A stretch of DNA of 48,890 bases, from assembly GCA_030018005.1 (NCBI GenBank), contig JASEGT010000007.1:1-48890 (forward strand), written 5' to 3'. A program made the position numbers and the translations under genes. Positions within the stretch are counted from its first letter, which is position 1. Each line of letters begins with the position of its first letter. The notes beneath the pieces were generated by a model that did no database searches, was not told where the DNA came from, and saw only the letters and a program-made list of their open reading frames with translations. This document shows, piece by piece, positions 1 to 48,890 of this stretch. The stretch is from Actinomycetota bacterium. GTDB taxonomy: Bacteria > Actinomycetota > Aquicultoria > Aquicultorales > Aquicultoraceae.

Positions 1-246
1 CTTTTCTTCTATGCATTCAAGAGATTTTCTTAGAACCAGAAAGGGCAGCGCGCTGCCATGCGGCACATTGGAATAAGAGTGCATCCGCAAGAAGTTGCGA
101 AGCCTTGCTGTGTTTGATGCCAGAAATCGAATTATGGCTTTAGAAATGAAGAGGACGGAGATAATCATAGGGCAATAAAACGCTAGGTGGCATGATTTAT
201 GAGTCACACTAAATATTCATAGATATTGGGCTAAAATGGGGAAATC

Positions 247-828
247 ATGGGCAGATATGCGTTATACATTGGTATAGTACTGGCTCTAGTAGCTTATTTT
301 AGCATGAGCGATAAGCTGATTATGCAAAGAGATTTATTAAATGATTTCATGGTTTTCAAATATTCGAGAGCTAAGAAGTTATTAAGCATCATGAATTTTT
401 TACTCTGGGTAATTGCCGCTATTGCCTATCTGGAATACGTTGTTAAAATCTCGGAAGACGACGTGATCATAGTAGTGATCGCATCTGCCCTTGCAGTACC
501 TTTCTATATTTTAGAGGCCTATAAAGCATTTGGTATTACGTTCAAGATAAACCACAATGGCATTACCAAACAATCTTGGTTAAAGCCCGTTGAAATAAAT
601 TGGCAAGAGATTCATGGCATAAAGTTTGAGAACCGTTATCAGATTCGTGAGCGTACGGGTTGTTTTGTCATACTCAGCCATAAGAAAAAGCTAATATTGT
701 GTTCAAATATTGAAGGGCTGAGAGGTCTCGCGCTGGCCATAAAAGATAATCTGCCTCCCGATAAATGGAAATTGTCGGAATCAGCCGTTGAGGAGATTCT
801 GGCACAGAACATGGCACTGCAAGAATAG
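247..828 (+). CDS. Membrane protein with possible PH-like C-terminal domain
   Basis: Not recognised as a named gene. The 193-residue product has hydrophobic segments at about residues 4-20, 46-66 and 72-90. A soluble C-terminal half (about 95-180) follows, in which alternating beta-type strands (ITFKINHNGITKQSW, then IHGIKFENRY) and a closing helix look like a bacterial PH-type domain. The fold guess is inference. The start is ATG, preceded by GGGGA about 5 bases upstream. The gene stands alone, its downstream neighbour converges on it, and it is more AT-rich than the UPF0210 gene next door. The 246 bases upstream hold nothing I recognise. Confidence 0.6.
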   Translation: MGRYALYIGIVLALVAYFSMSDKLIMQRDLLNDFMVFKYSRAKKLLSIMNFLLWVIAAIAYLEYVVKISEDDVIIVVIASALAVPFYILEAYKAFGITFKINHNGITKQSWLKPVEINWQEIHGIKFENRYQIRERTGCFVILSHKKKLILCSNIEGLRGLALAIKDNLPPDKWKLSESAVEEILAQNMALQE

Positions 829-903
829 GATTTTCGTCAGATTAATGAGTTGCTGGAGATCTTAATACAGATATGGCCTTGCATGTGAACGTGCCGTCGC
901 ATT

Positions 904-2265
904 TTAATTATTAAGACTAGTCAACGGCGCCGGAATCCGACCCCCGCGCCGCACAAACCCCGCAGAGGAGAACCCGCTTACCCGCATGACCGGGGCGCTG
1001 CCCAGGAGACCGCCGTAGTCTACGGTATCGCCCGCGCTCTTGCCCGGGGCCGGGATGATGCGTACGCCTGCTGCCTTGTGGTTTACGACCGCTATCGCCA
1101 TCTGGTCGGCGATGATGCCGGCAATCGTCTCTACCGGCGTGTCGCCGGGGATGACGACCATATCCAAGCCGACCGAGCAGACCGCTGTCATCGCCTCGAG
1201 TTTTTCGATATTTAGCGCGCCGACCGCAACCGCCTCGGCCATCGCCAAATCCTCGCTGACCGGGATGAACGCGCCCGATAGCCCGCCCGTCGACGACGTC
1301 GCCATCGCGCCGCCTTTTTTGACGGCGTCGTTTAAGAGCGCCAGCGCCGCCGTTGTTCCGGGTGCGCCGCAGCGCTCGACGCCCATCGCTTCGATTATCT
1401 GCGCGACGCTGTCGCCGGGTGTTGGAGTCGGGGCGAGCGAGAGATCTACTACTCCCTGTGCCGCGCCGAGGAGCGCCGCCGATTCGCGCCCGATAAGCTC
1501 TCCCATCCGGGTTATCTTAAACGCGGTCTGCTTGATAAGCTCGGCCACCTTCATGAGGTCGACATCGGGGTACTTGGCGAGCATCGCCCGCACCACTCCG
1601 GGACCGCTTATTCCGACGTTTATCACCCGGTCGGGCTCGCCGAAGCCGTGGTAAGCGCCGGCCATGAAGGGGTTGTCCTCGGGGATGTTCGCGAAGACGA
1701 CCAGTTTGCCGCAGCCGATACCGTCGCGCTCGCGGGTCAGCTCCGCCGTCTCTTTGATGACCTCGGCCATCTTTAAAACCGCGTCCATGTTGATGCCGGC
1801 CTTGCTGGAGGCGACATTAATCGATGAGCAGAGGCGCTCGGTTGTCGAAAGCGCTTTCGGGATAGAGGTGATGAGGCGCGTGTCGCCCGGCGTCTCGCCT
1901 TTATGGACGAGCGCGGTGAAGCCGCCTATAAAGTCGACACCTATCTCTCCAGCCGCTCTATCCAGGACCTTGGCTATGGGGGTGTAGTCGTTAAGGTCGC
2001 TCGATTCGGCTATGGCCGATATCGCCGAGACCGAGACCCGCTTGTTGACAATGGGTATCCCGTATTTGTTCTGCAGCGATTTCGCGACCGAGACAAGGTT
2101 CCCGGCGGCGGTCGTGATTTTGTCGAATATATTCTTCAGAAGTTTGTCGCCATCGGGGTCGCAGCAGTCGCGCAAGCTGATACCCATGGTAACGGTTCGG
2201 ATATCGAGCGTTTGCTCCTGTATCATCTCGATGGTCTCGCGAATTTCCTCAGGATGAATCAACAT
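904..2265 (-). CDS. PFL family protein (UPF0210/DUF711-type)
   Basis: The 453-residue product has the full length and character of the UPF0210 (PFL-like) family. The N-terminus contains [16 protein letters not shown], and Gly-rich segments ([43 protein letters not shown]) run through the middle and C-terminal parts. The family resembles the glycyl-radical enzyme fold but has no assigned reaction. It is almost always encoded next to a small ACT-domain protein, as here: the ACT gene lies 12 bases upstream on the same strand. The pairing suggests the ACT protein binds an amino acid or small ligand and modulates this one (inference). Confidence 0.9.
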
Positions 2266-2277
2266 CTGCGCCGCCCC

Positions 2278-2553
2278 CTAAACCCTGTGCATAAATCGGA
2301 AGATATCCTCGTGCTGGACGGTGATTTTTAACCCGAGTTCGTCGCCGACAGCGCTCAGTTTCTCCTGCAGGTCGCCTATGGATAGCTCGTTTTCATCGAG
2401 CGAGACCAGCATTATCATGGTAAAGAAGTCTTGCATGATGGTCTGGCTGATATCGTCGATGTTGACGCCGTTCTCGGCGAGCACTCTGCTGACGCCCGCG
2501 ACTATTCCGACCCGGTCTTGTCCTAATACCGTAACGATAGCCCTACTCTTCAT
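2278..2553 (-). CDS. ACT domain-containing protein (UPF0237)
   Basis: The 91-residue product is a single ACT domain. It begins MKSRAIVTVLGQDRVGIVAGV, with the DRVGI(V)A turn typical of the ligand-binding loop, then VLAENGVNIDDISQTIMQDFFTMIMLVSL. Length and sequence fit the UPF0237 family, which is related to the regulatory ACT modules of amino-acid enzymes. It is first in a two-gene unit with the UPF0210 gene 12 bases downstream. A likely role is a ligand-responsive partner of that protein; the ligand cannot be read from the sequence. Confidence 0.9.
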   Translation of the reverse strand: MKSRAIVTVLGQDRVGIVAGVSRVLAENGVNIDDISQTIMQDFFTMIMLVSLDENELSIGDLQEKLSAVGDELGLKITVQHEDIFRFMHRV

Positions 2554-2772
2554 CCTTGCCTCCCTAAGATAGCCGGCGGCGCATTAACTCGTTCGGCTTC
2601 GGTCGATGTATTGATGGCAGACCGGCGTAAAAGCATCGGTCTGTGGTGCCGCTTGGTATAAGCTACTTTAACCCATCCTCATCTTCAAGACAATCGTAAC
2701 ACGTGAATGCGCATGTGCGAGGGAGCTTCATTTTATGGCGACCTCGTTGTATGATTATTCCCGGTGATAGCA

Positions 2773-3006
2773 ATGGTTGAGATAGTCAGGATTAACGTCG
2801 GCGACATCGTTACACTCAAGAAACCGCACCCCTGCGGGGTCAACGAGTGGGAAGTTACCAGGCTCGGTATGGAAATCGGGCTTGTTTGTCGTGGCTGCGG
2901 TCGCAAAGTACGCCTGGTCAGATACGATTTCGACCGCCGGTTCCGGAGTTATGTCAAGCGCGTGGAAGAGCAGGATGCTAGCGATTCGGGGTTAGTCGAG
3001 AGCTAG
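2773..3006 (+). CDS. DUF951 family protein
   Basis: A small basic protein of about 77 residues with the DUF951 signature: IVTLKKPHPCGVNEWEV, then GLVCRGCGRKVRL. The Cys of HPCG and the CxxC pair suggest a zinc-knuckle or nucleic-acid-binding fold, but the family has no established function. A GTG at 2764 is also in frame. I prefer the ATG at 2773 because GGTGA lies 5 bases before it and family members start M-V-x-I. The gene is transcribed divergently from the ACT/UPF0210 pair across a 210-base gap with no clear promoter. Confidence 0.85.
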   Translation: MVEIVRINVGDIVTLKKPHPCGVNEWEVTRLGMEIGLVCRGCGRKVRLVRYDFDRRFRSYVKRVEEQDASDSGLVES

Positions 3007-3227
3007 CGTCGGCTTTGTGGAAGCTTGCCGTATAGCTGCGAGAGACAGGAGTTATTCACGGCCGATGAAGTAGACGCACGCGATATAGGCGACAAAAAAG
3101 TAAGACAGCGCCGGCGGCGTTGCCTTGCTTTAACACTTTTAGACTGTGCGTATTGTCAAATATCTGGTCTTTAGCGCGAGAGTTTGCAGGCGTATTGTCT
3201 AAGTGTCTACGGCAACCTGTTTTCTTG

Positions 3228-3419
3228 CTAAGATGACCGTTTAACCGCTTTATAGAAATCGCACTCCATGCAATTGACCAGTTTTTGCGCAAAGGTGCCC
3301 TGTACTTTTCCTCCGCACATCGTCCCGGCGACTCGCCAGCACTCGCATCCGTTAGCCGGATATGCGGGACAATCGTTTGACAGGTCCCGGCCGCACTTCT
3401 TCATTTCCCAACAGTTCAC
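3228..3419 (-). CDS. Two-CW domain small Cys-rich protein
   Basis: A 63-residue protein with eight cysteines in two similar blocks. The first is NCWEMKKCGRD and the second CECWRVAGTMCGG, followed by CMECDFY near the C-terminus. The repeated C-W pairs match the two-CW domain seen alone or attached to bacterial sensor proteins, where the cysteines probably bind a metal or Fe-S centre (family knowledge; binding here is inferred). A GTG nine bases further upstream is open, but AAGGAG lies 8 bases before the GTG used here and overlaps the upstream one. No operon partner is visible. The 220 bases between its stop and the DUF951 gene look empty. Confidence 0.75.
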   Translation of the reverse strand: MNCWEMKKCGRDLSNDCPAYPANGCECWRVAGTMCGGKVQGTFAQKLVNCMECDFYKAVKRSS

Positions 3420-3740
3420 CCGGTTCACTCCTTCAGTTCCTACCAGTAATTAGGGGTATTGGATATTAAGTATTTCTATCGGCTGCTGCAAATAATAGCT
3501 TTAGCATATTTGAGCAGGGATAATGTGTTCGTGCAACCGCTAAACGTCATATGAAATTATTAGCATAAAGGGTTTACAGAGGCATTTTGCTGCGAGAATG
3601 CCGGCCCGGCAGTGAAGATACCCGCGATTTTTGCGCGAGGTAAAAATTTTTCTCGATTTAGAAGGAATCGCGTTTTATATGGCGTATTTATGCAAAAGAA
3701 CAATAATGCAAACGCTTTACTATTAAAGGGGGCGATACTA

Positions 3741-5288
3741 TTGAAGAAGTTGCTAACGTTAGCTATAGGATTGCTCATCGTTCTCGCGGCAGGTGTGCCT
3801 GACGCTCTCGCTGCGAGCTGGCCGATGTTCCAGTGTGACGCGCAGCGCAGCGGCTCAAACGCCGGCGCTCGAATCAGGCCGCCGCTAAAGTCGACATGGG
3901 TTAAGGGGCCGCAAACATCGACGAGCGAAAGGCGGACCAGACCGGTCATAGCCGATGGGATTGTCTACGCGGGACAGCGCTGGACCACCTACGACCTTAT
4001 TCTGCGGACGATAAACCACGGACAACTGCAGGCAATATCGATGGAGAGCGGAAAGCCGTTCTGGACGGCAAGCGACCTATTTGTCGCGGGCACACCGGCG
4101 CTCGCAAACGGGTTGGTCTATGCCGGAACAGATGATGGGCGTATGATTGCGCTAGGCGCCGCCGATGGCGTCGTTCGCTGGTCGGTCGATGTGGGCGGCA
4201 AACCGACTTCACCTGCGATATACGGGCATCGCTTGTACGTGACTACAGCGAACGGAAGGCTGTGCGCTTTAGATGGCGCGACCGGTGCTAGTATCTGGAG
4301 TATCGAGCGCTCAAAGGCATTGTCCGCCCCCGCGGTTCTCGATGGCATGGTAGTAGTCGGGGGCTCTGAACTTGCGGCATTCGAGGCGAGCGATGGGCGC
4401 TTCAAGTGGTCGTTTGGCGGCGCAAGCTCATATTCCATGCCGACCCTGAGCGCGGAGGCGGTCTATGTTTCGACTCCATATACGCTCTACCGGCTCGACC
4501 GCGAAAACGGCACGGTTGTCTGGAGCCGCTTTACCGGCGACAAATATGGTGCGACGCAGTCGCTCACACTCGACGGCTCGACGATTTACCTGGGTGCGGT
4601 TACCGCCATAGACGCGGACAACGGCCAGACAAAGTGGACTTTTAACTCGGAGAACAGCATCGTGGGGGCATCGGTCGCGCTGGCGAACGGCTTCGTTTTC
4701 ATCGGCGCCAGCCATCATCACAACCAGGCCCTCGACCATTCGGATGGCCGCCTGTATGTGTTAAAAGCCGCGACCGGCGAGCTGGTTTGGGAGTATTCAG
4801 CCGGGTTGCGCTATGGCGATTGGTATGGTATCGACCCATCGCCGGCGATTGCCGGAGATTCCGTCGTGCTGAATCTGAGCACCATGCAGCTCGCATGTTT
4901 TAGCGAAGCTCAATCCGAGCCGCTGCCGCTGCTGGTGACGGCGAGCCCGGGCGTTATCGACCCATACGATTGCGAAGCCGGACAAGCAGCCATCGCGTTT
5001 AAGCTCGATGCTCCGGCGACCGTTACGGTCAACGTCCTCGATTCTCAGGGCAAGCCGGTACGCTGCCTGGTCGATAATGCTCAATATGATGCCGGCGAGC
5101 ATGAAGTAATGTGGTACGGTATCATCGATTTTCCCGAAATGGTCGACGCGAGTTTGGCGGCAGCCTTCGGGGATAAAGGTGTTCTTATCGCGCCCGATGG
5201 CGATTACACGCTGCAGGTTTTGGCGCAAACCGGTGACGGGCAGAAGTACCGGGGCGGCGCGGTGGTGCAAGCAGCGGCAGACGTTTAG
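3741..5288 (+). CDS. Secreted PQQ-like beta-propeller protein with C-terminal FlgD-Ig-like domain
   Basis: The open frame extends upstream to 3612, but the TTG at 3741 is the likely start. AAAGGGGG sits about 8 bases before it, and the protein then begins with a clean signal peptide (MKKLLTLAIGLLIVLAAGV, cleavage near ALA-AS). The 515-residue product contains repeated W-x-x-D/x-L blades with 'G-x-V-Y-x-G' strands (VYAGTDDGRMIALGAADGVVRW, LYVTTANGRLCALDGATG), diagnostic of the PQQ/PQQ-like propeller. The last 90 residues (TVTVNVLDSQGKPVR...GEHEVMWYG...GDYTLQVLA) resemble the FlgD Ig-like module. No dehydrogenase cofactor site is evident, so a structural or binding role outside the membrane is more likely. 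It is first of four adjacent exported proteins. Confidence 0.8.
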   Translation: MKKLLTLAIGLLIVLAAGVPDALAASWPMFQCDAQRSGSNAGARIRPPLKSTWVKGPQTSTSERRTRPVIADGIVYAGQRWTTYDLILRTINHGQLQAISMESGKPFWTASDLFVAGTPALANGLVYAGTDDGRMIALGAADGVVRWSVDVGGKPTSPAIYGHRLYVTTANGRLCALDGATGASIWSIERSKALSAPAVLDGMVVVGGSELAAFEASDGRFKWSFGGASSYSMPTLSAEAVYVSTPYTLYRLDRENGTVVWSRFTGDKYGATQSLTLDGSTIYLGAVTAIDADNGQTKWTFNSENSIVGASVALANGFVFIGASHHHNQALDHSDGRLYVLKAATGELVWEYSAGLRYGDWYGIDPSPAIAGDSVVLNLSTMQLACFSEAQSEPLPLLVTASPGVIDPYDCEAGQAAIAFKLDAPATVTVNVLDSQGKPVRCLVDNAQYDAGEHEVMWYGIIDFPEMVDASLAAAFGDKGVLIAPDGDYTLQVLAQTGDGQKYRGGAVVQAAADV

Positions 5289-5401
5289 CGAAAAGGCGGA
5301 TATATTTTTGGCCGAACGTGAACCGGCGCTTGGTGAAAAAGAGGGTTCATTTATCGCTAAAGACGATTCGGTGTTCAATGAAGAGACAGGGTTGGTGACC
5401 G

Positions 5402-6124
5402 ATGATATTTAGGAAGGACGAGAAAGTATTTAGGAAAGCGACAGGGATAGCCTTATTAGTCCTGCTGGCGGCGCTTTTGCTTGTTGCCGGCTGTGGCCGA
5501 ACACAGGATGTCAGCTTCGGCTATAGTTTCACGATCTCCCCGAAGAAGGGCGAAGTCCTAAAAGACGTCACGGTCTATTTGCCGTTCCCGACCAAAGAGG
5601 GCAAACCGACGCAGGAGATATTCGACGCGTTAATGCGGGATTATAGAAAGTATGCGGCAGACGACCATCCGGACGCAAAGATGTCTATAGTAAGCACAAA
5701 ATATGGTTCTATGTTGAAGGTCTCTATATCAACGCTTGACCACCGGGGTTTTGGCCTAGGAGGCGGCTACGGTTACGAGGAACCGTATTCTAAGAAGCAG
5801 ATTGCGCCGCATTTTATGTTGAGCCCAAGAAAAAACGTTCGAGAGCTACCCAGCGGATATGGCCACATCAGCGACACCTATGTTTACGCGGACTTTAAGG
5901 GCGGTGAAGAGCTTGGTTTAGCTCTCGAGTACTCTATCAAGATAATGTCCTCCCCGCTCTTTCCGCTCGATTATGTTCCGGAGGACGGGTGTACCACATA
6001 TTTGGGTTTCGAAGAGCCTCCAACGGAATCCGGCAGTCGCGTAAAATACGTCAACCGGCAGGGATGGTCTAAGATGCCTTTGTCTAACACCAGCTACGAT
6101 GGAGAATGGTATGAAGAAGAATAG
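5402..6124 (+). CDS. Lipoprotein of unknown function
   Basis: The 240-residue product has a basic N-terminus, a hydrophobic stretch and a lipobox LLVAGC (Cys about residue 30), so it should be exported and lipid-anchored. The mature part has no motif I recognise; it starts with a strand-rich segment (VSFGYSFTISPKKGEV) and contains a Gly/Tyr-rich loop (GGGYGYEEPYSKKQ). The ATG at 5402 is preceded by GGTGA. Its 3' end overlaps the start of the phospholipase C-like gene by 14 bases, which implies translational coupling and joint function. Confidence 0.7.
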   Translation: MIFRKDEKVFRKATGIALLVLLAALLLVAGCGRTQDVSFGYSFTISPKKGEVLKDVTVYLPFPTKEGKPTQEIFDALMRDYRKYAADDHPDAKMSIVSTKYGSMLKVSISTLDHRGFGLGGGYGYEEPYSKKQIAPHFMLSPRKNVRELPSGYGHISDTYVYADFKGGEELGLALEYSIKIMSSPLFPLDYVPEDGCTTYLGFEEPPTESGSRVKYVNRQGWSKMPLSNTSYDGEWYEEE

Positions 6125-8039
6125 GACGCTAAGTTCTGCGTGGTCGGTCTTGGCATTGGCTCTAGCGCTAGTCCTTTGTCTGAACGGAACGGCGGCAGCG
6201 TGGAGCGGGATTACGCATTACCATATCAACCGTTCGGTCGGTATCGAGCCGGCGTCGGCGTTCGGGATGAGCGGAACCGGCCCGGACATGGTGATCGAAT
6301 GGATTGGGCGCGGACCTTCTATCCCGGACGAAAAGGGGGACCGTCAGAATTGGTCGGATTACTTCCATTCTCCTAATCCAAAGATAACCGGCCAATCGAG
6401 ACCCGTTGCGGACAAACCCAACTTCGGCTATCTCATGCTAAAAGTCTCCGGAAAAAATGGCTCCGTCTCCGACGAGGAGTGGGCGCGGGCGCTTGGCTGG
6501 GGAGGCCACATCGCGGCCGACTGGGTCGCGCACAGCGACAGCCTCTTCCCGATTTGCCCGCAAGGCAGTCGCGGCGAGAAAAAACATTTTATCGGCGAGT
6601 GCCTCTACGACATGTACTCGTTTATCACGAGAGGACCCATGTATCAGCCCTTATCGGTCTCGTTTATCTTTGACGACCGTCAGATATATAAGGCGCTCTT
6701 TAATTATAGGCTCATAGCTATCCATGAAAACTACGTCAAAGGTCGGAAGGTTGTTAGCGAGGAAATACTCAAGAAGACAGCCCTCGAGACAACCCTCCCA
6801 AAATCCTTTATACGCGGGCGCATACTGCGCTGGTCTGTGAAGATGGCGCTCGTTCAATTCGCCTACGCGAAAAGTCCGGTAGCAGTCGACCCGGCCAAGC
6901 GGCTGAAATTTCTGGCATCCATGCAGAAAAAGCAGGTGGAGAGCAACCTAGCCCTATCCGAGATGTCGGTCAATGCCTGGACGAGCGTGCTGACGCCCCG
7001 GGGTTCGATACCCGATTTTGCCGGCCAGGCCGTGCCGTATTACAAGAAGCCCCTCATGGCGGTGCCGGTGGGACTATCCTTAAGCGGCGCCACCTTCAAG
7101 GCCGCAGCTACCAGCCCGGAAGAAGATTGGGTCAGCCAAGAAATCAACAGTATCTCCGCCGACGAAGAAGACGCGTTGCTCTGGGATGCGATTATCGACA
7201 GTGCCTGCGCGAAGGGTCTCTTGGCGATTGACGAGACGGAGACGCCGGAAGGACTCTATAGTGTAAACGTCTTGGTCATCGACGAGCAAGGACTTCTGGA
7301 TGAGGTCGTCGGGACGATTGAGCGTGTAGCGGCAGACAACGCTTACGAAGAGCCCCTCGGGTTGTTCTGGAAGCGGCTCTTGATAGAGGGCGAAGCCGAC
7401 CCCGACCGTCTCGCCGACCTTTCTGGGCCGGCCATCACCGATCTTTTCCCTTCGGCGGATGCTTTCATCAATTCATCGGCGCCGGAGGTGAGCGCAAGAA
7501 TCGGGGACGACCCGTTCGGCACAGGTGTCGACACCGAGAGCGTCGTGCTTGTTGTAGACGGTGTAGAGGCGGCACCTCGCTTCGTCGATGGGCTTGCCGC
7601 TTACCGGCCGCAAACCGTCCTCGCCGACGGTGTGCATCGGGTTTTGGTCTCAGCGCGCGACCTCGCCGGAAACTTGGGCTGCATGTCATGGACCTTTACT
7701 ATCGATACCATTGGTCCGAAGCTCTGTTATAACGTCAAGAATCGCACCATAAACAGCAGCAGGCCGCGAGCCGAGGTGCTGGTCTTGCCTGATGAGCCGG
7801 TCAGTTATGTCGTGAGAATCCATCCCATAGTCGGAGGCTATCCCGATTACGGCACCGTGCTTTTCGAAAGCGAGCTATCAACCGTCAGCGCCGAGCAGAG
7901 GCAAATCCTCTGGAGCGGTGTGGACAGCAGCGGTAGCAGGGTCGCGGCGGGCGATTATATGATGCGCATTAATGCGTATGACCGCGCAGGCAACAGCAAG
8001 GCTCTTAAAATAAACGTGAAAGTCGAGAAGAGTATTTAA
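6111..8039 (+). CDS. Secreted zinc-dependent phospholipase C-like protein with FlgD-Ig-like tail
   Basis: An in-frame ATG lies at 6099, but GGAGA at 6101-6105 fits the ATG at 6111, giving MKKNRTLSSAWSVLALALALV, a signal peptide ending in AAAWSG. The mature N-terminal region carries Trp-Ser at the processed end, HYHI, a PDM/FHSP region and GHIAADWVAHSD. These are the spaced His/Asp residues of the zinc-dependent phospholipase C (PLPC) fold, in which the N-terminal Trp itself is a zinc ligand. Substrate is unknown; many family members are not true phospholipases. From about residue 430 the protein is Ig-like, closing with a FlgD-type module (QRQILWSGVDSSG...AAGDYMMRINAYD). The start lies inside the lipoprotein gene. 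Confidence 0.78.
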   Translation: MKKNRTLSSAWSVLALALALVLCLNGTAAAWSGITHYHINRSVGIEPASAFGMSGTGPDMVIEWIGRGPSIPDEKGDRQNWSDYFHSPNPKITGQSRPVADKPNFGYLMLKVSGKNGSVSDEEWARALGWGGHIAADWVAHSDSLFPICPQGSRGEKKHFIGECLYDMYSFITRGPMYQPLSVSFIFDDRQIYKALFNYRLIAIHENYVKGRKVVSEEILKKTALETTLPKSFIRGRILRWSVKMALVQFAYAKSPVAVDPAKRLKFLASMQKKQVESNLALSEMSVNAWTSVLTPRGSIPDFAGQAVPYYKKPLMAVPVGLSLSGATFKAAATSPEEDWVSQEINSISADEEDALLWDAIIDSACAKGLLAIDETETPEGLYSVNVLVIDEQGLLDEVVGTIERVAADNAYEEPLGLFWKRLLIEGEADPDRLADLSGPAITDLFPSADAFINSSAPEVSARIGDDPFGTGVDTESVVLVVDGVEAAPRFVDGLAAYRPQTVLADGVHRVLVSARDLAGNLGCMSWTFTIDTIGPKLCYNVKNRTINSSRPRAEVLVLPDEPVSYVVRIHPIVGGYPDYGTVLFESELSTVSAEQRQILWSGVDSSGSRVAAGDYMMRINAYDRAGNSKALKINVKVEKSI

Positions 8040-8136
8040 AAAGGCTTGCACAACGGATTCTGACATGATAATATTTAGTATATAAAAGCACAAACACGTA
8101 TATGCACTCAAACATATATAATGGAGGGGCGCCATT

Positions 8137-9462
8137 GTGAATCGAAAATCTGCGTTTTTAGGTTGCGCGTTATTGCTGCTTTTCACCCTGCCGACCTCAG
8201 CAGCGTTTGCCGGGGATTACCTCACGTGGCCGGCCGATGGGGCGGTCATAACTCCTTTCAGTCCCGGCGAGCATCGCGGAATAGATATAGCGGCGGCGGT
8301 CGGCAGCGGGATAACGGCTGCGGAAGAGGGGGTCGTGTACTGGGTCGGTCGGACTCCGCGCGGTGAGCCGTGCGTCTCAATCGACCACCCCGACGGGCAC
8401 TCAACGTCTTACCTTCCGGTCGAAGCGGGGGTGGCGAAAGGCCAAAAAGTAGCCAAGGGTGCCGTCATCGGGGTCTTGAGCGCCGATGGAGATCCTTCGA
8501 GCAAGGAGCCCCATCTTCACTTCGGGCTTTTTGAGACGGCAACGCGTGACGACAAGCGCTATCTGAACCCTCAGGATTATTTGACGGCTCGCATTGCCGA
8601 GCCATCGTCGGATATTCAGCCCGTTCCGGCGGCAGAGCTGGCCGGTCCTCGTGCCGGCGCTGAAGCACCGCGCACCACCGAGACTCAGGTCGAGCAAAGC
8701 GCCGTCGCCCAAACGGTAGTGGCAGCGGTGGGTTTGCCCGCAGCGGCAACCGCACCGTCGGCGGGTGTGGCACCACAGGGTGTGACACCCCTAACCGGCA
8801 TGCCTGAGCAGCAACTCAGCCGGGCGCCGCAAACGGGCACGCCCGGCCGGCGACAAATTGAAGTGCCATCGACCACTATACGGTTGGCGGAACCACCGTC
8901 GAGCGCCGCCATTTTGGCTTCGGGAAAAATGGCCGCTGCGCAAGGAGCAATCAGTGGTGACACGCAAGTTATTCCTGCTGTCCCCACAGCCCAAAGAGGT
9001 GCAAGCGCCGCTTATGCCGGCGAGCTCGAACAAGCCGCGTCAACCGCATTAGTATCTAGCCACCAGGGTTCGGCCGTGCATCAAAACATACCCCAAGCGT
9101 TGCCGAATATCACGTTGTCCGGCTCAACTCAGGCCGGCCTGACAGCCGTGGAGTCTCAACAGATAAAAGACCTGCGGGCTGCAAGCACAACGGTGAACCC
9201 AAATCCGTTCGGTACAAGAGAGGAAGACCTGCAGGCTGCGCGTCCATCAGCTCCGGCGACCGCCGGCCAAACAGGCGATACCGCGTCCGTCTCGACGGCG
9301 TCGAAGCGTTCTATATTCAAGTCGAGCCTGCTCCCCGACTTGGTCTTGGCCTTCGCGCTAACCCTTACCATCATGGCGAGTTTACGGTTTGCTCGGCGGA
9401 TTAAAAAACAAGCGTTATCAGCTTTGGCGGAGGCGCCCACAGCAAGCGCATTCGCGGCTTAA
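8137..9462 (+). CDS. M23 family metallopeptidase with Ala/Thr/Pro-rich linker and C-terminal membrane segment
   Basis: A GTG start with GGAGGGG 7 bases upstream. The 441-residue product has a signal peptide (residues 1-26) and an intact M23/LytM domain at about 28-155. Zinc ligands are visible as H46 and D50 in HRGID and as the HLHFG motif (H126-H128). M23 enzymes cut peptide cross-bridges in peptidoglycan, so a cell-wall remodelling role outside the membrane is expected. Residues 160-390 are a low-complexity Ala/Thr/Pro/Gln-rich stalk. A hydrophobic helix (LVLAFALTLTIMASL) with a basic flank near the C-terminus should hold the enzyme in the membrane. It is last of the four exported proteins and has no evident terminator. 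Confidence 0.88.
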   Translation: MNRKSAFLGCALLLLFTLPTSAAFAGDYLTWPADGAVITPFSPGEHRGIDIAAAVGSGITAAEEGVVYWVGRTPRGEPCVSIDHPDGHSTSYLPVEAGVAKGQKVAKGAVIGVLSADGDPSSKEPHLHFGLFETATRDDKRYLNPQDYLTARIAEPSSDIQPVPAAELAGPRAGAEAPRTTETQVEQSAVAQTVVAAVGLPAAATAPSAGVAPQGVTPLTGMPEQQLSRAPQTGTPGRRQIEVPSTTIRLAEPPSSAAILASGKMAAAQGAISGDTQVIPAVPTAQRGASAAYAGELEQAASTALVSSHQGSAVHQNIPQALPNITLSGSTQAGLTAVESQQIKDLRAASTTVNPNPFGTREEDLQAARPSAPATAGQTGDTASVSTASKRSIFKSSLLPDLVLAFALTLTIMASLRFARRIKKQALSALAEAPTASAFAA

Positions 9463-9692
9463 TGTGAGGCTTCGCTCTATAATTTGCTCAGGCGCGAGTA
9501 GTGAAGAATTAGTCAAAGACGGCAATATGATGAAGCTTGCTAAGAGCGGTGGCATGACGAAATTCGCCCAGCTTAGCAATTAATTGTGGTGCTCGACAGT
9601 GGTTTATATATAGGCTGGCGTTGTGGAAACAGCGAAAAGTGCGCATCGTGGTCGGATGGTTGGCGTTCGAGTAAATATGCTCGGATAGCGTC
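9463..9692. other. Intergenic stretch without a recognisable gene
   Basis: Between the M23 peptidase stop and the rpsF promoter I see no gene. Short open stretches on the + strand lack a ribosome site and resemble nothing known. Confidence 0.5.
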
Positions 9693-9721
9693 TTGCTAAA
9701 CCCCCACGTAGCTGCTATAAT
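9693..9721 (+). promoter_or_regulatory. Putative sigma-70-type promoter of the rpsF operon
   Basis: TTGCTA (9693-9698) and TATAAT (9716-9721) are separated by exactly 17 bases and lie about 60 bases before the rpsF start. The -10 box is a perfect consensus. Predicted from sequence only. Confidence 0.6.
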
Positions 9722-9735
9722 CGTTTGGTTCCATA

Positions 9736-9775
9736 CTCCTGCTTCAGCTCAACTGAAGCCATTAGCCCGAGGGAG
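9736..9775 (+). promoter_or_regulatory. Putative S6:S18-binding leader element of rpsF
   Basis: A perfect hairpin (GCTTCAG 9741-9747 with CTGAAGC 9753-9759) is enclosed by an outer pairing CTCC (9736-9739) with GGAG (9772-9775). An unpaired strand contains CCG (9767-9769). This arrangement matches the known rpsF leader motif bound by the S6:S18 complex. The outer stem uses bases of the GGGAGG Shine-Dalgarno, so binding would block translation of rpsF. Assigned by eye from the motif plan; no covariance search was done. Confidence 0.55.
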
Positions 9776-9783
9776 GTGAAAAA

Positions 9784-10071
9784 GTGAGGAACTACGAATG
9801 CATGGTCATTCTCGAGCCTGCTTTGGAAACAGATGCGCTCGATGCTTTAATCGCTAAGTTTTCAGATGTCGCCGTAAAAAACGGTGGCAAAATCGAGAAT
9901 GTCAACAAATGGGGAAAACGCCGCCTTGCCCATCAAATTGGTCAAAACACCGATGGCTATTATGCTGTCTTTGACCTTCTAGGTGAAAATCAAACTATTA
10001 GCGAGCTAGACCGTATCCTTAAGATAACAGATGGAGTCATGCGTCATATGATTATCCGTCAAGGAAAGTAG
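9784..10071 (+). CDS. rpsF: 30S ribosomal protein S6
   Basis: The 95-residue product is full-length S6: MRNYECMVILEPAL at the N-terminus, KWGKRRLAHQIGQNTDGYYAVFDL in the middle and DGVMRHMIIR at the end. S6 pairs with S18 on the 30S platform. The start is GTG with a strong GGGAGGTGA site 5 bases upstream. It opens the rpsF-ssb-rpsR operon, with ssb 8 bases downstream. Regulation by the leader element just upstream is likely. Confidence 0.97.
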   Translation: MRNYECMVILEPALETDALDALIAKFSDVAVKNGGKIENVNKWGKRRLAHQIGQNTDGYYAVFDLLGENQTISELDRILKITDGVMRHMIIRQGK

Positions 10072-10079
10072 GGGGAAAC

Positions 10080-10499
10080 ATGGCTAGTTTGAACAAAGTA
10101 TTTCTTATAGGGAATCTTACTAGAGACCCTGAACTCAGGTTTACACCGAGCGGCGCCGCTGTCGCTAACATCGGCATAGCCGTAAACAACAGGTACCAGG
10201 ATAACAGCGGTAATTGGGTGGATGAGCCGAATTACTTTACTGTTGTCGCTTGGGGGCGGCAGGCCGAGCTTTGCAACGAGCACCTGCGTAAAGGCTCACC
10301 GGTACTCGTGGAGGGCAGGCTGCGGTGGCGCTCTTGGGAGACGCCGGATGGCCAGAAGCGCTCTGTGGTGGAGGTTGTCGCCAACAGGGTGCAGTTTCTC
10401 AACAAGGCCGCTGGCCGCGGTGAGGAATCGATGGCCGAAAGCGCGGATGCAGACCTCCAAGCGCTCGGCGAAGGCGATTTCGACGATATCCCATTTTAA
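10080..10499 (+). CDS. ssb: Single-stranded DNA-binding protein
   Basis: The 139-residue product has the SSB OB-fold opening (MASLNKVFLIGNLTRDPELR, then VANIGIAVNNRY and FTVVAWGRQAELC) in residues 1-105. A short acidic tail ends DFDDIPF, the conserved tip that recruits replication and repair proteins. The linker is short compared with many SSBs. The gene sits between rpsF and rpsR, the classic arrangement, with GGGGG upstream of the ATG. Confidence 0.97.
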   Translation: MASLNKVFLIGNLTRDPELRFTPSGAAVANIGIAVNNRYQDNSGNWVDEPNYFTVVAWGRQAELCNEHLRKGSPVLVEGRLRWRSWETPDGQKRSVVEVVANRVQFLNKAAGRGEESMAESADADLQALGEGDFDDIPF

Positions 10500-10514
10500 T
10501 AGGAGAGGATTTGT

Positions 10515-10745
10515 ATGGCAGATTACGTTAGGAAACCCAGGCGGAAGTACTGTGGTTTCTGCAAAGATAAAATCGACTATATCGATTTCAAAGACACGAA
10601 CCTGCTGCGCCGCTTTATGAGCGACCGCGGCAAAATTAGGCCGCGTAGGGTGACCGGCACTTGTGCTCAGCACCAACGCGACTTGTCGATTGCGATTAAA
10701 AGAGCGCGTGAGATGGCGCTCATTCCCTATTCCCAGAAGCAGTAG
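10515..10745 (+). CDS. rpsR: 30S ribosomal protein S18 (zinc-binding form)
   Basis: The 76-residue product matches S18 over its whole length: [19 protein letters not shown], then [21 protein letters not shown] and the basic helix [13 protein letters not shown]. The CxxC near residue 13 plus CAQH near residue 50 mark the zinc-binding (C+) paralogue type rather than the Cys-free one. The start has AGGAGAGG upstream. It is the third gene of the rpsF operon. Confidence 0.97.
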
Positions 10746-10760
10746 CAGACGCAGCAAAGA

Positions 10761-10785
10761 ACGGGGCTCCGGCACAGGGCCCCGT
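10761..10785 (+). terminator. GC-rich hairpin after rpsR
   Basis: ACGGGGC (10761-10767) pairs perfectly with GCCCCGT (10779-10785) around an 11-base loop, 15 bases after the rpsR stop. Only TTGG follows, so it is a weak or attenuating terminator at best. The remaining 300 bases to rplI contain no gene or clear promoter. Confidence 0.4.
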
Positions 10786-11103
10786 TTGGCGACTCGTAAG
10801 TTTCTCAGGGCCGCGAATCTCAGCACATTTGATTTTCGCGCCATCCGATGAATATTCGATGCGCGGGCTTTTTGGTTATAGGCTAGACCATCTACTGGAT
10901 GACCGGCCCGCGGGATGAAATCGACGAGTGGGTATACATATGCTAAGATTAGAGATTCAAGAATGCTTGAATTATCTGGGCGTTACAACAAGAAACAGCA
11001 CCTAATCAACGTGCTTCAACAGTTGTGCGAAGATGGTTGAGTGTGCGGGCTTCGATTTAAGAATATTGCTTAAGATTATTTTAAATGTGTGTTGGAGGAG
11101 AAG

Positions 11104-11559
11104 ATGAAGGTAATCCTTAAAGAGACCGTGGGCGGCCTCGGTAGAATCGGCGAAGTGGTCGAAGTTGCCAGAGGCTATGCCCAGAATTACCTTGTTCCCA
11201 GGGGAATGGCCGTTGCGGCTACGCCCGGAACGCTAAAGGACTGGGAGCACAAGAAAGCGACGACCTCTAAGAGGCAAGCCCATGAGCTTTCGGAAGCACA
11301 AGAGCTTGCGGACAGCATCAAGGATAAAGAGGTCACAGTCGAAGCGAAAGCAGGCGAGGGCGGCAAGCTCTACGGCTCGATTACCGCGAAAGAGGTCGCG
11401 GAGGCTATCGCAGCGCAGCTTAAAATCGAGGTCGATAGAAAGAAAGTCGATATCGCCGGCGCAATCAAGGAACTCGGCTCGCATCCGGTTACAGTAAAGG
11501 TCTATCCGGGCGTCGACGCCGTCGTATCGATAAATGTAGTCGCAGCCAAAGAGGATTAA
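11104..11559 (+). CDS. rplI: 50S ribosomal protein L9
   Basis: The frame is open from 11089, but GGAGGAG at 11094-11100 directs initiation at the ATG at 11104, giving MKVILKETVGGLGRIGEVVEV, the standard L9 N-terminus. The N-domain rRNA-binding motif GYAQNYLVPRGMA is intact. A charged connecting helix (about 45-80) leads to the C-domain (GKLYGSITAKEVAEAI...KVDIAGAIKELG). Length (151) is normal. Its TAA overlaps the ATG of dnaB by one base, so the two are translationally coupled. Confidence 0.97.
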   Translation: MKVILKETVGGLGRIGEVVEVARGYAQNYLVPRGMAVAATPGTLKDWEHKKATTSKRQAHELSEAQELADSIKDKEVTVEAKAGEGGKLYGSITAKEVAEAIAAQLKIEVDRKKVDIAGAIKELGSHPVTVKVYPGVDAVVSINVVAAKED

Positions 11560-14186
11560 TGAAAGCGGCAGATAGACCGCATCTTGCGCAGTTCGATAGG
11601 GTCCCGCCTCATAATCTCGAGGCGGAGCAATCTTTGCTCGGCGCGATGCTTATCTCAAGCGATGCCATCGCCGAAATATTCGAGGACATCAAAGCCGACG
11701 ACTTCTATTCCGAAGCTCACCGGCGCGTATTTGAGACAGCGGTCGATCTCTACGCCAAAGGAGACCCTGTCGACCCGATAACCCTGGCGGAATCGTTATC
11801 GTCAAAGGGCTATCTAGAGTCGTGCGGGGGAAAATCATATATTCACACGCTCGTAAGCTTAGTTCCGAGCGCGGCGAACGCAAAATATTATGCTAAGATA
11901 GTCGAGCGCAACGCAACACTGCGCTCGCTTATCAAAGTATCGACCGAGATAGCGGCGCTCGGCTATGAAGGCCCCGAAGATGTCGACGGCTTGATAGACC
12001 GGGCGGAAAGCCTGATTTTTGCCATCGCCCACAAGCGCATGGCCGAGAAGTTTATCGCCATCAAAGACCTTCTCAAAGAAGGCTTTGAAGTCGTCGAGCA
12101 GCTCTTCGAAAAGAAAGAACAAATCACCGGCACCCCGACAGGCTTTGCCGACCTGGATCAGCTTCTCGCCGGCATACACCCCGGAGACCTTATCATAGTT
12201 GCGGCGCGTCCCGCTATGGGCAAGACCGCGTTCGCGCTTAATCTTGCCGCGAACATGGGCCTCAACAACCTGCCCGTTGCTGTTTTCAGCCTTGAGATGA
12301 GCAGGCAGCAGCTGGTCCAGCGTATGATGTGCTCCGAAGCGCGCATTGATAGCCACCGCTTGAGGACCGGCCAGCTCAGGGATGAGGATTGGTCGAAGCT
12401 CTCGGGAGCGGTCGGGCGGCTGGCGGAGACGCCCATCTACATCGACGACACTCCAAGCATCGGTATTATGGAGGTCAGGGCCAAAGCCCGGCGCCTTTTT
12501 GCACGCCATTCGCCGGGGGCTATCGTCGTCGACTATTTACAGCTTATGCAGTCGTACCGCAGGGTAGAAAACCGCCAACAAGAGATTGCCGAGATTTCCC
12601 GTGGCCTGAAGATACTCGCAAAAGAACTCGGCGTCCCGGTCATCGCTCTTTCGCAGCTCTCCCGAGCCGTCGAGCACCGCAGCGACAAACGCCCACAACT
12701 ATCTGACCTGCGCGAATGCGTTACAGGCGATACGCTAGTTGTTCTTACCGACGGATGTCGCGTCCCGATACGAGACCTGGTCGGCACAGAGCCAGATGTG
12801 CTCGCTATCTCACCGGATGGCAACATCATCCCAGCCAAAAGCGACAAGGTATGGTCGGTTGGGAATCGGCCAATATTTAAAGTGAAGCTGGCAAGCGGAA
12901 GAGAGATTCGTGCTACGGAAAAACATCGCCTGCTTGGTTTGGAAGGTTGGAAACGAGTAGGCGAATTGTCCGTAGGAGATAGGTTAGCCATAGCTCGCGA
13001 GATTCCGGAGCCTGCTGAAACGGTTGAATGGCCGGATGAACGTGTAGCGCTATTAGGTCAGCTCATTGGTGATGGTAGCTATCTTTCGGGCCAGCCGATG
13101 AGATATTCAACCGCATCTGAAGATAATAGTCGTCTAGTAAAGTTTGCGGCCGAGGAAGAATTCGGAGCCGAAGTCAAAAGATATAAAGGTCGAGGGCAAT
13201 GGCATCAGCTTTTAATAAGCGGAAATGGCAATCGTTGGGCACCCGCCGGTGTTAATGCGTGGTTGAGGGAACTCGGGGTATTTAACCAACGGTCGCACGA
13301 GAAGCGCATCCCAGGGGAGGCGTTCAAGCTTTCTAACCGGCAGATCGGCTTGCTTCTAAGGCATCTTTGGGCGACGGACGGCGCGATACACGTCAGGAAG
13401 ACCAATCAGAAGGGTAGCCCTAGCGTTTTCTTTAGCACATCCAGCAAGCTATTAGCAGAGGATATTGCGTTTCTTCTACTGAGATTAGGAATTGTTGCTA
13501 GGATACGAAAAGCCCAGCAAGGAACATCACGCCCCTGGTATAACGTGCATGTCTCGGGTGTGGACGACCAGTTGCGCTTCTTGGAGACCGTGGGAGCGTT
13601 CGGTCCACGAGTTAAGCAGGCAGACCAGCTTTTCCAGTCGATACGAAGAGTGATTCCTAATACAAATGTTGATACATTGCCGAGAGAAATCTTTTCCTAT
13701 GTCAAAAGATTAATGGCTGATCAAGGCGTTAGTCATCGTGCAATGGCGCGCGTACGAGGGACTTCCTTTGGTGGAAGCGCTCGTTTTAACTTTGCACCAT
13801 CAAGAGCAATAATAGCAGAGTATGCCGAACTCTTAGATGATGATGGGCTGCGAGCATATGCAACCAACGATCTTTTCTGGGATACTGTTGTTTGCATCGA
13901 GCCGGATGGAGAGGAAGAAACGTACGATTTAACCGTACCACGTCTAGCAAATTGGCTGGTAGATGGCATAATTAGTCATAATTCTGGAGCCATCGAACAG
14001 GACGCAGACATTGTCATGTTCATTCACCGAAACATCTACGGCAACCCGGACGACATCGACGCCATGGAAGAGCGGGGCACCGCCGAAATTGTCGTCGCCA
14101 AGCACAGGAACGGTCCCGTAGGCGTCGTGCGCCTCGCGTTCCTCGAGCACTACACCAAATTCGCAGACCTCGCGAAGAACAGTTAA
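11559..14186 (+). CDS. dnaB: Replicative DNA helicase DnaB, precursor containing an intein
   Basis: The 875-residue precursor comprises two extein parts of 386 and 67 residues (453 in total, normal for DnaB) separated by a 422-residue intein. The N-terminal domain starts at RVPPHNLEAEQSLLGAML. The RecA-like motor has Walker A ARPAMGKTAF near residues 214-224 and a Walker B-type hydrophobic strand IVVDYLQLM. The C-extein resumes with SGAIEQDADIVMFIHRN and ends with the DNA-binding loop segment AEIVVAKHRNGPVG. The mature hexamer unwinds DNA at the fork, and splicing is essential to make it. The gene overlaps rplI by one base (TAATG). Confidence 0.96.
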   Translation: MKAADRPHLAQFDRVPPHNLEAEQSLLGAMLISSDAIAEIFEDIKADDFYSEAHRRVFETAVDLYAKGDPVDPITLAESLSSKGYLESCGGKSYIHTLVSLVPSAANAKYYAKIVERNATLRSLIKVSTEIAALGYEGPEDVDGLIDRAESLIFAIAHKRMAEKFIAIKDLLKEGFEVVEQLFEKKEQITGTPTGFADLDQLLAGIHPGDLIIVAARPAMGKTAFALNLAANMGLNNLPVAVFSLEMSRQQLVQRMMCSEARIDSHRLRTGQLRDEDWSKLSGAVGRLAETPIYIDDTPSIGIMEVRAKARRLFARHSPGAIVVDYLQLMQSYRRVENRQQEIAEISRGLKILAKELGVPVIALSQLSRAVEHRSDKRPQLSDLRECVTGDTLVVLTDGCRVPIRDLVGTEPDVLAISPDGNIIPAKSDKVWSVGNRPIFKVKLASGREIRATEKHRLLGLEGWKRVGELSVGDRLAIAREIPEPAETVEWPDERVALLGQLIGDGSYLSGQPMRYSTASEDNSRLVKFAAEEEFGAEVKRYKGRGQWHQLLISGNGNRWAPAGVNAWLRELGVFNQRSHEKRIPGEAFKLSNRQIGLLLRHLWATDGAIHVRKTNQKGSPSVFFSTSSKLLAEDIAFLLLRLGIVARIRKAQQGTSRPWYNVHVSGVDDQLRFLETVGAFGPRVKQADQLFQSIRRVIPNTNVDTLPREIFSYVKRLMADQGVSHRAMARVRGTSFGGSARFNFAPSRAIIAEYAELLDDDGLRAYATNDLFWDTVVCIEPDGEEETYDLTVPRLANWLVDGIISHNSGAIEQDADIVMFIHRNIYGNPDDIDAMEERGTAEIVVAKHRNGPVGVVRLAFLEHYTKFADLAKNS
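12717..13982 (+). mobile_element. DnaB intein with LAGLIDADG homing endonuclease (codons 387-808)
   Basis: Splice residues are clear. Cys387 opens block A (CVTGDTLVVLTDG), block B contains TEKHRLLG (T-x-x-H), and the C-terminal block ends IISHN followed by Ser as the +1 nucleophile. The endonuclease dodecapeptides are LLGQLIGDG (about residue 497) and LLRHLWATDGA (about 600), each with its acidic residue, so homing activity may be intact. Insertion is between Glu and Ser of the conserved DLRE/SGAIEQDAD motif, a known DnaB insertion region. Codon use is more AT-rich than in the flanking extein, pointing to a separate origin. Confidence 0.93.
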
Positions 14187-14783
14187 GCGAGTACTTCATT
14201 TACGATTTGTTTCTACTCACCTGCGCTTGCGTAAGTCGTGCATAGAACCAAACCTCCATAACTTATTAAATGTGAATTCAAATATCTTTGATGAAGCACC
14301 AATAATTTAGCGTGAGGTGCTGGTAGATATGTCTAACCTTAGAGATGTTCAAATCCTTCTACCCCAGCCAGCATAGTCATCGCGACCTCTAAAATCCCGC
14401 ATGCAAACAGCTAATCCTCAATATTTTATCAAGCACGCTTGCCCAATCCAAGGACGCATCCGGTTCGCGTTGCGGCGGCGGACGCAATGACGCTGACCTC
14501 CGGGCTAAATCGCCACAGCCAAGCTGGGCTTTTGCGCCCGGTTTTCTTGACTTTAGCTGGTCATTTAGCTATGCTAGTTACGCACTTGTTCACAAGTATC
14601 GTGGCTGGTGCAAAGCTCGATTTTATCCTCGAAGCAACCTGGGGATAGGTCGAGAGGTGGCTGTGCTTCAAGGCGCAGGCACAATAATGGACGGCGGGAC
14701 TCAGATAGACGGCAGAATTTTAGGCGTTGAGGCTTCGGATGGCCTTCTGTTTGAGTTTTTTTGTGCGCGTAAGGGTGTGAGCG
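14187..14783. other. Intergenic region without a supported gene
   Basis: About 600 bases between dnaB and the FAD-dependent dehydrogenase. A 69-codon frame at 14439-14648 has no convincing ribosome site and no family resemblance. I see no transposon ends, tRNA or strong terminator. The last 20 bases provide AAGGGTG ahead of the next gene. Confidence 0.4.
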
Positions 14784-16169
14784 ATGGCGGATTATGATGT
14801 CATCATTGTCGGAAGTGGGCCGGCCGGTATATTTGCAGCTCTAGAGCTTGCTAAAGAAGGCAAACCCAGAGTTCTGATACTCGAGAAGGGCCCCGACGTC
14901 GAAAAGCGGGACTGTATTGAGCGGTCAACCGGTAAATGCGCACATTGTAAGCCTTGTCGCATCACCTCGGGTTGGGGAGGCGCCGGAGCATTCAGCGACG
15001 GCAAGCTGACTCTCTCGACCGAGATAGGGGGGTGGCTCGGCGAGTACGTCGGAGACGACGAACTCGCGCGCCTTATCGACTACGCGGACCACATCTATCG
15101 CGAGTTCGGCGCCACGAGCGAGGTCCACGGGACCAACGACGAGAATATCAGGCAGCTGCAGAGCCGGGCGCTCCTGGCGGATATGCGGCTCATTGCGATG
15201 AAAGTTCGCCACATGGGGACCGACCGCTCTTACGACATCATCAAGCTGATGAGGGACCGGCTCGACGCGCATGTGGACATTAGAACCGGGGTGCCGGTTG
15301 AGAACCTGCTCACCGAGGACGGGCGCGTTACGGGCGTTTTAACCGCCGGCGGCGAAGAGATAACGAGCGATTACGTGATAGCCGCACCCGGCAGGGAGGG
15401 CGCCGATTGGCTCAGCGCCGAAGCGAGAAGACTCGGCTTGTCGGTTGTGAGCAACGCGGTCGACATCGGAGTTCGTGTCGAGGTTGCCGCCGCGGTCATG
15501 GAGCCCCTAACTAAAGAGCTCTACGAGCCTAAGCTCATTTACAACACGAAGTTGTTCGAGGACCGGGTGCGCACATTCTGCGTCTGCCCGTATGGTGTGG
15601 TAGCCTCAGAGGCCACCGATGGCGTGGTAACCGTAAACGGTCATAGCTATGCCGAACAAAAGACTGAGAACACCAATTTCGCGCTCCTGGTGAGCACGAT
15701 GTTTACGGAACCGTTCAAGGAGCCGATAGCCTACGCGAAGTATATAGCGCGGCTCGCAAATCTTCTTGGAGACGGTATCTTGGTCCAACGTCTAGGCGAC
15801 CTGAAAGACGGGCGCCGTTCGACCCCGGAGCGGATTGCCAGAGGCACGGTTCGGCCGACCTACGGAGACGCGACACCGGGCGACTTGAGTTTCGTGCTGC
15901 CGTACCGGTATCTCTCCGATATTATGGAGATGCTCGAAGCGCTCGATGAGCTGGCGCCGGGCGTGAATTCTAGGAACACTCTCCTCTACGGTGTAGAGGT
16001 AAAGTTTTACTCATCGCGACTGCGACTTACGTCCGCGCTCGAGACGGAGATAGAAAATCTTTATGCGATAGGCGACGGGGCCGGCGTGACCAGGGGTTTA
16101 ATACAGTCCTCGGCCAGCGGAATCGTCGCGGCTCGCGCAATACTTGACTCGATAGCTGGGAGGAAATAA
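14784..16169 (+). CDS. FAD-dependent dehydrogenase (COG2509-like)
   Basis: The 461-residue product opens with the dinucleotide-binding motif MADYDVIIVGSGPAG (GxGxxG at 10-15). The segment GWGGAGAFSDGKLTLS and the cysteines of GKCAHCKPC near residue 57 match the COG2509 family of uncharacterised FAD dehydrogenases. The C-terminal FAD segment LYAIGDGAGVTRGLIQSSASG is intact. The CxHCxxC-like cluster could bind a metal or be redox-active (inference). The substrate is unknown. Its TAA overlaps the purA ATG by one base, so it is co-translated with purA. Confidence 0.85.
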   Translation: MADYDVIIVGSGPAGIFAALELAKEGKPRVLILEKGPDVEKRDCIERSTGKCAHCKPCRITSGWGGAGAFSDGKLTLSTEIGGWLGEYVGDDELARLIDYADHIYREFGATSEVHGTNDENIRQLQSRALLADMRLIAMKVRHMGTDRSYDIIKLMRDRLDAHVDIRTGVPVENLLTEDGRVTGVLTAGGEEITSDYVIAAPGREGADWLSAEARRLGLSVVSNAVDIGVRVEVAAAVMEPLTKELYEPKLIYNTKLFEDRVRTFCVCPYGVVASEATDGVVTVNGHSYAEQKTENTNFALLVSTMFTEPFKEPIAYAKYIARLANLLGDGILVQRLGDLKDGRRSTPERIARGTVRPTYGDATPGDLSFVLPYRYLSDIMEMLEALDELAPGVNSRNTLLYGVEVKFYSSRLRLTSALETEIENLYAIGDGAGVTRGLIQSSASGIVAARAILDSIAGRK

Positions 16170-17440
16170 TGCCTGCAACAATTCTCATCGGTACGCAGTG
16201 GGGAGATGAAGGAAAAGGAAAGGTCACAGATTGGCTGGCCAACGAGATGGACTTGGTAGTTCGCTATCAGGGAGGCCACAACGCCGGCCATACCGTCATC
16301 GCCGACGGTCACGAACTCAAGCTTCATCTTTTGCCCTCGGGCATCCTTCATCCCAACATCATAAGTGTTATAGCATCGGGTTTGGTAATTGACCCCAAAG
16401 CGCTCATCAAGGAGCTTGATGAGGTCGCGGAGATAGGTATCGGCAGTCCTAACCTGGTGCTAAGTGCGAACGCCCACCTGATAATGCCCTACCACAGGCT
16501 GCTCGACCAGGCGTCTGAGCTCAAACTCGGCTCGTCCAAGATCGGCACGACCGGCTTGGGTATCGGTCCGGCCTATACCGACAAAGCGTCGCGCGTCGGC
16601 CTGCGGGTCCAAGACCTGCTCGATATGAAGATATTCCGCGAGAAGCTCGCGGCCGCGCTCATCTTTAAGAACCAGGTACTTACAAAGATCTACGACGCGG
16701 AACCCCTCGATGTCGACGAAATCGTCGATGAGTACAAGGGATACGCCGAGCAGCTCAACGGCATCATCGGCGATGCGAGCCGCGTCATAAACGACTCGCT
16801 CGACGAGGGCAAGAACGTCTTACTCGAGGGAGCTCAGGGGATGATGCTCGACCTCGATTATGGGACTTATCCTTTTGTCACCTCGTCTTCGCCCATAGCC
16901 GGCGGCGCGTGTGTCGGCGCGGGCATAAGCCCGCTTAGGGTCAAGCGCATCATCGGAATTGCCAAGGCCTATACGACGCGCGTCGGCGCGGGTCCCTTCC
17001 CAACGGAACTCGAGGACGAGACCGGAGCGTTGATGCGCAAGGTGGGCGTCGAGTTCGGCACGACCACGGGTCGCCCGCGGCGCTGCGGCTGGTTCGACGC
17101 AGTCATTCTTAAATACACCACCAGAATCAATGGGCTGACCGAAATCGCCTTGACCAAACTCGATGTGCTCTCGCCCTTTGAGACCTTGAAGATTTGCGTA
17201 GGCTATGAATACGAGGGCAAGGTCTATGACTACATGCCTTGCCACCAGACGGTCTTCCATGGCGCGAAACCTATCTACGAAGAGGTCGAGGGTTGGAATA
17301 CGGATATCAGCGACATCGCCACGTATGAGGCGCTTCCCAAAGCGGCCCGCGCTTATGTCGACCGGCTCCAAGAGCTTACCGGGGCGCCTATCACGATGAT
17401 TTCAGTCGGGCCCAGTCGCGACCAAACCATATTGCGATAA
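16169..17440 (+). CDS. purA: Adenylosuccinate synthetase
   Basis: The 423-residue product carries the PurA GTP-binding signature GTQWGDEGKGKVTDW at residues 8-22 and QGGHNAGHTV, then GTTGLGIGPAY and the IMP/GTP-site segment TTTGRPRRCGWFD near residue 300. It joins IMP and aspartate using GTP to form adenylosuccinate, the first AMP-specific step, in the cytoplasm. The start overlaps the preceding FAD dehydrogenase. It ends three bases from the converging sortase gene with no terminator between them. The rest of the purine genes are 14 kb away. Confidence 0.97.
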   Translation: MPATILIGTQWGDEGKGKVTDWLANEMDLVVRYQGGHNAGHTVIADGHELKLHLLPSGILHPNIISVIASGLVIDPKALIKELDEVAEIGIGSPNLVLSANAHLIMPYHRLLDQASELKLGSSKIGTTGLGIGPAYTDKASRVGLRVQDLLDMKIFREKLAAALIFKNQVLTKIYDAEPLDVDEIVDEYKGYAEQLNGIIGDASRVINDSLDEGKNVLLEGAQGMMLDLDYGTYPFVTSSSPIAGGACVGAGISPLRVKRIIGIAKAYTTRVGAGPFPTELEDETGALMRKVGVEFGTTTGRPRRCGWFDAVILKYTTRINGLTEIALTKLDVLSPFETLKICVGYEYEGKVYDYMPCHQTVFHGAKPIYEEVEGWNTDISDIATYEALPKAARAYVDRLQELTGAPITMISVGPSRDQTILR

Positions 17441-17443
17441 TCG

Positions 17444-18226
17444 CTACTCATCGTCGCGCATCTTCGCCACGATGATAAGCCTGGTCTTTGCGGAAAACCG
17501 GGGATTGCAGGTGGTAAGGGTCAACGTCCGGTCTTCGGTCGGGTCGATGACGCTGATTTCCGTCGGTTTGACGACTTTGGTTTCGACCACATAGTAGGCG
17601 TACTCCTCGTTGGCGTCGCTGACGAGGATCAGGTCGCCTTTGCCAAGCTCATCCAGGTAGAAAAAGGGCCTGCTGTAAGTGACCCGATGCCCGGAGATGA
17701 CCATGTTGCCAGCCTCTCCCGGGTGGGCGGTCTCCTCCATATGGCCCGGCCCCAGCTTCAAGGCTTCGGTGCCGACGCCTTCGACGACGATGGCGTCGAG
17801 GTCTATTTTGGGGATGACGATGCGGGCAAACGGCTCCTTCTCCTTGAATTTCGGGCGCGCTTCGGTCGTCGGCGGCGCGGCTTTTTCTTCAGCAACAGTC
17901 TCTATCGACCGGGATTTCTTGACTTCGCCGACCGTCTCTTGCGACTTCTCTGCTTCGTCCAGGGTCGTCGCGGCGCGCTCAATCGTCGGGGAGTCCTCTA
18001 TCGACAGCGACAGGGCAGCAGGCGAGGATGCTTGTTTCTCGGAGACGGCGGTCGCAGTCTTACCCCAATCGTCTTGGAGTTGCCGCTGTTTATAGGCGGT
18101 ATATACATCCGTATAGGCGATTTGCAGCAGGATATAGGCGCCGGCCGCTATGAGCGCCAGCCCTGCTAACCTATATATCATCGCCCTTTTGCCAGCAGCC
18201 ATTCCTTTACCCTCAAATCTGTCCAA
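17444..18226 (-). CDS. Class E-like sortase
   Basis: The 260-residue product has a single N-terminal membrane helix (about 18-36), a charged spacer rich in Ser/Glu/Thr (55-130) and a sortase domain (134-257). The catalytic triad is visible: His180 in ISGHR, Cys240 in LTLTTCNPR and Arg249 in SAKTRL. The TLTTCNP form and FARIVIPKIDLDAIVVEG opening are typical of actinobacterial class E/D enzymes, which attach proteins to the cell wall at an LPxTG- or LAxTG-like signal. A plausible substrate, the LPLTS-tailed protein, is encoded at 23832-24431 at the start of the same strand run. An internal ATG at codon 9 is an alternative start. Confidence 0.9.
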   Translation of the reverse strand: MDRFEGKGMAAGKRAMIYRLAGLALIAAGAYILLQIAYTDVYTAYKQRQLQDDWGKTATAVSEKQASSPAALSLSIEDSPTIERAATTLDEAEKSQETVGEVKKSRSIETVAEEKAAPPTTEARPKFKEKEPFARIVIPKIDLDAIVVEGVGTEALKLGPGHMEETAHPGEAGNMVISGHRVTYSRPFFYLDELGKGDLILVSDANEEYAYYVVETKVVKPTEISVIDPTEDRTLTLTTCNPRFSAKTRLIIVAKMRDDE

Positions 18227-18302
18227 TGCATCCGTCGTCCAGCAATTAACACCAACGCCTACGCGGGCCGGGACGCCCCGAACTCGTTGTCGAGCTTCAA
18301 GC

Positions 18303-20459
18303 TTAATCCCGTTTAAAAACTAAAATGTCATTCCTACTATAGACTTGCGTAAATTTCGTGTTGCGAAGCGTGCTTGCGATTTTCTGTTGGTCCGAATTGA
18401 GCTGGGAGAAATCAACGATAACAAAGTCTATAGTATCTTTATCGGCCGGGTTTTCTCCGTTTACACCCCAGTTGACCGCAATGTAAGGATTCGGGAACTC
18501 GTATATCTTTTCGCGGTGGGTCAGGTGCGGCACGAATACGTAGGACGCGCTAACCACGGCGTCATCCGGTATCAATACCAGAGCCTTCTTCATTGACGCG
18601 CGTTTTGCTTCATCGATGACGACAAAGGCCCGCTTATAATGACTCGATATCGGGGACGGGCTCCAGAAGAAGTTTGACGCCAGCGCTACCGCGACGAGTA
18701 GGGCAGCCACAACGACAGCTTCTCTCTTTTTTAGCGCGAGTTTTTCGATTGCGAGAATCGCTCCGGCGAAGACGAACGGGATGATGGTCGCGGTGTAGTG
18801 ATACTCGATATTGTGCATATAGCCTTGCTGGCTGACGGCATTGGAGAAGAGCGCGGGTAGCGCTACCAGCAAGACCTCGATGCTGGCGAGCGGTGAAAAT
18901 GCGACCGGTGCAAGTAGTTGTGTTATATACATGAGATTGCTCTCTTGTATTATGATGGGCAAGACGAGACCGGGTTTGGTCAAGGTGTTGATGGCGACCT
19001 CTCCCAGCGTCGAGCCAAGCGTTGAAAAATTACGGGCATAGAAGAGGCTTGTCCCGTTAAACGCGGGAAGGATATATTTTAGCCCGACAACGAACCAGGC
19101 GAGTGACGCCAGAGAGGTGGCAAACCCGACCGTGCGGTTGTTGGTGATCGCTAGGTATATTCCCATCACAATCATGACGAGCGCGACATCTTCCTTTGCG
19201 AGTACTGCGACGAGCGCTGCCGCTGTGAAGAGCATGTAACGCCGTTTTGTCGCGAAGTAGAACGCGAAGAGCAGGGTCGGTGTTGCCAGTGCCTCCGGGT
19301 GGAACTGGTCGTGGTTGAGCCATTGGAGCGCCGGATAGAGCAGGTAAGAGGCTGCTAAGGCCAGCGCGATGACGCTGTTCTTGAGCCTGTCGCGCGCCAG
19401 CAGGTAGACCGGGAGCGCGCCGATGGCCAGCATCACGGTCTGTAAGACGAGCAGGAGACGGACGTCCGGCCAGATTTTATAGAGCGGGGCTAGGAGCACC
19501 AGGTTAAATGAGAGGTGCTCCCCGAAGAGGTGAAGGCCTCGCACGGTCACGAACGGTTCTTTGAGTCGGCTCAGCAGCCAGACTCCCTGGTCGAATATGC
19601 CGAGGTCGAAGCCGTAGGTGCTGAAGTTGTTGTGCATGCGAACCGTCAAGAAAGAGAAGGTCGCTATGTATATGAGAATCATCGCGCCGAGCGCCGCGTA
19701 TTGATAGGTCTGTTTGGCGTATCTGGATGGCTGTTCGCCCAAGCGGATTGCTGCTTCGGCGCCGCTCGCATCGCCGGGCCCAGCTTGTTTCTCTTCGGAA
19801 TCGAGCGCGTCGGGGACGAGCCTACCGACGATGGCCGCGGGAGCTTTAAAGATAAGCGAGAAGAAGGTCGCTATGCGGCTTCCGCCGATGAGGTCTACCG
19901 CCTCGACCCGCGCTAGGCTGGTGTCGGGCCCGGCATCGATGAAGGCCAGCGAAAAAGCGTCTATTTGCAGCTCGAGCCCACGCCAGCGCATAGCGTCCAG
20001 CGACTGCTCGGGGTAATCGGAGGCCAGCACCAGTACGCGCTGGTTCTGGTTGAAGAGTCCTCTATCGAGGGCGTTATCGAGCGAATAGAACTCGGCATGT
20101 GATTTGGCCAGCTCGCTTCCGAGCCGGCCCTTTTGGGCGAGGTATCTCGCGTATGCCGCATCCAATTCGACGAAAGAAGTATGCCGAAGATTCCAGGCGA
20201 GTTCGGAAGCGGCTTCTATCGCCTGCCGCGATGTCGTGGTGTCGGCGATGAGCAGCACCACGAGAGAGCCTTGCTTGTCGAGGGCGATGAGACCCGTCGC
20301 ACCCTCTGGCGCCTCCCAGCCGTCGACGACAAGGAGCCGCTCCGGGAGAAGGCCGTCGCCTTCAGCCAACTTCTCTACGACCAGCTCCTTGAGCTGCGCC
20401 GGCCAATCGGACGCTTCCATCTTCTCAAATTTGCCGTCACGGACGCGAAATAGCGACAC
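18303..20459 (-). CDS. DUF2079 polytopic membrane protein with N-terminal nuclease-fold-like domain
   Basis: The 718-residue product has two parts. Residues 1-200 are soluble and include LIALDKQGSLVVLLIAD...AIEAASELAWN, which resembles the core of PD-(D/E)xK-type domains but lacks the E-x-K catalytic pair. Residues 250-600 contain about ten membrane helices with the DUF2079 pattern, including the early acidic loop STYGFDLGIFDQGVW and LHLFGEHLSFN. DUF2079 proteins resemble GT-C glycosyltransferases that use polyprenyl-linked sugars; the acidic loop is where the catalytic Asp would sit. The start is GTG, immediately after the TAA of the upstream membrane protein, so the two are coupled. Confidence 0.75.
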   Translation of the reverse strand: MSLFRVRDGKFEKMEASDWPAQLKELVVEKLAEGDGLLPERLLVVDGWEAPEGATGLIALDKQGSLVVLLIADTTTSRQAIEAASELAWNLRHTSFVELDAAYARYLAQKGRLGSELAKSHAEFYSLDNALDRGLFNQNQRVLVLASDYPEQSLDAMRWRGLELQIDAFSLAFIDAGPDTSLARVEAVDLIGGSRIATFFSLIFKAPAAIVGRLVPDALDSEEKQAGPGDASGAEAAIRLGEQPSRYAKQTYQYAALGAMILIYIATFSFLTVRMHNNFSTYGFDLGIFDQGVWLLSRLKEPFVTVRGLHLFGEHLSFNLVLLAPLYKIWPDVRLLLVLQTVMLAIGALPVYLLARDRLKNSVIALALAASYLLYPALQWLNHDQFHPEALATPTLLFAFYFATKRRYMLFTAAALVAVLAKEDVALVMIVMGIYLAITNNRTVGFATSLASLAWFVVGLKYILPAFNGTSLFYARNFSTLGSTLGEVAINTLTKPGLVLPIIIQESNLMYITQLLAPVAFSPLASIEVLLVALPALFSNAVSQQGYMHNIEYHYTATIIPFVFAGAILAIEKLALKKREAVVVAALLVAVALASNFFWSPSPISSHYKRAFVVIDEAKRASMKKALVLIPDDAVVSASYVFVPHLTHREKIYEFPNPYIAVNWGVNGENPADKDTIDFVIVDFSQLNSDQQKIASTLRNTKFTQVYSRNDILVFKRD

Positions 20460-22727
20460 TTAGATGTTGCTCCTTTCCGCTTCGCCTTGGAGTTCTGCGC
20501 CGGCAAGCCCGTCGCCGAGGCGCATAGAGGAGGTCGCCGGCACCGCGAAGCGTCGCCAGGCAAACCGCAAGCCGTACGCGAGGACCGCAATCCAGCCTAT
20601 CGCCCCGAACCACGCCGCGAAGACGTCGATAAAGGTGCTTCCGTAGTAGAGGCGGACTTCCTTTTGCTTTGGAATAACCATCATCAGGGAGGGCGACGCC
20701 AGGTATGGCCCGTCGGCGCCGGTCACCTTCCAGTTCGGAAAGTATGAGATCTTTATCCAATGGGGCACGCCGATGGCGGTCGTCGAGAAAGTAAGCTCGT
20801 CGTCTTTGATTCTCACGTTGCTGACCCGCCCATCGGTATCAATGCGTTTGCTTACCATCTTGTCCGTCGCGGCTCCGACCATTTTATACTTGCCCTTAAG
20901 CTCTTTGGCGTGGCCCAGCTCGATAAGCGGCGTTTCCAGCAATTGAGGTTGTGCGTACCAGTCGAGCGCGGTTTGGCGCCAGTTGGGCGTCTTAGCCAGG
21001 AGCGGTTCGTATTCGGGAATCGTCACATATCCCTCAGTCTCGGTTTCGTAGAGGGCGAACTCCATATCGGTGCCTTTTACTTTGAACCTTTTTAAGAGCT
21101 CGAGGTCGGGGTTGATGTCGGCTTCGCTCTTGACCTCGTCTGATAACGCCAGAAAATAGGGGATGTTGTAGACCTTTAGGTGCCTGACGCCGTCGGCCAC
21201 GTTGAGCGGCGGGTAGTCGACGCCTAGAATCGCGTGGCTCGCCTCTTTGGATAGCTCGGATTGGTTGACGAAGTGAAAAGGTGCCGTAAGGGAGGCCTCC
21301 ATGAGCGTCCCTTCCATCGTCGGGTGGTTCGCGAAATAAGGCAAAAGCTCGAACGCGCGCGGGGTGCCGAATTTGTCTATGGCGTTGGCGTGCTCTATCA
21401 TCACTCGGCCTGGGGGCAGTCCCTTGATATATTCGTTTATTTCGTTATAGCTCGCCCACTGCGCTTTCCCTTCGAAGCCGGAGTAGTTCCACTTTATCCA
21501 GTCGTCGGCGACCCGGTTGCCGACGCCAAAGACCGCGATTGCGGCGATTGTCGCAGCGAGCACGCCGAGTATGTAGTCGGAGTGGCGTTTGGGTATGAGA
21601 ACATAATCATAGAGGAGCTGTGCTATGACCTTGCGCAGGAACCAGAGGCCGTAAGCGGCCCAGACGAACGAGAAGAAATAGAAGAACGGGAGCAGCCGCC
21701 CGTTCCAGATGCGACCCGGCGGGAGCAGGAAGAAGAGCGACGCCGAGACGACGAGGCTCCAGAGCAAAAAGTAGACGCGCTCATCGCGTTTGGCGAGGGC
21801 TCCGATGACCCCGATTACAGTCAATGGGAAGAAGAGGCGGAGCGGTTCCGGGATAAGCTCGTTGAGTCCGCTCAATTGGTCCCACTGCATATGCGCCGTA
21901 TAATCGAGTTTCGCCAAAAAAGGGAGTCCCCAAAACGAGCTCAAGACAAAACCGAGCCCGAAGACGCCGGCTAAGATGCCGAAACGCTTCCAGTTCAACC
22001 TGCGGAAGAGATAATATGTCGACATGATTACTATCATAATCGTCGTGACCAGGTGCGAAAGGGTGATAATACCGAGGAGCACGCTGGTCGAGACCCGAAA
22101 GCGCTGCTCTTTTACGTCGCGGTAGAGGAGCGCGAAGAAGAGAATCGTCAGCGAGAAACTGAGGCTGTACCCGAATTCCCCTGCGAGCGTACTTAAAATA
22201 TTGGCTCCGTAGATGGAGTAGCTCTCCATGAAGAGGAACGGGAGGCTGAAGGCCGCGGCCATGATGGGCAGCGGGAACCTGAATCCCAACACCCGAAAGG
22301 CCCCGTATGTCGTCGCCGGCAAGAGAAATACCCCGAGAATCGTGCCGAGCTTGAACGCCACCTCGTACTGCATGAACAGGTTCAACAGCGCGATTATCAT
22401 AAACGGGAACGGGAAATAGAAATGGAGCATGGGAAAGCCGGCATACCAGCCGGGCGACCAGCCCGTTATCTTGCCTTGTGGTAACAGGTGGTTTATCAAG
22501 TAGTCGGCGACGTAATGATGCGCGCCGGTGTCGCCACCCGCGGTCGTCGTCGGCGAAAGAATAAGCTCCGGCCTGAAAAAGGAGAGCAGCGTCAGGTAGA
22601 TGACCGCGAAACTTATTGCGGTGACATAAAGCGACGCCTTCGATTTCATATTTTTCTGCGTAGAGGTATCGATAATTGCCCCCTTCTCATATACAGAAGT
22701 CTCCCCTAAATCCGGCGGAATATCCAT
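20460..22727 (-). CDS. PTPS-related polytopic membrane protein, GT-C-like
   Basis: The 755-residue product has many membrane helices from residue 30 to about 420, a long extracellular region (about 430-690) and a final helix near 700-720. The first outside loop contains TTAGGDTGAHHYVADYL. The acidic GGD motif and overall plan fit the '6-pyruvoyl-tetrahydropterin synthase-related' membrane family (a misleading name), which resembles GT-C oligosaccharide transferases. A role in transferring a lipid-linked sugar to a surface acceptor is inferred. The Met at codon 27 (MKSKASLY) is an alternative start; neither has a strong ribosome site. The stop is directly followed by the DUF2079 gene. Confidence 0.72.
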   Translation of the reverse strand: MDIPPDLGETSVYEKGAIIDTSTQKNMKSKASLYVTAISFAVIYLTLLSFFRPELILSPTTTAGGDTGAHHYVADYLINHLLPQGKITGWSPGWYAGFPMLHFYFPFPFMIIALLNLFMQYEVAFKLGTILGVFLLPATTYGAFRVLGFRFPLPIMAAAFSLPFLFMESYSIYGANILSTLAGEFGYSLSFSLTILFFALLYRDVKEQRFRVSTSVLLGIITLSHLVTTIMIVIMSTYYLFRRLNWKRFGILAGVFGLGFVLSSFWGLPFLAKLDYTAHMQWDQLSGLNELIPEPLRLFFPLTVIGVIGALAKRDERVYFLLWSLVVSASLFFLLPPGRIWNGRLLPFFYFFSFVWAAYGLWFLRKVIAQLLYDYVLIPKRHSDYILGVLAATIAAIAVFGVGNRVADDWIKWNYSGFEGKAQWASYNEINEYIKGLPPGRVMIEHANAIDKFGTPRAFELLPYFANHPTMEGTLMEASLTAPFHFVNQSELSKEASHAILGVDYPPLNVADGVRHLKVYNIPYFLALSDEVKSEADINPDLELLKRFKVKGTDMEFALYETETEGYVTIPEYEPLLAKTPNWRQTALDWYAQPQLLETPLIELGHAKELKGKYKMVGAATDKMVSKRIDTDGRVSNVRIKDDELTFSTTAIGVPHWIKISYFPNWKVTGADGPYLASPSLMMVIPKQKEVRLYYGSTFIDVFAAWFGAIGWIAVLAYGLRFAWRRFAVPATSSMRLGDGLAGAELQGEAERSNI

Positions 22728-22767
22728 AGCCGTGCCATTGAGCGATAGGGGATAAGGTCAACGCGCT

Positions 22768-23544
22768 CTATGTGCTGCCGGGCTTGCGTTGGCTCTCGAT
22801 GGTAAAATAATAGCGCAACCTAAGGAGTCCGAAGACAGTTCGAGGAATCCTTTTGAGGATACTGGAGCGGGCGACGCGCTTCTCCTCGATGACAACGGGT
22901 ATCTCTTTAATCTTGAGGCCGTTCCGCTCGGCGCGCAATATGAGTTCCGTATCGAAAAGGTCTTTCGACATGCGGCTTTGGAGCACCAGCGGCTCGATTT
23001 TCCTGCGACGGAACGCCTTCATTCCGTGCGTGTCGCTTAGTTTTGTGTTGAATAGTATCTTGAGTACCAGGCTGAAGCCCCGTGTTATGGTCCGGCGCGC
23101 CAGACCCCGTTTATCCTCGGTCTCGGGCGCGAGTTTCGAGGCGAGCACTACATCGTAATTCTCGAGCAGCGCCAGCGCCTCATTCATAAAGCGCACGCTG
23201 GAGTAATCGATATCGAAGACGATGATGTGCGGCGCGTTTGCGGCGAGGACCCCCATCTTCATGGCGCCCCCGTAATCCGGCGAATCCGTGGTCAACAGGC
23301 GGGTGTGAGGTTGCTCGTCGGCCAGCGAGAACGCCAGCTCCCGGGTCTTATCGGTACTGCCGTTTTCGCACAGAATCAGCTCGTATGCGACGCCCGTCTC
23401 CTCCAAACCGGCCTGGAGCTCCGCGAGCGCCCCGGCCAAGAACGACTCCTCGTTATGGATGGGGATGATTATCGACGCGACCGGCTGGGCCACAGCCCGG
23501 CCTTCCGCATCGGTGAACTCATTCGCCCGGACAACATTTTCCAT
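22768..23544 (-). CDS. Family 2 glycosyltransferase (polyprenyl-phosphate sugar synthase-like)
   Basis: The frame is open to 23610, but the first 22 codons encode an Arg/Ala-rich stretch unlike the family. I place the start at the ATG giving MENVVRANEF. The 258-residue product shows the GT2 opening ASIIIPIHNEESFLAGAL, ENGSTDKT, the D-x-D motif in VFDIDYSS, and a Dpm1-like C-terminal part (DTHGMKAFRR, IKEIPVVIEEKR). There are no C-terminal membrane helices, so it should act at the inner face, charging polyprenyl phosphate with a sugar for the two GT-C-like proteins 40 bases downstream (inference). Confidence 0.85.
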   Translation of the reverse strand: MENVVRANEFTDAEGRAVAQPVASIIIPIHNEESFLAGALAELQAGLEETGVAYELILCENGSTDKTRELAFSLADEQPHTRLLTTDSPDYGGAMKMGVLAANAPHIIVFDIDYSSVRFMNEALALLENYDVVLASKLAPETEDKRGLARRTITRGFSLVLKILFNTKLSDTHGMKAFRRRKIEPLVLQSRMSKDLFDTELILRAERNGLKIKEIPVVIEEKRVARSSILKRIPRTVFGLLRLRYYFTIESQRKPGST

Positions 23545-23831
23545 AGACCTTAGGCACATCCTTCTTGTTCGGCGGCGACTTGCGCTTGCGGCGCAGGCGC
23601 AATATCGCACTATGCGCTACCTGTGAGTGCCGCCGTCTTCTATCCGCAAAATCGAACCACGCTTTGGGGGCTGGACTTACAGCCGTCAACGTTAGATATA
23701 TTCCCATATCAGAAATATAGCTAACAAGGGAGGCGCCCGGCGACTAAACCGGCAACATTATATACTCTTTAATATTTATTATAAGTTGTGGCGCGCGTTA
23801 AGCAAATCGTAGATTGTGTATTGCGTAAGCG

Positions 23832-24431
23832 CTAAGCGCGGGGGATGGCCTTGGTGTAGGTGGTCCTGCCGATGATTATCAGCAGAATCGCGATGGCGAA
23901 GTAGGGTTTTAAGTCCATACTGGTGAGCGGCAGGTTTTCTTCGGAAGCGATAGCGGGATTGCCGACTTGCTCTCCCTTGACGACAACAGTATCGTTTTGG
24001 CTGGTCGTGGCAGCGACTGAGCCTTTTGTGGTCACGGCAGCGTCCTTAGTTGTCGAAACCGGCGCGGATGAGTTTTTTGTTGTGCTGCTGGTCGTGGCAG
24101 TCTTGGCGGGTTTAGTCGTGGCAGGAACGGTCGTGGCAGAAGAGACCACCGTGCCGTCGCGCAGGATTTTGGTGCTGCTCGTGGCCGGAGGCTTAACCGT
24201 CGTCTGTGTCGTGGCACCGGGCTCGGTCACGATAACCTTACCGTCTTCAAGGAGTCCGATATTTTCGAATTCCGGCTGTGTACCGGCAGCCGTGCCGGTG
24301 TCGGCGTACACAGCAAGCGGTGCCAGAAGCAGCGTGAACATGATTACCGGCAAGAGTACGAGCGTTACTTTTATTCTCAAAGCCTCAACCCCACGTTTTT
24401 TGATTGGTAATGTCACTATCGCATCTACCAT
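23832..24431 (-). CDS. Thr/Ser-rich surface protein with LPLTS sorting-like signal
   Basis: The 199-residue product has a signal peptide (hydrophobic core about 22-42, cleavage near VYA-DT). A short ordered part (EFENIGLLEDGKVIVTEP) is followed by a Thr/Ser/Ala/Pro/Lys stalk at about 70-150. The tail is LPLTS (167-171), a hydrophobic helix PYFAIAILLIIIG and a basic end, the three parts of a sortase sorting signal, with Ser in place of the usual Gly. The stalk would be a natural O-glycosylation target for the glycosyltransferases encoded next. A TTG at 24380 would give a shorter, cleaner signal peptide. No family match is recognised. Confidence 0.75.
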   Translation of the reverse strand: MVDAIVTLPIKKRGVEALRIKVTLVLLPVIMFTLLLAPLAVYADTGTAAGTQPEFENIGLLEDGKVIVTEPGATTQTTVKPPATSSTKILRDGTVVSSATTVPATTKPAKTATTSSTTKNSSAPVSTTKDAAVTTKGSVAATTSQNDTVVVKGEQVGNPAIASEENLPLTSMDLKPYFAIAILLIIIGRTTYTKAIPRA

Positions 24432-24996
24432 ACAAAAATTCTACCCTTATTCACCCTTTTTTTAATCATGCAAGCGGTCGAAAAGGGTCATCCTCTAGGG
24501 TGATTGAAGCGCTCGTGCCGGATTTATGCTTCTTAAACCTGTTCTTGATGGATTTCGTTCTGTTGTGTTATGTCTGCTGACAGAGAGCACAGAAGCCGCA
24601 ACTCTAAGCGCGCATTAGATTTACCGACAACGCACGAGCCCGTCAATAAACCGCTGCCATATAATACCATATATAAATATTACTACAAACCGTTGACACA
24701 CACACTAGGATACTATGCTAGACGTATAGATTTTACCGACATTATATAAAGCAGACAGCAGAACCTAAATTGCTGAAACGCGATGCTTTAGCATAAAAAA
24801 CAAAACGAAAGAAGGTGGGGTGGTCAATTAGGCATTCTTTAACGCAAGTCTTTATTTTATAGCGCCGGAATATGCTCTAAGGTTTGTAGGCGGGAAAATG
24901 AAAAGGCAAGTATTGTATTTGCATCAACAACAATCCATATATTTAGTTGGTGCTAATACAAAGCCCCAACAAGATTAAGAACAAGGAGGAATTAAA
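24432..24996. other. AT-rich intergenic region between divergent genes
   Basis: About 565 bases separate the divergent sorted protein and golvesin-like gene. TTGACA at 24693 is followed by TATGCT after 15 bases, a possible but short-spaced promoter for the rightward gene. AGGAGG precedes the GTG at 24997. I see no gene, known riboswitch or mobile-element end. Confidence 0.4.
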
Positions 24997-25502
24997 GTGC
25001 GTAGGACAAAAAAGCTCACCATTGTGTTTTTGCTTTGTCTTAGTTTTATCTTAGGTACGGCTGTTGCATATGCTGTATCGTGGGTTACTTATAATGGTAA
25101 TGCGTCATCCGGGTGGACTGGAGCAGGTACGTTTAATGTTGCCAGTGGCACTGGTCATGGTTATGACGGCACATTATATTGGGCCAAATCAAATCAAATC
25201 AAAGCTCTTCTGTTGGTCAATGGCGACCTGGAGCGCCAGCGAGTTACTATTATGATGTCTCCGTTTATGTGCCAAACTACTATACAACAGCGCCTAGCGT
25301 AAAATATACAATGCTTCATAATAATTACGAGAGCGCATCATTTATTTTATCAAACTATAATCAAGTTAGTGACGTGTGGGTCAAGATGGGTAACTTCTAT
25401 AAAAAGGCAGGCTGCGATTTTATGGTGCAGATGAATGGCTCTGGCCAGCCATCTACAAATGAATATATTGCCTGGGATGAAGTGCGAGCCTATAAGCCAT
25501 AG
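24997..25502 (+). pseudogene. Secreted golvesin-like protein, out of frame at a CAAAT repeat
   Basis: Two frames together make one protein. The first (24997-25302, GTG start with AGGAGG upstream) gives a signal peptide (LTIVFLLCLSFILGTAVAYA) and the strand region VSWVTYNGNASSGWTG. It then leaves frame after WAKSNQ. The second (to 25502) carries ASYYYDVSVYVPNYYTTAPSVK through YIAWDEVRAYKP, resembling golvesin C-terminal-like/carbohydrate-binding beta-sandwich domains. The break is at a run of CAAAT units. Removing one unit restores a continuous frame of about 166 codons through the repeat. It may be a decayed gene, a phase-variable gene in its OFF state, or a sequencing error. Confidence 0.75.
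25185..25203 (+). repeat. Pentanucleotide repeat (CAAAT)3CAAA inside the golvesin-like gene
   Basis: Three perfect CAAAT units plus a partial fourth lie exactly where the reading frame switches. A five-base unit changes frame with each gain or loss, as at contingency loci. Confidence 0.85.
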
Positions 25503-25518
25503 TCAGGAGGGGATAGAC

Positions 25519-26307
25519 ATGAGATTAAGCGGAAAACTAGTATCAATAGTTCTTGGAATGTTTCTAATGTTTGGAATTGGCATAAGTGCGGGTGCCCACT
25601 ATATTCTAAAACCCGCAGTCGCTGAAAACAAAGGTAGTTTCGTCAATATTCATACGATTGTTAGGAATCTGACCAGCGATCCTGTACTTGCTAAGGCCAT
25701 GAACACGAATGCAAATTACAACACACTTATAGGTACTATCAAAAAGAACAGTTCCAAAGAAAACTCCAGTGCTGAATTGACTGTCCAGCAAAATCCTGCT
25801 CTCTACAGCGTCGTGTATACCCCTGATCTTCGAGATCCTGCGGAAACTATCGAGGAGAAGAACAACGGAGATAAGGTTTTACGATTTGACAAGAAGAAAC
25901 AGAAGAAAGAGTATTCCAATTCGATTCCAGAAATGACTACATCTGGAGCCAGGGACAGTAATACGATTTATCCTAATTGGAATGGAACATCTACTCAGAT
26001 TCATGAAGTAAATGCATTGCTTCATCCTGAAATATCAATACAGGGTTTATTTACCAGATCTATAGTCACCAACAAGGGCGTTGCTGAGATAGCCGGTAGA
26101 AAAGCCACTGAGTATATGGTTGAACCTCGAGTTAAGAAAGAACAGCTCGACTTTGATAAAATAGATAGATACGAGTTCTTCTTTGATAATGAGACCGGTA
26201 TTCTCTTAAGAACTGTGAGTTACGATGGCAGCAACATAAAAGAAGAAATATACTTTGAAAAGATAGATATCGACCGCGAGATCGACCAGAACATTTTCAA
26301 ATTCTAG
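25519..26307 (+). CDS. Membrane-anchored LolA/RseB-like protein
   Basis: GGAGGGG at 25506-25512 fits the ATG at 25519; an upstream in-frame ATG would lie inside the preceding frame. The 262-residue product has an N-terminal anchor or signal helix (KLVSIVLGMFLMFGIGISAG). The C-terminal part (EIAGRKATEYMVEP...YEFFFDNETGILLRTVSYDG...EEIYFEKIDID) is the strand pattern of LolA/RseB-type half-barrels, whose hydrophobic cavity binds lipid or unfolded protein. No lipobox is present. It lies 16 bases after the golvesin-like gene, so the two were probably co-transcribed. Composition is AT-rich like the rest of the island. Confidence 0.65.
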   Translation: MRLSGKLVSIVLGMFLMFGIGISAGAHYILKPAVAENKGSFVNIHTIVRNLTSDPVLAKAMNTNANYNTLIGTIKKNSSKENSSAELTVQQNPALYSVVYTPDLRDPAETIEEKNNGDKVLRFDKKKQKKEYSNSIPEMTTSGARDSNTIYPNWNGTSTQIHEVNALLHPEISIQGLFTRSIVTNKGVAEIAGRKATEYMVEPRVKKEQLDFDKIDRYEFFFDNETGILLRTVSYDGSNIKEEIYFEKIDIDREIDQNIFKF

Positions 26308-26327
26308 TTGAGCCTGTCGCTCAAACT

Positions 26328-26426
26328 GTCACTCAGCAGGAGATGGAAAAAGCGCAAGAGCAATACTTTGCATATCTGGAGGATCTGCTTAAAAAAGCAA
26401 AAGTCGAGATTCTCGATAGTGAATAG
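26328..26426 (+). pseudogene. Truncated duplicate of the SurA-like gene tail
   Basis: This open stretch encodes VTQQEMEKAQEQYFAYLED followed by LLKKAKVEILDSE and a stop. The C-terminus of the intact gene at 30164-30790 reads TTQQDMEKAQGQYDAFMED then LLKKAEVEILDSE. The match continues past the stop through the terminator. There is no start or ribosome site, and the stop of the LolA-like gene lies 20 bases upstream, so it is a relic of a duplication or recombination. Confidence 0.85.
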
Positions 26427-26508
26427 ATAATCCGTCTCGATGCTGTGCGAGGCAGAAAAATAACGCTGTTATAAAGAGCAACCTGAATAAATCGGTTGCT
26501 CTTTATAT
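26331..26508 (+). repeat. Direct repeat, copy 1 (SurA-like gene tail plus terminator)
   Basis: About 175 bases similar by eye (roughly 80-85%) to 30695-30870, in the same orientation. It covers the last 30 codons, the spacer ATAATCCGTCTCGATG and the terminator hairpin. Similarity ends at the group IIC intron boundary. Confidence 0.8.
26473..26508 (+). terminator. Intrinsic terminator, target of group IIC intron insertion
   Basis: AAAGAGCAACC (26473-26483) pairs perfectly with GGTTGCTCTTT (26494-26504) around a 10-base AT-rich loop, followed by ATATTC. The intron begins two bases later, as expected for group IIC introns, which insert just after terminator stems. Confidence 0.85.
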
Positions 26509-26510
26509 TC

Positions 26511-28210
26511 GTGCGCCCGGCAGGGCGCACGCACTTGAGGGTGAAAGTCCCTTACAGGCCCGACAGGGGGAACTGTTAGCTAAACGGCAAGGGTGTCTAC
26601 CGTGAGGTAGAATCTAAAGGAAGCCGAAGGCAAAACACTGGCCCGACGAACAGAAATCGCATACGAGGCGGCTATGCTGGATGAGAAGGCAAATATCTTC
26701 AAAGTCCGGTACCTGTACGGAAAGCATAGTCGTATATGCGGCGGGTATAAGTGGGAAGGTGCGCGCGCATTACCCGGGGAGGTCTGTCAATCTGCCATAT
26801 GTGCTACCATCATCGCAAGGTGGCGGGATGGGATGGCAGAAGTCAGCAGAGGGCATACTAGGCCTTTCGACCAGGCTGAAGGCCCGAACATGAAATACGA
26901 AGTAGCACTTTAGGTTTCGCAAGTGAAGGAGGCGCAGTAAAGATGGTTGAGATACCAAACACCCACCCAAAAGGAAGCGGACGGAATTCGCAGGGCTTTG
27001 GGATAGGTGCGCCAAACACTGCGGCAACGAACAAGAACGCACACTTCAAAAACGACAAAGTAATGGAAGCAGTGGTCGAACGCGAGAACATGAAAGCGGC
27101 TTTAAAAAGAGTGGTGGCAAACAAAGGAGCCCCCGGCGTTGACGGGATGAGAGTCGAAGAACTCACCTCGCACTTGAAAGAAAACTGGGAGAGCATCAAA
27201 GAGAAGCTCCTGCAGGGCAGTTATCTACCAGCCCCCGTGCTTTTAGTCGAAATACCAAAAGCAGGCGGCAAGGGAACAAGGGCGCTGGGTATCCCCACCG
27301 TGCTTGACCGCCTCATACAACAAGCCCTACTGCAAGTCCTAACCCCGGTCTTTGACCCCACGTTTTCGCCCACGAGCTATGGGTTTCGCCCGGGAAGGAG
27401 CGCGCACCAGGCCCTAGAGGCAGCGCGCTCCTACGTCGCAGAGGGCAAGAGGTGGGTGGTAGACATCGATATCGAGAACTTCTTCGATAGGGTAAACCAC
27501 GACATCCTCATGGCGCGTGTTGCGCGCAAAGTCACCGACAAACGGGTCTTAAGGCTCATCCGCCGCTATCTTACCGCCGGAATAATGGCCGGGGGGATAA
27601 CATCGCCCCGCACGGAAGGTACACCGCAAGGGGGACCCCTTTCACCATTGCTCTCAAACGTCCTCCTCGATGAACTCGACAAGGAATTAGAGAGGCGGGG
27701 CCATGCATTCGTGCGCTATGCCGACGATTGCAATGTCTATGTTCGCTCAGAAGCGGCCGCCGAGCGGGTGATGGCGTCAATCACAGGGTTCTTAAAGAAG
27801 CGGCTCAAGCTCAAAGTCAACACCCAAAAGAGCGCCGCGTCCCGTCCCTGGAAGAGAAAGTTTCTAGGCTACTCGATGACGTGGCACAAAATACCCCGGC
27901 TCAAAGTAGCGCCCGAGGCAATCGCGCGCTTGAAAGCAAAGGTTAAAACCATCATGCGCAGAGGAAAAGGGCGCAGCCTGGGGTGGATTATCGACGAACT
28001 CACACCGCTTCTTCGCGGCTGGGCAAATTACTTCCGGCTGGCTGAAGTCAAAGGTATCTTCGAGGAACTCGACGGCTGGATACGCCGCAAACTGCGCTGT
28101 GTTCTTTGGCGCCAGTGGAAACGCACATATACTCGTGTTAAGAAACTCCTAAGCCGGGGATTATCTGAAAAGCGTGCTCTCTGGGCCCACATTAACCTGG
28201 GGACCAAATA
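26511..28210 (+). mobile_element. Group IIC-type intron, 3' end missing
   Basis: The 5' end reads GTGCGCCCGGCAGGGCGCAC, a GUGYG intron start with the class C sequence, then TTGAGGGTGAAAGTCCC, typical of domain I. It lies directly after a terminator hairpin. The reverse transcriptase is encoded inside. After the ORF I cannot find a domain V (no GAGCCG...CGGTTC-type 34-base hairpin) or a domain VI. Instead, an unrelated coding fragment begins at about 28195-28210. The element therefore seems 3'-truncated and unable to splice by itself. It is more GC-rich than the island around it. The exact 3' breakpoint is uncertain. Confidence 0.8.
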
Positions 28211-28229
28211 CTTTGCCTGCAAGTTCTGA
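26943..28229 (+). CDS. ltrA: Group II intron reverse transcriptase/maturase, C-terminus replaced
   Basis: The 428-residue product starts at an ATG with AAGGAGG about 10 bases upstream. RT blocks are present: [81 protein letters not shown] and the catalytic YADD at residues 259-262. The maturase X region includes [19 protein letters not shown]. After [13 protein letters not shown] the sequence stops resembling the family and ends in KYFACKF within about 12 residues, so the C-terminus comes from downstream DNA. The protein would copy and help splice its intron RNA. Polymerase motifs look intact, but the intron lacks its 3' end. Confidence 0.92.
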
Positions 28230-28422
28230 CTGGCTTAAAGCTTATGCTTCATTTAGGAACAGTACTTGGCCTGGTGGTCCTTATGAAAATGCAATCGTAA
28301 ACCAGACTAATGTCTACTCAAATGGGAGCGGCAATGGGAGCACCACATTTTATGTCGACCCGAAAGGCTCAAGCTGGAATTGGAAAGTTAAAAGTTGGTA
28401 TAACAAAACTGTTATATATTAA
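28196..28422 (+). pseudogene. 3' fragment of an unidentified secreted-protein gene
   Basis: An open frame running out of the intron remnant encodes [17 protein letters not shown], then WPGGPYENAIVNQTNVYSNG and a Trp/Ser/Asn-rich end. There is no start or signal peptide of its own. The Asn/Gly/Ser/Thr-rich composition and AT-rich codons match the secreted proteins of this island. I do not recognise the family. It looks like the surviving C-terminus of a gene whose 5' part was lost with the intron's 3' end. Confidence 0.5.
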
Positions 28423-28596
28423 ATATTAAGCTTGTTCTCTGATTCGCTAACATTGCTATAGGCAACATACGCTTTGATTGATGAGGACTGGTAAGCTTAG
28501 GTATATATGAGGTCAGGGTTTTGCAGTGACGCTATAAGCAGAGGCTTGGTTCTGTATGATTCGTCTGCAATGGTCTGTTTGCACGTCTCTGGAAGC

Positions 28597-28645
28597 GGAA
28601 TAACGCCGTATTGATTTACTGTGGCGTTATTCCTCGCGGTTATTT
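28597..28645 (+). terminator. Inverted repeat, probable terminator
   Basis: GGAATAACGCC (28597-28607) pairs perfectly with GGCGTTATTCC (28623-28633) across a 15-base loop. A T-rich stretch (TTATTTGTT) follows about 6 bases later. It would end transcription of the fragment upstream. Confidence 0.5.
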
Positions 28646-28688
28646 GTTAACAACTTAGTAATACATAGAACAAGGAGATACCGCATTC

Positions 28689-29423
28689 ATGTTTAAGAGA
28701 ATGATGCTCCTAATTGGTGCCCTGGTCTCGGCTGCAGGTTTTGCTGTTGGGATTTGGCTTTTAAGGGAAGCTACGACTGCTTCTTCGTACAGCCCTAATG
28801 AGCTATTAGCAATTACCGGAAAGTTGATGGCACTGTTCTCAGTGCCATCATTTATCAGCCTCTTAACCTATAGCATCCTTATTCATAAAAAGGGTAATAA
28901 GCCAGGCAACCATAGCGCTCAATTGCCTTATGTTATTATAACTATAGCTACAATGGTGACTTTCTTAAATGTGATCACCGTAACCAGTCTCGAGGTTAGT
29001 CCGCGAATATCCCTGTTCTATGTGCCACTGGCAATCATTGGAATAATTGTTCTTATTAGATTAGCGGATTCGTTTGATGCTGATTCCTGTGAGCAAAATG
29101 AATCCAACAATCTATATCGCATGCTTAATGTTTTAACTACTATTTCTGTGTTGATTTGCTTGATATCTTTTGTATATTTTAAACTGTTTCTCAAAAACTA
29201 TCTTCTGATTCCGATAGCCATTTATGCACTAGTGCCGATTGTAGTCTCGCTAAGGTATCGTGTTTACAGGCCTAACTTGGCAAGCTTTCTGGTGTTGTGG
29301 GCCAGCCTTGGCAATATAATCATTGGGGCATCAATATCAATGGTAGCAGGTCTTGTCTATGCGCCAATTATCGTACTTTTAATAGTTACTGGAATCATTA
29401 GTTTATATCAGAACTCTTTATAA
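28689..29423 (+). CDS. Polytopic membrane protein of unknown function
   Basis: The 244-residue product is almost entirely hydrophobic, with about eight predicted membrane helices (first at 5-26, last ending near the C-terminus at ISLYQNSL). I see no conserved charged motif suggesting a transporter or enzyme family. AAGGAG lies some 13 bases before the ATG, a rather long spacing. It lies 15 bases before the first SurA-like gene (counted from its ATT), suggesting a joint transcript. The AT-rich composition matches the island. Confidence 0.6.
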   Translation: MFKRMMLLIGALVSAAGFAVGIWLLREATTASSYSPNELLAITGKLMALFSVPSFISLLTYSILIHKKGNKPGNHSAQLPYVIITIATMVTFLNVITVTSLEVSPRISLFYVPLAIIGIIVLIRLADSFDADSCEQNESNNLYRMLNVLTTISVLICLISFVYFKLFLKNYLLIPIAIYALVPIVVSLRYRVYRPNLASFLVLWASLGNIIIGASISMVAGLVYAPIIVLLIVTGIISLYQNSL

Positions 29424-29438
29424 TCGAGGTGAGTTTAG

Positions 29439-30074
29439 ATTATTCAAGAACCAAATAAGCGCTTTGGGCATCGATATCTGAGGAACGCTATTATTCTATT
29501 ATTAATGATCATGAGTCTTGTGATATACAAGGATTTCCTATCTAACCCAGCGCCTATTGTGTCGGTAAATGGTTTTTTGATCACAAAGGATATGTTATAC
29601 CAGCGACTTGAAAAGCAACATGGTAAACAAGTGCTTCAATCAATGCTTAGCGAAACCCTAATAAGACAAGAGGGCAATAATCAACATATCACCGTGGGTG
29701 AAAAAGAGATGAATGGTCGATATAAATATCTTGTTAGTACTTATGGCTCGGCTAAGGACTTAGAAAGATGGCTAACCAAGCAAGATATATCAAGACCGGA
29801 ACTATACGAGCAGCTCAGAATGCAAATCATCACAGAAAAGCTTTTAGCGAAGAAAATCATACAACCGACGGAGAAGGAACTAATCCAGGACTATAATCGA
29901 CTTAAGAACACAGCTTTTGAAGGAAAATCGTATGAAGAGGCAAGGGCTACTATTAAGCAGAGCTACATTTCCATGCAAGTTGGTTTGTTGCTTCCTCGTC
30001 TGGAAGAAGAACTTCGAAAAAAGGCAAAGATTACCTATTTAGATGAGACATATTCTATACGAAATGATGAATAA
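29439..30074 (+). CDS. SurA-like membrane-anchored protein, probable ATT start
   Basis: The first ATG in frame (29505) would cut the only membrane helix in half and has no ribosome site. In the same frame, GAGGTGA at 29426-29432 stands 6 bases before ATT ATT CAA GAA, and an in-frame TAG just upstream excludes a longer start. Starting at ATT gives 211 residues with basic residues then RNAIILLLMIMSLVIY as anchor. The outside part (ITKDMLYQRLEKQHGKQVLQSMLSE...QPTEKEL) has the helix pattern of the SurA/PrsA N-terminal chaperone domain. There is no PPIase (rotamase) domain. Likely an extracytoplasmic folding helper (inference). Confidence 0.6.
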   Translation: MIQEPNKRFGHRYLRNAIILLLMIMSLVIYKDFLSNPAPIVSVNGFLITKDMLYQRLEKQHGKQVLQSMLSETLIRQEGNNQHITVGEKEMNGRYKYLVSTYGSAKDLERWLTKQDISRPELYEQLRMQIITEKLLAKKIIQPTEKELIQDYNRLKNTAFEGKSYEEARATIKQSYISMQVGLLLPRLEEELRKKAKITYLDETYSIRNDE

Positions 30075-30163
30075 AAAGAACTGGCCTAACGTTGCCTCCA
30101 TGCGGCCTATGAGGCAATACGCCCATCGCTATAAAACAGTTATGATAAATCAGGGAGTCAATA

Positions 30164-30790
30164 ATGACAAGGAAACCAATAATCCTGGTAGTAGGCGCGG
30201 TAATTATATTTTTAGTAGGAGGCCTTGCGTACACATACGCGGAATCTCCGTATTTCAAGCTTGGCCGTCAGATGAAAGAGGCAAGGGAAGGCGCAAATTC
30301 GCAGAAAGTTGTAGCAAGAGTTAATGGCAAGTCGATTACCGCAGGGGAGTATGCTGTGCATATGGCAACACAAGCAGACTCTCATAAGCAACTAGGGCTT
30401 CCCGCGCCAAGCAAGAAAGACATTATTAATCTATTAGCAAAAGGTATTCTGGTGCAGGAAGAAGCCAGCAAGAGAGGTATCAAAGTAACCGATGCTGAGG
30501 TTCAAGCATATATAAATGAGCAAAGAAGGTCAATTGAAGAAATACCCGCAGAGAACAACCAAGTGTATATAGAAGGGCTTAAAGGTCAAGGGTTAACCGA
30601 AGATGAATATTGGTCGAGTAAAGAGACCTTTGAGGGCTATAAGAGCAATCTTATCGAGGGTGAACTCAGGAAGCAGTTTATTGGTGAGGCTACCACGCAG
30701 CAGGATATGGAAAAAGCACAAGGGCAATATGATGCTTTTATGGAGGATCTCCTTAAAAAAGCAGAAGTTGAGATTCTCGACAGTGAATAA
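30164..30790 (+). CDS. SurA N-terminal-domain protein, membrane-anchored
   Basis: The 208-residue product has a strong N-terminal hydrophobic helix (IILVVGAVIIFLVGGLAYTYA). It continues with VVARVNGKSITAGEYAVHMA and LLAKGILVQEEASKRGIKVTDAEVQAYI, the hallmark of the SurA/PrsA/PpiD N-terminal chaperone domain. It lacks a parvulin PPIase domain, so any activity would be chaperone-like, on proteins outside the membrane. GGGAG lies about 7 bases before the ATG. It follows another SurA-like gene by 89 bases and ends in a perfect terminator. The last 30 codons are duplicated at 26328-26426. Confidence 0.78.
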   Translation: MTRKPIILVVGAVIIFLVGGLAYTYAESPYFKLGRQMKEAREGANSQKVVARVNGKSITAGEYAVHMATQADSHKQLGLPAPSKKDIINLLAKGILVQEEASKRGIKVTDAEVQAYINEQRRSIEEIPAENNQVYIEGLKGQGLTEDEYWSSKETFEGYKSNLIEGELRKQFIGEATTQQDMEKAQGQYDAFMEDLLKKAEVEILDSE

Positions 30791-30870
30791 ATAATCCGTC
30801 TCGATGACGTGAGGGGCAGAAAAATAATGTTGTTATAAAGAGCAACCTCAATATATGGGTTGCTCTTTAA
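30695..30870 (+). repeat. Direct repeat, copy 2 (SurA-like gene tail plus terminator)
   Basis: Partner of 26331-26508. This copy is attached to a full-length gene and is probably the source or the better-preserved sister. Confidence 0.8.
30837..30870 (+). terminator. Intrinsic terminator after the SurA-like gene
   Basis: AAAGAGCAACC (30837-30847) pairs with GGTTGCTCTTT (30858-30868) around a 10-base AT-rich loop. The T run is short (CTTTAAG). The stem is identical to that at 26473-26504; the loop differs. Confidence 0.85.
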
Positions 30871-31250
30871 GTTCGGCGCCGGGATAGTGTTTCTCGGCTT
30901 GTTTTTATTTCATGCATGTGTGTATTTAGATCTGGCTGTGAGCAAGACGCTTCTTGCAGCTAAAAGCGGTTTTGCGTAGAATTGGTAGAGTGTACAACGC
31001 CTGAGACCGGAAGTTCCGATGCGCATGCTCTGCGCGCGAACAAGAATTTGTAATCGAACCAGACGACCCAGCTTCTTATGTATTCAAGTTTTTTGTTTTC
31101 GCAGACCGCGCATAAAGTATATGGGTATCGCCGTGGTGATGCTCTGGTGCGGAGCATTTCGAATAATACCGGTGGCGAGGACTGAGGCACTTAAACCGAT
31201 TTGGATGATTGATTGAATCGATGTCGAATATCGACGATAGGGGGCAAGCA
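30871..31250. other. Intergenic region before purD
   Basis: No gene supported. The composition changes here from the AT-rich island to the GC-richer purine genes. I see no clear promoter, riboswitch or mobile-element end. Confidence 0.4.
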
Positions 31251-32525
31251 TTGAAGGTACTGGTGATTGGGAGTGGCGGGCGCGAGCACGCCCTGGTATG
31301 GAAGATAAAACAGAGCCCGCTGGTGGATGAGGTCTTCTGCGTGCCGGGAAACGGCGGAATCGCGCGCGAGGCGACGGAGGTTCCAATCGACCCATCCGAT
31401 TTCAATGCGCTCGCCGATTTCGCTCAAGCCCAGGCGATAGGCTTGACGGTCGTCGGCCCTGAGGTGCCGCTGGTCGCCGGCATAACCGATGTCTTCGTCG
31501 CCCGAGGGCTCAAAGTATTCGGGCCGAGCGCGAAAGCGGCTCAGCTCGAGGGGAGCAAGATCTTCGCCAAAGATATAATGGAAAAATACGGCGTGCCTAC
31601 CGCCGCCGCAAAGCTCTTTACCGACTACGGCGAAGCCGCCGCGTACCTTGCAACACTCGACGCCCCCTATGTCGTCAAAGCCGACGGTCTGGCCGCTGGC
31701 AAAGGGGTATTTATAGCGAAGACGCTGGCGGAGGCCGAGGATGCTGTTAGGAGCTGTCTGCTCAAGGGACAATTCGGAGCGGCGGGCGACAGCGTGGTTA
31801 TCGAAGAATACATGGAGGGACCGGAGCTTTCGGTTCTTGCGTTTAGTGATGGAAAAAACGTATTGCCGATGGTCCCGGCACAGGACTATAAACGCGCTTA
31901 CGACGGCGACGAGGGCTTAAATACCGGCGGCATGGGCTCATACTCGCCGGTCCCGATCGTCACGGCCGAACTCTACGAGGATATCGTGGAGTTGGTTTTA
32001 AAGCCCATGATTGAGGGCTTGTCCGCCGAGGGTATCGAATACCGGGGTGTTATCTATGCGGGTTTGATGCTCACAAAGACCGGGCCGAGGGTTCTCGAGT
32101 TTAACGCGCGCTTCGGCGACCCGGAGACGCAGGCGATTCTTCCGCGCCTCGAGAGTGACATCCTCGAGCCGATGCTGGCGGTCGCCGAGGGCGATATCTC
32201 CGGCGTCGAGTTAAAATGGAAGGATGAGGTCTGTGCGACCGTCGTCCTGGCTTCCGGCGGCTATCCAACCGATTACGAGACCGGTTTTGAGATAACCGGC
32301 CTCGATGAGGCATCGGCGATGGATGACGTTGCCGTCTTCCACGCGGGGACTAAGCTGAGCGAGGGCAAAATCGTGACTGCCGGGGGCAGGGTGCTCAATG
32401 TGAGCGCGCTTGGGGTGGACTTCGCGCAAGCGCGCGAGCGCGCATACGCGGCGATAGAGAAGATTAGTTTTGAGGGTATGCATTACCGGAAAGACATCGC
32501 ACTCCGCGCTGTCGACATGGGATAG
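31251..32525 (+). CDS. purD: Phosphoribosylamine-glycine ligase (GAR synthetase)
   Basis: The frame is open from 31209, but the TTG at 31251 has GGGGG 6 bases before it and yields MKVLVIGSGGREHALVWKI, the standard PurD N-terminus (424 residues, usual length). ATP-grasp features include PYVVKADGLAAGKGVFIAK, VVIEEYMEGPELSVLAF and LEFNARFGDPETQ. The enzyme joins phosphoribosylamine and glycine with ATP, step 2 of IMP synthesis. It begins the purine cluster. purB follows 129 bases later on the same strand. Confidence 0.96.
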   Translation: MKVLVIGSGGREHALVWKIKQSPLVDEVFCVPGNGGIAREATEVPIDPSDFNALADFAQAQAIGLTVVGPEVPLVAGITDVFVARGLKVFGPSAKAAQLEGSKIFAKDIMEKYGVPTAAAKLFTDYGEAAAYLATLDAPYVVKADGLAAGKGVFIAKTLAEAEDAVRSCLLKGQFGAAGDSVVIEEYMEGPELSVLAFSDGKNVLPMVPAQDYKRAYDGDEGLNTGGMGSYSPVPIVTAELYEDIVELVLKPMIEGLSAEGIEYRGVIYAGLMLTKTGPRVLEFNARFGDPETQAILPRLESDILEPMLAVAEGDISGVELKWKDEVCATVVLASGGYPTDYETGFEITGLDEASAMDDVAVFHAGTKLSEGKIVTAGGRVLNVSALGVDFAQARERAYAAIEKISFEGMHYRKDIALRAVDMG

Positions 32526-32586
32526 AGTTGTGCAGGGACTTTTACGGCGCGCTTAACTAAGCGCAGCCACTATATAGATGTCAGTT

Positions 32587-32612
32587 CATCGCGGGCCTGC
32601 TCGCCTGCGATG
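32587..32612 (+). other. Hairpin between purD and purB
   Basis: CATCGCGGGC (32587-32596) pairs with GCCTGCGATG (32603-32612) with one G-U pair and a 6-base loop. No T run follows, so it may stabilise or process the mRNA rather than terminate. Confidence 0.35.
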
Positions 32613-32654
32613 GGTCTCCATACGATTAGCCGGTGGCAAAGGAGTGGTTTTTAA

Positions 32655-33956
32655 ATGATTGAGAGATATTCACGGCCGCGGATGAGAGCCATATGGGAGC
32701 TGAGGAATAAGTTCGACAAATGGCTGGAGATAGAGATTCTCGCCACCGAAGCCCATGTTAAACTAGGCATAGTCCCGGAGGACGCCCTCAGGGAGATCAA
32801 GGATAAGGCGGCTTTCTCGGTCGAGCGCATCGGGGCAATCGAGGCGGAGACCCACCATGACGTCATAGCGTTCTTAACCAACGTCGCCGAAAACGTCGGC
32901 CCGGCGTCGCGCTACGTCCACTACGGGCTGACCTCATCCGACGTCGTCGATACCGGCCTGGCGGTCCAGATGAAAGAGGCTGTCGATATCCTCATCGAGG
33001 ATGTCCGCGAAATCGTCAACCTTTTAAAAGCCAAAGCTTTGGAGTATAAAGACCTGGTTTGCGTGGGGCGCACCCACGGCATCCAGGCCGAGCCGATGAC
33101 CTTCGGCCTCAAATTCGCCAATTGGGCGTTTGAGATGCACCGCAACCTCAACCGCCTCGAGCGCGCCAAAGCGGCCATCTCGGTCGGGAAACTCTCCGGG
33201 GCGGTCGGCACCTACTCGAACATCGACCCGTGGGTCGAGGAGTTCGTTTGCGAGCGGCTCGGCCTCACACCGGCGCCCGTTTCCACCCAGGTGCTCCAGC
33301 GCGACCGGCACGCCGAGTATATGACGGCGCTCGCAATTTGCGCGGCGACTATCGAAAAAATCGCCGTCGAGGTGCGCGCTCTCCAGAAGACGGAGACGCG
33401 CGAGGTCGAGGAACCCTTTGCCAAAGGCCAGAAGGGCTCATCGGCTATGCCGCATAAGCGTAACCCGATTATCGCCGAGCGCCTGGCCGGCCAGGCGAGG
33501 GTCTTGCGCGCTAACGCGCTGGTGGCGCTGGAGAACGTGGCGCTATGGCACGAGCGCGATATCTCGCATTCATCGGTCGAGCGCATCATTATCCCCGACA
33601 GCACCATGCTCCTCGACTATATGTTCGGCAAGCTCAAATGGCTCATCGAAGGCCTTCTCGTCTACCCGGAAAACATGCGGAAGAATCTCGATATGACGGG
33701 CGGGCTTATATTCTCGTCGCGGGTGCTGCTGGCGCTCGTCGACAAGGGCATCACACGCGAGGAGGCCTACCAGATGGTCCAGCGAAACGCCATGGCGACC
33801 TGGCGGGGAGAGGGCGAGCTTAAGGGTTTGCTCAAAGCCGATGCCGAGGTCGCGAAGCTCATCCCCGACGACGAACTCGACGAGCTTTTCAGCACCGATT
33901 ACTTTCTGCGCAACGTGGAGACCGTCTTCAAGCGCCTGGAGAAGCTCGAGGATTAA
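32655..33956 (+). CDS. purB: Adenylosuccinate lyase
   Basis: The 433-residue product carries the fumarase/ASL superfamily signature GSSAMPHKRNP near residue 260. It also has HYGLTSSDVVDT with the substrate-binding Thr-Ser pair, GRTHGIQAEPMTFG with the catalytic His, and the N-terminal IERYSRPRMRAIW. It cleaves SAICAR to AICAR and adenylosuccinate to AMP, so it serves both the IMP pathway and the purA branch. It is followed by a strong terminator, then by an inserted block of opposite-strand genes before purL. Confidence 0.97.
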   Translation: MIERYSRPRMRAIWELRNKFDKWLEIEILATEAHVKLGIVPEDALREIKDKAAFSVERIGAIEAETHHDVIAFLTNVAENVGPASRYVHYGLTSSDVVDTGLAVQMKEAVDILIEDVREIVNLLKAKALEYKDLVCVGRTHGIQAEPMTFGLKFANWAFEMHRNLNRLERAKAAISVGKLSGAVGTYSNIDPWVEEFVCERLGLTPAPVSTQVLQRDRHAEYMTALAICAATIEKIAVEVRALQKTETREVEEPFAKGQKGSSAMPHKRNPIIAERLAGQARVLRANALVALENVALWHERDISHSSVERIIIPDSTMLLDYMFGKLKWLIEGLLVYPENMRKNLDMTGGLIFSSRVLLALVDKGITREEAYQMVQRNAMATWRGEGELKGLLKADAEVAKLIPDDELDELFSTDYFLRNVETVFKRLEKLED

Positions 33957-34030
33957 TCAAGCTGAGTGTCCGGCTTGGGGTGGAGTTTGTTTATTAACTG
34001 TCGAAGTCCGAGCATAGCAGACGTGGCTAA

Positions 34031-34090
34031 AGCAGATAAGCCCGGTAGTTAAACTATCGGGCTTATCTGCTAAATACTCAGTTTTTGCTT
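34031..34090 (+). terminator. Strong intrinsic terminator after purB
   Basis: An 18-bp stem, AGCAGATAAGCCCGGTAG (34031-34048) with CTATCGGGCTTATCTGCT (34054-34071), contains one G-U pair and a TTAAA loop. TTTTTGCTTTT follows about 10 bases on. It lies between convergent purB and the PepSY/YcdB-like gene and could act in both directions. Confidence 0.8.
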
Positions 34091-34147
34091 TTAAGAGACT
34101 CTGCAAATAGGCGATGCTTTCCTTGGTTACCAACTAAGATCCTAAAA

Positions 34148-34990
34148 TTATTTCTTTGCTTTGCTAGTCTCGGATACAGGAGTAGGCGGTCTGCTGATCA
34201 CAAAATCATCACTGATGTCATTACCATTATAAGCATCGATAAACACTTGATCTCTATACTTGATCTCGCCTTCTGCCGTATCATAGGAATCAGTATATAT
34301 AACGTACCATATAAGTCTTTGTTGGCCATTTTTGTCTCTTAATACGTTTAGCTCTGTTTTAATATCTTTAGCACGGCTTGTCATTCTCGGCTTAAGTACA
34401 TTTAAAGCATCAGCCTCTGATATTTTAGGCTCTGTTGCTATAAGCACATCTTCATCTCTTGCTAGATATTGACCCATTGCACCTGACCTCGGGTCGATCC
34501 CGATAGATACACTTTTTAGCAGCTTTGCCCCATTTGGAGCAACCTTTTCCCACTCGACCATGTAGCTGCCGTCCACCATTTCACGAACTTCAGTAAGCTT
34601 TAGCTCATCGAAGTTTTCATATTTTGCTCGCACAAACTCTTCGGCTCTTTTTATCGCCTTATCCTTAGTTAGCGGAAGTTGTGTGGGGTCTATTGGATTA
34701 GCATCAACTGGGCCAACAACTCCCGCTATTTTTCCGCTCTTGACTTCAACCCAGAATGTACGACCATCATCAGCAGTTATATCATATACTGGGCGGTTTG
34801 TGGGAAGATCAATCCTTGACACGGTCCTTACTTTATCGACTTTCGCAAAAGCCTTAACTGAATTAACAGCTTGATCCGGTGATATATCGGGCTGCGAGTT
34901 TAGACTATAAGCGGTAAAGCCAAGGGTAACTATAATGCCAATGGCTACTGCTATTACCACGAAGGCTTTGCTCCTACTTAAATTTTTCAT
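34148..34990 (-). CDS. Membrane-anchored PepSY/YcdB-like protein
   Basis: The 280-residue product has an N-terminal anchor (AFVVIAVAIGIIVTLGFTAY). Two related units follow: VYDITADDGRTFWVEVKSGKIAGV, then a longer one with KAIKRAEEFVRAKY...GSYMVEWEKV...VSIGIDPRSGAMGQYLARDE and ISEADALNVLKP. The 'D-x-x-x-G-x-I' strand-turn pattern is that of PepSY-type and YcdB/YcdC repeat domains, which often inhibit or chaperone extracellular peptidases. A putative secreted peptidase lies 65 bases upstream on the same strand, so the protein could be its inhibitor or partner (inference). AT-rich composition contrasts with purB and purL. Confidence 0.65.
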   Translation of the reverse strand: MKNLSRSKAFVVIAVAIGIIVTLGFTAYSLNSQPDISPDQAVNSVKAFAKVDKVRTVSRIDLPTNRPVYDITADDGRTFWVEVKSGKIAGVVGPVDANPIDPTQLPLTKDKAIKRAEEFVRAKYENFDELKLTEVREMVDGSYMVEWEKVAPNGAKLLKSVSIGIDPRSGAMGQYLARDEDVLIATEPKISEADALNVLKPRMTSRAKDIKTELNVLRDKNGQQRLIWYVIYTDSYDTAEGEIKYRDQVFIDAYNGNDISDDFVISRPPTPVSETSKAKK

Positions 34991-35055
34991 CTTTCACTCC
35001 TATTACTAAACACTAACTCAATCTCATCATAACATGACTTTGCTTTAATTAATGT

Positions 35056-35814
35056 TTACGGTGTGCCATATCTGGCAGGCTGAAGTTTTTGCCCATTTTG
35101 GCCCCATGTCTCATAGCTTTCTATAGCTGGATCATATGAGCCCGCGCTTTTCGCGTAAGTGGAGGCATCCATTGCAAGATCCACGTCGGCTACATGATGT
35201 CCAGATGGATAATCAATTACGTAGTTCTTATCCCAAGCACCTCTAGCGAACCCAGTCCCCCACCAGCCTGAAGTGTAATCGCCAATACAAAGTCTCCAGC
35301 CGGTAGCTGCATCAGCACCCCTAGCACGCGCCCATCCTAGGATGTTGCCATAGATTGTAGAATGGGTAACAGCACTTTCGCAGTTTAAAAATACAGCGCA
35401 CAAACAATCGTTGATATCAGTGCCGGCAAAATTTTTGATAAGCCAAGCTGTGCCCCCATTTTGCCTAGCGGGATCTCGCTTATCCTCTCCAATTATGGCA
35501 GTCGCGCTGTTATTAAACCAAAGCCTTCCAGATGCACCGTGGCCGTTTGTTATTAGGATTGCATCATACTTCCACCATGACCATGCAGTGCCGGCTGATA
35601 GATTCTGGTTGCTCCAGCAATCATATCCTATCGAATCAAGGTATTGCTCGGCGTTGGATAGAATTCTGGTATCAGTGATTTTGTTATCAGTGCCGACATA
35701 GTAAAAATAATCCAAATCAGCATAAGGCGCCGCATAAGCGCTTGCAGCTCCTACGCCTAAAAGCATAACTGCTAAGGCAAGAATTGATACAATCCTTAAC
35801 TGAGACCTAAACAT
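35056..35814 (-). CDS. Secreted protein with caspase-like (clan CD) active-site pattern
   Basis: The 252-residue product starts with a clear signal peptide (LRIVSILALAVMLLGVGAASAYA). A hydrophobic strand runs into His92-Gly (YDAILITNGHGASG), and a second into Cys145 (CAVFLNCESA). This is the strand-HG ... strand-x-C plan of clan CD cysteine peptidases such as caspases, gingipains and CHAT domains. No family name comes to mind with certainty, and DUF6345-like secreted proteins share the layout. If active it would cleave extracytoplasmic proteins. The PepSY/YcdB-like gene lies 65 bases downstream. The assignment is a fold-level inference. Confidence 0.55.
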   Translation of the reverse strand: MFRSQLRIVSILALAVMLLGVGAASAYAAPYADLDYFYYVGTDNKITDTRILSNAEQYLDSIGYDCWSNQNLSAGTAWSWWKYDAILITNGHGASGRLWFNNSATAIIGEDKRDPARQNGGTAWLIKNFAGTDINDCLCAVFLNCESAVTHSTIYGNILGWARARGADAATGWRLCIGDYTSGWWGTGFARGAWDKNYVIDYPSGHHVADVDLAMDASTYAKSAGSYDPAIESYETWGQNGQKLQPARYGTP

Positions 35815-36355
35815 TTTGCCTCCTATGAAAGAAATCTACTCCACTCATATAGTCTTTACTGCAGCTAGGTTTATCGGACAAACTTACTGTCTTAACACAC
35901 CAGAGCACCTCCCCCTTTTTAAACTACAACTAATGTCTATAAGGTGTATGCCTTAACATACCATGGTATAAACGTGCTTACTGGAAGTATAAATAAGAAA
36001 ATAGTGTTGCAGAGGGCGTGACGCCCATTGCGCTCAGGTATTCGCTCAGAATGCTGTGAGAAAAGTTCTACTATGAGCTTGTTGCTCAACGAGGGATTGT
36101 GTTGCAGAATATTAACTATATTATTGGTTGAAGTTGTGCATCTATATGTCGGCATAAAGATTTTGAGGCATATAACCATCTTTATAGCTTGAAGAACAAA
36201 CTTCTTTGCTTGAATTTTAGCAATAACGCACGCTTACAGCACGAACCCCGGCGGAGTCGACAGAAACCTGCACATTGAGTTTGTAAAAGCGCCGACTTGT
36301 GTATAATATTGAGTTGCGTAACAGGCCGGAACGATACCGAGTTTTAGGAGGGCAC
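35815..36355. other. Intergenic region with probable purL promoter
   Basis: The AT-rich left part contains no supported gene. On the right, TATAAT at 36302-36307 is a perfect -10 box pointing to purL; possible -35 boxes (TTGTAA with a 15-base spacer, TTGAGT with 21) are poorly spaced. GC content rises sharply after about 36350, marking the end of the inserted block. Confidence 0.45.
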
Positions 36356-36481
36356 GTGATAGCCAAATCTCAGCATATAATCGAAGGGTCGACGCGGGCG
36401 GCGGGTTCACCTGCGGCATGCATGCGACCGTCGCGCGCGGCGAGCGCTAGCGCGGCCGTAAAGGCGGGTGGGAGAAGCTAG
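36356..36481 (+). CDS. Possible 41-codon leader ORF coupled to purL
   Basis: GGAGGG at 36347-36352 precedes a GTG at 36356. The frame runs 41 codons (VIAKSQHIIEGSTRAAGSPA, then an Ala/Ser/Arg-rich end) and its TAG directly abuts the purL ATG. I recognise no family. It could be a translated leader that couples or controls purL, or the worn 3' end of a lost purine gene. Support is the ribosome site and exact abutment only. Confidence 0.35.
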   Translation: MIAKSQHIIEGSTRAAGSPAACMRPSRAASASAAVKAGGRS

Positions 36482-39457
36482 ATGTGGCGGGTAGAAGTCG
36501 CACTCAAGCCCGGCATCACCGATGCCCTCGGGAACTCGGTCCAGAAACAGATTATCGAGGATTTGCGAATCGACGTCGAGTCGGTTGAGACCATAGACGT
36601 ATATACTATCAGCGCGAGCCTCTCACGCGAGCAGGCGGAAATCGTCGCGCGAGACTTGCTCGCCGACCCCATCACCCAGAACTACCATATCAACGAAAAC
36701 ACCGGCAAGCCCTTTACCGTCGCTATCGAAGTCGGCTACAAACCCGGCGTCACCGACAACGTCGGCGTTACCACGGTCGAGGGAATCGAGGACTTGCTCG
36801 CCATAGAATATCCCGAGGGAGAAGCGGTCCATACCTCGAAGCTCTACTTACTCAACGGCAACCTTACCGAGGATGACGCCAGGCGCATCTGTCTCGGGCT
36901 TCTCGCGAACTCGCTAATCGAACACTTCCAGATTTGGGGTGCCGGAGCGGATATTCAGGCGACCGCTGAACATATCACGGGCCCGGCGCAAATGGCGGAG
37001 TTTAAGCCCGTCGTCGCCGAAGTCGATCTCGATGTCTCCGACGAGGAACTTATCGAGATAAGCCGCCAGGGTGTGCTTTCGCTCAACCTTGAGGAGATGC
37101 GCCTGATTCGCGACTATTTCAAGGATGAGGCGGTTCTCGACGAGCGGGCGAGGATGGGCTTAGGGCCGCGGCCAACCGACGTCGAACTCGAGATGCTCGC
37201 CCAGACCTGGAGCGAGCACTGCAAGCATAAGATATTCAACGCCAACATAGAATATACCGAGGACGGCAAGGTGGAGCGCATCGCCAGCCTCTTCAAGCAA
37301 TACATTCGCCGGGCGACCGAAGAGATCGCGCGCACCAAAAAGGATTGGCTCGTCTCGGTCTTCGTCGATAACGCCGGCGTCGTCACCTTCGATGACGACT
37401 ACAACATGGTCTTTAAGGTAGAGACGCATAACCATCCCTCGGCGCTCGACCCGTACGGCGGAGCCATCACCGGCATCGTCGGTGTCAACCGTGACCCGAT
37501 GGGGACCGGTATCGGCTCCGAGCTTATCTTCAACACCGACGTCTTCTGTTTCGGACCGCCGGACTTCTCCTATGAGAAGCTCCCGCAGAGTGTGCTTCAC
37601 CCGAAGCGCATCTTCAAAGGGGTGCGCAAGGGGGTCGAAGACGGGGGCAACAAAATCGGCATCCCCACCGTCAACGGGGCTATCCTCTTCGATGAGGCTT
37701 ATGTATACAACCCGCTGGTCTATTGCGGCACTGGCGGCTTTATGAAGAAGGTTATAAACGGTAAGCCGTCGCACGAAAAACATGTCGAGCCGGGCGACCT
37801 TATCGTGATGACCGGCGGGCGCATCGGCAAGGACGGTATCCACGGGGCGACCTTCTCATCGGTCGCGCTCGACGAGGGGACCTCATCGGCGGCGGTGCAG
37901 ATAGGCGCGCCGATCGTCCAGCGCAAGATGCAGGACGCGCTCAAAGAGGCGCGCGAACTCGGGCTCTACCGGGCGATTACCGACAACGGGGCCGGCGGGC
38001 TCTCGTCGTCGGTCGGCGAGATGAGCGAGTTCAGCGGCGGCTGCGAGGTCGACCTGGAGAAAGCACCGCTCAAATATGCGGGCCTTCAGCCCTGGGAGCT
38101 GTGGGTCTCCGAGTCGCAAGAGCGGATGACGCTGGCGGTCCCGCCCCAGGATATCGACGCGTTTCTCGAGTTGTGTGAGCGCCGTGACGTCGAAGCGACT
38201 GTCATCGGCACCTTTACCGATTCGGGAAAAATCCACGTAAAATACGACGGCAAGACCGTCTTATATCTAAACAGCGAATTCGTCCACGAGGGGCTGCCGG
38301 GCTTGGAGCTAACCGCGGCTTGGCGCCCGCAATCGCAGGCCGAGCCGGAGCGCTTACCCGTAGATTCGGCGGCGCTCACCGGGGCGCTCAAAAAGATTCT
38401 GGGCAGCTACAATGTCTGCTCCAAGGAGTGGGTGATTCGCCAGTACGACCACGAGGTTCAAGGCGGTAGCGTCGTCAAACCGCTGGTCGGTATCGCCAAT
38501 GACGGCCCCTCCGACGGGGCGGTCATCCGCCCGCGCATCGACTCTACGCGCGGCATCGCGGTGGCCAACGGCATCAATCCCAAGTACGGGGAAATCGACA
38601 CCTACGCGATGGCGGCCTCCGCAATCGACGAGGCGGTTCGAAACATCGTAGCGGTGGGGGGCGACCCCGACCGGGTGGCGATTTTGGATAACTTCTGCTG
38701 GGGTAACCCGATTCTTTCCGATACCAACCCCGACGGCGACCACAAGCTCGCGCAGCTGGTGCGGGCGAATAAGGCCTGCTATGATACTGCGGTCGGCCTG
38801 GGGACGCCCTTTATATCGGGCAAAGACAGCTTCCACAACGAATACAAACTGGGGGATAAGACCATCGCCATCCCGCCGACCTTACTGATTTCGGCCATCG
38901 GCATCGTCCCCGATGTCGAGCGCGCAGTCACCATGGACGCGAAAGCTCCCGGCGATGCGGTTTACGTGCTGGGATTGACCAAAGACGAGCTTGGCGGCTC
39001 GCACTACTATATGTTAAACGGCTACAACGGGCGAAACGTGCCGGCGGTCGATACGGCGAGCGCACTCGCGCTCTACCGGGCGCTCCACGGCGCGATGCGG
39101 GAAGGGCTCGTGGCTTCGTGCCACGATTGCTCCGAGGGCGGCATTGCCGCTGCGGCGGCCGAATCGGCGTTCGCGGGCGGCTTGGGGATGCGCATCGACA
39201 TCTCGCAAGCGCCGACCTTAGGCGAACTCGCCGACGAGGTGCTGCTATTCTCCGAGTCGAACAGCCGCTTTGTGGTGACGGTCTCTCACGACAACCGGGC
39301 GGCTTTTGAGGCGGCCTTAGTCGGCAATGCGCTGGCGGCGGTCGGTGAAGTCACCGGCGACAACAGGATAACTATAACGGGCGCGGACGGCGCCACCCTA
39401 ATAGATGCAGGCAATGACGAGCTAAGAGAGGCGTGGCAAGCGCCTCTCAGGTGGTGA
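36482..39457 (+). CDS. purL: Phosphoribosylformylglycinamidine synthase, PurS-PurS-PurL fusion
   Basis: The 991-residue product is longer than the usual small PurL (about 740). Residues 1-72 (VEVALKPGITDALGNSV...) and 78-152 (VAIEVGYKPGVTDNVGV...) are two tandem PurS-like domains. The PurL core follows from about 185, with AQTWSEHCKHKIFNA, the metal/ATP site VFKVETHNHPSALDPYGGA, DNGAGGLSSSVGEM and the second-half SCHDCSEGGIAAAAAESA. With glutaminase PurQ, whose gene starts 5 bases downstream, it converts FGAR to FGAM. No separate purS is present, so the fusion supplies the PurS bridge. GGGAG precedes the ATG by 7 bases. Confidence 0.95.
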   Translation: MWRVEVALKPGITDALGNSVQKQIIEDLRIDVESVETIDVYTISASLSREQAEIVARDLLADPITQNYHINENTGKPFTVAIEVGYKPGVTDNVGVTTVEGIEDLLAIEYPEGEAVHTSKLYLLNGNLTEDDARRICLGLLANSLIEHFQIWGAGADIQATAEHITGPAQMAEFKPVVAEVDLDVSDEELIEISRQGVLSLNLEEMRLIRDYFKDEAVLDERARMGLGPRPTDVELEMLAQTWSEHCKHKIFNANIEYTEDGKVERIASLFKQYIRRATEEIARTKKDWLVSVFVDNAGVVTFDDDYNMVFKVETHNHPSALDPYGGAITGIVGVNRDPMGTGIGSELIFNTDVFCFGPPDFSYEKLPQSVLHPKRIFKGVRKGVEDGGNKIGIPTVNGAILFDEAYVYNPLVYCGTGGFMKKVINGKPSHEKHVEPGDLIVMTGGRIGKDGIHGATFSSVALDEGTSSAAVQIGAPIVQRKMQDALKEARELGLYRAITDNGAGGLSSSVGEMSEFSGGCEVDLEKAPLKYAGLQPWELWVSESQERMTLAVPPQDIDAFLELCERRDVEATVIGTFTDSGKIHVKYDGKTVLYLNSEFVHEGLPGLELTAAWRPQSQAEPERLPVDSAALTGALKKILGSYNVCSKEWVIRQYDHEVQGGSVVKPLVGIANDGPSDGAVIRPRIDSTRGIAVANGINPKYGEIDTYAMAASAIDEAVRNIVAVGGDPDRVAILDNFCWGNPILSDTNPDGDHKLAQLVRANKACYDTAVGLGTPFISGKDSFHNEYKLGDKTIAIPPTLLISAIGIVPDVERAVTMDAKAPGDAVYVLGLTKDELGGSHYYMLNGYNGRNVPAVDTASALALYRALHGAMREGLVASCHDCSEGGIAAAAAESAFAGGLGMRIDISQAPTLGELADEVLLFSESNSRFVVTVSHDNRAAFEAALVGNALAAVGEVTGDNRITITGADGATLIDAGNDELREAWQAPLRW

Positions 39458-39462
39458 TACAA

Positions 39463-40257
39463 ATGAATGAAAAACCTAGAGTACTTGTTCTTCTTGCGGC
39501 GGGCATCAACCGCGACGGCGACGCGCAGAACGCGTTTACGCGGGCGGGGGCCGACGCCGAGCGCGTCCACATAAACGACCTCGTCGACGGCAGAAAGAAG
39601 CTCAAAGACTACCAGATACTGATGTTGCCCGGCGGCTTCTCGTTCGGCGACGATATCGCTTCGGGAAAGGTCTTGGCGAATAAGCTAAAATACAAGCTCA
39701 AAGACGACCTTCTGGAGTTCGTCGGGGACGGCAAGCTCGTCCTCGGCGTATGTAATGGATTTCAGGTGATGGTCAAGCTCGGGATTCTCCCCGGTTTTGA
39801 TGGCGATTACATGCGCCAGGACGTCACGCTTACGCACAACGACTCCGGCAAGTTCGAGGACCGCTGGGTCCACCTCAAAGTCAACCCGCAGTCGAACTGC
39901 GTCTTCACGCGCGGCATCGAGAAGGTCATCTACGTGCCTATCTGCCACGGCGAGGGCAAGTTCATCCCCGAAGACGACGCGACGCTCGCGCGGCTGCGGC
40001 ACAACGGGCAGGTGGCTGCCGAATACGTCGATGAGCACGGTACGCACGGCGGCTATCCAATCAACCCCAACGGCTCGGTCGAGCATATCGCCGGCATCTG
40101 CGACGAGACGGGGCGCGTCTTCGGCATGATGCCGCACCCCGAGAACTATATCGTGCGCACCCAGCACCCGCGCTGGACGCGCGAACAACTTGCGGACGAG
40201 GGCGATGGCCTGGCGATATTCAAAAACGCGGTCGATTATGTGAAGAAAGAGCTGTAA
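39463..40257 (+). CDS. purQ: Phosphoribosylformylglycinamidine synthase, glutaminase subunit
   Basis: The frame opens at 39433 inside purL, but GGTGGTGA precedes the ATG at 39463, giving a 264-residue protein that starts MNEKPRVLVLLAAGINRDGD. Class I glutamine amidotransferase features are GGFSFGDDIASGKVLA, nucleophile Cys97 in LGVCNGFQVM and the His/Glu pair in MMPHPENY. It supplies ammonia from glutamine to PurL. It lies 5 bases after purL. The next gene is on the opposite strand and begins the second AT-rich insertion. Confidence 0.96.
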   Translation: MNEKPRVLVLLAAGINRDGDAQNAFTRAGADAERVHINDLVDGRKKLKDYQILMLPGGFSFGDDIASGKVLANKLKYKLKDDLLEFVGDGKLVLGVCNGFQVMVKLGILPGFDGDYMRQDVTLTHNDSGKFEDRWVHLKVNPQSNCVFTRGIEKVIYVPICHGEGKFIPEDDATLARLRHNGQVAAEYVDEHGTHGGYPINPNGSVEHIAGICDETGRVFGMMPHPENYIVRTQHPRWTREQLADEGDGLAIFKNAVDYVKKEL

Positions 40258-40303
40258 GCGGGCACGAAGCGTTGCGGAGCGGATAGGGCGGATTGACTAT
40301 AGT

Positions 40304-40531
40304 CTAGACTTTCGTTTCTCCTTGTCCGTCGCTAGTTATGATTCCCTTATCGTTGGCGGCATCAACCGCCTCGAAGCGATCTCTTACGTCGAGCTTTCGA
40401 AAGATCTTCCGGCAATGGTTGTCTATAGTGTGTTTGCTTAGATTGAGGAGAGTTGCAATCTCTTTATTAGTGAGGCCGTGGCTGATAAAGCTTAGAATTT
40501 GCTTCTCACGACCGGTTACTCGATTCTCCAT
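40304..40531 (-). CDS. Stand-alone LuxR-type HTH regulator
   Basis: The 75-residue product is only a LuxR/GerE DNA-binding domain: VTGREKQILSFISHGLTNKEIATLLNLSKHTIDNHCRKIFRKLDVRDRFEAV. All expected helix-turn-helix positions are present, with no receiver or ligand domain. Such mini-regulators can bind DNA constitutively or pair with partners. It is divergent from the secreted amidase gene across a 439-base AT-rich gap and is the natural candidate to control it (inference). Confidence 0.85.
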   Translation of the reverse strand: MENRVTGREKQILSFISHGLTNKEIATLLNLSKHTIDNHCRKIFRKLDVRDRFEAVDAANDKGIITSDGQGETKV

Positions 40532-40970
40532 CGTTCACCCTCCACCTTTAAAACTATACTACAGACATGCGTCAGTATAATACTACGACATACGATAGCA
40601 ACAGTTAGCCGGCCTGTCAATCCAGTTTGACTGGATATCGATAGCAACCTTTAGTTTCAAGGCCAAACAGTCAGCATCACCGCCAACTGTTCAAAAAAGT
40701 CCCTCCCAGCCAACTAATTCGCGACCTGGTGTTATTCAACAGCCGTCTCCTCGCAATAGCGATTATTAGTTATATTTGGTTATTGCATCGAACTACCACA
40801 CAGTAGCATGGAATTGAAAAACCATCTATATGTAAGCAATCACAGCTGCTGGCATTTAACGATTTGAATAGGGCGAGACCAAGGCACAGGAGGTGAGGAG
40901 ATACAGGCAAGAGCGCAGTCAACCAATAGGATCTTGAGGAGCAAGATCCATATCGAAGGAGGAAGGCAGA
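40532..40970. other. AT-rich intergenic region between divergent genes
   Basis: I see no gene. It should contain promoters for both the LuxR-type gene and the amidase gene, but no well-spaced -35/-10 pair stands out. GAAGGAGGAAGG lies immediately before the TTG of the amidase gene. Confidence 0.4.
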
Positions 40971-41591
40971 TTGAAGTATGCAAAAACCGTGCGAATAGTA
41001 TTAGTGTTATGTTCATTGGTGATGGTTCTAGTGCCAGCTGCGAATGCGTATGCAGCTTATAATGCTACAGGCGCTGCTTCTTACGCGGAGTCTTGGGTTA
41101 GCAACAGCCAGACGTTGCGCAATCCAGAGTTTCCCAGTTTCTCAAGCGATTGCACTAACTTTACATCTCAAGCGCTAAACTGGGGCGGAGGTAAAGCAGA
41201 ATTATATGGTTCCTCAGAAGATACAAAGTGGTACTGCGATAAAACCTGGTATGGAACATTTCAATATAGTAATTCCTGGTCAGTAGCTTCTTACTTCTAT
41301 AACCTTTGGATGGCGCAAGGTGCTACATCTCTTGGTAGCTGGTACGCACCAAGTAGCAACTCGAACTCCGCGCTGAGCAAAGGAGTTCTTCTCTCCTATG
41401 ATTGGGATAACAATGGTTCTAAAGATCATATGGGTATCGTCACCAATACTGGTACAGATCCGACGTCGCCTAGCTATTCTGGTAATTTGCAGTGTCAACA
41501 TTCTACCGACAGGTATCGAGCTATTTGGCATTTGCGGCCGTATAATACCTATAGAACCACCACGAGAATAACAGCGTTTAGACCAAATTAA
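40971..41591 (+). CDS. Secreted amidase-domain protein (Amidase_6)
   Basis: A TTG start with an excellent AAGGAGG site. The 206-residue product has a signal peptide (RIVLVLCSLVMVLVPAANAYA) and then the Amidase_6 opening: AASYAESWV and FPSFSSDCTNFTSQALNWGG, with candidate nucleophile Cys61. Candidate His153 is in SKDHMGIV and is followed by a His/Trp-rich end. Family members are NlpC/P60-like cysteine amidases of Gram-positive surfaces. Peptidoglycan or surface amide bonds are likely targets, but the substrate is unknown. It lies 15 bases before a second exported-protein gene. Confidence 0.82.
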   Translation: MKYAKTVRIVLVLCSLVMVLVPAANAYAAYNATGAASYAESWVSNSQTLRNPEFPSFSSDCTNFTSQALNWGGGKAELYGSSEDTKWYCDKTWYGTFQYSNSWSVASYFYNLWMAQGATSLGSWYAPSSNSNSALSKGVLLSYDWDNNGSKDHMGIVTNTGTDPTSPSYSGNLQCQHSTDRYRAIWHLRPYNTYRTTTRITAFRPN

Positions 41592-41606
41592 GAAGGAGGG
41601 TTTCCT

Positions 41607-42185
41607 ATGACAGAAAAGCACGTGAAGCCTGGATTTATAAAGGTCATTATCGGTGTGCTGTTCGCGAGCATAGCGATCTTGTCTGCTGTGGGTTTTAATA
41701 GTTTTGAAAATGCCAAGAATACAGCTGAAATTGAGAAACTTATAAAGGAGTCGGTCATTTGTGCGCAAACGTTAAGTCAATTACCGGAACCATTTCTTTC
41801 GAACAACAAAGGAAATGTGCCTGGGGAGATAAAACAAAAGATGTTTGACAAAATTACTGCCAAATACGACGAGATTTATAGCACTGGCTCTGATCTTCAA
41901 AAGCGAAGGATTGAATCTTTGAAAGCCGATGTCTTAGGACAAGAGAAGGATCACTTCAGATCTCTAGGCGGCGGTATTGATAAAATTGAGAATCTCGTCG
42001 TGATGCTAGATGGTGATCAAGCAACCGCTGAGGCTGATATTAGCACATATGCTAAACTTCGCGAAGCTGATGGAAAAGAATATAAGCCATCAAGCACCGC
42101 TCATTATAAGTTTTCATTTATAAATGAAGATGGACGATGGAAAATAACTAAGGAAGAATTCGAAGTTGTGCCTGGTAGCATTTAA
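41607..42185 (+). CDS. Membrane-anchored protein of unknown function
   Basis: The 192-residue product has an N-terminal helix (FIKVIIGVLFASIAILSAVGF) and a charged, helix-rich middle (about 40-110). The C-terminal part (VVMLDGDQATAEADISTYAKL...HYKFSFINEDGRWKITKEEFEVVPG) has the 'G-x-W-K-I' ending of NTF2-like/lumazine-binding folds. I do not recognise a specific family. AAGGAGG lies upstream, and the gene follows the amidase by 15 bases, so they probably act together. A terminator lies 85 bases downstream. Confidence 0.65.
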   Translation: MTEKHVKPGFIKVIIGVLFASIAILSAVGFNSFENAKNTAEIEKLIKESVICAQTLSQLPEPFLSNNKGNVPGEIKQKMFDKITAKYDEIYSTGSDLQKRRIESLKADVLGQEKDHFRSLGGGIDKIENLVVMLDGDQATAEADISTYAKLREADGKEYKPSSTAHYKFSFINEDGRWKITKEEFEVVPGSI

Positions 42186-42269
42186 GCATGCCTGATATGG
42201 CTTGTATTTTTCTGTGTTGTAATCGCACTGGCAGAGGACGAGTCAGGTAGAACAAATTCAGGCACTTTT

Positions 42270-42311
42270 AATAAGCGGGCGTCTTGCTTCTTGGGCGCCT
42301 GCTTATTTTGG
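42270..42311 (+). terminator. Intrinsic terminator, second group IIC insertion point
   Basis: AATAAGCGGGCG (42270-42281) pairs with CGCCTGCTTATT (42296-42307) with one G-U pair, then TTG. The group IIC 5' sequence starts at 42311, immediately after. Confidence 0.75.
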
Positions 42312-42360
42312 TGCGCCCGGCATGGGTGATAGCTTGGCAGTGAAAGATGCTAATGTCGCA
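42311..42360 (+). mobile_element. 5' stub of a second group IIC intron
   Basis: GTGCGCCCGGCATGGGTGAT and the following CAGTGAAAG match the intron start at 26511 (GTGCGCCCGGCA, GGGTGAAAG). The stub again sits directly behind a terminator stem. After about 50 bases the similarity fades, and no reverse transcriptase follows. A decayed insertion. Confidence 0.65.
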
Positions 42361-42740
42361 TCACGCGTCTAATGTCAGATAAAGCCTTTTCAGTTTTTTT
42401 GCGCTTTCTGCGGCGTGAACTGCCAATTGATTTTTGCGTTCAGGTTGTTGCGGTGAGTTAGCTCTTGCCTCAACCTCTTGCCTGATCATTGATATCCGAT
42501 CGATCCGCCCGCTCAGACACTGACTCATCAGGACACGCAATCTAACCCCTGCACACAAAGGCATATTAGCATTTAGGCCAGAGAGATAATGCTGAAAATT
42601 GTTTAGCAACCATGTCAGAGACTAATATTGCTATGCTAATATGAATAGCAATATCGCTGTTACGTCATTACAAAGAAAATCGCTTATGGCATTTCGAAGG
42701 CTTCGCTATGCCGTAGCATTAAATCTAGGAGAAACCACTT
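42361..42740. other. Intergenic region after the intron stub
   Basis: An 82-codon frame on the - strand (42361-42609) has no convincing ribosome site and no family resemblance. AT-rich DNA continues to the lipoprotein gene, which has TAGGAG upstream. Confidence 0.35.
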
Positions 42741-43418
42741 ATGGAGCTATACCGGTTTATTGTTACTATAATGACGTTGATAATATTACTAAGCGGCTGC
42801 ACTAAAGCCGAAAACTCTCCTTTGCCGCAAGACGGCGTATCAACATCAGAAGCAAGGGCTGAAAAACCGATTGATGGAACAACTGATCCGTCGGCCATAA
42901 CCAGAAATAATGGGCAGTCAAATAAACGGCGCGATATCAGCAGCGATGGGTTTGCGTATGTGACAGATCAAGAGGTTTTTCAGCAAGTAGAAGCCGATGG
43001 ACGAGAGATATGGTTCGACAAGCGTTACACGGGCGATGGCGAGGTTCTTACGTATAAGGGTACTGCATATAGTAGGGGCCTTGCCATTGATCACCTGAGC
43101 CCAAACGGCATTAATGATCCACGGACATTTGCTTTTGTCAAGTATAGTATATTAAAAGGTGAGTACTCCAAGGTCACCGGTCTGTTATTCTTCGATGACA
43201 CATCGAAAGTCCTAACTAGTAGCAAGCTTATTGCGTATGCGAATGATAAGAAAGTGTTTGAAAGCGCTGAGATCAATCAGGCACTTACTAGCACTGAGGT
43301 TAACTTTGAATTGCCTAAGCACGTACAAACAATAGGCTTCAGGTTCGAAACAAGCCTATCTAATGGTGCAGTTCCGCGGCTTGTATTCGCTGATATCAAG
43401 GCAATTAAAGCTAAATAA
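42741..43418 (+). CDS. Lipoprotein with NPCBM-like domain
   Basis: The 225-residue product has a short hydrophobic leader ending in lipobox LLSGC (Cys about residue 20), then a Ser/Thr/Pro-rich linker to about residue 70. The C-terminal domain (AYSRGLAIDHLSP...FVKYSILKGEYSKVTGLLFFDDTSK...TIGFRFETS) has the jelly-roll pattern of NPCBM/carbohydrate-binding modules. It probably binds surface glycans or wall polymers outside the membrane (inference). The AT-rich sequence resembles the other island proteins. An ABC-ATPase fragment lies 30 bases downstream. Confidence 0.7.
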   Translation: MELYRFIVTIMTLIILLSGCTKAENSPLPQDGVSTSEARAEKPIDGTTDPSAITRNNGQSNKRRDISSDGFAYVTDQEVFQQVEADGREIWFDKRYTGDGEVLTYKGTAYSRGLAIDHLSPNGINDPRTFAFVKYSILKGEYSKVTGLLFFDDTSKVLTSSKLIAYANDKKVFESAEINQALTSTEVNFELPKHVQTIGFRFETSLSNGAVPRLVFADIKAIKAK

Positions 43419-43445
43419 TAGGTGCGGCTAATTTACTAATCGTAA

Positions 43446-43643
43446 AGAGTTTGCCGTGGTAAAATAGAAGCGCTCAAAGATATCGACCTGGTTATCGGTG
43501 AAGGTATCTTCGGATTGCTTGGTCCCAACGGGGCGGGTAAGACAACCATCTTGCGAATCGCCGGTACTCTTCTCGAGCCGACCGCTGGTCTCGACGATAC
43601 CAGCGCTCTGACCTCTGACCCAAGCCGGCTGTATCCCCTGTAG
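43446..43643 (+). pseudogene. Fragment of an ABC transporter ATPase
   Basis: The frame reads [17 protein letters not shown], then [28 protein letters not shown], an unmistakable ABC N-terminal part with Walker A (GPNGAGKT). It then runs into unrelated codons ([13 protein letters not shown]) and a stop at 43641-43643. Signature motif, Walker B and H-loop are absent, as is a start codon. It is GC-richer than the lipoprotein gene before it, so it probably belonged to the ancestral core region beside purF. Confidence 0.8.
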
Positions 43644-43710
43644 GCTTAGACCTATATCTCACCCCCGATATCTGCTATCCTATAAGCATCAAATCCGCGA
43701 GGAGAACACG

Positions 43711-45162
43711 TTGAGTTCTGAGTTTGACGACAATCGGCCCGACAAGCCCGAAGAGGCCTGTGGAGTCTTCGGGATATACGCGCCCGGGGAGGATGTTAGC
43801 AGGCTGACCTACTTCGGGCTGCACACGCTTCAGCACCGGGGACAGGAGAGCGCCGGGATGGCGGTCTCGGACGGGCAGTCCACCATCATCTATAAAGACA
43901 TGGGTCTTTTAACGCAGGTCTTCGACGAGCGCAACCTCGGCACACTCCAGGGCGATATCGCGATAGGGCATGTGCGCTACTCGACGACCGGCTCGAGCCT
44001 GTGGGAGAACGCGCAACCGGTCTATAAGACCTTCAGCGGCGGGAGCGTCGCGCTCGCGCACAACGGCAACCTCATCAACATGCAAGAACTCCGCGAGGAT
44101 ATGCGCAAGGAGGGCATCCGTTTCCGGTCTACCTCCGACAGCGAGGTCATCGCGTCGCTCGTGGCGTCGCGAGCCGACCAGGGGATGGGAATCGAGCAGG
44201 CCATCAAAGAGACTATGGGGATTATAAACGGGGCTTACTCCGTCCTCATTCTGACCGAGCAGACCCTCTACGGCATGCGAGACCCGTACGGCATCCGCCC
44301 GATGGTCATCGGTAAACGCGGCGAGCATTATGTCGTGGCCTCGGAGAGCTGTGCGCTCGACATCGTCGGCGCGGAGTATGTTCGCGACGTTGCACCGGGC
44401 GAGCTTATCATCATCGACCAAGACGGCTTGCGCAGCGAACAAGGAGTTGAACCCAAGAAGTCCTCGCTCTGTATCTTCGAGTTTATCTATTTTGCCCGGC
44501 CGGACACTAAACTTCTCGGGCGGCTGCTCTACAGCGCGCGAGAGGCGATGGGTATAGAGCTGGCCAAAGAGGCTCCCTGCGACGCCGACCTCGTCACCGG
44601 GGTGCCGGATTCAGGGGTGCCGGCGGCAATCGGTTATTCGCAGGAATCGGGCATCCCATACCGCGAAGCGTTCGTAAAGAACCGCTATATAGGGCGGACC
44701 TTTATACAGCCGACGCAGACGATACGCCAGGTCGGCATAAAACTCAAGCTCAACCCGCTTAGCGAAGTTGTCAGCGGCAAGCGGGTCGTCGTCGTCGATG
44801 ATAGCGTCGTGCGCGGAAACACCAGCAAGAAGCTAGTCGCGATGCTTCGCGAGGCGGGCGCGACCGAGGTCCACATGCGGGTCAGCTCGCCGCCGGTCGA
44901 ATGGCCGTGCTTCTACGGTATCGACACGGCCGACCAGGGACAACTGGTAGCGGCGGTCAACACCAATGAGGCGATACGTAAATTTATCGGGGCCGACAGC
45001 CTAAGCTATCTCAGCCTCGAAGGACTGGTCAGGGCGACCGGTAATAAGCGCGAGGACTTCTGTCTCGCGTGTTTTGACGGGGAATACCCGGTCGATGTGC
45101 CGGAAGATTTGAAGATAACCAAGTTGATGCTGGAAGAGGAGCAAAACAAGGTAGATGGATAA
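43711..45162 (+). CDS. purF: Amidophosphoribosyltransferase
   Basis: The TTG start has GAGGAG 6 bases upstream. The 483-residue precursor contains a short propeptide ([16 protein letters not shown]) before Cys17 of CGVFGIY, the N-terminal nucleophile exposed by self-cleavage. The PRPP-binding loop [16 protein letters not shown] is present. The 4Fe-4S type is indicated by SSLCIFEF, the Cys in WPCFYG and FCLACF near the end. It makes phosphoribosylamine from PRPP and glutamine, step 1 of the pathway, and is the usual target of nucleotide feedback. It overlaps purM by 8 bases. Confidence 0.97.
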
Positions 45163-46201
45163 ACAGGAGAAGAAGGGGCTCACCTACAAGGACGCGGGCG
45201 TCGATATCGACGCGGGCGAAGAGGTGGTCGAGCTGATAAAAAAATCGGTGCGCTCGACGTTTCGGCCGGGCGTTTTGACCGACATAGGCGGCTTCGGCGG
45301 CCTTTTTTCACTTGATATCGCCAGATATAAAGAGCCGGTTTTGGTCTCGGGAACCGATGGTGTCGGGACCAAGCTCAAAATCGCGCAGGCGCTAAATAAG
45401 CACGACACCGTCGGCATCGACCTGGTGGCGATGTGTGTAAACGATATTTTAGTTCAGGGGGCCGAGCCGCTATTCTTTCTCGACTACTTCGCGACCGGCA
45501 CGCTCGAGCCGCACCAGGCGGCGGCGGTAATCGAAGGTATCGCCGAGGGGTGCCGTCAGGCGGGCTGCGCCTTGCTCGGCGGTGAGACCGCCGAGATGCC
45601 CGGCTTCTACGAGCCCGGCGAGTACGACCTGGCGGGCTTTGCCGTCGGCGTCGTCGACAAGAGCGACATCATCACCGGTGAAAAAATCGAAAAAGGCGAC
45701 GTTATACTCGGCCTCGCCTCGTCGGGCCTCCACAGCAACGGCTACTCGCTCGTCCGCAAGTTGGTAGCCGACGGCGGGTTTTCGTTGGAGCGCGCCTACT
45801 GGGACGGCGGTCGCAGCCTGGGCGAGGAGCTAATCGAGCCGACCAGAATCTACGTAAAGAGCATTCGAAGGCTGATGCGAGAATTCAACATAAAAGGACT
45901 CGCCCACATCACGGGAGGCGGCCTGACCAACAATATACCGCGAATCTTGCCGCAAACCGTCGACGCCGAGTTAATGCTCGGCTCCTGGGAGGTGGCGCCG
46001 GTCATCGAGTTTGTGCAGCGCGAGGGCGGTGTCGCGCTCGATGAGATGCTCAAGACCTTCAATATGGGAATCGGCATGGTTGTCGTTGTTGCCAAAGGCG
46101 ACGCTGAGAAAGCGCGAGATATCCTCACCGGCGAAGGCGAGGAGGTCTATGTGATAGGCGAGATCGTCGATGGCAAAGGGGAGACGAGATATGTCGGTTA
46201 A
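45155..46201 (+). CDS. purM: Phosphoribosylformylglycinamidine cyclo-ligase (AIR synthetase)
   Basis: The 348-residue product has [55 protein letters not shown] and [16 protein letters not shown], which together define PurM. It closes FGAM to AIR with ATP. The start lies 8 bases inside purF, and its end overlaps the purN start by 11 bases, so purF-purM-purN are one translationally coupled unit. Confidence 0.97.
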
Positions 46202-46799
46202 GCTTGGTGTTTTGATATCCGGAAGCGGGTCTAACCTGCAGGCCATCATCGACAGGTGTGAGGCCGGCGAACTCGGCGCCGAAGTCGCGGTCGTCATAAG
46301 CAACCGGGCCGACGCCTACGGCCTGGTCCGTGCCGAGCAGCACGGCATCGCCCGCGTTGTTTTGCCACGCAAAGCCTTCGCCGACGAGGCGTCCTACAAC
46401 AGCGCCATTCGGGATACGCTCAAAGAACACGACGTCGAGCTGGTCGTGATGGCGGGCTACATGCGTCTTCTCGGCAAAGAAGTACTCGATGCTTATCCCA
46501 ACCGGGTCGTCAATCTCCACCCGGCGCTCTTACCCTCTTTTGCCGGCGCCCACGGCGTCAAAGACGCCCTCGACTACGGCGTTAAGGTCGCCGGCGTCAC
46601 CGTACACTTCGCCAACGAGGTCTTCGACGAGGGCCCTATAATTCTCCAGGAAGCGCTCGCCGTTCGCGAAGACGATACCGAGGAGACGCTCGCTGTGCGC
46701 ATCCACGAAATCGAACACCGGATTCTACCCGAAGCCATCAAGCTCTATGCCGAAGGCCGCCTCGAGGTCGTCGGCAGGAAAGTGCGGATTAGGGCGTAG
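46191..46799 (+). CDS. purN: Phosphoribosylglycinamide formyltransferase
   Basis: The frame opens at 46170, but the ATG at 46191 has GGGGAG about 7 bases upstream and gives [20 protein letters not shown], the normal N-terminus (202 residues). Catalytic Asn/His/Asp features are in [32 protein letters not shown]. It transfers formyl from 10-formyl-THF to GAR, step 3. It starts within purM. A 153-base gap separates it from purH, with TATAAT at 46893-46898 but no well-placed -35. Confidence 0.96.
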
Positions 46800-46952
46800 G
46801 GGCTTGGCTATGTCATGTAACCGCACGCGGGTCCGCTGTTAGTTCGTAACAAATCTATCGCATCTTCCATAGCCGAACCCTCGGGCTTAAAGTATAATCT
46901 TTAGTGGTATATTCGCTTGTAAAACGTAAGTGTTGATTATAGGAGGCGATGG

Positions 46953-48503
46953 ATGATAGATAAAATCAAGATTCAAAGAGCGATTGTAAGCGTCTCGGAT
47001 AAGACCGGGGTCGTCGAGTTCGCAAAAGGCTTGTCGACCTTTGGCGTAGAGATTCTCTCGACCGGCGGTACCGCCAAAGCGCTGCGCGACGCCGGTATCG
47101 ACGTCGTCGAGGTCTCCGACTACACTGGCTTTCCCGAGATGATGGAGGGGCGCGTCAAGACTCTCCACCCTAAAATCGCCGGGGGCATCCTGGCCGACCG
47201 GAGAAAAGACGACCACATGCGCCAGATAGAAGAGGCCGGCATCGGCCCCATCGACCTCGTCTGCGTCAATCTCTATCCCTTCGCGGCGACTATCGCAAAA
47301 CCCGATGTCACACTCGACGAGGCGATTGAGAATATCGATATCGGCGGGCCGACGATGATTCGGGCGGCGGCTAAGAACTTCGAGGGTGTAGCGGTTGTCG
47401 TGGAATCGATGTGGTACGCGAAGATTATAGATGAGATGCAGGCGAACGACGGGGCTATCGGGCGTGATACGCGCTTTGCGCTCTGCCAGGCGGCCTTTAA
47501 ACATACCGGACAGTACGACTCGACCATCGCCCAATATCTGGCCGGGAAAGATGAGTTCCCGGATGTCGTAAGCTACACCTTCGAGAAGATAATGGAGCCG
47601 CGCTACGGCGAGAACCCGCACCAGAAAGCGGCGTACTATCGCCAGGCGGGCGCCCCGGCGGACGCGCTGGTCAATTTCAAACAAATCCACGGCAAAGAGC
47701 TCTCTTACAACAATATCTTAGACATGGATGCGGCGTGGGGCTTGGCCTGCGAGTTCGAAGAGCCCGCATGCGCCATCATCAAGCACAACAACGCGTGCGG
47801 CTGCGCGGTCGGCTCCGACCTCGCCGACGCGTACCAGAAAGCATATGAAAGCGATAACGTCTCGGCGTTCGGCGGCATCGTCGCCGTCAACCAGATGGTA
47901 GATAAGGCGACCGCCGAGAAGATAGCGCAGATCTTTATTGAGGTCGTTATCGCTCCCGGATATGACCAGGAAGCGCTCGATGTCTTGACGAGAAAGTCGG
48001 ACCTCAGGCTGATGGATACCGGCGGCGTAACCAAGAAGACCTACTTCGGGCGCGACCTGCGCCGGGTCGATGGCGGGGTTCTTGTGCAAGACTTTGACAA
48101 TATCGAAGAGCCCGCCGCCAACTGGCAGGTGGTCAGCGAGGTCAAGCCGACCGAGACGCAGTGGAAAGACATGGTCTTTGCCTGGAAGGTCGCGAAACAC
48201 GTAAAGTCGAACGCCATCATCTATGTCAAAGACCGGGCGACCGTCGGTGTCGGCGCCGGCCAGATGAGCCGGGTCGACTCTACCTGGCTCGGGGCGCGCA
48301 AAGGCGGCGACAAAGTCAGAGGCGCGGTCGTAGCATCCGATGCCTTCTTCCCGTTCAGGGATGGGCTTGACGCGGCGGTCGAGGCAGGCGCGGCATGTAT
48401 CGCTGAGCCGGGCGGCTCCGTCCGCGACGACGAGGTTATCGCGGCGGCCAACGAGCACGGTATCGCGCTGGTCTTTACCGGCAAGCGCCATTTCCGCCAC
48501 TAA
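46953..48503 (+). CDS. purH: Bifunctional AICAR transformylase/IMP cyclohydrolase
   Basis: The 516-residue product has the N-terminal cyclohydrolase domain ([48 protein letters not shown]). The C-terminal transformylase follows ([67 protein letters not shown]). It carries out the last two steps to IMP. GGAGG lies 7 bases before the ATG. A terminator follows, so it ends the purine cluster. Confidence 0.97.
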
Positions 48504-48522
48504 AAAAAGGCTTAGTATTTTA

Positions 48523-48554
48523 GGCTGGGTTTACTTGTAAACCCGGCCTTTTTT
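48523..48554 (+). terminator. Intrinsic terminator after purH
   Basis: GGCTGGGTTTAC (48523-48534) pairs with GTAAACCCGGCC (48537-48548, one G-U), followed by TTTTTT, 20 bases after the purH stop. Confidence 0.9.
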
Positions 48555-48612
48555 GCGAGGTAAAGTGTATCGAAACGTGCGCCGAGGTTTGGCAGTAACG
48601 GCGACGATAAGA

Positions 48613-48642
48613 TTGACATCCGGCATTAACCTGTAGTATCAT
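48613..48642 (+). promoter_or_regulatory. Putative promoter of the tRNA genes
   Basis: TTGACA (48613-48618) and TATCAT (48637-48642) are 18 bases apart, with the -35 a perfect consensus, about 70 bases before tRNA-Lys. Confidence 0.55.
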
Positions 48643-48714
48643 AACTTTTGCTGTAGCGGTATAGCGTGTGCCGCTACAATATTTTTGTTCAAGGCATTTA
48701 TAGCTAAATGACTT

Positions 48715-48790
48715 GGGCCGTTAGCTCAGTTGGTAGAGCACCGGACTTTTAATCCGGGTGTCGAAGGTTCGAGCCCTTCACGGCTCACCA
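48715..48790 (+). tRNA. tRNA-Lys (anticodon UUU)
   Basis: A complete 76-base cloverleaf. Acceptor GGGCCGT pairs with ACGGCTC (one G-U), the D-arm is GCTC..GAGC, and the anticodon stem CCGGA/TCCGG encloses loop CTTTTAA with TTT at 48748-48750. The T-arm is GAAGG TTCGAGC CCTTC, and CCA is encoded. Confidence 0.97.
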
Positions 48791-48791
48791 T

Positions 48792-48863
48792 GCCCCCATC
48801 GTCTAGGGGCCTAGGACACCGCCCTTTCAAGGCGGCGGCGGGGATTCGAATTCCCCTGTGCGC
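48792..48863 (+). tRNA. tRNA-Glu (anticodon UUC), imperfect acceptor stem
   Basis: GCCCCCATCGTCTAGGGGCC begins a typical tRNA-Glu. Anticodon stem CCGCC/GGCGG encloses CTTTCAA (TTC at 48826-48828), and the T-arm GGGGA TTCGAAT TCCCC is intact. The 3' acceptor strand, however, reads TGTGCGC where TGGGGGC would pair fully, leaving two mismatches, and no CCA follows although tRNA-Lys has one. It may be a degenerate gene, an element junction or an end-of-contig error. Confidence 0.75.
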
Positions 48864-48890
48864 TCTTCGCTACGCTTCGTGCCCCCAGGG

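Follow-up and report, generated by a model that had tools for sequence, protein, structure and literature searches.

The stretch of DNA analyzed here (hereafter the window, 48,890 nucleotides) comes from the Candidatus Aquicultor lineage (Actinomycetota), as judged from the names of its close relatives, which are Candidatus Aquicultor sp. or Ca. Aquicultor secundus. It contains five open reading frames, all on the minus strand, in the order and at the coordinates given in the initial annotation, which is confirmed in this respect. The genes and the features within them are:

17444..18226, minus strand: sortase, class E-like, with His, Cys and Arg present and GHM in place of the class E Tyr (PF04203)
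18303..20459, minus strand: DUF2079 protein, 718 aa, with an N-terminal NucS-like domain and a GT-C core (PF09852; AlphaFold model; fold search)
18306..19739, minus strand: GT-C core of the DUF2079 protein as predicted by fold search, residues 241-718, with invariant D285 and D290
19905..20459, minus strand: EndoMS/NucS-like domain of the DUF2079 protein as predicted by structure comparison and profiles, residues 1-185
20460..22727, minus strand: PTPS_related polytopic membrane protein (PF10131, Pfam GT-C clan; alignment)
22768..23610, minus strand: GT2 glycosyltransferase with no transmembrane segment (TM), resembling polyprenyl- and dolichyl-phosphate hexose synthases and PgfS (PF00535)
23832..24431, minus strand: stalk, a small Thr/Ser-rich secreted membrane protein with a signal peptide, an ectodomain of ~129 aa and a C-terminal TM
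23859..23906, minus strand: conserved C-terminal TM of the stalk, after D-x-K-P-Y/F (alignment of nine stalks)
23919..23933, minus strand: LPLTS pentapeptide of the stalk (stalk alignment)

Pfam families were assigned to four of the genes, namely Sortase (E 1.3e-35), DUF2079 (E 1.2e-74), PTPS_related (E 1.1e-28) and Glycos_transf_2 (E 2.1e-15), and the stalk matched no family. The PTPS_related stop codon (20460-20462) directly abuts the GTG start of the DUF2079 gene (20459), as expected from the earlier observation that two of the genes lack any spacing, and an AAAGGAG ribosome-binding site lies 10 nt upstream of this GTG. For GT2 the likely start codon is the ATG at 23544 rather than that of the longer reading frame, and the sortase gene probably starts near 18202.

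We compared gene content among 11 genomes of the family, four of which are congeners (the window genome, G001, G002 and G003). The conserved order is stalk, GT2, PTPS_related, DUF2079, sortase, located between two genes that we take from their translated sequences to be purD and a convergent purA, with some members lost in some genomes. In the window ~6.5 kb including a reverse transcriptase separate purD from the stalk gene, and in G002 the two adjoin. PTPS_related is present at this site in 11/11 family genomes and, alone of the five genes, in one further genome of the same order. The stalk was found in nine family genomes (it is absent from G006, and the G004 contig stops too early), DUF2079 at the locus in seven, and the locus sortase in eight (the four congeners, G004, G005, G008 and G010), with a similar sortase away from the locus in G006 and G007. 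The GT2 form lacking a TM is carried by the four congeners, G004, G005 and G008; G007, G009 and G010 have a different, TM-bearing GT2, and G006 has none. Among the three congeners compared, dN/dS ranged from 0.06 to 0.37 across the five genes (PTPS_related, 0.06-0.10; GT2, 0.12-0.15; DUF2079 core, 0.11-0.14, and its N-domain, 0.19-0.26; sortase, 0.18-0.22; stalk, 0.21-0.37), indicating purifying selection on all of them. Because it is kept in several genera and all five genes are under purifying selection, the arrangement is not a chance one, and the neighborhood comparison in relatives that had been suggested as a check of co-occurrence thus came out in its favor.

The stalk is present in a single copy per genome, at this locus only. 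Thr and Ser make up 32% of its ectodomain vs a mean of 12% in the other window proteins (the G009 ectodomain is shorter, at 47 aa and 19% Thr+Ser), and the protein ends in ...ENLPLTS-MDLKPYFAIAILLIIIGRTTYTKAIPRA. Its description as an LPLTS-tailed Thr/Ser-rich protein therefore stands with respect to composition and pentapeptide, but LPLTS departs from the canonical LPxTG motif. Within the genus the pentapeptide is LPLTG in G001 and G003, LPLTS in the window and LPLTV in G002, and some SrtA forms cleave LPATS and LPATV (PMC8361268). Outside the genus, five of the nine stalks lack LPxT altogether, and three of these are encoded beside a local sortase (G005, G008 and G010). The TM and tail are nonetheless there, and across all nine, residues D173, K175, P176, A179, L183 and L184 are invariant. 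We also considered whether the stalk C-terminus might be a general sorting tag and rejected this because each genome has only one copy.

The locus sortase is class E-like. SrtE chains (5go5, 5cuw) are among its best solved relatives, and the catalytic residues are shared, with the His, Cys and Arg of SGHR, TTCNP and TRLII aligning with those of an SrtE-type chain. Unlike SrtE, the locus sortase scores below the cut-off of the class E model NF033747 (143.1 vs 160) and has Met instead of Tyr, the GHY of 5go5 aligning with GHM; we presume from our own mapping that the aligned Tyr is Tyr229 of SrtE1. In class E sortases a Tyr in the beta3/beta4 loop is associated with recognition of LAxTG (PMC5148588). 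The GHM-type sortases found in G005 and G006 adjoin LPRTG or LPVTG proteins, and the window genome has a GHY-type sortase that adjoins a QAETG protein, which is consistent with that rule (PMC5148588).

Is the stalk, then, a sortase substrate? The case for sortase anchoring is weak because LPxT is limited to the genus and, in three genomes, the stalk lacks LPxTG even though a sortase lies at the locus. It may be that the stalk is held by its TM and never sorted, that the substrates of the sortase are other LPxTG proteins and that LPLTG in the genus is fortuitous. We give this alternative a substantial chance, not far below even: the strongest conservation in the stalk is that of D-x-K-P-Y/F and the TM rather than of the pentapeptide, and in G005 and G006 a sortase of the same type occurs elsewhere, beside true LPxTG proteins. 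Against it, a perfect LPLTG followed by a TM and a basic tail is present in two congeners, the sortase is in the block in 4/4 congeners, and the Met that stands where class E has Tyr would suit a motif with Pro. The proposal that the sortase fixes the product to the wall thus agrees with LPLTG/S/V in Aquicultor, where wall anchoring of the stalk is possible, but is unsupported family-wide, as LPxT is missing elsewhere, in three genomes despite a local sortase. A switch between membrane-held and wall-sorted stalks may have occurred inside one small family.

The initial annotation had regarded both polytopic membrane proteins as GT-C-like. For the DUF2079 protein this is upheld by a fold match. 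Residues 241-718 in the AlphaFold model (pLDDT 73.6) matched ArnT (5f15; Z 15.7, 4.4 A, 380 aligned residues), Pmt4 (Z 15.6), STT3 (15.5) and PglB (15.4), and by this model the core is a GT-C transferase. When solved structures were searched with a DUF2079 or an N-domain profile, nothing useful matched, and DUF2079 had no mention in the literature searched. For PTPS_related, the AlphaFold model was of low confidence (pLDDT 43.1, pTM 0.32, only five sequences in the alignment) and its profile matched no solved chain. The predicted assignment to GT-C rests on the Pfam match, the listing of the family in the GT-C clan CL0111 (PMC7801869) and the invariant GGDxGAH, part of TxxGGDxGAH in the first loop of the aligned proteins. 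Comparison of the DUF2079 and PTPS_related profiles revealed no similarity, probably because the alignments are shallow. That both first loops are acidic, as had been noted, holds for residues that do not vary: D285 and D290 in 11 divergent members of DUF2079, in FDLGIFDQ of the first outer loop just past helix 246-277, and D66 in PTPS_related.

In the literature searched, PTPS_related is mentioned only as a family of unknown function, and its wider neighborhood is informative in this respect. Among 47 Actinomycetota loci outside the family (identities of example neighbors were checked), 32 have a phosphomannomutase/phosphoglucomutase gene close by, 18 have GT2, seven GtrA and six DUF2079; neither a sortase nor the NucS-like N-domain was found near any of the 47. 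Acidimicrobiia UBA5794 carries phosphomannomutase, GT2, DUF2079, GtrA and PTPS_related in one uninterrupted run. Since its neighbors are phosphomannomutase and GT2, polyprenyl-phosphate-mannose or -glucose chemistry is indicated, which points to this chemistry as the ancestral PTPS_related function and to addition of the stalk and sortase in the Aquicultor family. This linkage yields a testable proposal, namely that PTPS_related transfers a hexose, probably mannose, at the outer face; both it and DUF2079 are widespread families. As PTPS_related is sortase-free elsewhere in the sampled phylum and stalk-free in G006, the ancestral acceptor may differ.

The GT2 and GT-C proteins might instead glycosylate a glycolipid or wall polysaccharide (lipomannan-like), with the stalk and sortase as mere neighbors or accessories. 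The sortase-free association with phosphomannomutase would fit, as would retention of PTPS_related alone in G006, and the DUF2079 fold matches include some actinobacterial glycolipid and wall-glycan GT-C enzymes. Such enzymes, for example PimE and AftB, have glycolipids and wall glycans as substrates. We nevertheless consider a glycan or lipid acceptor less likely than the stalk, since nine family genomes have the stalk and a GT2 gene along with PTPS_related, G006 has lost both, and the stalk is both Thr/Ser-rich and under selection.

The N-terminal domain of the DUF2079 protein had been overlooked in the initial annotation. Structure comparison matched it to nuclease domains of EndoMS/NucS chains (5gke, Z 8.8; 5gkj, Z 8.7; 2vld, Z 8.2), and an hhalign comparison with NucS_C-like proteins, two of which pass the PF01939 cut-off, gave E 8.2e-17 (98.8%). 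The sequence profile is the stronger evidence for a NucS-like domain, as the Z values by themselves would be borderline. Catalysis in SisEndoMS depends on D159, E173 and K175, in the pattern Asp-x13-Glu-x-Lys (PMC7736090). These correspond to G56, L70 and A72 in the window protein, and every aligned N-domain has Gly, Leu/Ala and Ala there. With all three catalytic residues replaced, the domain, cytosolic by its predicted topology, should cut no DNA. In fold and profile it thus resembles the C-terminal nuclease domain of the mismatch endonuclease EndoMS/NucS (5gke, 2vld; PF01939) but, unlike that enzyme, lacks the catalytic residues and the NucS N-terminal domain and is fused to a GT-C membrane protein.

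Among 396 sampled genomes of the phylum, the N-domain proper is confined to this family and no second lineage has it fused to DUF2079; a few other genomes encode related free-standing NucS_C-type proteins with D, E and K intact. In G007 the N-domain is a separate protein of 217 aa, encoded after PTPS_related and lacking a GT-C core. The profile gave no support for a homologous domain in the DUF2079 protein of G047. No description of a dead NucS domain fused to a GT-C protein was found in the literature searched. Most likely the domain is a platform to which GT2, PTPS_related or a regulatory ligand binds or docks. We suggest more tentatively, at odds clearly below even, that a dead EndoMS/NucS domain was recruited as a cytosolic regulatory or docking part of a GT-C glycosyltransferase, such that the transfer of sugar on the outside is controlled by what binds at the inner face (a protein such as GT2, a nucleotide sugar or a nucleic acid). 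If so, an enzyme of surface glycosylation would be regulated, unexpectedly, through a fused dead nuclease.

Given the GT-C model of DUF2079 and the phosphomannomutase and GT2 neighbors of PTPS_related, we read the locus, with a probability of roughly 60%, as a module for extracytoplasmic glycosylation of the Pgf-like kind, which is the best explanation. The GT2 protein resembles PgfS and dolichyl-phosphate hexose transferases, although matches to NF047588 (PgfS; E 8.7e-9) and NF041391 are below cut-off, and this resemblance favors the earlier suggestion that it charges a polyprenyl carrier. From the computed gene identities, linkage, DUF2079 GT-C fold, dead NucS-like domain and purifying selection, we infer the sugar, the acceptor, the order of steps, the anchoring and the role of the NucS-like domain as follows. 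At the inner face, GT2 would charge polyprenyl phosphate with a sugar (mannose or glucose being the likeliest), and the loaded carrier would be flipped to the outer face. There PTPS_related and DUF2079 would transfer the sugar, most likely to Thr/Ser of the stalk, with the cytosolic NucS-like domain most likely serving in binding or docking. The conserved C-terminal TM would hold the stalk, and in the genus Aquicultor the sortase may then cleave it at LPLT^G/S/V and attach it to the wall.

Three known systems share parts of this outline. Three-component glycosylation systems consist of a GtrA flippase, a Pol-P-sugar synthase and a GT-C transferase. The GT2 and GT-C core are shared with the locus and GtrA occurs in related loci of the phylum, but no GtrA was found in the window genome. 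In actinobacterial Ppm1/Pmt protein O-mannosylation (PMC5882110), a polyprenol-phosphate sugar is likewise used by an outer-face GT-C enzyme, there on proteins; the locus GT-C families differ and the protein acceptor here is putative. The closest of the described systems is that of Streptococcus mutans, in which pgfS-pgfM1-pgfE-pgfM2 modifies the Thr-rich, LPxTG-bearing Cnm (PMC5856776); as here, GT2 and two polytopic membrane proteins occur with a Thr-rich surface protein. Unlike Pgf, the block has no epimerase gene, DUF2079 and PTPS_related replace PMT_2 (Pfam), a sortase lies inside the block, an extra NucS-like domain is present and the Thr/Ser-rich acceptor is predicted from sequence. The combination is therefore not as undescribed as had been claimed, in that Pgf already couples such components, but the membrane proteins belong to other families, and the locus resembles Pgf in outline and is not a member of it. 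What is new is the fusion of a dead NucS domain to a GT-C protein. The locus that holds it is conserved and Pgf-like, with sortase as an optional step, and probably serves to decorate a surface protein with sugar outside the cell.

The catalytically dead NucS-like domain that is fused in the window to the GT-C core of the DUF2079 protein occurs as a lone gene in G007, another genome of the family, where the gene order is kept and the GT-C core is gone:

L030:10120-10773, dead NucS-like domain as a lone gene (G007)

This lone domain may act in trans or may be a remnant. Searches of the whole window genome and of six related genomes returned no NucS_C match, indicating that the fused domain has no recognisable NucS paralogue in its own genome.

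The family of unknown function PTPS_related, also represented in the block, lies next to phosphomannomutase genes in most of the sampled Actinomycetota loci (L133-L172), and this neighbourhood is a strong hint to its function.

Between the stalk gene and purD the window carries about 6.5 kb (24500-31200) that is missing from the congener G002 and that contains a reverse transcriptase and further ORFs. Within an ORF of a secreted protein, CAAAT is repeated three times (25185-25203), and past the repeat reading carries on in a different frame (ORFs 24997-25302 and 25179-25502), so that this sequence could be a site of slippage, phase variation or sequencing error. An intein-like insertion lies elsewhere in the window:

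Window 26943-28229, reverse-transcriptase ORF, group II intron type
Window 11559-14186, DnaB helicase split by an insertion that resembles an intein (CVTGDT... to ...IISHN)

Sortases with candidate substrates were also found on contig C75 of the window genome and in G005, another family genome:

L034:7470-8051, plus strand, small protein resembling a c-type cytochrome, with CTECH and weak matches to cytochrome families of Pfam
L034:8142-9548, minus strand, GHY-type sortase with C-terminal TPRs, convergent with the cytochrome-like gene
L085:7069-8225, second GHM sortase of G005 and an adjoining, very Thr/Ser-rich small protein

The cytochrome-like protein continues into a Thr-rich linker and then QAETG, a TM segment and a basic tail, making it a possible sortase-anchored cytochrome. 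The small G005 protein ends in LPRTGG...RNRRK and is a clearer candidate for a sorted Thr/Ser stalk than the stalk protein of the window.
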